From: Siphonodentalium dalli
Taxonomy: Eukaryota > Mollusca > Scaphopoda > Gadilida > Siphonodentaliidae
DNA: 64,000 nt
Direction of reading: 5' to 3'
NCBI GenBank assembly: GCA_032622095.1
Contig: CP136069.1
Span: 10,432,036 to 10,496,035 of the forward strand
Shown here: positions 1 to 64,000 of the stretch, one piece after another
Layout of the letters: each line of letters starts with the position of its first letter
Numbering within the stretch: the first letter of the stretch is position 1
The notes under the pieces: generated by a model
What the model was told of the DNA's origin: nothing
Seen by the model: only the letters and a program-made list of their open reading frames with translations
Database searches by the model: none
Program-made: the position numbers and the translations under genes

Positions 1-1141
1 GACCTGACTTGGCAGGTCACGCACTTTCCAATGTAACAGTTTAGTTCCTTGTACAGTCTGGGCCAAAAATATTTCGACCTAATCGCATCATGCGTTTTGT
101 CTACTCCCACGTGGCCGTTATCATCGTGGTATTGTTGGATTATGTTGGTTTGAAGATGTGCGGGCACCCAAAGGCGTGGGGTCGGTTCTGCGTCAGCACT
201 CGAGAGGTAATAGAGTACCCCGTCAATCATCAAGTGTTTGTCATTCCGGGTGTCCTCGCCTTTGTCGAGGGCCTCCAGAACTGACGCAATTTCCGGGTCT
301 TTCTTTTGTTCCTCAAGCATGTTGAAGCCTGGCTTGTTGAACAGTAGATTAGTAGGTTGGTAAGCCTGACCAATTTGAGTTTTATTCGGCAGTTCCTTTG
401 GGGTTACCTCGCAGCTTGCGAAGTCTTTGGGTTTAAATCGAGACGAATTCAAGGCGGCGATTTCCGCTTGGGTCTCGGCGACAGTAAAGTTATTGTCGTT
501 GATATCTACCTCTACTTCTGCCTTCTCTTGTTCCGTATAAGCATTAGGTGGCGTTCGACTGAGCAGGTCTGCGCAGTGATTATCTGGGCCAGCTATGTAC
601 TCAATGTTACAGTTATATCCAGTTATGCCCAAAGCCCACTGTTGAATTTTCTTGTTCTGCATGGGGGATTCCAAGAGATACTTCAATGGTTTATGATCTG
701 TTTTTATCGTGAAAGTGGCGTTATGAAGGTAATGGTCCAACCTTTGTAATGCGAAGTGAATTGCATATGCCTCTTTCTCCACAGTTGGCCATCGGGTTTG
801 AGTATCACCAAGTTTGTGTGAGAGATAATAAATTGGTTCTTCAACGCCATCTGAGCCCAACTGGGTCAGACAGGCACCGATGCAAAGGTCGCTTGCATCA
901 GTATACAATGTATAGGGCGTGGCCGTATTTGGGTAGGCCAGGAGAGGCACTGCCGTGAGATTTTCTTTTAGTTTGTCAAACGAAATTTGGCAAGCTTGGT
1001 CCCATTTGAATTTGGCATATTTTTTTGTAAGCTGTACCAAAGGTTCAGCGATTTGCGAAAATGAGGGGACAAATCTGCGGTAGTAGTTGCTCATGCCAAT
1101 GAAGGAACGTACTTCTTTTACTGATGTTGGGGGCACAAGCA
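1..1141 (-). CDS. Ty3/gypsy pol fragment: RT C-terminus, RNase H, integrase zinc finger
   Basis: The minus strand is open from about 1141 to the window edge, so the 3' part is cut off. In order it shows the end of the reverse transcriptase thumb/connection (SFIGMSNYYRRFVPSFS), an RNase H domain with the catalytic TDAS motif, a later TDHKPLKYLL and the HCADLLSR end motif, then the integrase HHCC finger (GHVGVDKT, CVTCQ). This order (RT, RNase H, IN) is that of Ty3/gypsy elements; Ty1/copia has IN first. The YXDD part of RT, protease and nearly all of gag are missing because the frame is joined near 1141-1155 to the start of gag. It has no start of its own, so it is a defective copy. Confident on family, less on clade. 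Confidence 0.9.
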
Positions 1142-1300
1142 TTTTGACTTGACCCACCCGTGGTATTTCGTGGGGTCCCCGTCAAATGACGTCACTACCT
1201 GTGTTACCGTAGTCATGGCCATTGCAGCAATTTGAGAATTGATAGACTCTGTCAATGGGGCGAGAACACCAACTGATTGTTGTTGTTGTTGGGTAGCCAT
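1142..1300 (-). pseudogene. Truncated gag N-terminus of the same retrotransposon
   Basis: The ATG at 1298-1300 opens a short frame starting MATQQQQQ and reaching FDGDPTKYHGWV, which resembles the N-terminus of a retrotransposon Gag. After about 50 residues the sequence runs straight into pol sequence in a different frame. An upstream ATG at 1315 adds five residues (MFIII), but the MATQ start looks natural. Gag would normally form the particle shell; this stub cannot. The join marks an internal deletion of several kilobases relative to a complete element. Confidence 0.6.
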
Positions 1301-1410
1301 TATGATAATAAACAATTAGACTCACGTTTTGCGAATTTTCCCACACTGTTTTTTTTCACACTGTTCCTCTTCTGGTTTCACGTTGTGTCTGTGATTAGCG
1401 TTCAGATCCT

Positions 1411-1425
1411 GGCTCGAAGGCACCA
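1411..1425 (-). other. Candidate tRNA primer-binding site
   Basis: On the minus strand the sequence TGGTGCCTTCGAGCC lies between the gag start and the proposed LTR. It begins with TGG, as primer-binding sites complementary to a tRNA 3' CCA end do. The tRNA was not identified. Confidence 0.4.
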
Positions 1426-2630
1426 GTTAAGAGATATGTGCCAATACGGGTACATATAACTCTTAAGGCTATCAGAACGGTTTGATTATTTATATATAAC
1501 AAAGTCAATAATGTTCAATCATCGGCATCTGGGTTTCTCTTCCTGTCGTCTGCTTGGTTTAGAGTCTTCTTCCGTCTTCATAGGTTGTGTGTGTCTGCTT
1601 GTCTTCTACTCGGTTGAGTTCCGGTTGAGTTCGTCTTCCTGTCGTCTGCTCTTCTTCTTCCTCCGTCGGCGCATCAGTGGGGCGTTGTTAGAAATACAAG
1701 AGCATAATGTTTACCTTGTATTTCCGTCCATTGCTCCACTCTGCTCTTCTAAGCGTCCGATGGTTCGTGATGATCGCTTGTGTTGGTCAGATAGAAACTG
1801 GTTAGAACTGTCCTATCATGTCGGCTTCTTCTTCCTAAAATACCCAGTGTATGCTAATGACCGCCATGTGTATTTTCACGGCGCGTCGGTTCATCGTACT
1901 TAGGGTAATTGAGTTATCGTCATCTCCCCATGGGTCCTATTAACTCTCCTGGTTTCAGTAGCTTTCTAGGCGATACATCTGGTCTTGATAATCCTCAAGA
2001 CCGTGTTCTGTTTACTCCACAAATCATTTCCCTATGTTATTGCATGGACGCTCGCTAATTCGATTTGGTGCTCAGTACTTTTGTGATCTAGATGTGGTCA
2101 ACAGCGACGCTGATATGTGTGGTAATCGAGCGCCCCTCTGACAGAGATTTCCTATCTTCTTCCCGGGTTGAAAGTTATGTCCCTGTGGTTGTCTTGGCAC
2201 ACGTTTTAACCTCTAGCTTTATCGATAATAAAAAACAAAATAAAACGTCTACACTTTGTTTAGATAATTATTTAAAAAAAAAAATGTTTTGGTATGGGTT
2301 CAACGTTAATAAAGAGCGTTGGCGTATTACTATTGATGTTGGTTGATCCTAAAAATTACTCGTTCCAATCTACGTGTCAATATTAAAAATGTATATCATG
2401 ATCCGACCATCGACATATAGCCTGTATAATTGTCGATTCAAGCACGCAGCTATCAAGTTCAATAAAGTTAAAACAATTATATATTATGTTAGTTTACTAT
2501 ATAACAATTACAAATCTCTTTTCACAAAAAATATGTTACATATTTTTTCAATGTGTCAAGAATTAAAAAAGTTATTTACTCGATTTAACATCTGTGACTC
2601 AGTTGAATTTTAATATTGAGACCCTTAACT
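1425..2630 (-). repeat. Probable 5' LTR of the Ty3/gypsy element
   Basis: The interval starts AGTTAAG (1425-1431) and ends CTTAACT (2624-2630), a perfect 7-bp inverted pair, and its inner edge abuts the TGG primer-binding site. AGTTA-type ends occur in some gypsy-group LTRs. Length is about 1.2 kb. It contains no convincing coding frame. The partner LTR would lie left of the window, so neither the LTR pair nor the target duplication can be checked here. Confidence 0.4.
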
Positions 2631-2837
2631 TTGGTCGAATTCAAGTATGTAATTGTTATATGGTAATCTCACACGCAAGCTAACAGCTAAAGAGCGTTCA
2701 TCGATAATCTAATATAAATTTTAAATAATAAAAAAGAGCGTCTCTACTTATGCGCGCCTTTAATAAAGAGCGTTACGTTATCATGATTTCGACTGTAATG
2801 TGTTACATATAGATATTACAATTAGGTTAAGACTCAC
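2631..2837 (-). other. Start of the intron following the polymerase exon
   Basis: This short AT-rich stretch separates the donor at 2837 from the LTR edge at 2630. It contains TAATAAAGAGCGTT at 2761-2774, a 14-mer that recurs in the window. The main frame of the exon reads through only about 20 codons before a stop, fitting an intron. Confidence 0.4.
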
Positions 2838-4578
2838 CTGACACTTAGCACATTTCTTGCATATATGATCCTCTTTACAGTCCTGGCAATCCTTTGTATG
2901 TAAAGGTGAATATCCTTCAGAACATTCCAATATATCGTGTTGAATGGTTTCGAAGTCGAAGAAACAGAATTTAGCTCTTTCATCGTCAGTAACGGGAGGT
3001 ATGGCCCTTACATAACATTCGTGTGCTCCCATTGTGTATTTGTCACACGATCTACAAAATGTTTCTCCGCACACGTGTTGATTCGGACGTCTTTTCCCTC
3101 TCTCCATGACTTTTGTACAGTCCAAGCATTTCCACCATTTTTCGCAAGGAGCTGTCGTTTCTCCCGAAGCTTGATTAATAGGTTTTGCTTTATGACGCAC
3201 GAAACATTGATGAGACATACACGTCATATTACAATCTGAACAATGTTCTTTGTTTTCACTTTGTTCACATTTATCACTTTTACACACGAAACAGGTGTGT
3301 TCACAATAATGCTTTCCTTTGTGTGAATAATGTTTTAAACAATGCACACAGAAATATGCATCGCTAAAGAATCCCGTTATGGATTGTATAGCGTGGAAAT
3401 GTTCATTATCAGTCAGATATAAATATATCACGGGTCGTTCTGCAACGTCTGTAGGCGCGCTGGTAATGAATTTATTACCCAGTCTAGCACTGACGACTAG
3501 TATTGTCAAATTCAGAGTTTCCTCGAATGCTGTTAGGTCTGCTAAACTGGCTGGTCTGTCTGTTGATACACCTGCGATGACACTAATTTCTTTGGCTAAT
3601 TTTCCTTGCTCAGTACGTTTTTTGGTCCTCATATGGTTGTAATAATTGATCGGTACTTTTCTGTATTCCATGATGAGTTGTAAATTAGTTCTGGTTCCTC
3701 TATTCTGTGTTATTTCTAGCCATTCATCAGGACTGCAAATATTTAATTTACACCAACATGTGGCGATAGCCCGAGCCATACACATATTGTCGGTATTTTC
3801 AATCGTAACGATCGATGTTTTATTTCTTAGATTGTCACTGTCATCATGTAAAGCCGTTATCTTCCTCCGTGCTCCGCCTTTAGGTAACTCGATGGTGCCT
3901 ATATCTATGCGGAAACTTTGATTAACAGTCAGTGTTTGGTTACTGTTCAAAACGAGTTCGATTCTGTCAATCGCAGTGTTAGCATTTAACGTTTGCAACG
4001 TTTGTAACGGAACTACTATAGGGTTGTCCAAACTCTCATGGTGAATGATAACTCTACCAAGATCATTGTCAGCCAAATTTCCACGAGCTCTTTGAATAGT
4101 GTCCTCGAACATTGAATGTAGATTCCTGTATATGTCGATTAACTTTTTCTCTTTGTAAATTTCATCTAATTTGATCTCATATGTTCTCTGTGTTGCCAAA
4201 TTGTTTCCGAAGGTTCGTTCACTCCTTTTGCGAATGCTATATCCGGTTATTTGATTATCAGAACTGCCGGCTGTTTGATTGTCTGATTTTACAGCTCCTT
4301 CATCTTGATGTCTGTTCGTCTTCTCGGTTTTGTAATCCTGATGGTCCAGCTGTACCGGGTTGTGAGTTGTTAACATCATTTTTAGGCGCATCATCTTCTC
4401 CGTATCCGATTTGGTTCGGCCATGGGTCATCTCCTGAACAAAGCGTAGATGCTTCAATAATATCTTCATCTAGTTGATAAGCTACAATAGCCTTGTCGTA
4501 TTCTTCGATGTCTTGCAGAATACATTCTATTTCATAAATTTCCTCCACTGTTAGAGGTGTCATTATTTCTTCAGCCAT
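2838..4578 (-). CDS. Family B DNA polymerase of a Polinton/adintovirus-like element, 5' exon
   Basis: The main frame runs from about 4469 to a strong donor, CAG|GTGAGT, at 2838/2837. The middle has a conserved block (NLADNDLGRVIIHHESL; DRPASLADLTAFEE) that I recall from invertebrate transposon-encoded polymerase proteins. A cysteine/histidine-rich stretch follows (CVHCLKHY, CRSCDKYTMGAHECY), then FCFFDFETIQ, which fits the DxE Exo I motif of a family B 3'-5' exonuclease. Palm and thumb domains are absent, so further exons must lie beyond the intron, left of the window. A second frame from ATG 4578 encodes an acidic N-terminus (MAEEIMTPLTVEEIYEIE) and stops near 4300, overlapping the main frame by about 170 bp; either the copy has a frameshift or the N-terminus is spliced. 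Such enzymes replicate self-synthesising DNA transposons or related viruses. Function of this copy is doubtful. Confidence 0.75.
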
Positions 4579-5589
4579 TTTTCGAGAAGTCCTGAGAAGT
4601 GATTACAACGGTGTCTATTCACTATATGGAATACAGCTTAGTCATATATATTTTTATACCATAAAATCCCGAACATATGCAAGCACGGATGACGTAACAT
4701 TATATAAGATTATATATATGAACGTAATGTATGAATAGGCCGATAATTGGTTTTTACGGACGAGGCAACATTAGTTGTTTAACGGGGTTATGATTACGTA
4801 ACCATGGTGTGACTCTTTTCGACATGTGTTCCCCCAATGTGAACACCTGCACATTTAACAATTGTTATTATCTATTTCTAAACATCGAACTTGTCTGAAC
4901 CTATCAACTGATACAATAGCAGTGATATAATGTTACATCATCGGTGCTAACTGGAGTTTTGGTATACAAAATGAGCGTAAGTGTGAATGGAGTGATAAGT
5001 GGTTATTACGTAATGTTGTTATAACAATGACACCGAAGCAATTTCTATTATTGAGTGTCTCACGACCTGGACGTATTATGTATGCATGTTTTGGATAACT
5101 AATTATCGTGTTAATGCTAACAATGACACAGTTTATCAACCTTAATTGATACTAACCCGTTAAACAACTATTTTCTGCTCAGACATTAAATCGATATGTT
5201 TTCTGAATAGCATATAACTGTGAACGGGATATAATAGAATTCATTTGGTAAAGCAAGGTGTGACACATACATTGTTACCCACAATGTCGTGTGTGATTAC
5301 GTGTACATCGAATATGACAATTCATTCTGGGGGTTGTCCGCTCGTGATTCAACATAGTACATATCAATACTTCCAATAATTCACGATAATACACGCCTGT
5401 CATATACTCAATAACTTCATCGGGGATAGAGAAGTAAAGAATAAACGCTCTTTATTATTTATGTAAGAGTAATGGTGTCTATTTTCAGGTATGACAATTA
5501 TATGTATGAACTGCGTCCGATAAACACTGGAATGTATGCATTCATACCGATGGTCACAATGTCCAATAAAGCTATTTCTAAACATCGAT
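4579..5589. other. Non-coding flank of the polymerase gene, no clear feature
   Basis: AT-rich sequence upstream of the polymerase start. Only short chance frames are seen. It carries an inverted copy of the TAATAAAGAGCGTT 14-mer at 5444-5457. I looked for terminal inverted repeats of a Polinton here and did not recognise any. Confidence 0.4.
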
Positions 5590-5905
5590 AAATAATTTCA
5601 TGAAAAATATTTGAAAAAAAAAAATAACGAAAGATATTACACGCAAATAATTTTAATAAACATTCGACATTTTTTAATATCGAGATTATCAGAAACCGTA
5701 AACTCGTTATAATTTTTGTTATTTAAACTTTTTTTTTTTGGAGAAATAATTTTGGGGGTTTTGAAATTTTTTCTTTTTTTGAAATTTTGGGGTTTTGAAA
5801 TTTTTGTTTTTGGAAGTTTTGGGATTTTGAAATTTTTTGGAAAAATAACTTTTGGAAGTTTTGAAATTTTTTTTGGGTTTTGATATTTTGGAAGTTTTTA
5901 GAATA
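5590..5905. repeat. Degenerate T/G-rich low-complexity tract
   Basis: Irregular repeats of TTTTGAAATTTT, TTTTGGAAG and TTTTGGGG. The minus-strand frame across it reads as a monotonous F/Q/N/K/S-rich peptide, typical of low-complexity DNA and not a protein. Confidence 0.8.
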
Positions 5906-6726
5906 TTTTAGTACAACCAATTTTAGACCCAAAGATTCTATTTTTAGAAGTGGGGCGAACGAGCCGGCTATTCTTCTGGTAATCAGATTGCGATGAAACT
6001 TTTGGAACATAATTAACGCCACCGGTGTATACTGCTCTACAAATTTAGAAATCTGTGGTTCCTTGGGGATTTTATAAATAGATAATTGTTTTTTCCGGTT
6101 ATTTTGGGACGCGTTAAAGTTGTACTGCGACCCCGAGTCCGGTAAAATTTGTAGTTGGAATGTCCAAGTTCGTGATAGTTCTACTGACTATGCCGATGAT
6201 TTGAGAAGCTTTATTGTTTTAGGACATTTTAGGAAGGCTAATCTGGCCATGTCAAATTGAGCTATAGCGATGGGATATCTCGCAGGACAACACATTTCGG
6301 GTTTTCGTGGGGTATGTATTCGCTGGATGTCTAATTATAGTTGCAGTGTGTATAACTATTATGACCGCGTTAATTGCGTTCGATGTTTAGGTACGAACAA
6401 TGGCTGGGCCATGCAAACTTGAATATTTTATGGCGGGAACACAATTTTTGATCTGCATTTAGAAGCTTTCTGGTTTGGCGAATGAAAATTCTGCAGCAAT
6501 AAGCCGTAGTTTGTTGTAATAATTTGAAGGATTAGTTGTTTTAACGGAATTCTGAGGCGGTGCATTAATGTAACCAATATATTTTATATTATAATTTATA
6601 TTTATAGCTAATAATATGACCTTGGTGGCGTTACCATTTCTGACTATGGTTTTCTTGTCTCTTATTGTGGACACAAATATATAACTAATACTACGGTGAG
6701 CAGAGCATTTCTCTCTATTAGATTAT
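5906..6726. other. No recognised feature
   Basis: Unique-looking sequence with short frames only. No family resemblance, RNA gene or repeat recognised. Confidence 0.3.
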
Positions 6727-7540
6727 TATAGGTTACTGTAAGCACATTATTCTCCATAGGCGAGAGTGTTAATGTCCGGTGTTATGCTCGATCCCTGTGA
6801 ATGCTGGAACTTTCCAACCTAGTCAATTATGACTCCTCGGACCCAATATGACCCACACAAATTAATAGGTCCGTGTGCCGTTTCCGTCTTTAAGGGTACG
6901 TTCATACACTGGCAAATTTGCACGTTATGGTTTGCAGGCATTTTGTCGTAGAAAACGATTTGGTGCCAGAATATGAATGGAAAGAAGAACATAAAGTGCA
7001 TCTCTACCACAGCTAACTACATGCGAAGTATCATCTCTGTAGATCCACCTGTACCGACGCTACCGGAATTTGCCTATAAATAACATGTAATTATATCGCA
7101 AGAATAAATCATACAGGTATTTTAAGGCAAATTCCAGTAGCACCGCTACAAGTGGAACCACATAAATTTTAATTCTCACGCCTTTCGCTTCGGTAAAGAT
7201 GCATGTTATGTGCATGTTTCCGTTCATATTCTGGCACCATGTGGTTTTCTATGATGAATTGCCAGCAAAAACATACCGTGCAAACTTGCCAGCGTAAGAA
7301 CGTACCTTAAATGTACCGCTTTTAATACTACACTAATTCCGCACAAAAAATAATCACCAAATTTTGAAATATACCCCCATTAAATGCCAGGTTAATTATT
7401 TCACCCACTCTGGGTCAATATTCATATATGTATAATATTTCCATGGTGGCTTTGATTTTTCTCTTTTCTTATTATTAATGTTATCCCAATCATAATCAAC
7501 CATTCAGCTGCCAGATATGATTTAATGCTGACTTGAGTGT
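6727..7540. repeat. Dispersed repeat, copy A (interrupted)
   Basis: About 400 bp, from TTCTCCATAGGCG through AAATGCCAGGTTAATTATTT to AATGCTGACTTGAG, matches 8449-8845 in order and orientation with moderate divergence. Copy A is split at 6890-7310 by a foldback element that copy B lacks. Family unknown. Confidence 0.8.
6894..7306. mobile_element. TTAA-flanked foldback MITE, 413 bp
   Basis: The left end GGGTACGTTCATACACTGGC and the right end pair as long inverted repeats of well over 100 bp (GGCACCA/TGGTGCC, CATTCATATTC and AAATTTGCACG blocks match). A second inner inverted pair surrounds GGAATTTGCCT. TTAA flanks both ends (6890-6893 and 7307-7310). At the equivalent point copy B has a single TTGA, the probable empty site. 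The TTAA duplication suggests piggyBac-like mobilisation. No coding capacity. Confidence 0.8.
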
Positions 7541-8448
7541 TTGTATATTTGGTGTACTATAACCTATAGTGATCACTGGACATATAATAAGGTCGCCCAT
7601 ATGATACTAAATTGCGGCCATTTATATACCGACTTCAAAATAAATAACCTTGATTCGAAAAATGTCTGTGTTCTTACTTTATAAACCCTCTTCTGCCGCC
7701 ACCCATATCTGAATGTGCAAAAAAAAATTATCTTGACTTGAGTGTGATTTTTTGTTTATTGAAGCTGCATTCTGGCAAAGTAAACAAAGACGACGTACAT
7801 ACATGTAGTCAATCTGATAGCTTGTAAATATCACTTCCAGAAAATATGCCATACGATTCACCATGCGAATTGGGCGCACTTGGGGTTAACATTGGGCGCA
7901 CCTACCAACATTTCGAAAAACATCGACAGAAAACCCAAATTGGCCCGTCACAGGAACGCATTTATTGGCGGAAATCTAAGAGCGTTCGATCGCCAATCCA
8001 TTTCTGAAAATATCCAGGGTTGGCGTTTTTGTCAACCTGTCATCTTAAAGGGGCAATTCGACTTCGTTTGACCATATACTGGACCGATGTTGCATCATGT
8101 GTTAGAGTGTAGTCCATAATGAAACAAAGATTTACTCCGACGTCGTGCTCAATCCCGACAAATTCGCCTTTGCGTTGATCTGGGATGTCCGACGCCCTAA
8201 ATTGTGGTATCATATTCATTGAAGGGGCATTCATGGGCCGCAAAATGACAATTTTCTGTTTTACAACGAGAAGCAGAAATGGTATTGGAGGGGTTAAATT
8301 TGTATTTAATTGGACGACTCCTGTGTTAAATAATCTGCCGTGTCGCGTGCTTCAAGCTCCCAATTTGCTTACTGAGGATAATGAGAACGGGACATGTTCC
8401 AGAGCAGAAATCTGAAGAGAAAAAAGACCATATCTTGCGAAATATAGG
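7541..8448. other. No recognised feature
   Basis: Sequence between the two copies of the dispersed repeat. Short frames only, none convincing. It may be part of a larger duplicated element, but I found no second copy. Confidence 0.3.
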
Positions 8449-8845
8449 TTACAGTGCACCAATTATTCTCCATAGGCGATAGTGTTAATGTCCGGGGCTA
8501 TGCTCGATACCTTGTGAATGCTGGAACATTCTAACATAGTCAATTTTGAAGAATGACTCTTCGACCCAATATCACCCAAACAAATTAATAGGTCCTTGTG
8601 CCGTTTCCGTCTTTGAATGTAGCGCTTTTGATACTACCCTAAAAATCCTCACCGAATTTTCAAACATACCCCAATTAAATGCCAGGTTAATTATTTCACT
8701 CACTCTTGATTTTTATTCATCTAGGTATAATATTTCCATGGTGGTTTGATTTTTTCTTTTCTTATAACTAATTTTATCCCAATCATAGTAAAATCATAGT
8801 AAACCATTCAGTTGCCAGGTGAGATTTTATGCTGACTTGAGGGGT
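8449..8845. repeat. Dispersed repeat, copy B (uninterrupted)
   Basis: Same order as copy A (TTAATGTCCGG, AAATTAATAGGTCC, CCGTTTCCGTCTTT, AATGCCAGGTTAATTATTTC) but continuous across the site at 8612-8617 where copy A carries the foldback insertion. Confidence 0.8.
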
Positions 8846-8893
8846 GGGTGACAGTCCACCAAGGGGGTGTAATTTTTTATATTTTGTACACTA

Positions 8894-11280
8894 TCTATAT
8901 CTATATTTGCGAATGTCTGTCTGTCTCTCTGTCTGTCTGTCTGTCTGTGTTCTATAGAAATTCACAGGGGACCATCTAGATGATGCCAAAGGGGTCCACT
9001 AGGAGTAGCTTTTTACGAGAAAGATAATGGTCGGGGTTAGAATTTTCTAAAGTGACGCCGTTGTCAGGGGCAGAAAATGGGGAGGGGCAGAATTTTTTTT
9101 CGGCGATTGCCACGAAACTTATATATAATCATCTCCATAATATGAGGAATCCAATGGTGTGTTTTAAATATGGCAAAAGTCGCGCCGTTCGCGTCAGGGG
9201 TGCCCAGAAGGGGGAGGGGCAGATTTTTGTTCTGTCTCCGATTGCCACGAAACTTACATATAATCATCCCCATGATATTAAGAATCCAACGGTGTGGTTT
9301 AAATATGTCAAAAGTAGCGTCGTTTGAGTCAGCGTTGCACGAAAGGGGAGAGGGGCACCAAAATTGATAAAACTAATTTTAGCGCCCATTTCCACCAAAT
9401 TGATATATATTCTTATTCATGATACAAGGAATCTAATTGTGCGATTTAAGAACGCCAAATTGTTGTCCAAACGATGAGATATTGGGAGGGGTGGGCACTA
9501 AATTTGATAATAATTGGTTTAGTCGTCGATTGCCACCACACTTATACAAAAGCATCCCCATGGTATGAGGAGTTTCATGGTGTGGCTTATATCTGTCAAA
9601 TATGGCCTCATTCGAGTCAGGGGTGTATTGAAAGGGACAGGGGCACAAAATTGATGCACAATTATTTTGGCGCCAATTTCCACCAAAATGATACACGTTC
9701 TTATCCATGATACGAGGAATCTAATCGTGTGGTTTAAAGACGCGATAGTGGTGCTGTTTAGGTGATAGATGGGGGGAGGGAAGGTTTGGCACCAAATTTG
9801 ATATAAAAAAAAAAAAAATGTATATAAATTGTGTATAGAGACGCGGTACAATCGAGATGGCACCAAGGCGTTCTAAGAGGGGTAACTTTTAACAAGGAAG
9901 ATAATGGTGCGGGTTTAAATTTAAATTTAAATGGTGCTGTTGGTGTCAGGGGAAGAAAAGGGGGAGGTCGGCAAAATAAAAAAAAATAAGATGAATTAGT
10001 TTTGTCGCCGGGTTGAGAGATGTGGGTTCATAACTATTCTCATAATTTGTTTAATTGCGTATTGGCACCAACATATATATAATCATCGCCAGTATATCAT
10101 GCATCCATGAGTCTAATGGGCGTGGTTTAAATATGTCAAAAGAGGCAAAAGCTGATACAAATATATTTGGCACTAATTTCCAACAAATTCATACATGTTT
10201 TTATCTAATGATATACTATGAATTAAATCACATTTGATGTCACGGATGGTGAGCGGATATGCACTATCATAGATAAGTTTGCAATTCGCCGATATCCACA
10301 TATAAATTATATATAGTCACCCAGGCCATCTCCATTTAATTTTAAGGAGATTTGGGCGTTCACATTTCACAATCCCGACAAATGGAAACCCACTTATAAG
10401 TCACTTGAACAATTATATCTTCTTAACTGTCATATTTATATGGGGATGACAATCAGGACATTCACACAATGAGCTAGCAAAAAGATATACATAGAATAAG
10501 CATTATACGTATATTTATCATTTTATTGAAGAGATACATATATTCGTGCAAATTGAGAGACCTCGAACCGTCAGAGGTTTGCAACTTTGCATATATATTA
10601 TAACAAATTTGAGTCTGTTCCATTCAATAAAGTTTCCACAAAAAAAGTTACAATTTGTCAGGAGACATGGAAGGCCTGTTCAGTGGTCAAAGTGTGCAGT
10701 CATATATAGTTTCTTCTGATATACAATAAAATGCAGTTAGTAGCACATGACTTTTCAGGATCCTCCCAATACTGACATCTGACAAGGGGTTTAGAACAGA
10801 CTCATCAACTGACATAAACAACTCCATGAGCACCTGGACATTTCTTTGAAACATCTGTATCTTCATGGAGATATGATAGCCAGGTATCCTCGAGATCTTA
10901 GTCCAACCCACTAGATTGATTGATACATCTCAATATGTAAAACCCAATTGTCATCTTTTATTTATGAGAACTAATGTCTTTATGATGTCCATGTGTCATA
11001 TTATAACGTCGGGCGTATATACGCAGTTGTAAATAAATGAATACTTCATTATTCGTGGAACGGATTAATCGCGATAAACAGAATGACAATTGACAAGTTG
11101 GGCCACTACTTATATTCCATGACTGTAATAATCATGTTTTGTGATGCTATATGAAAATACAATTTATGAGAAAACGTATAACACTTTAAGCAAGAGTGTT
11201 CTCTATTCCCAACAAATATCCACAGCATACAGATGGTTTCACATCGCATTAACCTGGGCAACGCCGGGTAACCCTGCTAG
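8894..11280 (+). mobile_element. Candidate non-autonomous Helitron-like element
   Basis: The left end reads A|TCTATATCTATATTTG followed by a GTCT microsatellite (about 8907-8948). The right end reads GGGTAACCCTGCTAG|T. A 6-bp stem (ACCTGG with CCGGGT) sits just before CTAG. TC start, CTAG end, 3' hairpin and insertion between A and T are Helitron hallmarks. The interior has diverged tandem units of roughly 125-140 bp and no Rep/helicase frame. The boundaries are inferred; two unrelated repeats could lie side by side. Confidence 0.4.
9045..10010. repeat. Diverged ~125-140-bp tandem repeats
   Basis: Units share a core such as ATTGCCACGAAACTTA, GAGGAATC, GTGGTTTAAA and a GGGGAGGGGCA block. At least six units are recognisable, much diverged. 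They lie inside the Helitron-like candidate. Confidence 0.7.
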
Positions 11281-11542
11281 TAACCTATATAATTATACGT
11301 GTCATAGACTAGTCTATTATCAGGGGGAAGTCATACATTCTGAAATTCAATTTACTCCCTTTCTTTGATCAAACAATAGCAGGGCTGCACATGTCGCCTG
11401 GTGAAAACCCCCATATGACATACCAACTTGTGTGGGCATGCCTATGACATATGGCTGAGAAACTCGGCCAGACGGTCAAAAAATCAACATTTTCAGATGT
11501 GGTGAACATCCTTACCAAATTTCATTAACATCTGACAAGCTA

Positions 11543-11640
11543 CAGTAATGCTCTAATTAATCGACCTCTAAACCACAGCAGAATTATGGGTAACGTTTCA
11601 GGATTTAGTCGGAAATATGGCTTGTTGCCATTCTCGGACT
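11543..11640 (+). mobile_element. TA-flanked MITE (family T), half copy
   Basis: Starts TA|CAGTAATGCTCTAATTAATC and continues with AATTATGGGTAACG and GATTTAGTCGGAAATATGG. It matches one arm of the palindromic elements at 35702, 47109 and 56394. The second arm is missing. Confidence 0.75.
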
Positions 11641-11705
11641 GACAAAACAAAACAAACATTTCTAGATAAACAAAGATGAATAACTCTCGAACGTAATATC
11701 GGAAC

Positions 11706-11807
11706 AAAACGATTGAATTCTCCATTGAACGTCATCACAGTAGAGAACATCCAAACAAAACGATTGAATTCTCCATTGAGTGTCATCATAGCAGAGAACA
11801 TCCAAAC
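11706..11807. repeat. 51-bp tandem duplication
   Basis: Two adjacent copies, each beginning AAAACGATTGAATTCTCC and ending GAGAACATCCAAAC, differ at a few positions. Confidence 0.9.
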
Positions 11808-11903
11808 TAAATTTCATTGAGGTAAATATTGTTAGGCTAATTGTTAGTCATAAATGTGGTTCAAATTTGCCAAATTTCACTGTTGTCGTTCGAGTCAGGG
11901 TGG

Positions 11904-11910
<7 letters not shown>

Positions 11911-11954
<44 letters not shown>

Positions 11955-12081
11955 GAGAGAGAGAGAGAGGGAGTGAGAGAGAGAGGGGAGGGATGGGGGA
12001 GAGGGGGAAGAGGGGAAGAGGGGAGAGAGAGAGAGAGAGAGAGAGAGAAAAAAAAGAGAGGGGGAGAGGGAGAGAGAGAGA
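11911..12081. repeat. GA microsatellite with GGGA interruptions
   Basis: Long GAGAGA runs broken by GGGAGA and GGGGAAG blocks. All long frames here (RERERE or SLSLSL peptides) are products of the repeat. Confidence 0.98.
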
Positions 12082-12085
12082 AACA

Positions 12086-12706
12086 AAAACACGTGTGTGA
12101 TGTGCGTGATTCGACGCGAAAATGTGTTTTCCCATAGTAATATGTAAACTCGGTCGTCGCCAATGCTTCCAAAATTCATATAAGTAATGAAAATGTGCAC
12201 GTATGGTTGTCAGAATACTGTTTTTCAAGGAATTCAACCAGGGCATTCTGTCACGATTTTCGAACTATCGGATAAAATTGCTCCAAACTCGCGAACTACT
12301 CGTAAATCAATTATTTCAACAATGCCTGATAGCTGGGAAGAGAATTTCCTTATCAGAAAGCAATTAAAACTCGATCAAAAAATCGGCGGAATATCGTCTC
12401 GAATGACGATGGCGGTGTTATTGGAATTGCTAGAGAAATTGGAACGATAGTGGAACGAACATGGAGCATTGAAGAACAGGGGTTTATCGTCGTTCGTCGT
12501 CGTTCGTCTCTGCTGAAAGGTTACAAAAAGGAGTCACAAGTCAATTGCAGAAGCAGCCGTTTCAATAGAGTTCTTCCGCTTACAGAGTATAACGTCGAAA
12601 AGTCGGAAAATCGATAGAGTTATCCCTCTCTTCCCAGATCGATGTTCGTCGGCATGACAGGAAAAGGAACCAATGGCGGGTGAACATCACACACATATAT
12701 CACTGG
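12086..12706. other. No recognised feature
   Basis: Contains an 87-codon plus-strand frame at 12187-12450 without recognisable similarity, plus short chance frames. No repeat family identified. Confidence 0.3.
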
Positions 12707-12900
12707 TTAACCTTTTCACGACGAGAGCCGCGCTGGTGAAGCATAACGATCCTGTGCCAGTATATATATTAACCCTTCCATGACTGGAGCTTACTGAAAT
12801 TTTGCGCAAACTCTGTGCCAAATGCATTCGTTGATATATGCAAGTCTCCCATAGGAGCATCGCGTATATAAGAGAATACACTGGCTTACAAGGTCGACAT
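12707..12900. mobile_element. Fragments of TTAA MITE subfamily Q
   Basis: TTAACCTTTTCACGACGAGA at 12707 matches the inverted right end of the copy near 28475. TTAACCCTTCCATGACTGGA at 12769 matches the left end of the same family. The remainder holds the CTGTGCCA / GCATTC / GTATATAAGAG palindrome core. It is a mosaic of two partial copies. Confidence 0.65.
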
Positions 12901-13363
12901 ATAAATATTATTATAGGCCAATTTATTCTTTTATTTATAAATATGTTTTACAACACACTGCACAACACGGAAATTGCGCGACTATATATACAAGGAGAAG
13001 GCGATCACGTTGGAATGACAACTGACTGAACCACTCAACAAAGTCATTCGCCTTTAACCCTTTACCCAACAGAAGGGCCCTGTGCCAATGCATTCTCTTA
13101 TATATGCGAGTCGACCATAGGTCGCCTCGCATATATAAGAGAATGCATTGGCTTAACACATTAAAAATTATAAAATTGTTAAAGAATGTAAGAAAAAATG
13201 GTAAAAAGTGTTAAAAAAAGATTTGTTTTAGGCCAATGCATTCTCTTATATATGCGAGGCGACCTATGGTCGACTCGCATATATAAGAGAATGCATTGCA
13301 CAGGGCATAACTGTAACTATCACAATGTGGTCAAGGAGCCGGTTCCAATGATATCCATATTTG

Positions 13364-14746
13364 GATGTGAAACGACTGATTGAGACATGGAAACACCGAT
13401 TACTGACACCTATTGGTCGAAAAACTGTAATAAAATCACTTATACTCCCAAAATTAACACACCTTTTCGTGTCACTTCCAAATCCCGATAAAATATTTAT
13501 GAAAAAATTGGACACTATGCTCTATAATTATCTATGGAATTCAAAACGTGATCGAGTGAAACGCAAAGTTGTATGCCAAGATTACAAAAACGGTGGCTTG
13601 AAAATGGTTAATGTCAATAATTTTATGCTGTCAATGAAAATAACTTGGGTGAGACGCCTCATAACAAAGAGCGCCAAGTGGATGCCCCTCACAGATATTC
13701 CATTATGCGAAGACCCCATGTTCCTTACATATGAGCATGGCTATTTAGAGAAACAGGCAAAGAAATTCACAAATCCATTCTGGCATGACGTTTTGTTATC
13801 ATTTGTCAAATTTTTACAACAAAATGTGAACAATTGCAATATATCCACATGTACGCTGTGGAATAATTCAAATATAAAACAATATGGAAAGGTAATAAAC
13901 TTCACTTCTTGGCGCGAAAAAGGGATTATGTATATAAATGATATGCTAGATAGTAAAGGTTCTTTTCTTTCACAAGAAGCCACACATAAGACATTTAATA
14001 TACGCACAGACTTCATCACTGTAAACACTATACAGCAGCAAATAAAATCAACAGCAAAAAAGCTTGGCCAACAGATAACTCGAGTTTCTTACCCCATTCT
14101 ACCCACTAACTTCATCACTTTGCTTAAAAATTCGCGGGGAGGACAAGATTTTTACAAAACTTTGAACGATTCTCAAATTATGACTAAAGCGCGCACAAAA
14201 TGGCAATCACAGTTTCCTGATATGGGAAGTACATTATTTACATATGATAAACTACCCTTTCTCACGACGCCTGACACCAAGCTACAATGGCTACAATTCC
14301 GAATAAATTCTAGAATATTATCAACTAATAACTTTCTACACATTTCTAATATAAGACAAGATGGCAAATGTGATAGGTGTAAAAGTGAAAAGGAAGATAT
14401 CAACCACATTTTTTGGGATTGTTGTCATGTGCAGACATTTATTAGAGATATCTGTAATTGGGGTAAAAATAATGATATAAATCTTTATCCCACAAATATG
14501 ACGATGATTCTTGGCACACCACCCATTAGTAAAAACTATACTACAAACTTGCTCTGGCTCCTAATTAAACAATATATATATCGGTCTAAATTTAACCCAA
14601 TCACTTTGTCTGTTAATGTTTTCCTCAAAGAGTTGGCATATAGATACGATTGCGAAAAATATACAGCACGATGTCAATCGAAACTTTCAGAATTCTTGAA
14701 AAACTGGTTCCTTATAGAAAAAGCTTTAAACAAACAGGCGACTTAA
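13364..14746 (+). CDS. LINE ORF2 C-terminal region (endonuclease and RT core missing)
   Basis: An open frame of about 460 codons without an ATG at its start, beginning exactly at the truncation point. It opens with the region just after the RT domain (LIETWKHRLLTPIGRKTVIK, then LPKLTHLFVSLPNP), continues with KRKVVCQDYKNGGLKM and WVRRL, and carries a CCHC-like knuckle (CDRCKSEKEDINHIFWDCC) near residue 340. These are typical of the C-terminal half of L1/Tx1-group ORF2 proteins. Endonuclease and RT catalytic motifs were lost by 5' truncation, so it cannot be mobile by itself. The intact long frame suggests a fairly recent insertion. Confidence 0.85.
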   Translation, partial: DVKRLIETWKHRLLTPIGRKTVIKSLILPKLTHLFVSLPNPDKIFMKKLDTMLYNYLWNSKRDRVKRKVVCQDYKNGGLKMVNVNNFMLSMKITWVRRLITKSAKWMPLTDIPLCEDPMFLTYEHGYLEKQAKKFTNPFWHDVLLSFVKFLQQNVNNCNISTCTLWNNSNIKQYGKVINFTSWREKGIMYINDMLDSKGSFLSQEATHKTFNIRTDFITVNTIQQQIKSTAKKLGQQITRVSYPILPTNFITLLKNSRGGQDFYKTLNDSQIMTKARTKWQSQFPDMGSTLFTYDKLPFLTTPDTKLQWLQFRINSRILSTNNFLHISNIRQDGKCDRCKSEKEDINHIFWDCCHVQTFIRDICNWGKNNDINLYPTNMTMILGTPPISKNYTTNLLWLLIKQYIYRSKFNPITLSVNVFLKELAYRYDCEKYTARCQSKLSEFLKNWFLIEKALNKQAT

Positions 14747-15097
14747 TAAAAATTTCGACAAAGTTACTTTAATATTTGAGACTCCTATCGATTAGCACGC
14801 AGTCAGTTAAAACATATACTATCTACCACCATCTCCACAATAGCCTCTATGTTGAGAGTTGAGTCCATCCGAAACATCCGACATATTTATAATACATTTA
14901 CTATATATATACTAAGCATATGCATATATTTATGTATTGTATAACTTTATACCACTGGTGTGCGAATGCTGTGAGCCAGGCGAGTGCGTGCAGTAAGAAA
15001 GAGATATGTGTGAACGCGAGGAATGCCATATCTGTATACACTTATCAATGCTATTGAACATTCTGTATTTGACATTCCTCAATGTGATTGTTTCTTC

Positions 15098-15126
15098 AAT
15101 AAACATTTAAAAAAAAAAAAAAAAAA
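15098..15126 (+). promoter_or_regulatory. LINE polyadenylation signal and poly(A) tract
   Basis: AATAAA at 15098-15103 lies a few bases before an 18-base A run that abuts the right target-site duplication. Confidence 0.9.
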
Positions 15127-15229
15127 GATATCCATATTTGTATGGTTCTATTGAGACAGACCGAAGATATTTTAGGCTGTTGAAGCTTTATTTGGCCGGT
15201 TTTGACCGGTTTGTTGGGTAAAGGGTTAC

Positions 15230-15554
15230 ATACGGTTGTAATAACAATATATGACATAAAATATGATTAAACTACTATAATTCATCACCATTTTGGAATG
15301 TCTGTGGCTCAGACGGTGCCTACAGAGTAATAGAAAATAGCTGAAATCATAGAAACATTTCTCCCGTTTCCCTCCCCGAATGCAACATAATTCAAACTAA
15401 AATATAGATTCATTCCCTTTCCACCGAAAGTAATACAGTCCAGACAAACACTTAAGCACAGAAAACACATCGGTACCTCAGCAAAATCATAAACATGTTG
15501 TTCAGTGTATTACACCGGATAAGTTGATAACACAATGTTTTGGACCTTCCTCTT
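15230..15554. other. No recognised feature
   Basis: AT-rich spacer between the LINE-bearing MITE and the 48-bp satellite. Nothing recognised. Confidence 0.3.
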
Positions 15555-15555
15555 T

Positions 15556-16618
15556 CAAATGGTATATAATATGGCATATATTTTATATAATCTGATCTGG
15601 TGGTTCATGGTATATAATATGGCATATATTTTATATAATGTGATCTGGGGGTTCATGGTATATAATATGGCATATATTTTATATAATGTGATCTGGGGGT
15701 TCATGGTATATAATATGGCATATATTTTATATAATGTGATCTGGGGGTTCATGGCATATAATATGGCACATATTTTATATAATATGATCTGGGGGTTCAT
15801 GGTATATAATATGGCATATATTTTATATAATGTGATCTGGGGGTTCATGGTATATAATATGGCATATATTTTATATAATGTGATCTGGGGGTTCATGGTA
15901 TATAATATGGCATATATTTTATATAATGTGATCTGGGGGTTCATGGTATATAATATGGCATATATTTTATATAATGTGATATGGGGGTTCGTGGTATATA
16001 ATATGGCATATATTTTATATAATGTGATCTGGGGGTTCATGGTATATAATATGGCATATATTTTATATAATGTGATCTGGGGGTTCATGGTATATAATAT
16101 GGCATATATTTTATATAATGTGATCTGGGGATTCATGGTATATAATATGGCATATATTTTATATAATGTGATCTGGGGGTTCATGGTATATAATATGGCA
16201 TATATTTTATATAATGTGATCTGGGGGTTCATGGTATATAATATGGCATATATTTTATATAATGTGATCTGGGGGTTCATGGTATATAATATGGCATATA
16301 TTTTATATAATGTGATCTGGGGGTTCATGGTATATAATATGGCATATATTTTATATAATGTGATATGGGGGTTCGTGGTATATAATATGGCATATATTTT
16401 ATATAATGTGATCTGGGGGTTCGTGGTATATAATATGGCATATATTTTATATAATGTGATCTGGGGGTTCATGTTATATAATATGGCATATATTTTATAT
16501 AATGTGATCTGGGGGTTCATGGTATATAATATGGCATATATTTTATATAATGTAATCTGGGGGTTCATGGTATATAATATGGCATATATTTTATATAATG
16601 TAATTTGGGGGTTCGAAA
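15556..16618. repeat. 48-bp satellite, about 22 copies
   Basis: The unit contains GGTATATAATATGGCATATA and TGTGATCTGGGGGTTCAT. Copies are nearly identical. The period is a multiple of three and free of stops on both strands, so both strands show long frames (16-residue repeat on each). Synonymous-style constraint is not visible and both strands are equally open, so I do not call a protein. Confidence 0.97.
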
Positions 16619-17221
16619 ATTAAGTGGGCCTTTAAAGACAAGCTAGTCAAAGATAATCGAGGTTAATTAAACATCTAGTAATAATAATATTCCCATCTTT
16701 CCTTACATATTCCACGATTGTTTACGTTGTCTTGTTTTCACCTCGGTTTTCAGTGTGAATACCCCATTAATTAAACTGGGGTTTTTTGTTTTGTGATACC
16801 CATAATTTATTAGCAGGGGAATGCTCGTATCCCGGCCCTACAGTAGAGGCACCCCTGTCTTGGACTTCAGTGGTGGAAACTTCACTAATGATGCCCAGAG
16901 CAGTCAAACTTGCGGCAGTTTTCGAATGTCAGGATAAGAGCAACAAAAGCATAGAATATAAGTCTAGACTACCTTGGATTAACCGATCTTTATATTATTC
17001 CTGTTTAAAAAGAAACTAATAAATTAAACGCTCTTTATTAAGGGAGTGGTATATTCTCCCGAAATTAATAAACAAGGTGTCATAACTCATGTGAAAAACC
17101 GTCGGGCGGACTGCAAACACGAACCCAACCCGCACCGGACCGGTAAAATGGGTCACAAACCTGTTTCTCTTTAAAATAGTTTTCCATTGACATCCTTCGT
17201 GTGATTCGTTTTGTCCTTCAC
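16619..17221. other. Spacer between satellites
   Basis: No gene recognised. A 77-codon plus-strand frame at 16786-17019 has no known similarity. An inverted TAATAAAGAGCGTT 14-mer lies at 17027-17040. Confidence 0.3.
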
Positions 17222-20200
17222 ATATATAACCCGCGATGAATGTATGTATGTATGTATGTATGTAGTCGACTGGACATAAATAACCCGCGATGTATGTATG
17301 TATGTAGTCGACTGGACATAAATAACCCGTGATGTATGTATGTATGTATGGTGTATGTATGTATGGTGTATGTATGGTGTATGTATGTATGTATGGTGTA
17401 TGTATGTATGGTGTATGTATGTATGGTATATGTATGTATGGTGTATGTATGTATGGTGTATGTATGTATGTATGGTGTATGCATGTATGTATGGTGTATG
17501 TATGTATGTATGGTGTATGTATGGTGTATGTATGTATGTATGGTGTATGTATGTATGTATGGTGTATGTATGTATGTATGGTGTATGTATGTATGGTGTA
17601 TGTATGTATGTATGTATGGTGTATGTATGTATGTATGTATGGTGTATGTATGTTTGTATGGTGTATGTATGTATGTATGGTGTATGTATGCATGTATGGT
17701 GTATTTATGTATGGTGTATGTATGTATGTGTGTATGTATGTATGTATGGTGTATGTATGTATGGTGTATGTATGTATGTATGTATGGTGTATGTATGTAT
17801 GCATGTATGTATGGTGTATGTATGTATGGTGTATGTATGTATGTATGGTGTATCTGTGTATGGTGTGTGTATGTATATATGTATGTATGGTGTATGTATG
17901 TATGGTATATGTATGTATGGTGTATGTATGTATGGTGTATGTATGGTGTATGTATATATGTATGTATGGTGTATGTATGTATGGTATATGTATATATGGT
18001 GTACGTATGTATGTATGGTGTATGTATGTATGTATGTATGTATGTATGGTGTATGTATGTATGGTGTATGTATGAATGGTGTATGTATGTATGGGGTATG
18101 TATGGTGTATATATTTATGTATGGTGTATGTATGTATGTATGGTGTATGTATGGTGTATGTATGTATGGTGTATGTATGTATGGTGTATGTATGGTGTAT
18201 GTATGTATGTATGGTGTATGTATGGTGTATGTTTGTATGGTGTATGTATGTATGTATGGTATGTATGTATGTATGTATGTATGTATGGTGTATGTATGGT
18301 GTATGTATGGTGTATGTATGTATGGTGTATGTATGTATGGTGTATGTATGTATGATGTGTGTATGTATGTATGGTGTATGTATGAATGATGTATGTATGT
18401 AAGTATGGTGTATGTATGTATGTATGTAGTCGACTGGACATAAATAACCCGCGATGTATGTATGTATGGTGTACGTAGTCTACTGAACATAAATAACCCG
18501 CGATGTATGTATGTATGGTGTATGTAGTCAACTGAACATAAATAACCCGCGATGATGTATGTATGGTGTATGTAGTCAACTGGACATAAATAACCCGCGA
18601 TGTATGTATGTATGGTGTATGTAGTCAACTGAACATAAATAACCCGCGATGTATGTATGTATGGTGTATGTAGTCAACTGAACTTAAATAACCCGCGATG
18701 TATGTATGTATGGTGTGTGTAGTCAACTGGACATAAATAACCCGCGAAATATGTATGGTGTATGTAGTCAACTGAACATAAATAACCCGCAATGTATGTA
18801 TGTATGGCGTATGTAGTCAACTGGACATAAATAACCCGCGATGTATGTATGTATGTAGTCGACTGGAAATAAATAACCCGCGATGTATGTATGTATGGTG
18901 TATGTAGTCGACTGGACATAAATAACCCGCGATGTATGTATGATGTATGTAGTCAACTGGACATAAATAACCCGCGATGTATGTATGTATGGTGTATGTA
19001 GTCGACTGGACATAAATAACCCGCGATGTATGTATGATGTATGTAGTCAACTGGACATAAATAACCCGCGATGTATGTATGTATGGTGTATGTAGTCGAC
19101 TGGACATAAATAACCCGCGATGTATGTATGATGTATGTAGTCAACTGGAAATAAATAACCCGCGATGTATGTATGTATGGTGTATGTAGTCAACTGAACA
19201 TAAATAACCCGCGATGGTGTATGTAGTCGACTGGACATAAATAACCCGCGATGTATGTATGTATGGTGTATGTAGTCGACTGTACATAAATAACCCGCGA
19301 TGTATGTATGTATGTACGGTGTATGTAGTCGACTGGACATAAATAACCCGCGATGTATGTATGATGTATGTAGTCAACTGGAAATAAATAACCCGCGATG
19401 TATGTATGTATGGTGTATGTAGTCAACTGAACATAAATAACCCGCGATGGTGTATGTAGTCGACTGTACATAAATAACCCGCGATGGTGTATGTGGTCCA
19501 CTGTACATAAATAACCCGCGATGTATGTATGTATGTACGGTGTATGTAGTCGACTGTACATAAATAAACCGCGATGGTGTATGTATGGTGTATGTAGTCA
19601 ACTAAACATAAATAACCCGCGATGGTGTATGTAGTCGACTGGACATAAATAACCCACGATGGTGTATGTGGTCCACTGTACATAAATAACCCGCGATGTA
19701 TGTATGTATGGTGTATGTAGTCCACTTTACATAAATAACCCGCGATATATGTATGTATGGTGTATGTAGTCAACTAAACATAAATAACCCGCGATGGTGT
19801 ATGTAGTCGACTGGACATAAATAACCCACGATGGTGTATGTAGTCGACTGGACATAAATAACCCGCTATGGTGTATGTAGTCAACTGGACATAAATAACC
19901 CGCGATTGTGTATGTAATAACCCGCGATGGTGTATGTAATAACCCGCGATGGTGAATGTAATAACCCACGATGGTGTATGTAGTCGACTGGACATTAATA
20001 ACCCGATATGGTGTATGTATGGTGTATGTAGTCAACTTTACATACATAACCCGCGATATATGTATGTATGGTGTATGTAGTCAACTAAACATAAATAACC
20101 CGCGATGGTGTATGTAGTCGACTGGACATAAATAACCCACGATGGTGTATGTAGTCGACTGGACATAAATAACCCGCTATGGTGTATGTAGTCAACTGGA

Positions 20201-21835
20201 CATAAATAACCCGCGATGGTGTATGTAATAACCCGCGATGGTGTATGTAATAACCCGCGATGGTGAATGTAATAACCCGCGATGGTGTATGTGGTCGACT
20301 GTACATAAATAACCCGCGATGTATGTATGGTGTATGTAGTCGACTGGACATAAATAACCCGCGATGGTGTATGTAGTCAACTGGACATAAATAACCGGCG
20401 ATGTATTTATGTATGTATGTATGGTGTATGTATGCTGTATGTAGTCAACTGGTCATAAATAACCCGCGATGCATGTATGTAAGTATGGTGTATGTAGTCG
20501 ACTGTACATAAATAACCCGCGTTGGTGTATGTATGGTGTATGTAGTCAACTAAACATAAATAACCCGCGATGTATGTATGTATGGTGTATGTAGTCAACT
20601 GAACATAGATAACCCGCGATGTATGTATGTATGGTGTATGTAGTCGACTGAACATAAATAACCCGCGATGCATGATGTATGTATGGTGTATGTAGTCAAC
20701 TGGACATACATAACCCGCGATGTATGTATGCATGTATGGTGTATGTAGTCAACTGGACATACATAACCCGCGATGTATATATGTATTTATGTATGGTGTA
20801 TGTTGTCAATTGGACATAAATAACCCGCGATGTATGTATGTATGTAGTCAACTGGACATAAATAACCCGCGATGTATGTATGTATGGTGTATGTAGTCGA
20901 CTGTACATAAATAACCCGCGATGTATGTATGGTGTATGTAGTCGACTGGACATAAATAACCCGCGATGTATGTATGTATGTATGTGGTCGACTGTACATA
21001 AATAACCCGCGATGTATGTATGGTGTATGTATAGTCGACTGGACATAAATAACCCGCGATGTATGTATGGTGTATGTAGTCAACTGGACATACATAACCC
21101 GCGATGAATGTATGGTGTATGTAGTCAACTGTACATAAATAACCCGCAATTATGTATGTATGTATGGTGTATGTAGTCAACTGGACATACATAACCCGTG
21201 ATGCATGTATGTATGTAGTCAACTGGACATACATAACCCGCGATGTATGTATGGTGTATGTAGTCAACTGTACATAAATAACCCGCGATTATGTATGTAT
21301 GGTGTATGTAGTCGACTGTGCGTAAATAACCTGCGATCGTGTATGTAGTCGACTCACTCGACTGAACATAAATAACCAGCGATCGTGTATGTATGGTGTA
21401 TGTATTCGACTGGACATAAATAACCCGCAATGTATGTATGTATGGTGTATGTGGTCGATTGGACATAAATAACCCGCTATGGTGTATGTATGGTGTATGT
21501 AGTCAACTGGACATAAATAACCCGCGATGGTGTATGTATGGTGTATGTAGTCAACTGGACATAAATAAACCGCGATGGTGTATGTAGTCGACTGGACATA
21601 AATAACCCGCGATGTATGTATGTATCTATGTATGGTGTATGTAGTCAACTGAACATAAATAACCCGCGATGTATGTATGTAAGGTGTATGTAGTCAACTG
21701 CACATAAATAACCCGCTATGGTGTATGTAGTCGACTGGACATAAATAAACCGTGATGGTGTATGTAGTAGACTGGACATAAATAACCCGCGACGTATGGA
21801 TGTATGGTGTATGTAGTCAACTGTACATAAATAAC
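17222..21835. repeat. Composite satellite: 31-bp block plus variable TATG linker
   Basis: A conserved block (GTAGTCRACTGGACATAAAT followed by AACCCGCGATG) repeats many dozens of times, separated by linkers of GTATG, TATG and GGTG units of varying length. GTCGAC and GTCAAC variants alternate irregularly. Local higher-order copies exist, for example about 19766-20010 and about 20076-20290. Abundant HTYIHHTYI and CMYVWCMYV frames come from the linker repeats. Confidence 0.97.
17330..18426. repeat. 1.1-kb expanded TATG/GGTG linker
   Basis: Between two ordinary blocks (ending about 17333 and starting 18427) lies an uninterrupted run of GTATGTATGG and GTGTATG units. Elsewhere in the array the same linker is only about 10-30 bp, so this is one linker grown many-fold. 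Confidence 0.9.
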
Positions 21836-23330
21836 TTATAGCCCACTTATAACACACGCTGCAGTTAAAACGTGCAACGCCCCCTTATAACACACGCTGT
21901 ATTGAACAAGTGCCACGCCCACTTATAACACACGTTGCACTTATAACACACGCCCACTTATAACACACGCTGCATTGAAAAAGTGCCACGCCCACTTATA
22001 ACACACGCTGCACTTAAAAAGTGCCACGCCCACTTATAACACACGCTGCATAGAAAAGTGCCACTCCCACTTATAACACACGCTGCACTGAAAATGTGCC
22101 ACTCCCACTTATAACACACGCTGCTCTTATAACACACGCAAACTTACAACACAGGATGCCACGCCCACTTATAACACACGCTTCTCTGAAAAAGTGCCAC
22201 GCCCACTTATAACACACGCCCACTTATAACACACGCTGTACTTAAAATGTGAGACGCCCACTTATACCACACGCTGCACAGAAAAGTGCCACGCCCACTT
22301 GTAACACACGCAGCACTTATAACACACGCCCACTTATAACACACTGCACATAATAAGTGCCACGCCCACTTATAACACATGCTCCACTTATAACACACAC
22401 CCACTTACAATACACGCTGCACTGAAATAGTGCCACTCCCACTTATAACACACGCTGCACTTAAAATGTGAGACGCCCACTTATAACACACGCTGCACTG
22501 AATAAGTGCCACGCCCACTTATAACACACTGCACAGAGTAAGTGCCACGCCCACTTATAACACACGCTGCACTAAAAAATTGCCACGCCCACATATAACA
22601 CACGCTGCAGTTATAACACAAACCCACTTATAACACACGCTGCACTGAAAAAGTGCCACGCCCACTTTTAAACCACGCTGCACTGAAAAAGTGCCACGTC
22701 CACTTATAAGACACGCTGCACTTATAACACACACTCACTTACAACACACGCTGTCCTGAAAATGTGCCACGCCCACTTATAACACACGCTGCACTTATAA
22801 CACACGCCCACTTATAACACACGCTGCACTGAAAAGGTGCCACGCCCACTTTTTAACCACGCTGCACTGAAAAAGTGCCACGTCCACTTATAACACATGC
22901 TGCACTTAAAATGTGACACGCCCACTTATAACACACGCTTCATTTAAAATGTGAGATGCCCACTTATAACACACGCTGCACATAAAAGTGCCACGCCCAC
23001 TTATGACACACGCTGCACTTATATCACACGCCCACTTATAACACACGCTGCACTGAAAATGTGCCACTCCCACTTATAACACACACTGCGCTCAAAAAGT
23101 GCCACGCCCACTTATAACACATGCTGCACTTATAGCACACGCAAACTTACAACACACGCTGCCATGCCCACTTATAACACACGCTGCACTGAAAAAGTGC
23201 CACGCCCACTTATAACACACGCTGCACTGAAAAAGTGCCACGCCCACTTATAACACACGCTGCACTTAAAATGTGAGATGCCCACTTTTAACACACGCTG
23301 CACAGAAAAGTGCCATGCCCACTCATAACA
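21836..23330. repeat. ~38-bp satellite
   Basis: The unit contains GCCACGCCCACTTATAACAC and ACGCTGCACTGAAAAAGT. About 35-40 copies, with shorter variants in which the ACTTATAACACACGC core repeats by itself. It directly abuts the previous satellite near 21834. Confidence 0.97.
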
Positions 23331-23339
23331 CATGTTTGT

Positions 23340-23810
23340 ATTTTAAGCCAATTCAGACATATATCAAGTTTGATGGTGATGAGGACATCCTAACTTGATT
23401 TATCATCCAAAGTCAAAATAAGTCGAAAATGAAGTGTAATATTACGAAAAACAGTCTGAGCCAATCCCTAGACGCATCATGTAGTTAGGGTATTGTGAGA
23501 AGCATGTATACCTAAAATTATTGAAATCGGTTCATATTTGTTTAACTTATTATGTCAGACATAATTTTCTAAGTCGAAATAAGTCGAAAATGAGGCGTAA
23601 CTTTTAAAAAGTTGGACCGAACCGCAATTATCATCATGTGGAGAGGCAGTCCTAAGGAGATTGCATACAAAAATATATTGAAATTGGTTCATAGTTGTTC
23701 GAGTTATGAGGTCGGACGGACGGATGGACGGACACACGGAGGGGGAAAGCGTGACGGACGAACAGACGCAGTCAATCCAGTATTCTCCATCTCTGTTTGA
23801 TCACCATACC
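23340..23810 (+). repeat. Dispersed repeat with GGACGGAC tail
   Basis: Two similar sub-blocks (AAATAAGTCGAAAATGA and GAAATYGGTTCATA) end in GTCGGACGGACGGATGGACG. This arrangement recurs in the repeats near 46.1, 51.9 and 58.0 kb. No coding capacity. Confidence 0.6.
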
Positions 23811-24229
23811 GGAGTGTTTCAAATCACTTTAAACTCAGATCTGAATTTGATGGCCGCAAATCACTGCGGTTAGTCGTCGATCTATGTGTTCGTACTCGGC
23901 GTTCAGTTTTCGTAAACTCCTTATACGCATTAGACAACTTCGCCAACCGCAAAAGCGATTATCCTAACTTGTAATCGATGATGGGATGTGGATCACTTTC
24001 ACAAATAGAGCAGTCACTTGTAATTGTTTTCAACTGTAAATATACTGGATTTAATATGCTACTTGATTGTGTATTGTATGTAACCTGTCAACAAACTCAC
24101 ACAATTTCGCTGCATGAATTGATTTGCATTGACAAATTGTTGAGTACAAACAGTCTTACATTTTGTTTGTGGTTCGTATTAATTATCATAACATATAAAA
24201 CATAATTAAATATTCACCATATAATACTG
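23811..24229. other. No recognised feature
   Basis: Contains a 75-codon plus-strand frame at 23978-24205 without recognisable similarity. Nothing else seen. Confidence 0.3.
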
Positions 24230-24870
24230 TTGGGGATTTGACATTCACAACCGTTCTGGACAGTTTTTCCACATAAGGGCAGTAATAACTGTAAAAGTTT
24301 AGCAGTGTTCACATCCATGTCCGATTTCACGATGATCAGACCAACATTGAATTTTGAAATCCATGATGGCTCCAGGCAGCCATGTTTTATTGACGAATGA
24401 CCCCGAAATGGCTCACTCCCATCTACGGTACATCTCAAGGTCAACAACCATGACAAATTTCATAATGATTCAACCAAAGGTATAACCTGTAGCCTGTGCC
24501 AAAGGATTTAGTCATGCAAAGAGTAAAATCAAAGATGGCTTCCGATTGACTCAAACATGACGCGTCAATATTAGTATCCATGACAAATTTCGTGATGAGA
24601 CAAACAGTATGGCCTGTAGCCCGTGCTAATGGATTGAATTCTGAAATCCAAGATGGCTGCTGGTGGCCATGTTTTTTTGTTAGCTAAATGACCACACAAT
24701 GACTCATTCCCATCTACTTGTCAATGTCAACAACCATGACAAATTTCATAATGATCCAAACTGTAACACATGCTAATGTAAATTGTTGAGCGGACGCACA
24801 CACACACGGATGATGGATACCAACCCATGGCAATAGCTCAAACTTTACAAAGTACAGTTTGAGCTGAAAA
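24230..24870. repeat. Dispersed repeat with internal diverged copies
   Basis: CATGACAAATTTCATAATGA recurs at about 24450, 24580 and 24735 with variation, accompanied by ATCCAAGATGGC blocks. It ends in GGACGCACACACAC and a GCTCAAACT / AGTTTGAGC hairpin. A fragment of the same family lies near 56985-57080. Confidence 0.6.
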
Positions 24871-24914
24871 ATGATCAAACCCAAATTCGATTTCTATTTT
24901 GGGCTGTGAATTTC

Positions 24915-25002
24915 AGCCTATGGGAGACTGGCATATATAAGATAATGCACTGGCACAGGGTATTTAATGATGCATCAGCGCAGCTCTTGTTATGAAAGGG
25001 AT
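24915..25002. mobile_element. Subfamily Q MITE, right-end fragment
   Basis: GGGAGACTGGCATATATAAG, CACTGGCACAGGGT and the end GAAAGGG match the right half of the copy at 28219-28475. Confidence 0.65.
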
Positions 25003-25032
25003 AATAATCAAAGCAATATATAAAGCTTAATG

Positions 25033-25118
25033 TTAAGCTACGGGGAGCCTCAAACAGACGGAAGCATGCAATGTGGAGTGTCGTCTGCTCCAGTCTATGT
25101 GGGGCTCTTTATGGGTTA
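25033..25118. mobile_element. Family R short palindromic element
   Basis: GGGGAGCCTCAAACAG and GTGGGGCTCTTTATGGGTTA form imperfect inverted ends around GTCGTCTGCTCCAG. Same family as 28507, 29984, 33681, 37976 and 38108. Confidence 0.7.
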
Positions 25119-25452
25119 CTGAGACTGCACTCTGATGGATATTCAGTGGAAGATGTAATTTTCACTCAAAGGGCCATAACCTCAGAAGAAGTGAGTGCAC
25201 CACAGAGTACCCCCACTCAGATAGAGAGCGCCAAAGTTGTTAAAGAAGGCTGGATCGATGGGAGGAACATATTCTAATATACCCCCGCCAGACCTTTTGC
25301 AGGGATTTAGTTATTCCTCCTAATGATGGACAATATGGGATAAATGAAAACAAACACAAGTATTTCCCATAAATGACAGTTGTTTCAATATGGCATTCCT
25401 TAACAAGATATTATACACAATAAAACTCATCTGTGTTTCTTAGAATTTCAGA
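25119..25452. other. No recognised feature
   Basis: Short frames only. Nothing recognised. Confidence 0.3.
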
Positions 25453-25546
25453 GGTATGAGCTGGTGACGGTTATGATTAGATACTGCCATGGCGTTGGTG
25501 GTATGAGCTGGTGACGGTTATGATTAGATACTCCCATGGAGTTGGT
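25453..25546. repeat. 47-bp tandem duplication
   Basis: GGTATGAGCTGGTGACGGTT to CCATGGCGTTGGT is present twice with two substitutions. Confidence 0.9.
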
Positions 25547-25646
25547 TCATCAATTATAGTCCAGCATCCAATAAAAATTAAAACAAATTCTCTATATATC
25601 TCTTTGAGCTCTATTATAATATTATTATACAATGTTGTGTACAGTG

Positions 25647-25760
25647 TGTGATTTTCTTGTACGAGTCCAGGTTGTGGTGAATAGTCATATTGGACTCAAT
25701 ACTGCGCATCTCGTCCAATATGACTTTTCACTACAACCTGGATGAGTACCAGAAAACACA
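25647..25760. mobile_element. Hairpin element H, copy 1
   Basis: Arms ATTTTCTTGTACGAGTCCAG... and ...CTGGATGAGTACCAGAAAAC pair over about 50 bp around TCATATTGGAC/GTCCAATATGA. A second copy lies at 27488-27585, so the two bracket the 34-bp satellite. Confidence 0.75.
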
Positions 25761-25838
25761 TACATGTAGTGTATGCAACATTGTATAATGACATTTTTAT
25801 TATCCATCTGTATGTTTCACTGATTCACTTGCCAATAG

Positions 25839-25897
25839 AGTTACTGCGCTTTGATGAGAATCAGAAGAGTCCCGATAAATTTTATAAATGTTGTCAG
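25839..25897 (+). CDS. Possible single exon at the edge of the 34-bp satellite
   Basis: The stretch reads ELLRFDENQKSPDKFYKCCQ in frame, is preceded by CCAATAG (a weak acceptor) and ends CAG|GTGGTA (a donor-like site). The peptide has an ordinary globular composition, unlike its satellite neighbours, but I recognise no family. The adjoining satellite repeats the GTCAG|GT junction. No second exon was found, so this is a tentative call. Confidence 0.2.
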
Positions 25898-27403
25898 GTG
25901 GTATATTGTTTCGAGACTGCTGAGATGTCAGGTTGTATATTCTTTCGAGACTGCTGAGATGTCAGGTGGTATATTGTTTCGAGACTGCTGTGATGTCGGG
26001 TTGTATATTCTTTCGAGACTGCTGAGATGTCAGGTTGTATATTCTTTCGAGACTGCTGAGATGTCAGGTTGTATATTGTTTCGAGACTGCTGTGATGTCG
26101 GGTTGTATATTCTTTCGAGACTGCTGAGATGTCAGGTTGTATATTCTTTCGAGACTGCTGAGATGTCAGGTTGTATATTGTTTCGAGACTGCTGTGATGT
26201 CGGGTTGTATATTCTTTCGAGACTGCTGAGATGTCAGGTTGTATATTCTTTCGAGACTGCTGAGATGTCAGGTTGTATATTGTTTCGAGACTGCTGTGAT
26301 GTCGGGTTGTATATTCTTTCGAGACTGCTGTGATGTCGGGTTGTATATTCTTTCGAGACTGCTGTGATGTCAGGTTGTATATTGTTTCGAGACTGCTGAG
26401 ATGTCAGGTTGTATATTGTTTCGAGACTGCTGAGATGTCAGGTGGTATATTGTTTCGAGACTGCTGAGATGTCGGGTTGTATATTCTTTCGAGACTGCTG
26501 AGATGTCAGGTTGTATATTCTTTCGAGACTGCTGAGATGTCAGGTTGTATATTGTTTCGAGACTGCTGTGATGTCGGGTTGTATATTCTTTCGAGACTGC
26601 TGAGATGTCAGGTTGTATATTCTTTCGAGACTGCTGAGATGTCAGGTTGTATATTGTTTCGAGACTGCTGTGATGTCGGGTTGTATATTCTTTCGAGACT
26701 GCTGAGATGTCAGGTTGTATATTCTTTCGAGACTGCTGAGATGTCAGGTTGTATATTGTTTCGAGACTGCTGTGATGTCGGGTTGTATATTCTTTCGAGA
26801 CTGCTGTGATGTCGGGTTGTATATTCTTTCGAGACTGCTGTGATGTCAGGTTGTATATTGTTTCGAGACTGCTGAGATGTCAGGTTGTATATTGTTTCGA
26901 GACTGCTGTGATGTCGGGTTGTATATTCTTTCGAGACTGCTGTGATGTCGGGTTGTATATTCTTTCGAGACTGCTGTGATGTCAGGTTGTATATTCTTTC
27001 GAGACTGCTGAGATGTCAGGTTGTATATTCTTTCGAGACTGCTGTGATGTCGGGTTGTATATTCTTTCGAGACTGCTGTGATGTCAGGTTGTATATTGTT
27101 TCGAGACTGCTGTGATGTCGGGTTGTATATTCTTTCGAGACTGCTGAGATGTCAGGTTGTATATTCTTTCGAGACTGCTGAGATGTCGGGTTGTATATTC
27201 TTTCGAGACTGCTGTGATGTCGGGTTGTATATTCTTTCGAGACTGCTGTGATGTCGGGTTGTATATTGTTTCGAGACTGCTGTGATGTCGGGTTGTATAT
27301 TGTTTCGAGACTGCTGAGATGTCGGGTTGTATATTCTTTCGAGACTGCTGTGATGTCGGGTGGTATATTCTTTCGAGACTGCTGTGATGTCGGGTTGTAT
27401 ATT
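25893..27403. repeat. 34-bp satellite, about 44 copies
   Basis: The unit is built on TTTCGAGACTGCTGAGATGT and CAGGTTGTATATTC. Variants (GAG/GTG, CAG/CGG, ATTC/ATTG) recur in a three-unit pattern of 102 bp, best seen at 25990-26330 and 26490-26810. The 102-bp period is a multiple of three, which creates the long frames. Confidence 0.97.
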
Positions 27404-27487
27404 ATTGGCCCTTTTGGAGACCAGTATGACTGTTTCCCGGATTATCATGTGACGGCTTTTGCCCAATCATAAATAGTGTAAAGTATG

Positions 27488-27585
27488 TTTCTTTCTTGTA
27501 CGAGTCCAGGTTGTAGTGAAAAATCATATTAGACTCAATGCTGCATGTCTCGTCCAATATGACTTTTCACTACAACATGAGCAAC
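27488..27585. mobile_element. Hairpin element H, copy 2
   Basis: CTTGTACGAGTCCAGGTTGT and CCAATATGACTTTTCACTAC are shared with copy 1 at 25647-25760, in the same orientation. Confidence 0.75.
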
Positions 27586-28218
27586 GTCGCGATTGGTTAA
27601 AACTACCAGTGAAAAGATTCCCTGATGTTACATTCTCTTCAATGCTGCTGTTCTGTGTGACGGGGGAAATGGTGATTTGAATAAAACGTTATAGCCAATC
27701 AGATTGCTCATTACAACCAAATGTGGGGACAATTCTATATTTTTCTTCAGTGATGACACAAAATCATCTAAAGCAATGTTGAGCGCTCATTATGGCATCC
27801 ATTACTGAAATAATTTTGAAATTGCTATGTTAATTTGTTTATGGAAACTCATAATTGAGGGATATTTTAAACACGAACACTGGGTATTTAGGCAAATCAT
27901 TTCTTGATGAAGATCGGTTCAGACAATCTGAATAAAATCGACATAGCGGAATATTAATAATACTATCTGAAAGTCAGCGTTAACAAGCACTTTCGGTTAT
28001 GAAAATTAAAATACACCAGTCAATACGTTCAGACAACTGAAACCCCAGAAAACACAGTTCACATTAAAACCATGAATATGATACATAGCCAGAACGCATT
28101 GTGCATGTGAAGCTCATCTAATGAGTCACTGATGATGTTAGGATATATATCATCAGAACGTGAGACGTAAGTGAAATAAACTAAGGTATTATCAGCAACA
28201 AGTACCATACAAGACTAA
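27586..28218. other. No recognised feature
   Basis: AT-rich sequence with short frames. Nothing recognised. Confidence 0.3.
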
Positions 28219-28475
28219 ACCCTTTGATGACTGAAGCTTCCTGGAATTTTATCGAAAACCCTGTGCCAATGCCTTCTCTCATACACGCGAGTCGCCCGTA
28301 GGGTGCCTTGAATATATAAGAGACAGAATTGGCCTAACTGTATTTGCCTTGATCTTGTAAGCCAGTGTATTCTCTTATATATGCGAGGCTGCCTATGGGA
28401 GACTCGCATATATAAGATAATAAACTGGCACAGGGTCTTTAAGGCTACACCAGCACAGCTCCCGTCACGAAAGGG
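28219..28475. mobile_element. TTAA MITE subfamily Q, nearly complete
   Basis: The left end CCCTTTGATGACTGAAGC and right end GCTCCCGTCACGAAAGGG|TTAA are inverted. The interior has two hairpins related to family P (CTGTGCCA, TCTCTTATATATGCGAG, CTGGCACAGGGT). The left TTAA is mutated. Confidence 0.75.
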
Positions 28476-28506
28476 TTAAACACTGAGGCGATATTATAGT
28501 TTAATG

Positions 28507-28592
28507 TTTAACCCACAGGGAGCCCCACACAGGTGGAAGCATGCACTACAGAGTGTCGTCTGCTGCAGGCTATGTGGGGCTCTCTATGGGTC
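28507..28592. mobile_element. Family R short palindromic element
   Basis: TTTAACCCACAGGGAGCC to GTGGGGCTCTCTATGGGT, with GTCGTCTGCTGCAGG in the middle. Confidence 0.8.
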
Positions 28593-29638
28593 ATGAAAAG
28601 GTTAAGATTCTCATGCACATTGTGTTCTGTGTTTATTCCACACTCTTTACGTTTGTTCGAGTTCCATACTTGATTGTAAGATTTATTAATATATAAAAGA
28701 CATCAGTTGGATTTAGCTGATGAAAATCATTAAATTTAAAGGTGCACCGTCCAATTGACACCAAATTAGTCAAAATTTCCTGAGTCAATTTGTAGCTTAC
28801 AAGCCAAAAGAAACTGGAAAAATACTTGCAATGACCATCATTGTATGACACAGGCACGCGAAAATCCGTTAGTGAACGGACGCTCTCAATAAGAGACAAT
28901 CAATTGTAATTTTACTCGCCTGACAATTATTCAAAACATATTACAACTTTCTCTTTTGAAAGATGTGTGGAGTCAACTCGTATGGGCATCATAGCCCTTT
29001 ATATATCAAATACTCATTGATGAATAGTTCCCACAGGAAATATTCATATAATATGTTCAACAAACGACTTATTATCTGAACATTTCCCTCCAATGAATAT
29101 GAATCCTTCTGCACGTCTATCATCTTCATTCATGTCTGTCGTCTGCTCGCTGTTCCTGAACACCCACCCAGAGTATAATAAACCATTCCAATGTACACTT
29201 TTATAACTGAGTGGGAGAATCTATTTAGTACAGAAATGGTTAAATCTTCAAACGTCAATAATAATTCCAGATCACTCTGAGTGATACTGCTTTTTCGACT
29301 TTCGGGAAATGTGAATAATTATTCAATGTTTTACGCTAATAATTGGTGTGGAATAAATGAATAAATGTAGGTTCTTTAAAAAAGCAAGCAATAAATAGAT
29401 GAAAGACTTGATACAGCATTCGGTTGCACACCCTAACAACAGGTCCGGGAAATTCCATTTATAGCTGTAATGGTTAAGAAACCACTGCTGCAGATATTCG
29501 CGTTACACCAGCTTGTGGAATATCCGAGGAGCTTAGAGAAAGACCGCATCTGCTTATAAATCTGGTTTTGATATACGATCTGGGACTTTGATGATTCCAT
29601 ATGTGATCGCTTCTTCTTCTACAAGGTTCTTGTACATT
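28593..29638. other. No recognised feature
   Basis: About 1 kb of AT-rich sequence. The 88-codon minus-strand frame at 28633-28899 has no recognisable similarity. Confidence 0.3.
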
Positions 29639-29639
29639 T

Positions 29640-29934
29640 AAGGGGGGGGGTGTACATTAAATCCGACCATTTACGTGACCATCTCCTTTTATATTCAACA
29701 GAATATATGCAACAAATAAATGAATTTGAGTCATGGATTAGTGCAAAATACACTAATGTGCTCTATGAACGATGCAAAAGACATGGTAATTATATGACCC
29801 GAGTCATAAACTCATTGTCATTATAATTACCATGTTGTTTGCATCGTTCATAGAACACACAAGTGTATTTTGCACTAATCCATGGCTCAAATTAATTCAT
29901 AAATGGCCGGATTTAGGGTACAGTCCCCCCTTTA
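29640..29934. mobile_element. Long foldback element with G-run/C-run ends
   Basis: The left end TTTAAGGGGGGGGTGTACA pairs with the right end GTACAGTCCCCCCTTTAA. Arms of over 100 bp match (GGATTAGTGCAAAATACACT, ATGGTAATTATA) around a centre at about 29800 (GACCCGAGTC). TTAA occurs at both edges. No coding capacity. Confidence 0.8.
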
Positions 29935-29983
29935 ATAGTATTTAATAGGGTTAATAACGGACGCAATATAATAAAGATTAATG

Positions 29984-30069
29984 TTTAACCCACATGGAGC
30001 CTCGCACAGATGGATGCATGCATTACAGAATGTTGTCTGATGCAGTCAATGTGGGGCTCTCTATGGGTT
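29984..30069. mobile_element. Family R short palindromic element
   Basis: TTTAACCCACATGGAGCC to GTGGGGCTCTCTATGGGTTT. Confidence 0.75.
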
Positions 30070-30271
30070 TTTTTGAATTGGGTTATCTCTTCAACCAGAT
30101 TCATCCAATAGCAATAGCCCGATATAGTTACAATAGCTTTATACAACTGTTTTAGCTATAAATGGCATATCCCAGACCTGAACAATAGCCGAAAGACACA
30201 TCATTCGGTTGCCGACTATGACACATTCTCCTTATCTTACATGCGAAAACAGTAAAAGCAACAGCAATATT

Positions 30272-30735
30272 CAAGCCTTCAAAGAGTGTGACTGACATTT
30301 GCAGAATGAGGTCCCCAGAGGGTAAATTTTGTGATGGTACCGATCACAGTGGAATAGCGTCACCAAATTCACCCTCTGAACTTCAGAGTCTGAAGACCTC
30401 ATTCTGCTTAGGCCTTAACTTCTGGGAAGTATCTATAGTCTCAAATTATCATTGTTTTTAGTTACTTTTTTCCCCCTTCTGTTCAATTTCTATATCCCCT
30501 AATTTCCAGAAGATAAGATAAATTGTATAATCGAGGTGACTAATGGGTGAACATCACCAACTTCAACTGGGGAACTTCAATTTGATCATGGGTCTGCCAT
30601 AAAAGTTGAGGCCTAAGAAGAATGAGGTTCCAGAGGGTAAATTTGATTATGCTAGCCCACCGTGCAGGATAGGTTCACTAAATTCACCCTCTGGGGACCT
30701 CATTCTGCAAATTGCAGACACTATATGCAGGCTTG
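30272..30735. mobile_element. hAT-like MITE family G, long form
   Basis: The left end CAAGCCTTCAAAGAGTGTGA and right end ACTATATGCAGGCTTG are inverted. Near each end is a hairpin made of GAATGAGGTCCCCAGAGGGT and its complement around a GC-rich loop. The flanking octamers GCAATATT and ACAACATT are similar but not identical, so the target duplication is uncertain in this copy. Confidence 0.75.
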
Positions 30736-31378
30736 ACAACATTGTATACATAAATTCATACGCGGTGTAACAAAATGATCAATGAAAGTTTGCGAATCCC
30801 GGGTACATTAATGAGTGCATACATTGTACAATTTACAAAACATTGAACAGCGTAATTAATAATTCATAATTAATTAAAGGCCCATGTCAGTTTCAAATAA
30901 TATTTTTCTCTAATTTATTTCAATCATGGGATCAAAATAGGAACGGAAATATATCATTCACTGATATGTGGACTTGATTTAGTAATCGTTGGTTCAGAAA
31001 TTGTACCGTATGTGACGCGGTAGAAATTTTATCACCTTGAAATTTAAACTCAAATGTTTAGTCCAAGCTACCTTCAACATAAACAAGGTAATGAAATCGG
31101 TCTGGATAATACTGGATTACTGAAGTACTATTGCCGTATTCTTCGATGGCGGACATTCTCGAGATAACTAACAGCAATAAGATTGTGGGGAGACAGGCTT
31201 GTTTTCTTTTGCCAGTGTGTAATGTGAATTTGGGATCATAAACCATTAATAGCAAAATAATAAAAATAAAAGTGTTTAGCAAAATATCAACAAAATGTGT
31301 TGAATTTTATCATAGTACTGTTATATGATATTCCCTAACACCAAAAACATAATATCTATACAATATATGTCGACTTAA
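30736..31378. other. No recognised feature
   Basis: AT-rich. The 74-codon minus-strand frame at 31058-31282 shows no family resemblance. Confidence 0.3.
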
Positions 31379-31849
31379 CCCTTTACCCAACAAAACGGCC
31401 AAAAACGCCCAAATAAAGCTTCAATAGCCAAAAATATCTTCGGTCTGTCTCAATAACACCATACAAATATGGATATCATTGGAACCGGTTCATTGACCAC
31501 ATTGTGATGGTTACAGTTATGCCCTGTGCCAATGCATTCTCTTATATATGCGAGTTGACCATAGGTCGCCTCGCATATAAGAGAATGCATTGGCCTAAAA
31601 AAAGATTTTAACACTTTTTACCATTTTTTCTTACATTCTTTAACAATTTTATAATTTTTTCTTACATTTTTTAACAATTTTTATAATATATTTCTACATT
31701 CTTTGACAATTTTATCATTTTTAATATGTGTTAAGCCAATGCATTCTCTTATATATGCGAGGCGACCTATGGTCGACTCGCATATATAATAGAATGCATT
31801 GGCACAGGGTAAAAAATGCCGACTTACGGCCATTCTGTTGGGTAAAGGG
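31379..31849. mobile_element. piggyBac-like MITE family P, copy 2
   Basis: TTAA (31375-31378) then CCCTTTACCCAACA; right end TGTTGGGTAAAGGG. It holds the two CCAATGCATTCTCTTATATA hairpins and an A/T-rich centre. The right TTAA is lost. Confidence 0.9.
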
Positions 31850-31893
31850 ACAAGCTTCTGATATCTGATAATTAAGATGCCAGTTTATGTCAA

Positions 31894-33225
31894 AGATCCT
31901 TCCCATTACACGCCTATTGTGAGGTTTAATCCTTCCCATTACACGCCTATTGTGAGGTTTAATCCTTCCCATTACACGCTTAATATTGTGAGGTTTAATC
32001 CTTCCCATTACATGCCTATTGTGATGTTTAATCCTTCCCATTACACGCCTATTGTGAGGTTTAATCCTTCCCATTACACGCCTATTGTGATGTTTAATCC
32101 TTCCCATTACACGCCTATTGTGAGGTTTAATCCTTCCCATTACATGCCTATTGCGAGGTTTAATCCTTCCCATTACACGCCTATTGTGAGGTTTAATCCT
32201 TCCCATTACACGCCTATTGCGAGGTTTAATCCTTCCCATTACACGCCTATTGCGAGGTTTAATCCTTCCCATTACACGCTTATTGCGAGGTTTAATCCTT
32301 CCCATTACACGCCTATTGTGATGTTTAATCCTTCCCATTACACGCCTATTGCGAGGTTTCATCCTTCCCATTACACGCCTATTGCGAGGTTTAATCCTTC
32401 CCATTACACGCCTATTGTGAGGTTTAATCCTTCCCATTACACGCCTATTGTGAGGTTTAATCCTTCCCATTACACGCCTATTGCGAGGTCTAATCCTTCC
32501 CATTACACGCCTATTGCGAGGTTTAATCCTTCCCATTACACCCTTATTGCGAGGTTTAATCCTTCCCATTACACGCCTATTGTGAGGTTTAATCCTTCCC
32601 ATTACACGCCTATTGCGAGGTTTAATCCTTCCCATTACACGCCTATTGTGAGGTTTAATCCTTCCCATTACACGCCTATTGCGAGGTTTAATCCTTCCCA
32701 TTACACGCTTATTGCGATGTTTAATCCTTCCCATTACACGCCTATTGTGAGGTTTAATCCTTCCCATTACACGCCTATTGCGAGGTTTAATCCTTCCCAT
32801 TACACGCCTATTGTGAGGTTTAATCCTTCCCATTACACGCCTATTGCGAGGTTTAATCCTTCCCATTACAGGCCTATTGCGAGGTTTAATCCTTCCCATT
32901 ACACGCCTATTGCGAGGTTTAATCCTTCCCAGTACATGCCTACTGTGAGGTTTAATCCTTCCCATTACACGCCTATTGTGAGGTTTAATCCTTCCCATTA
33001 CACGCCTATTGCGAGGTTTAATCCTTCCCATTACACGCCTATTGCGAGGTTTAATCCTTCCCATTACATGCCTATTGCGAGGTTTAATCCTTCCCAGTAC
33101 ATGCCTATTGTGAGGTTTAATCCTTCCCATTACACGCCTATTGTGAGGTTTAATCCTTCCCATTACACGCCTATTGTGAGGTTTAATCCTTCCCATTACA
33201 CCCCTATTGTGAGGTTTAAGCCAAA
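31894..33225. repeat. 33-bp satellite, about 40 copies
   Basis: The unit is CCTTCCCATTACACGCC followed by TATTGTGAGGTTTAAT, with GTGAGG/GCGAGG variants; one unit carries three extra bases. The period is a multiple of three, leaving both strands open for over 400 codons (NPSHYTPIVRF on plus, RIKPHNRRVMG on minus). Not called as protein. Confidence 0.97.
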
Positions 33226-33680
33226 GATGGTCTATCTCTTCCCAGAAAATATATGAATCGAAGACCCCAGAATGTTTTATATTGAGTCCAGGGCATAAAA
33301 ATATATGAATCGAGGACATCTGTCCAGAAAAGTTTCTATCAATTTTATTTAGAATTTCTTATGACATCAGTGGGACATTATTAGGAGCTATTTTTAGAAC
33401 AGAAATCAATGCAAAAACGATTGGGGCGTACCAAGAGATAACTTTATCTTGTTATCACCCACAATCAAGGCAAATTTGTTATTTCAGCTTTGAAATTTAC
33501 CGCGAATTATGATTGAAATAAACCACTTCATTACGTCTTCTGTTTTGTAGTCTTGAAATCGTGATTTATAAAAAATTATGTTGTTGTTGTAATTGTGGCC
33601 CGGAAGAGACAGACAATCTTTAACATCTTTAGCCCAGTTACCGTTTATTATATAGAAAACATAACATTTTGCGCCCATTA
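33226..33680. other. No recognised feature
   Basis: ATATATGAATCGA occurs twice (about 33248 and 33300). Otherwise nothing recognised. Confidence 0.3.
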
Positions 33681-33943
33681 TAGCCTGGAGCAGACGACAC
33701 ATAAGTAGTGCATGCTGCTACCTGTGTGGGGCTCCATGTGGGTTATATTTAACCCTCCCATAGGGCGCCCCTCATAGCCTGGAGCAGACGACACATAAGT
33801 AGTGCATGCTGATACCTGTGTGGGGCTCCATGTGGGTTATATTTAACCCTCCCATAGGGCGCCCCTCATAGCCTGGAGCAGACGACACATAAGTAGTGCA
33901 TGCTGCTACCTGTGTGGGGCTCCATGTGGGTTATATTAAATTA
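33681..33943. repeat. 94-bp triplication containing family R element
   Basis: Starts at 33681, 33775 and 33869 give an exact 94-bp period. Each unit carries an inverted family R element (GCCTGGAGCAGACGAC to GGGGCTCCATGTGGGTTA) plus AACCCTCCCATAGGGCGCC. Confidence 0.9.
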
Positions 33944-33949
33944 TTTGAT

Positions 33950-34208
33950 AATCACTTTTACATGACTGGAGCTTCCTGAATTTTTTTGAAAACCCTGTGC
34001 CAATGAATTCTCTTATATATGCAAAACTCCCATAGGGCGCCTCGCATATATAAGAGAATGCTTGGCCTAACAATATTTACCTTGACCTTGTAAGCCAGTG
34101 CATGAACTTCGCATATATAAGAGAATGTTTGACCTAACAATATTAACCTTGACCTTGTAAGCCAGTGCATGAACTTCACATATATAAGAGAATGCACTGG
34201 CACAGGAT
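33950..34208. mobile_element. Subfamily Q MITE, partial, with internal duplication
   Basis: CATGACTGGAGCTTCCTGAA, the CTGTGCCAATGAATTC core and ACCTTGACCTTGTAAGCCAG. The last block and CATGAACTTC occur twice, about 57 bp apart. Confidence 0.65.
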
Positions 34209-35015
34209 TAGCAATCAAAATTACTTGTAGTTACACATCATAACATATCCACACTCTAATCATCTCGTCCTACACAAACTCAATCGAGTCTTTGCGAGAC
34301 CCACAAATGTGAGTAATAAATCTTATTGTGATAGCGCATGGAAGCCTAGATATCAGAGATGTATCATTATGATAACAGAGATACATAACTAACGACACAA
34401 TATAAAGAGCGTTTATATTTAATCAGCATGGGACCCTATAGCTGTTAGTGCTTTATATATCATGCATGAGTATATATATCTTACTTGAGCGAAATTGACT
34501 TAATTTTTACTGTTATGAAACTTATGGGCGACAAGAGCAATAAAATTTGGAAAATGTACAACTTATATATAAATGCATGTACCTTTAATTCAGGTACGAT
34601 ATATATGGTAAACTCGGTACTCAATACACAGAAGGACGTGGGGCTTTTTTTACTTATTTTATTTCAACTTTCTGACTGATTCTGAAAATTCCTATATAGC
34701 TTATGTCAACTTCCGGTGGCCAAGACATGGTACCTCTTGTCATGGACACAAGTGTCATTGGGCATCCCCCATAATGGCCCCATCTACTCACATATGTGGG
34801 TCACACAAAGTCACTTTAAATGTTTTCAGGACAATGTCCTTGACCGAACCCTTGTAATCAGACTTGCTTATCACATAATCAGAATAGCACCACACAAACA
34901 AATAGATATTAATCTGTACATAATTATAATTTACAAAACAATAATTACCACTCCATGCTTAAAATTTAACAAAATATGGCACAAATTAAAATTGGATAGA
35001 CAATGTGATGCTGGT
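34209..35015. other. No recognised feature
   Basis: AT-rich. It contains a near-copy of the recurring 14-mer at 34401-34414. Nothing else recognised. Confidence 0.3.
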
Positions 35016-35019
35016 TTAA

Positions 35020-35390
35020 CCCTTTACCCAACAGAAAGGCCCTGTGCCAATGCATTCTCTTATATATGCGAGTCGACCATAGGTCGCCTCGCATATATAA
35101 GAGAATGCATTGGCTTAACATATTAAAAATGATAAAAATGTAAGAACAAATTATAAAATTGTTGTAAGAAAAAATGTTAAAAAAAAGATTTTTTTTAGGC
35201 CAATGCATTCTCTTATATACCGGGTATGCGAGACGACCAATGGTCGACTCGCATATATAAGAGAATGCATTGGCACAGGGCATAACTGTAACCATCACAA
35301 TGAGATCAATGAACCGGTTCCAATGATATCCATATTTTAGGCTGTTGAAACTTTATTTGGGCGTTTTTGGCCGCTTTGTTGGGTAAAGGG
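35020..35390. mobile_element. piggyBac-like MITE family P, copy 3
   Basis: TTAA at 35016-35019 and 35391-35394. Ends CCCTTTACCCAACA and TTGTTGGGTAAAGGG. Two hairpins; the second has a small insertion (CCGGGTATGCGAG). Confidence 0.92.
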
Positions 35391-35545
35391 TTAAATAAAA
35401 CATACAGCAGCAACAAGAGGCAAGAGGTACGCAATCTCAAGTCTTATTATTTCATCACCTTCAAGCAACATTTGATAACTTACTCACATTAAAATTCATG
35501 CAGTAGTATTTTTTGCGAACCGTTCTGTGTGCAAACTTAAAACAG

Positions 35546-35699
35546 AGAATAAAAATAATGATGACTGCACTTGAGGGGAACATTACAGATTGTCTCCCTT
35601 TAGAACCAATATCTCCCTCGGGTAACGCATTGGGAGACATTGGTTCCTCGGGTAACGCAATCCGCAATGATCCCCTCAAACACGGTCATCATTTATTAA
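35546..35699. mobile_element. Foldback sequence
   Basis: ATGATGACTGCACTTGAGGGG on the left pairs with CCCCTCAAACACGGTCATCAT on the right, with CTCGGGTAACGCA twice near the centre. It abuts the family T element. Confidence 0.6.
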
Positions 35700-35701
35700 T
35701 A

Positions 35702-35892
35702 CAGTAATGCCCTAAATAATTGACTCCTTAACCACAGCAGAATTATGGGTAATTTTTCAGGATTTAGTCACTAATTTAGTCGGAAATACATGTATGGCTT
35801 GTTGCCCTTCATCGGAAAGCTCTCAAGCCATATTTCCGACTAAATCCTGAAAAATTACCCATAATTCTGCTGTCGATTATTTAGGGCATTAC
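35702..35892. mobile_element. TA-flanked palindromic MITE family T, complete
   Basis: CAGTAATGCCCTAAATAATT at the left and the inverted form at the right end, with TA on both sides. Arms contain AATTATGGGTAATTTTTCAG and AAATATGGCTTGTTGCC. The TA target suggests Tc1/mariner or pogo-type mobilisation. Confidence 0.85.
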
Positions 35893-35951
35893 TGTAAGTT
35901 ACACCTCTGAAGAAATACAGATCGTTCAGGGATGAGACAAAACATCTTTAA

Positions 35952-36343
35952 CCCTTTACCCAACAAACCGGCCAAAACTGGCCAAATAAAGCTTCAACAG
36001 CCTAAAATATCTTCGGTCTGTCTCAATAGAACCATACACATATGGATATCATTGGAATCGGCTCCTTGACCACATTGTGATAGTTACAGTTATGCCCTGT
36101 GCCAATGCATTCTCTTATATATGCGAGTCGACCATAGGTCGCCTCGCATATATAAGAGAATGCATTGGCCTAAAAAAAATCTTTTTTTAACACTTTTTAC
36201 CATTTTTTCTTACATTCTTTAACAATTTTATAATTTGTAATGTGTTAAGCCAATGCATTCTCTTATATATGCGAGGCGACCTATGGTCGACTCGCATATA
36301 TAAGAGAATGCATTGGCACAGGGCCGTTCTGTTGGGTAAAGGT
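35952..36343. mobile_element. piggyBac-like MITE family P, copy 4
   Basis: TTAA at 35948-35951 and 36344-36347. Two intact hairpins. Confidence 0.92.
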
Positions 36344-36568
36344 TTAAATGAAAGAAATGTTGAAATGTTCAGCATAACCACAAAGCCAATAGAGAAAATT
36401 CATTTGAAATAAATTAATGTTTGACTTTCTACACATACAAGATACCAACGTCAATATGGAAAACTGGAAGATATCATTAATTAAAAGTGACCCATGTGAT
36501 CATTTTAACAGATTATATGAATATAATGATTTGACAATTTACAAGAACTACACACATGACGACTGTAC

Positions 36569-36989
36569 AAGGCCTAGGAATATGGTGCCGGACATATGCA
36601 GAATAAGGTCATCAGAGGGTGAATTCAGTGATGCTCTCCAAATTCACCCTCTGTGGGACCTCATTCTGCTTAGGTCACATCTTCTCTGGGAAGTATCTTT
36701 ATTATCAAATTAACAAGTTTTCAGTTTTCTTTTGAAACTTCATCAGAAAGATTCTTTTTCTTTTTTAGTTTAGTTTCTCTATATCCCCAAATTGGCAGAT
36801 GACACATTGCATAATCGAGGTTCCTAATGGGTGTCAATCACAATATTCGCCATTTGGGAACTTCAATCTGAGTCAATGTCTCCCATAGCAGATGAGGCCA
36901 AAGCAGAATGAGGTCCCCAGAGGGTGAATTTGGTGAGAGTCACTAAATTTATGATTCAGCAAATGTCCGGCACCATATTCTCAGGCCTG
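36569..36989. mobile_element. hAT-like MITE family G, subtype with GGCCT ends
   Basis: The left end AGGCCTAGGAATATGGTGCC and inverted right end GGCACCATATTCTCAGGCCT are flanked by the 8-bp duplication GACTGTAC (36561-36568 and 36990-36997). Internal GAGGTC/GACCTC hairpins are present. An 8-bp duplication is typical of hAT elements. Confidence 0.85.
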
Positions 36990-37209
36990 GACTGTACACA
37001 CAATGATATGAGGGTTCTGATTGGTTGATTTATGTACACACAATGATATGAGGGTTTTGATTGGTTCATTTATGCAAACAATTGTATGAAGAAATATGTT
37101 CACCCGACTAATGATATGGATGAGAAGTTATGAGAATCGTATTTGATTCTGAGTCTGAATGTGCTTTATCTGCTAAACTATGTTACAAACTGGTCTCTAC
37201 AGACCCATC

Positions 37210-37660
37210 TGTTGTACAGTTACCTCCCTTGTCATTGTATAGACTAGTTCCAATGTAGAGTTACCATTCTTGCCATTGTACTGACAAGTACTATAGTAAT
37301 AAGAGTTGCTGTCCTTGTTATTGAACACACTAGCTCTGATGTAGAATGTCTGTCCTTGCCATTATACAGATAAGTTTTGATAATAATATTGTTTGTCAAT
37401 GCCATTGTACAAACATGTTCTGATAATAGAGTTACTGTTATTGCCATTGTACAGACTAGCTCTAATGTAGAGTTGCTGTTCTTGCCATTATACAGACAAA
37501 TTCTGATCATAGAGTTGCTACCCTTGCCATCGTACAGACAAGTCCTGATAATAGAGACCAAGAGTTGCTGTTCTTGCCTTTGATCAAACAAGTTATGATG
37601 TAGAGTTGCTGTTCTTGCCACTGTACTGACAAGTTCTGATATAGAGTTACTGTCCTTGCC
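37210..37660. repeat. Degenerate ~42-bp tandem repeat
   Basis: TTGCCATTGTACAGAC, TCTGATAATAGAGTTGCTGT and variants repeat about ten times with considerable divergence. The 125-codon minus-strand frame across it is repeat-derived. Confidence 0.8.
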
Positions 37661-37935
37661 ATTTTTAGAATTTATTGCACTGTTTCAAAAAGTGGTGCAG
37701 TCTGGCACTAATAAGTTAGTCTCCTTGTTAACATGTGGACAAGTAGTTCATTATGAGTTTATTTCCTGCACCACTCCTATCCCCTTGGCCCTGATATAGA
37801 GTTACTGTCCTTGCTAACATGTAGATATGTGGTTGATTCTGGTTTTGTAGCTGTGTCACTCCCATTGTGGAGACTGATAGCGGCCAGCATTGTTCATTTG
37901 GTTGAAGTGTGCTGATTACTGTAGCAGATATGTTA

Positions 37936-38200
37936 CCTGTGAAAAATAATTCCAGCATATATATAAAGTTTAATGTTTAACCCACAGGGAGCCTCACACA
38001 GATGGAAGCATGCACTGCAGAGTGTCGTCTGCTGCAGCCTATGTGGGGCTCTATATGGGTCATGAAACCTGTGAAAAATAATTCCAGCATATATATAATG
38101 TTCATTGTTTAAACCACAGGGAGCCTCACACAGATGGAAGCATGCACGCAGAGTGTCGTCTGCTGCAGCCTATGTGGGGCTCTATATGGGTCATGAAACC
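37936..38200. repeat. ~132-bp tandem duplication carrying two family R elements
   Basis: ACCTGTGAAAAATAATTCCA begins each unit (about 37936 and 38068) and a third partial unit starts near 38199. Each full unit holds a family R element (37976-38061 and 38108-38191), so an insertion was duplicated together with its flank. Confidence 0.85.
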
Positions 38201-38257
38201 TGTGAAAAATAATGCCAGCATAAATATGTAACATTTCAGATTCATTTATCTGGGAGG

Positions 38258-38460
38258 TTGGGTATCTTATATAGGGCACCTCGCATATATATCGGTAAGA
38301 GAATGCTTTGGCCTAACATTGGCCTAACAATATTTACCTTGACCTTGTAAGCCAGTGCATTCTCTTATATATGTGAGGCTCCCTAAGGGAGACTCGTATA
38401 TATAAGAGAATGCACTGGCACATGGTCTTTAATGCTGCACCAGCGCACCTTCAATACAGG
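38258..38460. mobile_element. Subfamily Q MITE, partial
   Basis: Contains GCACCTCGCATATATA, ACCTTGACCTTGTAAGCCAG and CTGCACCAGCGCACCTTC, matching 28250-28465. Confidence 0.65.
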
Positions 38461-38567
38461 AAAAATTCAGATTCATTTATCTAGCAGGTTTAACCCTGCA
38501 AATAGTGTGACTTTCTTTAGAAGAAGGCTATTCATTATATTTAAGGAGCATTTAAGTACACACATAT

Positions 38568-38790
38568 ACAAGCCTTGAAATAGGGTGTCTGTCATTTGCA
38601 AAATGAGGTCCCCAGAGGGTGAATTTAGTGATGCTACCCCGCATAGCGGGCTAGCATCACCAAATGCACCCTCCGAGAACCTCATTCTGCTGAGGTGTAA
38701 GCAGAATGAGGTCCCCAGAGGGTAGCATCACTAAATTCACCCTCTGGGGACCTCATTCTGCAAATGTCAGACACGGTATTTCAAGGCTTA
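38568..38790. mobile_element. hAT-like MITE family G, short form
   Basis: CAAGCCTTGAAATAGGGTGT at the left, inverted at the right, flanked by CACATATA (38560-38567 and 38791-38798). Two back-to-back hairpins of GAATGAGGTCCCCAGAGGGT. Confidence 0.88.
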
Positions 38791-38798
38791 CACATATA

Positions 38799-39662
38799 CA
38801 AGCCTGAATTTAGTGTATCTGACATTTGCAAAATGAGGTCCCAGAGGGTGAAGGCTACATCACCAAATTCATCCCTTAGGGACCTCATTCTGCTTAGGCC
38901 TCATCTTCTGGGAAGTATCTATAAGTCTCAAAATAACATTGTTTTTAGTTACATTTTCCCTTCTGTCCAGTTTCGATATCCCCTAATTTGCAGAAGATAA
39001 AATACATTATCGAGGTGACTAGTAAATGGGTGAACTTCATTAACCCTTTGAGTGCCACGGGCCGATCTCATCGGCCCTAATTTACGGTGTAAAATCGGCC
39101 CTAAAAAAAAATAAAAAATAAATTTTGTTCGGGTATGCTTAAGCATGCTATAGCGAATTTAATAACAAACTGGATAAAACCTTAGGGGCATGTTATAACT
39201 CAAAACTATCACCAAGTATTCATAGTAATAATTTTGATGCCCATAAAAGACATAAGATTTCCTGGCACTAAACCTACTAAATAAGTCTGTTAAAGAATAT
39301 AAAACAAAATAATTAAAATTGTAAAAAATTGTAAAAAATAATAACAAAAGATGAAAAATTGTTAGGCCAATGCATTCTCTTATATATGCGAGGCGACCTA
39401 TGGTTGCCTCGCATATATAAGAGAATGCATTGGCACAGGGTATATGGGTTGATACAAAAATCGAACCTGGCACGCAAAGGGTTAAACTTCAACTGAGGAA
39501 CTTCAATCTGATCCTAGGTCTCCCATAGCAGTTGAGGCCCTGCAGAATAAGGTCCCCAGGGGGGAATTTGGCGATACTAGCCCGCTATGTGGGATAGCGT
39601 CACTAAATTCACCCCCTGGGGAGCTCATTCTGAAAATGACAGGTGCACTAAACTCAGACTTG
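38799..39662. mobile_element. hAT-like MITE family G, long form, split by a family P relative
   Basis: It begins CAAGCCTGAATTTAGTGT directly after the CACATATA duplication of its neighbour and ends CACTAAACTCAGACTTG. The copy is interrupted at 39040-39485 by a TTAA element. The uninterrupted relative at 30272-30735 confirms the join. Confidence 0.75.
39044..39481. mobile_element. piggyBac-like MITE, family P relative, nested
   Basis: TTAA (39040-39043 and 39482-39485). Ends CCCTTTGAGTGCCACGGG and CCTGGCACGCAAAGGG. One CCAATGCATTCTCTTATATA hairpin remains near the right end. The left contains a CGGCCCTAA...TCGGCCCTAA direct repeat. Confidence 0.88.
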
Positions 39663-39900
39663 TTCACAATTCAATCATAATGGGACCAGACATCTTTGCT
39701 TCTGGAGTGCCGAATCCGGGAGATTGATCTTCCAATTTTGGGTGATCCGACTCAAATTCAGAATTTTTATGACTAAAATATTTCTAATTTTACTCCAATT
39801 ATTACCATATAACGCAATGTGGGTAACAGCATAACAAAACCTTAACATATCAGTTCAACTTGAACAATAAAATAACTGCTGTACATCAAGAAAGAAATCG

Positions 39901-40795
39901 TGCCCTCCCTTGTGGGGTGTAATGAATCACATTATGACGTAGATATTACCTGCCCTCGTGGGGTGTAATGAATCACATTATGACGTAGATTTCACCTGCC
40001 CTCGTGGTGTTTATGAACTCACAATATGAAGTAGATTTCACCTGCCCTCGTGGTGTTTATGAACTCACAATATGAAGTAGATTTCACCTGCCCTCGTGGT
40101 GTTTATGAACTCACAATATGAAGTAGATTTCACCTGCCCTCGTGGTGTTTATGAACTCACAATATGACGTAGATTTTGCCTGCCCTCGTTCTGTTTATGA
40201 ACTCACATTATGACGTAGATCTCACCTGCCCTCGTTGTGTTTATGAACTCACATTATGACGTAGATCTCACCTACCCTCGTTGTGTTTATGAACTCACAT
40301 TATGACGTTGATTTTGCCTGCCCTTGTGGGGTGTAATGAATCACATTATGACGTTGATTTTGCCTGCCCTCGTGGTGTTTATGAACTCACAATATGAAGT
40401 AGATTTCACCTGCCCTCGTGGTGTTTATGAACTCACAATATGAAGTAGATTTCACCTGCCCTCGTGGTGTTTATGAACTCACAATATGAAGTAGATTTCA
40501 CCTGCCCTCGTGGTGTTTATGAACTCACAATATGACGTAGATTTTGCCTGCCCTCGTTCTGTTTATGAACTCACATTATGACGTAGATCTCACCTGCCCT
40601 CGTTGTGTTTATGAACTCACATTATGACGTAGATCTCACCTACCCTCGTTGTGTTTATGAACTCACATTATGACGTAGATTTTACCTGCCCTCGAGGGGT
40701 GTGTATGAACTCACATTATGGCGTAGATTTTACCTGCCCTCATTGTGTTTATGAACTCACATTATGACGTAGATTTTGCCTGCCCTCGTGGCCGT
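39901..40795. repeat. 46-bp satellite made from the Rapgef1 coding end
   Basis: About 19 units. Read on the minus strand each contains CCACGAGGGCAG, then GTAAAATC, GTGAAATC or GCAAAATC, then CATAATGTGAGTTCATAAAC. The unit nearest the gene is the actual end of exon 7, including the stop codon. A block of eight units is duplicated (about 40005-40320 and 40372-40690). Confidence 0.95.
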
Positions 40796-40894
40796 ATCTT
40801 CTCTGAAATCTGCCAGAGTGCTTCTTCACTGAGATAATCTTCAAAATGGTTGAGAACGGCTAATATCTTCTCGTTCTTCTTAATCTCATAGTTA
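40762..40894 (-). CDS. rapgef1: rapgef1 terminal exon 7
   Basis: Acceptor TATTTTCAG|TAAC. Encodes NYEIKKNEKILAVLNHFEDY, LSEEALWQISEKIRPRG and QAKSTS, with stop TAA at 40762-40764. The length after IRPR (six residues) is short, as expected near the C3G C-terminus. Alternatively CAG|GC or GT sites in the repeat could act as donors to a further exon; none was recognised downstream. No AATAAA on the minus strand was seen between 39663 and 39900. Confidence 0.8.
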
Positions 40895-43800
40895 CTGAAA
40901 ATAGACAATAGTTAAGATGCATTATCCGATTAATCACCCCTAAATTAAAGGTACTCAATCCGATCAGACGCTCCTAAATTACTATTTCTTTGGCTTCAGG
41001 GATAAACAATATGATTTGAGTTGAGGAACCCACTCATCAAAGCTCAGAGTGAACAGATATAAATTTTTGAAATCTGATATTTCTCGAGATATGTACTTTT
41101 TAACGCCTGGCAAATATTCGTCAAACCAAATTCTTCTCCGACCAAATTGTGAATGAAGATGGATAACTCTAAAATCAAGTGGCTTTGTGTGTCAGATATT
41201 TAATATTCCGGCCAGATTTTGTTGAACAACATGTTGATAATTAACACGTTTTGAACACATTTATACCATAGTTGACAGTGGTTAGCATTATTTTGCTGTA
41301 ATTAATTGATTCTGATAACTAGGTCTCCCATAGAAGTTGAGGCCTAAGCAGAATGAGGTCCCCAGAGGGTGAATTTGGTTATGTTAGCCCGCTATGTGGG
41401 ATAGCGTCACTAAATTCACCCTCTGGGGAAATGTCAGACACACTAAATTCAGGCTTGTGTACAGTTTGTCAAGATGCAAACAGTTCCGAAACAAACAAAT
41501 TTGACAAATAAATTTGGTGAGAATACCAGAACTAAATTTATCAAGGTATAAGAATAGAGAACGGGAGATGAATTTGTATAGTGTATCAAATATGTGATGA
41601 AATGAATCGTGAATTGAATCATAAAGAATGAATTGTGATGCTTTGAAATTTTGATGATGCATTGAATCATTTACAGGCCTAACTCACCATTTCCTGAACC
41701 TCCGCATACTGTCTAGAATGTTGAATTGTGATGCATTGAATCATTACAGGCCTAACTCACCATTTCTTGAACCTCCACATACTGTCTAGACTGTTGAATT
41801 GTGATGCATTGAATCATTACAGGCCTAACTCACCATTTCTTGAACCTCCGCATACTGTCTAGAATGTTGAATTGTGATGCATTGAATCATTACAGGCCTA
41901 ACTCACCATTTCTTGAACCTCCGCATACTGTCTAGAATGTTGAATTGTGATGCATTGAATCATTACTGGCCTAACTCACCATTTATTGAACCTCCGCATA
42001 ATGTCTAGAATGTTGAATTGTGATGCATTGAATCATTACTGGCCTAACTCACCATTTATTGAACCTCCGCATACTGTCTAGAATGTTGAATTGTGATGCA
42101 TTGAATCATTACAGGCCTAACTCACCATTTCTTGAACCTCCGCATACTGTCTAGAATGTTGAATTGTGATGCATTGAATCATTACAGGCCTAACTCACCA
42201 TTTCTTGAACCTCCGCATACTGTCTAGAATGTTGAATTGAATTGTGATGCATTGAATCATTACAGGTCTAACTCACCATTTCTTGAACCTCCGCGTACTG
42301 TCTAGAATGTTGAATTGTGATGCATTGAATCATTACAGGCCTAACTCACCATTTCTTGAACCTCCGCATACTGTCTAGAATGTTGAATTGTGATGCATTG
42401 AATCACTACAGGCCTAACTCACCATTTCTTGAACCTCCGCATACTGTCTAGAATGTTGAATTGTGATGCATTGAATCATTACTGGCCTAACTCACCATTT
42501 ATTGAACCTCCGCATACTGTCTAGAATGTTGAATTGTGATGCATTGAATCATTACAGGCCTAACTCACCATTTCTTGAACCTCCGCATACTGTCTAGAAT
42601 GTTGAATTGTGATGCATTGAATCATTACAGGTCTAACTCACCATTTCTTGAACCTCCGCATACTGTCTAGAATGTTGAATTGAATTGTGATGCATTGAAT
42701 CATTACAGGTCTAACTCACCATTTCTTGAACCTCCGCGTACTGTCTAGAATGTTGAATTGTGATGCATTGAATCATTACAGGCCTAACTCACCATTTCTT
42801 GAACCTCCGCATACTGTCTAGATTGTTGAATTGTGATGCATTGAATCATTTACAGGCTAACTCACCATTTCTTGAACCTCCGCATACTGTCTAGAATGTT
42901 GAATTGTGATGCATTGAATCATTACAGGTCTAACTCACCATTTCTTGAACCTCCGCGTACTGTCTAGAATGTTGAATTGTGATGCATTGAATCATTACAG
43001 GTCTAACTCACCATTTCCTGAACCTCCGCATACTGTCTAGATTGTTGAATTGTGATGCATTGAATCATTACAGGCCTAACTCACCATTTCTTGAACCTCC
43101 GCATACTGTCTAGAATGTTGAATTGAATTGTGATGCATTGAATCATTACAGGTCTAACTCACCATTTCTTGAACCTCCGCATACTGTCTAGACTGTTGAA
43201 TTGTGATGCATTGAATCATTACAGGCCTAACTCACCATTTCTTGAACCTCCGCATACTGTCTAGAATGTTGAATTGTGATGCATTGAATCATTACAGGCC
43301 TAACTCACCATTTCTTGAACCTCCGCATACTGTCTAGAATGTTGAATTGTGATGCATTGAATCATTACAGGTCTAACTCACCATTTCTTGAACCTCCGCA
43401 TACTGTCTAGATTGTTGAATTGTGATGCATTGAATCATTACAGGCCTAACTCACCATTTCTTGAACCTCCGCATACTGTCTAGAATGTTGAATTGTGATG
43501 CATTGAATCATTACAGGCCTAACTCACCATTTCTTGAACCTCCGCATACTGTCTAGAATGTTGAATTGTGATGCATTGAATCATTACAGGTCTAACTCAC
43601 CATTTCTTGAACCTCCGCATACTGTCTAGATTGTTGAATTGTGATGCATTGAATCATTACAGGCCTAACTCACCATTTCTTGAACCTCCGCATACTGTCT
43701 AGAATGTTGAATTGTGATGCATTGAATCATTACAGGTCTAACTCACCATTTCTTGAACCTCCGCATACTGTCTAGATTGTTGAATTGTGATGCATTGAAT

Positions 43801-46800
43801 CATTACAGGTCTAACTCACCATTTCTTGAACCTCCGCATACTGTCTAGACTGTTGAATTGTGATGCATTGAATCATTACAGGCCTAACTCACCATTTCTT
43901 GAACCTCCGCATACTGTCTAGAATGTTGAATTGTGATGCATTGAATCATTACAGGCCTAACTCACCATTTCTTGAACCTCCGCATACTGTCTAGAATGTT
44001 GAATTGTGATGCATTGAATCATTACAGGCCTAACTCACCATTTCTTGAACCTCCGCATACTGTCTAGAATGTTGAATTGTGATGCATTGAATCATTACAG
44101 GTCTAACTCACCATTTCTTGAACCTCCGCATACTGTCTAGATTGTTGAATTGTGATGCATTGAATCATTACAGGCCTAACTCACCATTTCTTGAACCTCC
44201 GCATACTGTCTAGAATGTTGAATTGTGATGCATTGAATCATTACAGGCCTAACTCACCATTTCTTGAACCTCCGCATACTGTCTAGAATGTTGAATTGTG
44301 ATGCATTGAATCATTACAGGCCTAACTCACCATTTCTTGAACCTCCGCATACTGTCTAGAATGTTGAATTGTGATGCATTGAATCATTACAGGCCTAACT
44401 CACCATTTCTTGAACCTCCGCATACTGTCTAGAATGTTGAATTGAATTGTGATGCATTGAATCATTTACTGGCCTAACTCACCATTTCTTGAACCTCCGC
44501 ATACTGTCTAGAATGTTGAATTGAATTGTGATGCATTGAATCATTTACTGGCCTAACTCACCATTTCTTGAACCTCCGCATACTGTCTAGAATGTTGAAT
44601 TGTGATGCATTGAATCATGTACAGGCCTAACTCACCATTTCTTGAACCTCCGCATACTGTCTAGAATGTTGAATTGTTGCCATCGTTTGGCGAAGTTAAT
44701 ACTCCCATCCTTGAGTAAGTCTTGGTTTCCAATGTTGATGAAGGTCAGGTCTTGTAATACTAAGCCACTGTAAAAGATAATAAGTAATACGGCTAGGTAA
44801 GGGAGACAACCCGCTATAATAAGTAATAAGGCTAGGTAAGGGAGACAACCCGCTAGGTAAGGGAGACAACCCGCTAGGGCTTCACGGGTTTTCGGTATTT
44901 ATTAACTCATCCATAAACCCTTATTTTTCCCATCGATTTGCTATTTTAAAATCATTGAGTCATACTATTTTTATCTTAGTTTAACCCTTTACCCAACAGA
45001 ATGGCCCTGTGCCAATGCATTCTCTTATATATGCGAGTCGACCATAGGTCGCCTCGCATATATAAGAGAATGCATTGGCTTAACAAATATTAAAAATGAT
45101 AAAATTGTCAAAGAATGTAGAAAAATATTATAAAAAATGTAAGAAAAAATTATAAAATTGTTAAAGAATGTAAGAAAAAATGGTAAAAATTGTTAAAAAA
45201 AAAGAATTTTTTTAGGCCAATGCATTCTCTTATATGAAGAGAATGCATTGGCACAGGGCATAACTGTAACCATCACAATGTGGTCAATGAACCGGTTCCA
45301 ATGATATCCATATTTGTATGGTGTTATTGAGACAGACCGAAGATATTTTAGGCTGTTGAAGCTTTATTTGGGCGTTTTTGGCCGCTTTGTTGGGTAAAGG
45401 GTTAAATTCGCGCACATGTGCAAATAATAGTACTGAGCGAATTTAAATTTAAGCCACTGTAAAAGATAATAAGTAATAAGGCTAGGCTAGGGTTTCACGG
45501 TTTTTCGGTATTTAGTCATACTGCGGTTTTATTTTTATGTAGTCAATATTTGATTACTTGAATAGTCAGTATATTGTGGCATAATATATTTTCTTCTTTT
45601 AGTCGGTTTTACGACAGCAAGCGTACATCATAATTAAATAGGTTAGCGCACATCATCATAGTATACGTTAGCACAAATCAACATAGGATCGGTTAGCGCA
45701 CATCATCATAGTATAGGTTAGCACAAATCAACATAGGATCGGTTAGCGCACATCATCATAGTATAGGTTAGCACAAATCAACATAGGATCGTTTAGCACA
45801 CATCATCATAGTATAGGTTAGCACAAATCAACATAGTATAGGTTAGCGCACGTCATCATAGTATTGGTTAGCGCACGTCATCATAGTATAGGTTAGCACA
45901 AATCAACATAGGATCGGTTAGCGCACATCATCATAGGATTGGTTAGAATTATTCTCGCACATCACAGGATCGTTCAGAATTATTCTCATAATTTTTAAAT
46001 TGCATTCCTTACTCGTATTTAAATTCGCAGAGTACTATTTTTTGCTCAGTGGTAAATTCACCCATTTCCACAAAAGTATTGTATCCAATGGAAGTATCGT
46101 TTCTTGGTCCAATGATAAATTTAAATAAATGGTCAGCCGACCACAATGTCCACCGACAATGTGGCAAGTCGATGCCGCTTTGTTAAAGAAATTAAAAACA
46201 ATGTTGAAATTTTCTCAGTCGAAAAGTTTAATAACTCTGTAAAAAAAAAAATCCGTCATCTATAAACATGTTGCACATATCCAATATGTGGATAACAAAA
46301 ATACTCTGAACTTTCAAATCTCTGGGATGAAATCTGTAGGAGATGATTACACCATGAAGGTACTCAAAAGTGTGACGGATGGATGTCTCGACGTCTCAAC
46401 AAACGGATGAACGGATGGACAGAGCCCATTTCTATAGTCCCCCCTTTTCTTTCAGAAAGTCGGGGGACAATAGCTAAAGATATCATTGTCATGAAATAGG
46501 ATGATAGTGACAATAACGACCGTGTAAATATGATCTGATATCAGAAGTCATCGATTATAGATCATAGTTGGGCAATGTATACAACTCATTATCCATAAAC
46601 CCTTATTTTTCCTATCGATTTGCTAATTTAAAATCTTTGAATCATACTATTTTTTATCTTAGTTTAACCCTTTACCCAACAGAACGGCCCTGTGCCAATG
46701 CATTCTCTTATATATGCGAGTCGACCATAGATCGCCTCGCATATATAAGAGAATGCATTGGCTTAACACATATTAAAAATGATAAAAAAATTTTAGGCCA

Positions 46801-49800
46801 ATGCATTCTCTTATATATGCGAGGCGACCTATGGTCGACTCGCATATATAAGAGAATGCATTGGCACAGGGCATAACTGTAACCATCACAATGTGGTCAA
46901 TGAACCGGTTCCAATGATATCCATATTTGTATGGTGTTATTGAGACAGACCGAAGATATTTTAGGCTGTTGAAGCTTTATTTGGGCGTTTTTGGCCGCTC
47001 TGTTGGGTAAAGGGTTAAATTCGCGCACATGTGGGTGTGCAAATAATAGTACTGAGTAATTTAAATTTAAATTGTTGAATGTCTGAGGCTTGGTTTGAGT
47101 TTCTTATACAGTAATGCTCTAAGTACCCCGAGAGCTTTCCGATGAATGGCAACAAGCCATATTTCCGACTAAATCCTGAAAAGTTACCCATAATTCTGCT
47201 GTGGTTAAGAAGTCGATTACTTAGAGCATTACTGTACACTAATATACGTACATGTAAGGTATGCATGGCGGGATTGTTTCGGCCAGGACCTGCCTGTAAG
47301 TTTTAAATGCAGCCGTACTATCTATCAACTGACTGAACTCCACCACAGCCTGTAAAATAAAAATAGTACATGTATCTGGAGATCAGGCCCTGAGAATAAG
47401 GTGATGTTCCCAGAGGGAGAATTTAGTGACGCTACCCCGCACAGTGGGCTAGCATCACTAAATTCACCCTCTGACGACCTCTGGGATACCTAGACTCTGA
47501 TTTAAGTTCAAGGACGGTGAATATTGTTAACTGGTTAATTTAGTGCCCAAACCATGGGATAAAGTAGTATAGAGTGTGGGTGATAGAGCATGTTACGATT
47601 GTTTGAATTTCTAAAATGTTTTCAATAGTTCCAATAACTCCTTACATTTGCGTGACTGGGTGAGAAATACATAGATAGAATGACACAAGTTTGTCATGCC
47701 TCCGGTTCTCGTTTTACCATCGTGTCACAACAAACTCGTGCAATAACGTTAACCAGTTCACACAACTGTGTTGTTCTATGTTTATTGCACACTCTGAAGA
47801 TTGCAGCTTGTAACATACTAACATTTAGGTCGATATTGTTGTATTTAATTGAACAAACATGTGCTTAATGTAGACTATACCCCATAATTTAGCGAAGACA
47901 TTTTCTGTTAAAGTTGACGTCGCCAGTGACGTTGTTGACGTAATAGGTTTGTATTGTTCAAGAACAATACACATTTTTTTTATTGAACGTTTCAATTATT
48001 CTGTATTTTGCCGTATTTCGCACAAATAAGCCATTGGGTGTGCAATAAACTGTATTACTGTCACGTCATTGGGGGAAAAGTGGAAGAGCAATCTGGCAAC
48101 AGAGCTTATATGGACATTTGGAGATGACGTCATCAGAGGTTACAGGTCAGGAAACAGGATAAAATGTAACATAGAATTTTCGTACCGGGTTTGTTAACTC
48201 TTCCTTGTTAATATTTTGGGATATACCATATAGTTCAGTGGGCAAGATGACTTTGACGGAGATACATAGGGTATGTAATTACAAGGGCGTCGGATCATCG
48301 GATGGGTGATGGAGCATGTTACGATTGTTTGCATTTCTAAAATGTTTTCAATAGTTCCAATGACTCCCTACATTTGCGTGACTGGGTGAGAAATACACGT
48401 CATTGGCAGGTATGGCATAGATAAATACACTGTATTACTGTCACGTCATTGGCAGGTATGGCATAGATAAATACACTGTATTACTGTCACGTCATTGGCA
48501 GGTATGGCGTAGATAAATACACTGTATTACTGTCACGTCAATGGCAGGTATGGCGTAGATAAATACACTGTATTACTGTCGCGTCATTGGCAAGTATGGC
48601 ATAGATAAATACACTGTATTACTGTCACGTCAATGGCAGGTATGGCGTAGATAAATACTGTATTACTGTCACGTCATTGGCAGGTATGGCGTAGATAAAT
48701 ACACTGTATTACTGTCACATCATTGGCAGGTATGGCGTAGATAAATACACTGCATTACTGTCACGTCATTGGCAGGTATGGCGTAGATAAATACACTGTA
48801 ATTCTGTCACGTCATTGGCAGGTATGGCATAGATAAATACACTGTAATTCTGTCACGTCATTGGCAGGTACGGCATAGATAAATACACTGTATTACTGTC
48901 ACGTCATTGGCAGGTATGGCATAGATAAATACACTGTATTACTGTCACGTCATTGGCAGGTATGGCATAGATAAATACACTGTCACGTCATTGGCAGGTA
49001 TGGCGTAGATAAATACACTGTATTACTGTCACGTCATTGGCAGGTACGGCATAGATAAATACACTGTATTACTGTCACGTCATTGGCAGGTATGGCGTAG
49101 ATAAATACACTGTATTACTGTCACGTCATTGGCAGGTATGGCGTAGATAAATACACTGTATTACTGTCACGTCATTGGCAGGTATGGCATAGATAAATAC
49201 ACTGTATTACTGTCACGTCATTGGCAGGTATGGCGTAGATAAATACACTGTATTACTGTCACGTCATTGGCAGGTATGGCATAAATAAATACACTGTATT
49301 ACTGTCACGTCATTGGCAGGTATGGCATAGATAAATACACTGTATTACTGTCACGTCATTGGCAGGTATGGCGTAGATAAATACACTGTATTACTGTCAC
49401 GTGATTGGCAGGTATGGCATAGATAAATGCACTGTATTACTGTCACGTCATTGGCAGGTATGGCGTAGATAAATGCAGCAAGACAAAAACAGCATGCTAG
49501 GCTAAAATTTTAGGCGTTATTCTAATAGACCTAAAGTTAGATTTTAAAAATTAGGATACAGCATCTTCAACCTCACACACACGACAAGCCAAGAAGAGTG
49601 AATCTAAATTGTCAAATGCAATAATCAAATCAAATTGAATCAGCAGCCCGATTCACGAATCAAATCTCGAAGCTTCGCAGGTCCCCGAGAAGTTAGTTAC
49701 AACCGTGTCAGGACTGTCTACATTCAGTATCTTCAGGATAATTGTAAGTGTCCCCGAAGTCCACAAATGTTATCACAATAACTGAATAAGCTGATTATAG

Positions 49801-52800
49801 TGTGTCAATCATTTGCAGAATGAGGCTCCCATAGGGTGAATTTAGTGATGATATCCCATATAGCAGGCTGGCATCGCCAAATTCACCCTCTGGGGACCTC
49901 ATTCTGCATGGTCTTATCTGCTATGGGAGACCGAGACTCAGATTGAAGTTCCCAAAGGTGAATATTTTGATGTACACCCTTTGGGAACATCGATTATGAA
50001 ATGTGTCATCTGCCAATTTGGGGATATAGAGAAACTAAACTAAAAATAAGAAATAGAATCTATGTGAGAAGTTTCTATAGAAATTTTATAATAAAAAAAC
50101 TTTCCAGAGAAGATGAGGCCTAAGCAGAATGAGGTCAACAGAGGGTGAAATTTAGTGATGCTATGCGGGATAGTGTCACTAAATTCACCGTCTGGGAACC
50201 TCATTCTGCAATGGCAGACACCTTATTCTCAGGCCTGAAGACCATAAGAGTCCATTCAGAGTTGACTGAAGAAAATGATGCCATCGTATTCAGTGGTTGG
50301 TATAACTGTCCCCTATTGTATTGTTTTTATAAGTACCTCTGTGTTTTGTTTCTGCCATTCGAGTCTTCTAACTGGAGCCGAGCTCAGTGCAGATAGAATT
50401 GCCAGATAGGAATTAAAATTGTTCAGTTTTCTGAGGTGCTGAAATATAACATAATGTCAAAAACTAAATAGCAAGTCTCTATCAATATGTTCAAAGTACA
50501 GTCCATTCTGCTTAACCCTTTACCCAACAGAAGGGCCCTGTGCCAATGCATTCTCTTATATATGCGAGTCGACCATAGGTCGCCTCGCATATATAAGAGA
50601 ATGCATTGGCTTAACACATTAAAAATTATAAAATTGTTAAAGAATGTAAGAAAAATGGTAAAAAGTGTTAAAAAAAGTTTTTGTTTAGGCCAATGCATTC
50701 TCTTATATATGCGAGGCGACCTATGGTCGACTCGCATATATAAGAGAATGCATTGGCACAGGGCATAACTGTAACTATCACAATGTGGTCAAGGAGCCGG
50801 TTCCAATGATATCCATATTTGTATGGTTCTATTGAGACAGACCGAAGATATTTTAGGCTGTTGAAGCTTTATTTGGCCGGTTTGTTGGGTAAAGGGTTAA
50901 TAGCAAAGCGTGGTACAAGGGTTTTTCTATTCAATAAATTGAATATTCTTTTATACGAAATGATCTAATATTTAGCATACTTTTTATTGAAACGGAAGCA
51001 TGAATGGCTGGTCGGTAATTAAATACGAGGCATGTTTATCGGCATATCAGTTATATATCGTTTGTTGAAAAAACTGATTATTAATCATATTCTTCATAAT
51101 TGTCGAAAAGAACAGTATTTTGCAAGATATTTGAGTAAATTCCTGGAAACCCTTATTCAAATAAGTGGTTTTAGTCAAAGTTCTATGCAAATATGAGAAA
51201 ATAAAATTATATAACTTTTCAAACTCTTCATTCATTATAGTTTGTTGGAAAAATATTGGAAGCCATAGTATTTTACATAATGTAAACAGACAACAAACCG
51301 GAAGTCAAAGGTCACCTGGCACTATTTCCTGTTATTAAACGAACGTTTAATATCACAATTTATAGAATGGGTTTATTGAATGGAATAAGGCTAGGATCAT
51401 GTAATAAATATAATTGTAATTCAAGTTGAATATCTGCCACTGAAACACAGATTATGATTGGCCTGGAGCCGCTAACTTTAGTTTTTGATTCACAAAGAAT
51501 CAATTGCTGATCAGAAGACATATTTTAAGGGAGCACTGTGTCATTGAAAAGTCACATAAATTACGTCACTGCATGCGCTTCCAGGAGTCGCATAAACGAG
51601 TCAAACATAACGTTGTTTTCAATATATACGGTTTGATAACATGAAGTTGTTTTAGCACGGTTACGACTAACCCCAAAGAACGCACCCAGAGATTGAGGAA
51701 GTTGTTTTAGCGCGGTTACGACTAACCCCATGGAACGCACCCAGAGATTTTATCACCGCAAGAAGGAAATCTCACTTTAAAGCATCTAATGTCAATAAAA
51801 AGTGTTTTTCATGAAGTGTCTTTAAAAAATTTTGGTGGATTGAATTACAATGGGGATAAAAGGTCGGCTGACCACAGTGTCCCCCAACAACGTGGCAAGT
51901 CGATGCCGCTTTGTTAAAGAAATTTTTTTAAATGTTTAAATGTTCTAAGTCGAAAGGGTTAATAATTCATTAAAAAAAATATTTTTCCGTCATCTATATA
52001 CATGTTGCACATCTCCAATATGTGGGTAACAATAGTCTGAAGTTTCAAATATCTACGATCAAAACTGTAGGAGGAGTTGATTACACCATGAAGGTACCCT
52101 CATACAGAAAATTATAAAAATGTTTTTCAAAGTCAAAAGGCCCATAACTCTGGGAAAAATCATTGAATCAAACTCAAATTCGAACTTGACCTGTATTTTG
52201 ATATGAACGACCCACAAAAAAACAGAATTTCCAATTAAACAATCCAAACATGAGTTATCGTCCGGAAACCAAAGAAAAAACAAGAAAACTCTAGGAAAAA
52301 TCATCGGATCAAACTCAAATTCGAACTTGACCTGTATTTTGATATGAACGACCCACAAAAAAACAGAATTTCCAATTAAACAATCCAAACATGAGTTATC
52401 GTCCGGAAACCAAAGAAAAAACAAGAAAACTCTAGGAAAAATCATCGGATCAAACTCAAATTTGAACTCAACTTGTATCTTGATGACGGTATTTGCAATT
52501 AAAGGATCCAAACTTGAGATTTCATCCGGAAACCGACAAAAGTGAGAAACTTTCTAAGTAAAAAAAAAGTTGAAAAAAGGAAAATAACTCCATAAAAGAA
52601 CATCAGATCAAACCCAGAATTGCAGAGCACCTGTGTTCATGGTTGAGACACCTACATACCAAGTTTCAATCAAATCGGATGATCATTACTGGAGTTATAA
52701 CTCCGGATGGACGGACGCACACACGGACGGATGGACAGACGAGACGCACGGACGGACGAGACGAACGGGGACGCACGGGGCTGATTACAATAGTCCCCCG

Positions 52801-55800
52801 AAAATAAATTTTTTGGGGAACAATAAAAAATACCCTGTTCCATTGGCAAGCTGGTCGTTCACAATAAACTATTTTCATGCTCGAATCACCGAATATCCAA
52901 CTCAATAGAGTATGTTTATCCCCTAAATATATATATAAAGATACGTACCCGTAGTATTTTGATATATTTAATTAAGTATTTTTCTCTGTCCTTTGGATCC
53001 TCCTGGGTGAGTATTTTGGTCCTACAACTGTAAAAACGAAGGAAACCAATTACGTGATTTACTGTAAAAATGAAGGAAACCAATTACTTGTAAAAACGAA
53101 GGAAACCAATTACGTGTAAAAACGAAGGAAACCAATTACGTGTAAAAACGAAGGAAACCAATTACGTGTAAAAACGAAGGAAACCAATTACGTGATTTAA
53201 CTGTAAAAACGAAGGAAACCAATTACGTGATTTAACTGTAAAAACGAAGGAAACCAATTACGTGATATTCAATGAATATAACATTACACAGGTGATAACA
53301 TTTCACAGGTGATAACATTTCACAGGTGATAACATTACACAGGTGATAACATTACACAGGTGATAACATTACACAGGTGATAACATTACACAGGTGATAA
53401 CATTACACAGGTGACTACATTACACAGGTGATAACATTACACAGGTGATAACATGATAACATTTGCAGATTTACAGGAAAAAATGTCATGAGGCTCTTTA
53501 GTTTCATTCAAAATTGAGTTCAGAAACACTACTTATGTTCAAGCCTTGAAATTAGTACTGTACGTCGGATCCGATAATCCAAATCCGAATTCGGATCCAG
53601 ATTGGATTCAGAATTGTCGTCGGATTCGGATTCAGAGTCCGATTTTCAAAAATGCTGTCGGATTCGGATCGTCTGGGTCGGACCGTACAATCCGATCTCC
53701 ATCATGTTACATTTATGGGGTGGATAACTTGGATTCTAAGTTTCTAACTCAGTCTCAGATTAAACGTAGGGCCTATATAAATGTAGGCTACTCTTACTGC
53801 CATCTTAGTGTGTCAAGGTCAGATGAAATTTCTAGTAAATCTGACTTCACGATTCCGCGAAAACACATTTTCTCAGAAGTTAGACTACATACTCCAATCC
53901 GTCCAGTCGTTCCAGCCTCAATCAACTTAAATTACAGAGCAGTACAGACTACAGAGTACAGATGTTTCGTTAGTTCGTAACTTCATACCACCATGTCACT
54001 TACACTGTATGTACTACGTAGTGTCTTACACTTACAGTACTTAGGTAAGTTAGGACAAAGTTCCAGATTCCCGAATCCCCAATTCCCGATCATCCCGTTA
54101 AATTCTCTAACTTTTCTTATATGCGACTACACTTCACCCCAATGACCCATCCCTTGACCTCAGCAACAAAAGTTTGATGTTGAGACACACATTTTACATG
54201 ATATTGTCACACTATTTGCAATTTATATGTTGCGGATTCGGGTCGGATTTCGGATCGGATTTAGCGATACACATCGGATTCGGATTCGGATTCAAAATTG
54301 ACATCGGATTTCGGATTCGGATCGGATTCAAAATAGCCATCGGATTCGGATTTTCAAAAATGCTGTCGGATCGGATTTTGGGTTCATGTCGGATCCGACG
54401 CACAGCACTACTTGAAATAGGGTGTCTGTCATTTGCAGAATGAGGTCCCCAGAGGGTGAATTTAGTGATGCTACCCTGCATAGCGGGCTAGCATCACCAA
54501 ATTCACCCTCTGGGAACCTCATTCTTCTGAGGTGTAAGCAAAATGAGGTCCCCAGAGGGTGAATTTGGTGATGCTAGCCCGCTATGCGGGGTAGCATCAC
54601 TAAATTCACCCTCTGGGGACCTCATTCTGCAAATGACAGACACCCTATTTCAAGCCTTGCTTATGTTAGAGGCCCACAATTTATGCATCCAATAGTAAAT
54701 GTTTAAAATCTTATCTTCCAATGTCTCCCCATGTATAATATCTGAGGTGGTAATGTTGAAGTTATAATTATTATGGTCAATATGGATATAGTGTGTGATA
54801 TTTGCAGAAGGAGGTTCCCAGAGGGTGAATTTAGTGATGTTATCCCACACAATGGGCTAGCATAACCAAATTCACCCTCTGGGAACATCATTCTGATTGG
54901 CCTCATCTACTATGGGAGACCTAGACAGATATTTAAGTTGCCAGATGGTGAATATTGTGATGTGCACCCATTGGGCACCTCAATTATGCAATGTTTCATC
55001 TGCCAATTTGGGGATTTAGAGAAACTAAACTAAAAAAGAAACAGCAAATTTCTGAAGAAACAATAAAAAACTGGTTAACCCTTTACCCAACAAACCGGCC
55101 AAAACCGGCCAAATAAAGCTTCAACAGCCTAAAATATCTTCCGTCTGTCTCAATAAAACCATACAAATATGGATATCATTGGAACCGGCTCCTTGACCAC
55201 ATTGTGATAGTTACAGTTATGCCCTGTGCCAATGCATTCTCTTATATATGCGAGTCGACCATAGGTCGCCTCGCATATATAAGAGAATGCATTGGCCTAA
55301 AAAAAATCTTTTTTTAACACCTTTTACCATTTTTTCTTACATTCTTTAACAATTTTATAATTTTTAATGTGTTAAGCCAATGCATTCGCTTATATATGCG
55401 AGGCGACCTATGGTCGACTCGCATATATAAGAGAATGCTTTGGCACAGGGCCCTTCTGGTGGGTAAAGGGTTAATTTGATAAATGATAATAAAGATACTT
55501 TAGGTCCATAGAGGGTGAATTTGTGGGCAAAGTTGGCAAGCTTTACTAAATTCACCCTCTGGGGACCTCATTCTGCTAGTGACCGGCACCATATTTGCAG
55601 ACCTGGGCTCATGGCCAATTAAAATAAGATAAATATCAAGATAAATATTATTTAAAGTTGGAGATAAACATTATACAAAACCAAGCCTGGATATAGTGTG
55701 TCGGTCATTTGCAGATTGAGGTCCCCAGAGGGTGAATATAGTGACACTATCCCGCACAGTGGGCTAGCATCACCAAATGCACCCTCTTGGGACCACATTC

Positions 55801-58469
55801 TGCATGGCCTTATCTGCTATGGGGGGATATAGACTCAGATTGAAGTTCCCAAATGGTTAATATTGTGATGTGTACCCATTGGGAACCTGCAATGCGCCGT
55901 CTGTCAATTTGGGGATATAGAGAAACTAAACTAAAAAAAGAAATAGAATCTAAGTTTCTATAGAAATTTGATAATAAAGAACTTTCCAGAGAAGTTGAGG
56001 CCTAAGCAGAATGAGGTCCCCATAGGGTGAATTTAGTGATGCTAGCCCGCTATGCATGACAGCGTCAATAAATTCACCCTCTGGGGACCTCAATAACAGG
56101 CAACTTACTCTCAGGCCTGAAACTGACCGACTATGGCAGTTAGAAATATAACTCGTTACGGGGAGAGGGGGAGGGGTACAGTAATGCCCTAAATAATCGA
56201 CCCCTTAACCAAGCAGAATTATGGGTAATTTTTCAGGATTTAGTCGGAAATATGGCTTGTAGCCATTCATCGGAAAGCTCTCACTGAGAAAGGGTTAATG
56301 GAAACATTAGTAAATTTCAGTTATCAGAAACATTTTATAAAAGCCTTTTATTAGAGTTTGGTCATAACTAACTGTTGTCAACTAGTGGAAATACAGTAAT
56401 GCTCTAATTAATCGACTCCTTAAACACAGCAGAATTATGGGTAACTTTTCAGGATTTAGTCGGAAATATGGCTTGTTGCCATTCATCGGAAAGCTCTTGG
56501 GGAGAGCTTTCCAATGAATGGCAACAAGCCATATTTCCGACTAAATCCTGAAAAATTACCCATAATTCTGCTGTGATTAAGGAGTCGATTACTTGGGGTA
56601 TTACTGTATAAATATACTAACCAATAGGACATATTGTTAAAATGCTCTGTGAATGTGGTTAAGTTTGGACTCAATTCTTCTGACTGTTCTTTGGCCCATA
56701 ACAATACCTCTGGAATCTGGAATAGAAAACTTAAGTTTAAAACACATTATCCAGGGGTGGGGGACCAATTTTTTTGTTCTGGGCACGTATGCCGGGGTGG
56801 GTGGGTGTTCTATGGGACAAACAAATAATTTTTTCCGCAACTCAAATGTTTTTTTCCTGCAAGTCTTTTGACTGTTTTTGCAATGAGTTTGGCTTAAAAC
56901 ACCTTAGAATAAGAGAAATAATGTAATTCTAACTGGTAAACTGACTGCAGGCAGTTATCGTGTTGTATTTTGTTGCAAATTTTGAAATCCAAGATGGCCA
57001 CTGGCACGCATGTTTTTTTGGCCGTATGACCTCAAATAGACTCGTTCCTATTTACATGTTAATGTTCACATCATGACAAATAGTATGCACAGAAATTCAT
57101 ATACAGCTGTTTACAGTGAATTCCCCCACAAATCTCTGTTTTAGTGTTAAAAGGGGGGTGGGTGTCCAAAAATGGTCGGAAAAAACTGCAGAAAACGAAA
57201 ACAAATTTGGACGCAGGGGTGGGTGGGTCCCAACAAGGGTCGAAAGTAAAATATCAGCATACGTGCCTGAATTTTTTTTCCGACCCCCCCCACCTGCATT
57301 ATCAAGGATTATATAGCTCAAAGACATAAAACGTCATTATCAAGCCTGATTATATATAGTGTGTCTGTCAATTGCAGAATGAGGTCCTCAGAGGGTGAAT
57401 TTAGTGATGCTATCCAAATTCACCCTCTGGGGTCCTCATTCTGCTTAGGCTTAAACTGCTATAAAAGATCCAGGATAAATTGAAGTTCTCTAGTTAAAGT
57501 TGGTGATGTTCACCCATAGCAGATGACAGACAACCAAACAGACAATACAATTTCAACCTTTGTTGAACTTATTATCTGAACATTTCTTAAGGAAATTATT
57601 AATCCATAGTAATTTTGAACCTGTTAGATACAGAGTTTTGAACCTGTTAGATACAGAGTTTTGAACATGTTAGACACAGAGTTTTGAACCTGTTAGATAC
57701 AGAGTTTTGAACCTGTCAGACACAGAGATTTAAACATGTTAGATACAGAGTTTTGAACCTGTTAGATACAGTTTTGAACAAGATAGACACAGAGTTTTGA
57801 ACCTGTTAGATACAGAGTTTTGAACCTCTTAGATACAGAGTTTTGAACATGTTAGACACATAGTTTTGAACTTGTTAGATACAAAGTTTTTAACCTCTTA
57901 GATACAGAGTTTTGAACAGGTTAGACACATCGTTTTGAACAGGTTAGATACAGAGTTTTGAACAGGTTAGATACTGAGTTTTAACCTGTTAGATACAGAG
58001 TTTTGAACCTGTTAGATACAGAGTACTAAATTTGGGTCCCAATTTCAAGGCATACCGCCACAGTGGCAAACTGAAACTAAACCCAAATTTAGAAACAAAG
58101 AAGGATAACTCTAAAATAGAAAAACAACATCATTTGCCGCTCTGTTGAAAGCAGTTGTGACGGTGAACATCAGTACCAAATTATATTCAGTTCTGACAAC
58201 CCAATGGCTGAGATATATGACCAGACAGACAGACGAATGGCCTGATGGACGAACAGACGGACAAAGTAAATCCAGTAAGCACCCCATTTTTTTTTTCCTT
58301 GAAAAGTGGGAGTATAAACATTTTAGTCATATGGAATTTATTCTTACAATTTACAATTTTATCTTTCGATAATTCACAACTCACCTCAATTCGGTTGAAG
58401 AGCTCAGCATCAAGTAGCGTCATCTGCTCAGCTATATCATGTGACTTTATCTGAAGCAAGTCCATTGGG
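40762..58469 (-). CDS. rapgef1: Rap guanine nucleotide exchange factor 1 (C3G), catalytic 3' part, seven exons
   Basis: Exons 58469-58385, 56716-56622, 53021-52949, 50438-50337, 47349-47252, 44767-44636 and 40894-40762 join in phase, all with GT donors and AG acceptors, giving 238 residues and a TAA stop. The product spans a whole RasGEF (CDC25) domain: an IAEQMTLLDAELFNRIE start, IPEVLLWAKEQSEELSPNLT, HFNNMSYW, NFNSYLAILSAL, PPCIPY, GLVLQDLTFINIG, RWQQFNILDSMRRF and EEALWQISEKIRPR. The last two blocks are, from memory, closest to C3G. C3G activates Rap1 at adhesion and growth-factor sites after Crk recruitment; the Crk-binding proline-rich and RasGEF-N regions are upstream and not in view. 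Introns are 1.7-3.7 kb, full of MITEs and satellites. Other Rap/Ras GEFs are less likely. RasGEF call near certain; C3G strong. Confidence 0.85.
40895..41321 (-). other. rapgef1 intron 6, unique part
   Basis: Unique AT-rich intron sequence next to the exon 7 acceptor. Nothing else recognised. Confidence 0.5.
41322..41457. mobile_element. hAT-like MITE family G, partial
   Basis: One GAATGAGGTCCCCAGAGGGT hairpin with a GCCCGCTATGTGGGA loop and the right end AAATTCAGGCTTG. Confidence 0.75.
41650..44690 (-). repeat. 73-bp satellite of exon 6 end plus splice donor, about 41 copies
   Basis: On the minus strand the unit is CAATTCAACATTCTAGACAG, TATGCGGAGGTTCAAGAAATG, then GTGAGTTAGGCCTGTAATGA and TTCAATGCATCA. 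The first 40 bases are the end of exon 6 and the rest is intron. The GTGAGT donor is retained in practically every copy. Units with an extra GAATT (78 bp) recur. The gene-proximal unit is the true junction at 44636. Confidence 0.97.
44636..44767 (-). CDS. rapgef1: rapgef1 exon 6
   Basis: Acceptor ATCTTTTACAG|TGG and donor AAATG|GTGAGT. Encodes GLVLQDLTFINIGNQDLL, INFAKRWQQFNILDSMRRF and KK, with a split Cys codon. Reading past the donor gives an immediate in-frame TGA. The last 40 exon bases and the donor are repeated about 41 times in the following intron. Confidence 0.92.
44785..44880. repeat. Short local duplications near the exon 6 acceptor
   Basis: GGCTAGGTAAGGGAGACAAC with CCGCT occurs three times, and AATAAGTAATAAGGCTAGG twice. 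Confidence 0.85.
44985..45401. mobile_element. piggyBac-like MITE family P, copy 6 (rapgef1 intron 5)
   Basis: TTAA at 44981-44984 and 45402-45405. The second hairpin is collapsed to its stem ends (TCTCTTATATGAAGAGA). About 70 bp of left and 40 bp of right flank are shared with the copy at 46668. Confidence 0.92.
45449..45492 (-). repeat. Second copy of the exon 6 acceptor region
   Basis: AAGCCACTGTAAAAGATAAT AAGTAATAAGGCTAGG repeats 44762-44797, so the minus strand has a duplicate TTTTACAG|TGGCTT site about 690 bp upstream of the real one. Confidence 0.85.
45641..45955. repeat. 25-bp satellite
   Basis: GGTTAGCGCACATCATCATAG TATA alternates with GGTTAGCACAAATCAACATAG GATC; about 12 units. 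Confidence 0.93.
46091..46460. repeat. Dispersed repeat D with GGATGGAC tail
   Basis: GGTCAGCCGACCACAATGTC and GGCAAGTCGATGCCGCTTTG are shared with 51850 onward. It ends in CGGATGAACGGATGGACAGA and TATAGTCCCCCC...GGGGGACAATA. Confidence 0.75.
46668..47014. mobile_element. piggyBac-like MITE family P, copy 7 (rapgef1 intron 5)
   Basis: TTAA at 46664-46667 and 47015-47018. Two intact hairpins, with most of the spacer between them deleted. Shares flanks with copy 6. Confidence 0.92.
47109..47234. mobile_element. Family T palindromic MITE, shortened
   Basis: TA|CAGTAATGCTCTAAGTA at left and CATTACTG|TA at right. The left arm is mostly deleted. Its right end is 17 bp from the exon 5 splice donor. 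Confidence 0.85.
47252..47349 (-). CDS. rapgef1: rapgef1 exon 5
   Basis: Acceptor TATTTTACAG|GCT and donor ACAT|GTACGT. Encodes AVVEFSQLIDSTAAFKTYR, QVLAETIPPCIPY and two bases of the next codon. PPCIPY is the hallmark before the DLTF block. A family T MITE lies 17 bp inside the downstream intron. Confidence 0.9.
47383..47510. mobile_element. hAT-like MITE family G, partial
   Basis: AGGCCCTGAGAATAAGG, then one GGGAGAATTTAGTGACGCTA hairpin and a degenerate tail. Confidence 0.65.
47511..48379 (-). other. rapgef1 intron 4, mostly unique
   Basis: A block of about 95 bp (GAGCATGTTACGATTGTTTG to GACTGGGTGAGAAATACA) at 47578-47672 is repeated at 48304-48398. CTGTATTACTGTCACGTCAT at about 48049 is an isolated copy of the satellite unit that follows. 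TGACGTCA lies at about 48124. Confidence 0.7.
48390..49475. repeat. 46-bp satellite in rapgef1 intron 4, about 23 copies
   Basis: The unit is GGCAGGTATGGCGTAGATAA then ATACACTGTATTACTGTCAC and GTCATT. Two copies are shorter. Not adjacent to an exon. Confidence 0.96.
49476..49792 (-). other. rapgef1 intron 4, unique
   Basis: Nothing recognised. I checked the minus strand for an exon and found none. Confidence 0.4.
49793..50237. mobile_element. hAT-like MITE family G, long form
   Basis: AGTGTGTCAATCATTTGCAG to GCAGACACCTTATTCTCAGG. Two hairpins flank a T-rich centre shared with 36700-36900. Confidence 0.75.
50337..50438 (-). CDS. rapgef1: rapgef1 exon 4
   Basis: Acceptor ATATTTCAG|CAC and donor GAG|GTACTT. 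Exactly 34 codons, HLRKLNNFNSYLAILSAL followed by SSAPVRRLEWQKQNTE. This is the most conserved RasGEF stretch. The usual ALDSAP reads ALSSAP here. Confidence 0.9.
50516..50896. mobile_element. piggyBac-like MITE family P, copy 8 (rapgef1 intron 3)
   Basis: TTAA at 50512-50515 and 50897-50900. Two intact hairpins. About 77 bp from the exon 4 acceptor. Confidence 0.93.
50901..51640 (-). other. rapgef1 intron 3, unique part
   Basis: AT-rich. No exon, RNA gene or repeat recognised. Confidence 0.4.
51643..51749. repeat. 55-bp tandem duplication
   Basis: GAAGTTGTTTTAGCACGGTT to GAACGCACCCAGAGATT, twice, with three differences. Confidence 0.9.
51850..52815. repeat. Dispersed repeat D with internal ~141-bp tandem units
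   Basis: Starts with the GTCGGCTGACCAC / AAGTCGATGCCGCTTTG block. CAAACTCAAATTCGAACTTG recurs at about 52169, 52311 and 52451. It ends in GGACGGACGCACACACGG and TAGTCCCCCG. No transposase frame. Confidence 0.75.
52949..53021 (-). CDS. rapgef1: rapgef1 exon 3
   Basis: 73 bp encoding TKILTQEDPKDREKYLIKYI and KILR. Donor CGG|GTACGT. The acceptor consistent with the phase and with W at the junction is TTGTAG|G; the CAG six bases earlier would give Cys-Cys-Arg and shift the alignment. The polypyrimidine tract and that CAG belong to the adjacent array. Confidence 0.8.
53026..53265 (-). repeat. 26-35-bp array of the exon 3 acceptor region, about 9 copies
   Basis: The minus-strand unit is CGTAATTGGTTTCCTTCG TTTTTACAG, with or without TTAAATCA. 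It copies the polypyrimidine tract and CAG that precede exon 3; no exon sequence is included. Confidence 0.93.
53272..53460. repeat. 17-bp satellite
   Basis: ATAACATTACACAGGTG in about ten copies, adjoining the previous array. Confidence 0.93.
53540..54659. mobile_element. hAT-like MITE family G, split by another hAT-like element
   Basis: CAAGCCTTGAAAT and ATTTCAAGCCTTG ends are flanked by CTTATGTT (53532-53539 and 54660-54667), an 8-bp duplication. Without the insert the copy is about 254 bp with two hairpins. Confidence 0.88.
53553..54410. mobile_element. Nested hAT-like element with CGGATT repeats
   Basis: The ends TAGTACTGTACGTCGGATCC and inverted GGATCCGACGCACAGCACTA are flanked by the 8-bp duplication CTTGAAAT (53545-53552 and 54411-54418). 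Both subterminal regions are rich in TCGGATTCGGAT. The 144-codon frame inside has no transposase motif. Confidence 0.9.
54784..55606. mobile_element. hAT-like MITE family G, long form, split by family P
   Basis: GATATAGTGTGTGATATTTG at left and GACCGGCACCATATTTGCAG at right, with hairpins at both ends. Interrupted at 55075-55474. Confidence 0.75.
55079..55470. mobile_element. piggyBac-like MITE family P, copy 9, nested (rapgef1 intron 2)
   Basis: TTAA at 55075-55078 and 55471-55474. Both hairpins present. Confidence 0.93.
55682..56119. mobile_element. hAT-like MITE family G, long form
   Basis: CAAGCCTGGATATAGTGTGT to CAACTTACTCTCAGGCCTG, with a hairpin near each end. Confidence 0.75.
56179..56283. 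mobile_element. Family T MITE, half copy
   Basis: TA|CAGTAATGCCCTAAATAATC through GCCATTCATCGGAAAGCTCTC. Single arm. Confidence 0.8.
56394..56606. mobile_element. Family T palindromic MITE, complete
   Basis: TA|CAGTAATGCTCTAATTAATC at left, TATTACTG|TA at right. Arms of about 100 bp pair almost perfectly. It ends 15 bp from the exon 2 donor. Confidence 0.9.
56622..56716 (-). CDS. rapgef1: rapgef1 exon 2
   Basis: Acceptor TCTATTCCAG|ATTCCA and donor TATTG|GTTAGT. Encodes IPEVLLWAKEQSEELSPNLT then TTFTEHFNNMSYW (the W codon is split), a conserved start block of RasGEF domains. A family T MITE begins 15 bp inside the downstream intron. Confidence 0.9.
56740..57320. repeat. Dispersed repeat fragments in rapgef1 intron 1
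   Basis: GGGGTGGGTGGGTG-type blocks occur at about 56795 and 57215, with TTTTTTTCCGACCCCCCC at 57275. An ATCCAAGATGGCC block at about 56989 resembles the repeat near 24.6 kb. Family unknown. Confidence 0.4.
57341..57533. mobile_element. hAT-like MITE family G, partial
   Basis: CAAGCCTGATTATATATAGT and a loop-less GAATGAGGTCCTCAGAGGGT hairpin. The right end is missing. Confidence 0.7.
57605..58025. repeat. 23-bp satellite in rapgef1 intron 1
   Basis: TTTTGAACCTGTTAGATACAGAG in about 18 units, diverged. Confidence 0.93.
58030..58310. repeat. Dispersed repeat with GACAGACAGACG tail
   Basis: AAATTTAGAAACAAAGAAGG, TTGCCGCTCTGTTGAAAGCA and the tail CCAGACAGACAGACGAATGG. Related in layout to repeat D. 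Confidence 0.6.
58385..58469 (-). CDS. rapgef1: rapgef1 exon 1 of those visible
   Basis: Acceptor ATTTCAG|CCC at 58470 and donor GAG|GTGAGT at 58384. Phase: one base, then 28 codons, PMDLLQIKSHDIAEQMTLL and onward to LFNRIE. This is the entry to the catalytic domain. Its first 35 bases and acceptor are copied in the array just upstream. Confidence 0.85.
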
Positions 58470-59296
58470 CTGAAATGTTTAATAATTAACTAATTTAGTT
58501 ACTGTCTATCATGTGACTTTATCTGAAGCAAGTCCATTGGGCTGAAATGTTTAATAGTTAACTAATTTAGTTACTGTCTATCATGTGATTTTATCTGAAG
58601 CAAGTCCATTGGGCTGAAATGTTTAATAGTTAACTAATTTAGTTACTGTATATCATGTGATTTTATCTGGAGCACATCCATTGGGCTGAAATGTTTAATA
58701 ATTAACTAATTTAGTTACTGTCTATCATGTGATTTTATCTGAAGTAAGTCCATTGGGCTGAAATGTTTAATAGTTAACTAATTTAGTTACTGTATATCAT
58801 GTGATTTTATCTGAAGTAAGTCCATTGGGCTGAAATGTTTAATAGTTAACTAATTTAGTTACTGTCTATCATGTGATTTTATCTGAAGCAAGTCCATTGG
58901 GCTGAAATGTTTAATAGTTAACTAATTTAGTTACTGTCTATCATGTGATTTTATCTGAAGCAAGTCCATTGGGCTGAAATGTTTAATAATTAACTAATTT
59001 AGTTACTGTCTATCATGTGATTTTATCTGAAGTAAGTCCATTGGGCTGAAATGTTTAATAGTTAACTAATTTAGTTACTGTATATCATGTGACTTTATCT
59101 GGAGCACATCCATTGGGCTGAAATGTTTAATAGTTAACTAATTTAGTTACTGTCTATCATGTGATTTTATCTGGAGCACATCCATTGGGCTGAAATGATT
59201 AATAGTTAACTAATTTAGTTACTGTCTATCATGTGATTTTATCTGGAGCACATCCATTGGGCTGAAATGTTTAATAATTAACTAATTTAGTTACTC
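58434..59296 (-). repeat. 72-bp satellite of exon 1 acceptor plus exon start, about 12 copies
   Basis: The minus-strand unit is AACTATTAAACATTTCAG then CCCAATGGACTTGCTTCAGA and TAAARTCACATGATA. About 37 bases are intron and 35 are exon 1. Acceptor CAG is kept in every unit read. The unit nearest the gene is the true junction. Confidence 0.96.
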
Positions 59297-59568
59297 TCCA
59301 GACCTGTTAAGTTTTCAAAATGTCAATCTGGGAGATTTTTGCGGGAGGTATGCCCAAATATTTTCATGTTCCAAAAATCATTTTTATGATTGAGATTACA
59401 TAGTTTTTATGAGTTTCTATTTGAGTTTATTTTATAAATATATACACCTTAATAAAATGGTAATGAATGTCCTGTTGGTAACTGTAATAGAGCCGTTGTG
59501 AGTGGCAGATGTATGCATGTTTAATTGTTTATATAAAATAATACACAGCGAAATCGCCGGCATGCTAA
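59297..59568. other. No recognised feature
   Basis: Between the exon 1 array and the 1352-bp repeat. No upstream rapgef1 exon recognised. Confidence 0.3.
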
Positions 59569-62500
59569 AGGTTACACTGGTGTAAATAAGGTTCCGAGAG
59601 ACCTCTAGCGGATGCGGGAGGAATATATAGGAGAGAATAAAATAGACACTGGGCCCTGATTGGTCAATAGCCTTGTGTGCTTTTCACATAAAAAAATCAT
59701 CACACCTCTTCCCTATGATTTCCCATAGGTAAAATAACCATTGGCACAGGAATTAACCCTTTGTAGTGAAGTTTGAATTTTTTGGTGTGGTCTAAAATAT
59801 GACTGTATTTTTTTATGCGGTTCTGACACTAGTTACGAAAACATAAGATTTAAAGGCGAATTCCCTGCTAGACAGACATGATTTTTTTGTGTAAAAAGTT
59901 TCCCAAAATGTCAATTTTTCAGATTTAAAGAAAATTTTGGACCCAACATTTATATTGCCAACACTATACGCTAAAACGTTAGCACTGAGGCCTATGGAAA
60001 ACATTTACACCAGTGTAACCTAAAGGGAAAAAATAGCTTTTTATCATTTTTGATTCCTGGGAGTCACTTTAAAGCATTTTAATGCATTTTACAGAGCCTG
60101 GTCTTTCAGTCCAATGAATATCTCATGCTTGATGTGGCTATTCTTGCTGCTGATGTCTTCTTTCACTTACATCAGCCAAAAAAATAGTAAGATTTTTCAT
60201 AAAAAATGCCAATTTTTCAAGGTATTTTCAAAATTTTCAAGGTGGTAATAGTCACATGATAATGCAAATGACCCATAACATGGGCATGTCAACGACACAT
60301 ATATCAATTGTTATAAGAACCTAATTTGACAAGTATTTTGGATTTTATAGCCAGTGATATACAGATATATATCATAAAAGTGTGTCATTTCCACTGGTGG
60401 GTATGGTCATTTGAAGGTTAATAGCACTAAAACTTGGACACATTTAAGAAAATGCTTCAGCAATTCAAAGAGAGCATATCTTTATTCAACTAATTCAATA
60501 TACACCCACATCCAGTTATCTTGGATCACCCTTGCAGACCTGAAAATGTCATATTTTATTCTTCAATGTGCTGATAAAGTCACGCGCTTGATGCTCAGCT
60601 GATCAGATCTGGACTCAATGACCTCACATCACCAGAAGTTCTCTCTTGGAAAGAATATTGAACAGTCTTCCATAGCTGATCCAAGTTTGCAACACCAGAC
60701 CCCTAAAACTGAGTGAAAATGGGGCCTGAACATGACTGGTGGTGGAAAATTGTGCTTTTTTGATGAATAATTTGTTAAAGAGGGTGGGGTTAAATTGTGT
60801 GTGATAAATAAAGAACCACAGAAGTGATATTGTTTTTGAACACATTTTTTCCATTGATGGGCAATTCTGAAGAAATGTAGGGAGTTACAATTATTCCGCG
60901 AAAAAGCGGGCTATCGCTTTAGGTTACACTGGTGTAAATAAGGTTCCGAGAGACCTCTAGCGGATGCGGGAGGAATATATAGGAGAGAATAAAATAGACA
61001 CTGGGCCCTGATTGGTCAATAGCCTTGTGTGCTTTTCACATAAAAAAATCATCACACCTCTTCCCTATGATTTCCCATAGGTAAAATAACCATTGGCACA
61101 GGAATTAACCCTTTGTAGTGAAGTTTGAATTTTTTGGTGTGGTCTAAAATATGACTGTATTTTTTTATGCGGTTCTGACACTAGTTACGAAAACATAAGA
61201 TTTAAAGGCGAATTCCCTGCTAGACAGACATGATTTTTTTGTGTAAAAAGTTTCTCAAAATGTCAATTTTTCAGATTTAAAGAAAATTTTGGACCCAACA
61301 TTTATATTGCCAACACTATACGCTAAAACGTTAGCACTGAGGCCTATGGAAAACATTTACACCAGTGTAACCTAAAGGGAAAAAATAGCTTTTTATCATT
61401 TTTGATTCCTGGGAGTCACTTTAAAGCATTTTAATGCATTTTACAGAGCCTGGTCTTTCAGTCCAATGAATATCTCATGCTTGATGTGGCTATTCTTGCT
61501 GCTGATGTCTTCTTTCACTTACATCAGCCAAAAAAATAGTAAGATTTTTCATAAAAAATGCCAATTTTTCAAGGTATTTTCAAAATTTTCAAGGTGGTAA
61601 TAGTCACATGATAATGCAAATGACCCATAACATGGGCATGTCAACGACACATATATCAATTGTTATAAGAACCTAATTTGACAAGTATTTTGGATTTTAT
61701 AGCCAGTGATATACAGATATATATCATAAAAGTGTGTCATTTCCACTGGTGGGTATGGTCATTTGAAGGTTAATAGCACTAAAACTTGGACACATTTAAG
61801 AAAATGCTTCAGCAATTCAAAGAGAGCATATCTTTATTCAACTAATTCAATATACACCCACATCCAGTTATCTTGGATCACCCTTGCAGACCTGAAAATG
61901 TCATATTTTATTCTTCAATGTGCTGATAAAGTCACGCGCTTGATGCTCAGCTGATCAGATCTGGACTCAATGACCTCACATCACCAGAAGTTCTCTCTTG
62001 GAAAGAATATTGAACAGTCTTCCATAGCTGATCCAAGTTTGCAACACCAGACCCCTAAAACTGAGTGAAAATGGGGCCTGAACATGACTGGTGGTGGAAA
62101 ATTGTGCTTTTTTGATGAATAATTTGTTAAAGAGGGTGGGGTTAAATTGTGTGTGATAAATAAAGAACCACAGAAGTGATATTGTTTTTGAACACATTTT
62201 TTCCATTGATGGGCAATTCTGAAGAAATGTAGGGAGTTACAATTATTCCGCGAAAAAGCGGGCTATCGCTTTAGGTTACACTGGTGTAAATAAGGTTCCG
62301 AGAGACCTCTAGCGGATGCGGGAGGAATATATAGGAGAGAATAAAATAGACACTGGGCCCTGATTGGTCAATAGCCTTGTGTGCTTTTCACATAAAAAAA
62401 TCATCACACCTCTTCCCTATGATTTCCCATAGGTAAAATAACCATTGGCACAGGAATTAACCCTTTGTAGTGAAGTTTGAATTTTTTGGTGTGGTCTAAA

Positions 62501-62725
62501 ATATGACTGTATTTTTTTATGCGGTTCTGACACTAGTTACGAAAACATAAGATTTAAAGGCGAATTCCCTGCTAGACAGACATGATTTTTTTGTGTAAAA
62601 AGTTTCCCAAAATGTCAATTTTTCAGATTTAAAGAAAATTTTGGACCCAACATTTATATTGCCAACACTATACGCTAAAACGTTAGCACTGAGGCCTATG
62701 GAAAACATTTACACCAGTGTAACCT
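59569..62725. repeat. 1352-bp unit in tandem, 2.33 copies (A-B-A-B-A)
   Basis: A (453 bp; 59569-60021, 60921-61373, 62273-62725) has perfect 19-bp inverted ends AGGTTACACTGGTGTAAAT. B (about 899 bp) lies between. Units are almost identical (one difference seen: TTTCCCAAAA versus TTTCTCAAAA near 61255). A holds GATTGGTCAATAG and ATATATAGG, which look promoter-like. Short frames in B are duplicated without recognisable homology. Confidence 0.95.
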
Positions 62726-62903
62726 AAACTTCCTGTTCTATTATCTGTAAAAATATATAGAGTTTTCTCCCTTCGATTGTAATTTGCACTGCATTGAACC
62801 AGTGTCATTTTGAGATGGAAACAAAACAGATATGACAGAAACTCCCATCAATTGGATTAATATAGGACCCTATGCATTGTTTATCACTAATCAGTTAACT
62901 TAA
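62726..62903. other. Short spacer
   Basis: Nothing recognised. Confidence 0.3.
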
Positions 62904-63295
62904 CCCTTTACCCAACAAACCGGCCAAAACCGGCCAAATAAAGCTTCAACAGCCTAAAATATCTTCGGTCTGTCTCAATAGAACCATACAAATATGGATA
63001 TCATTGGAACCGGCTCCTTGACCACATTGTGATAGTTACAGTTATGCCCTGTGCCAATGCATTCTCTTATATATGCGAGTCGACCATAGGTCGCCTCGCA
63101 TATATAAGAGAATGCATTGGCCTAAAAAAAATCTTTTTTTAACACTTTTTACCATTTTTTCTTACATTCTTTAACAATTTTATAATTTTTAATGTGTTAA
63201 GCCAATGCATTCTCTTATATATGCGAGGCGACCTATGGTCGACTCGCATATATAAGAGAATGCATTGGCACAGGGCCCTTCTGTTGGGTAAAGGG
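62904..63295. mobile_element. piggyBac-like MITE family P, copy 10
   Basis: TTAA at 62900-62903 and 63296-63299. Full length, both hairpins intact; same length (392 bp) as copies 4 and 9. Confidence 0.95.
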
Positions 63296-63436
63296 TTAAA
63301 TCATAAAGTATCCGTTACTTAGAATTGTTCATCAATGGGGCCTTACAAAACAGCTGCACTCCTGTGATTATACATATTGTAAACTATAACAACACTCTTA
63401 TACGTATGGCTTCACCTGAGTGTGAAAATCAATTAA

Positions 63437-63828
63437 CCCTTTACCCAACAAAACGGCCAAAAACGCCCAAATAAAGCTTCAACAGCCTAAAATATCTTCG
63501 GTCTGTCTCAATAACACCATACAAATGTGGATATCATTGGAACCGGTTTATTGACCACATTGTGATGGTTACAGTTATGCCCTGTGCCAATGCATTCTCT
63601 TATATATGCGAGTCGACCATAGGTCGCCTCGCATATATAAGAGAATGCATTGGCTTAACACATTAAAAATTATAAAATTGTTAAAGAATGTAAGAAAAAA
63701 TGGTAAAAAGTGTTAAAAAAAGATTTTTTTTAGGCCAATGCATTCTCTTATATATGCGAGGCGACCTATGGTCGACTCGCATATATAAGAGAATGCATTG
63801 GCACAGGGCAGTTCTGTTGGGTAAAGGG
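63437..63828. mobile_element. piggyBac-like MITE family P, copy 11
   Basis: TTAA at 63433-63436 and 63829-63832. Full length (392 bp). Its left arm belongs to the subtype with AAAACGGCCAAAAACGCCC. Confidence 0.95.
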
Positions 63829-64000
63829 TTAATATCAGTTCACAGTTCACCACTATCAGTGAGAGGGAACATCAAGTTACCGATAGTACATTCTGTGAAT
63901 GTTAATGTGTGGGTATTTATGGAACCGGAAATAAGGAAATCCATGTCGTTTGGGGAATCCGCGCAAATGCACAAATTTGATAAATAAAAAAACTTTGTTT

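Follow-up and report, generated by a model that had tools for sequence, protein, structure and literature searches.

What would cause several tandem arrays within one gene to lie against the edges of its exons, with units that are copies of those edges? The question was raised by the Rapgef1 (C3G) gene, whose RasGEF catalytic domain is encoded on the minus strand of the 64,000-bp stretch of DNA analyzed here (the window). The seven visible exons join into a single 240-amino-acid open frame that ends in a stop codon and stays open provided the authentic junctions are used. AG lies ahead of all seven exons and GT behind exons 1 to 6. The exons are as follows.

58385..58469, minus strand: exon 1 of those visible, placed by the joined open frame and by tblastn with the Lottia and Mytilus homologs
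56622..56716, minus strand: exon 2, with arrays at neither edge, placed by the joined open frame
52949..53027, minus strand: exon 3, placed by the joined open frame
50337..50438, minus strand: exon 4, with arrays at neither edge, placed by the joined open frame
47252..47349, minus strand: exon 5, with arrays at neither edge, placed by the joined open frame
44636..44767, minus strand: exon 6, placed by the joined open frame
40762..40894, minus strand: exon 7 up to the stop codon, placed by the joined open frame

The 240-amino-acid product shares 76% identity with Mytilus GRF2 and 77% with a Lottia protein, and its sequence shows a relationship to Ras and Rap exchange factors of known structure (28 distinct sequences). 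A tree was built from 19 rows, none of them from amphioxus, and in it the gene grouped with Mytilus, Lottia and Elysia with support of 81/90, which is below the star threshold. The enclosing set of molluscs and annelids was supported at 96/92, and a tunicate and four vertebrates fell outside it. A search of positions 39300-60600 against Rfam at gathering thresholds gave zero matches.

A first-pass annotation of this DNA had placed arrays with periods of 72, 26-35, 73 and 46 bp at exons 1, 3, 6 and 7, respectively, and both the periods and the positions were borne out. It had also described each array as copies of its own boundary, which held for the splice junctions at exons 1 and 6 and for the coding edge at exon 7 and only in part at exon 3, where at most 2 exon bases match. 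Four features accompany the splice junctions of exons 1 and 6; the two on the acceptor side of exon 6 had been overlooked at first pass.

58435..59295, minus strand: array of 12 copies of a 72-bp unit, the acceptor and start of exon 1, defined by unit alignment
41655..44677, minus strand: array of 41 copies of a 73-bp unit, the end of exon 6 and its donor, defined by unit alignment
45450..45492, minus strand: single duplicate (93% over 43 bp) of the exon 6 acceptor that includes 7 bases of the exon
44777..44878, minus strand: 39/21-bp array that ends 9 bp ahead of exon 6

The exon 1 unit consists of 37 intron bases and 35 exon bases, and the authentic copy comes last. The exon 6 unit consists of 41 exon bases and 32 intron bases, and there the authentic copy comes first. 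The acceptor core TTTCAG/CC was kept in 12 of 12 exon 1 copies and the 9-base donor ATGGTGAGT in 41 of 41 exon 6 copies, counts that have to be read with the way the copies were collected, by patterns around these motifs with at most 2 mismatches, which favors intact copies. Along the exon 1 array, identity of the exon part to the authentic exon rises from 31/35 at the far end to 35/35 next to the exon (rho 0.69, P 0.013). The 40 spacings between exon 6 copies are 73 (n = 34), 74 (n = 1), 78 (n = 3) and 79 bp (n = 2), and a lag of 6 copies gave the lowest mean difference among lags 1 to 19. A longer form near GTA(A/C)ATG is carried by the first three copies, by the last one and by copy 25. Reading on beyond the exon 6 donor leads to a stop after one codon, so that the product would end in RRFKKW. 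The units of the 39/21-bp array contain the upstream part of the exon 6 acceptor region.

Two further arrays adjoin exons 7 and 3, and the list below adds two of the four arrays that are without an exon-edge match.

39907..40791, minus strand: array of 19 copies of a 46-bp unit at exon 7, with an eight-copy higher-order repeat
53028..53266, minus strand: 26/34/35-bp array, made up of the exon 3 pyrimidine tract in 8 units, of which the authentic one is last
53278..53454, minus strand: 17-bp array adjoining the exon 3 array, without exon-edge match
48396..49474, minus strand: 46-bp array in intron 4, without exon-edge match

The exon 7 array is a coding-end array rather than a splice-junction array, its unit being the last nine codons and the stop (30 bases) plus 16 bp beyond. 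It had been described as last codons plus stop; the nine codons are indeed copied, and the stop position reads TAA in 11 of the 19 copies and TAT in the other 8. At each of the 19 polymorphic positions, copies 12-17 repeat the bases of copies 4-9. At exon 3, where a polypyrimidine tract plus CAG had been claimed, the tract is present in the units, and CAG is found in four of the eight, the authentic one counted, and is missing from the rest.

The codon split between exons 2 and 3 (positions 53027 and 56622) encodes Cys here and Trp in 56 of the 58 relatives that have a residue at this site, as judged from an alignment of 60 of the 120 listed proteins. The differing base is the one that opens exon 3, and it adjoins the array. 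Conversion from the exon 3 array is a possible source of the Cys codon because T also follows CAG in the three other units that have it; a sequencing error and an allele are possible as well. Judging from the sequence and the alignment, a splice 6 bases further along, at TAG/GAC rather than CAG/TTG, would preserve the Trp at the cost of two residues, among them an Arg found in 57 of 59 relatives.

We compared nine unit consensuses with the 14 exon edges, taking 120 bases at each edge and 100 shuffles of each unit; an earlier control was limited to the seven acceptor edges and to 50 shuffles. None of 100 shuffles reached the score of the 72-, 73-, 35- or 39-bp unit or of the 46-bp unit at the stop codon. 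The scores of the 25-, 23- and 17-bp units and of the 46-bp unit in intron 4 were reached by 15, 73, 96 and 10 of 100 shuffles, respectively. The scores of the satellites away from exons (23, 25 and 46 bp) thus fall inside the range of shuffled units, in agreement with the earlier statement that they lack junctions. Repeated, independent seeding, also proposed at first pass, is supported by units that are unrelated to one another and by the presence of two splice-junction arrays, one coding-end array and two more arrays against acceptors. At nine of the 14 edges there is no second copy that spans the edge and no array alongside.

Repeats are plentiful elsewhere in the window. The 18 tandem arrays that we chose make up about 28% of it (∼17.9 kb), and those outside the gene include 48-bp x22, 34-bp x44 and 33-bp x40 arrays. 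One element with ends like ACAGTAAT and ATTACTGT has copies at 56392-56608 and 47110-47236, which start 13 bp beyond the exon 2 donor and 15 bp beyond the exon 5 donor, respectively, and further matches at 56177-56282, 11541-11638 and 35700-35896. Between 59813 and 62708, upstream of exon 1, the same open reading frames occur again 1352 bp further on (60054 and 61406; 60378 and 61730), which indicates a repeat with a unit of about 1.35 kb. Long open reading frames of transposon type lie at 2781-4469 (minus strand), a frame that looks Polinton-like, and at 13352-14746 (plus strand), which matched reverse-transcriptase proteins (83 matches, the best with ∼36% identity over 97%). A Pfam search of ten chosen open reading frames gave a single match, of the 13352-14746 frame to zf-RVT and below the curated cut-off, and none for the others, the 2781-4469 frame included.

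The first-pass annotation knew of no named class of repeats like those in Rapgef1, but such a class has been described. Tandem repeats (minisatellites) across exon-intron boundaries of the amphioxus Adh3 and globin genes are called mirages (PMC3087553), a name that PMC3087553 and PMC3902484 both credit to a 2002 paper; these and the other papers compared here are cited from excerpts of their text. The excerpts of PMC3087553 report length instability of amphioxus mirages, somatic instability in Adh3, a proposed role in intron gain, regular splicing undisturbed by the repeats, and Adh3 units of 10-72 bp (Canestro et al. 2002, as described there). Those of PMC3902484 add repeats of the amphioxus PGBD5 gene to the mirages and mention TnC. 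In the literature searched, subscription papers aside, the papers seen to use "mirage" for such repeats are both on amphioxus (PMC3087553, PMC3902484), and a stickleback paper has the word once. In a search directed at mussels, such repeats appeared in no title or abstract start among the matches listed.

Defined as tandem repeats with units that extend across an exon-intron boundary, mirages include the exon 1 array and the donor array of exon 6. The exon 3 array, with its two exon bases at most, is not one, and the exon 7 array, which spans the stop codon, is alike in form only. AG or GT signals retained in many units, another trait of mirages, were seen here in all 41 donors and all 12 acceptors. 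Since the gene groups with those of molluscs, the Rapgef1 arrays seem to be this known kind in a new lineage. As far as the excerpts go, they differ from the mirages of amphioxus Adh3 in lying in a mollusc-like gene, in reaching 41 copies and 3 kb, in numbering three edge arrays in one gene and in having one of these at the stop codon. The amphioxus globin genes BflGb6 and BflGb9 are similar in that 5' and 3' exon edges are both hit and in a concerted evolution that spares array ends; unlike the arrays here, the units of BflGb6 are 150-160 bp long and number 6 in one haplotype and 3 in the other, and BflGb9 has one 157-bp duplicate (PMC3087553). The amphioxus PGBD5 repeats, from another phylum, differ in having imperfect copies, the 108-bp one being a triplication (PMC3902484). 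A potato RdRp gene (PMC4974935) and human internal tandem repeats (PMC2812944) likewise show tandem duplications or repeats at an intron-exon boundary, and the excerpts of both papers report a new or modified intron.

We think it probable that the Rapgef1 arrays are mirage-type minisatellites that arose by ordinary tandem duplication and were tolerated since a working junction survives at the exon end of each. A short piece of DNA that by chance overlapped an exon edge would have been duplicated in tandem, and the array would then have grown by slippage and by unequal exchange of one or several units. Copies would accumulate on the intron side (or on the 3'-UTR side), leaving the unit at the exon end as the working junction, that is, the last acceptor, the first donor or the first stop. 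The remaining copies would be decoy sites that normal splicing passes over; we infer both this disregard and the order of events. The working junction does lie at the exon end of the array in all four edge arrays, and tolerance would need no new process because the exon-side copy is intact. Use of the wrong donor at exon 6 would be costly, given the stop after one codon.

The variation within the arrays is also consistent with this origin by ordinary duplication. The identity of copies 4-9 and 12-17 at exon 7 can be read as the mark of an exchange of several units, and the longer form retained by the outermost copies at exon 6 (and by copy 25) is roughly as expected if ends escape homogenization. 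Together with the gradient at exon 1, these are what unequal exchange gives. The amphioxus mirages share this anatomy and are reported to leave regular splicing undisturbed, which also speaks for this explanation. Tolerance may be incomplete, because the first base of exon 3 gives Cys in place of a near-invariant Trp. Microhomology at the founding duplications amounted to 8 bp at exon 6 (P 0.048) and 7 bp at exon 7 (P 0.22 for at least 6 bp), both against a same-region null, and to 3 and 4 bp at exons 1 and 3; we rejected it as strong evidence, repeats so short being weak. Coding constraint on the copies was likewise rejected, synonymous changes making up 4 of 5 kinds of variant at exon 1, 0 of 7 at exon 6 and 4 of 14 at exon 7.

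What counts against ordinary duplication is that the three edge arrays exceed uniform seeding, which leaves room for a bias toward junctions. We estimated the excess by collapsing arrays to one unit each and placing them at random, with 20,000 draws per test. The arrays were chosen by hand, nested rows were merged, and rows were dropped if their units were short, their copy number was below 3 or their length was below about 85 bp. The tests were post hoc, on one gene chosen for looking odd, and their P values are not clean probabilities. Three of nine gene arrays extend 7 bp or more to either side of one of the 14 edges, the stop counted among these, against an expected 0.19 in 39300-64000 (P 0.0008) and 0.25 in 39907-59295 (P 0.0014); with the 18 arrays of the whole window, 0.16 were expected and 3 seen (P 0.0004). 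Spans of at least 1 bp on both sides were found for four of the nine (P 0.00005-0.0003). Four or five of the nine, depending on the TRF row used near exon 6, lie within 10 bp of an edge (P at most 0.0005 for four). With the stop left out, two of nine arrays span one of the 13 splice edges by at least 7 bp, the expected numbers being 0.18 in 39300-64000 (P 0.012), 0.24 in 39907-59295 (P 0.023) and 0.15 for the 18 arrays of the whole window (P 0.008). The excess at splice edges alone is modest.

These counts speak for a process aimed at splice junctions, in which stalled transcription, R-loops or spliceosome-associated breaks would start tandem duplications more often at exon edges than in other places. 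The five arrays within 10 bp that result when the 39-bp row near exon 6 is included were reached in none of the 20,000 draws, and two of the six donors are followed, at distances of 13 and 15 bp, by the start of the element with inverted ends. We nevertheless regard such targeting as unlikely, given the single gene, picked for its odd appearance, the P values of 0.008-0.023 for splice edges alone, the nine of 14 edges without a second spanning copy or adjoining array, the four arrays that match no junction and the lack of relationship among the units. A broader proposal, which we hold to be similarly doubtful, is that minisatellites of some animal genomes arise preferentially at exon edges, by a process linked to transcription or splicing, and that the arrays write back into the exon, as the change from Trp to Cys at the first base of exon 3 would illustrate.

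The intact donors of exon 6 and acceptor cores of exon 1 could instead point to a selected bank of decoy splice sites that slows or tunes splicing of these two exons, for example by yielding a short protein that ends in RRFKKW. This we consider highly improbable: the patterns by which copies were found contain the same motifs and favor intact copies, and amino-acid changes account for 7 of 7 kinds of exon-part variant at exon 6 and 10 of 14 at exon 7 (1 of 5 at exon 1), so that recent homogenization would suffice. Tandem arrays are often mis-sized in assemblies, and the arrays might be artefacts of this sort. We consider this very unlikely, since copies differ by ordered variants, spacings are 73, 74, 78 and 79 bp within one array, another array has a block repeat, and the error would need to have struck each of several unrelated arrays.

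If the Rapgef1 arrays are mirages that arose by ordinary duplication, mirages are more than an oddity of amphioxus, since a distant phylum would have them too, with several in one gene and with sizes of 3 kb. The gene would then provide a second lineage in which to test how splicing picks one junction among dozens that are almost identical, and whether intron gain draws on such arrays.
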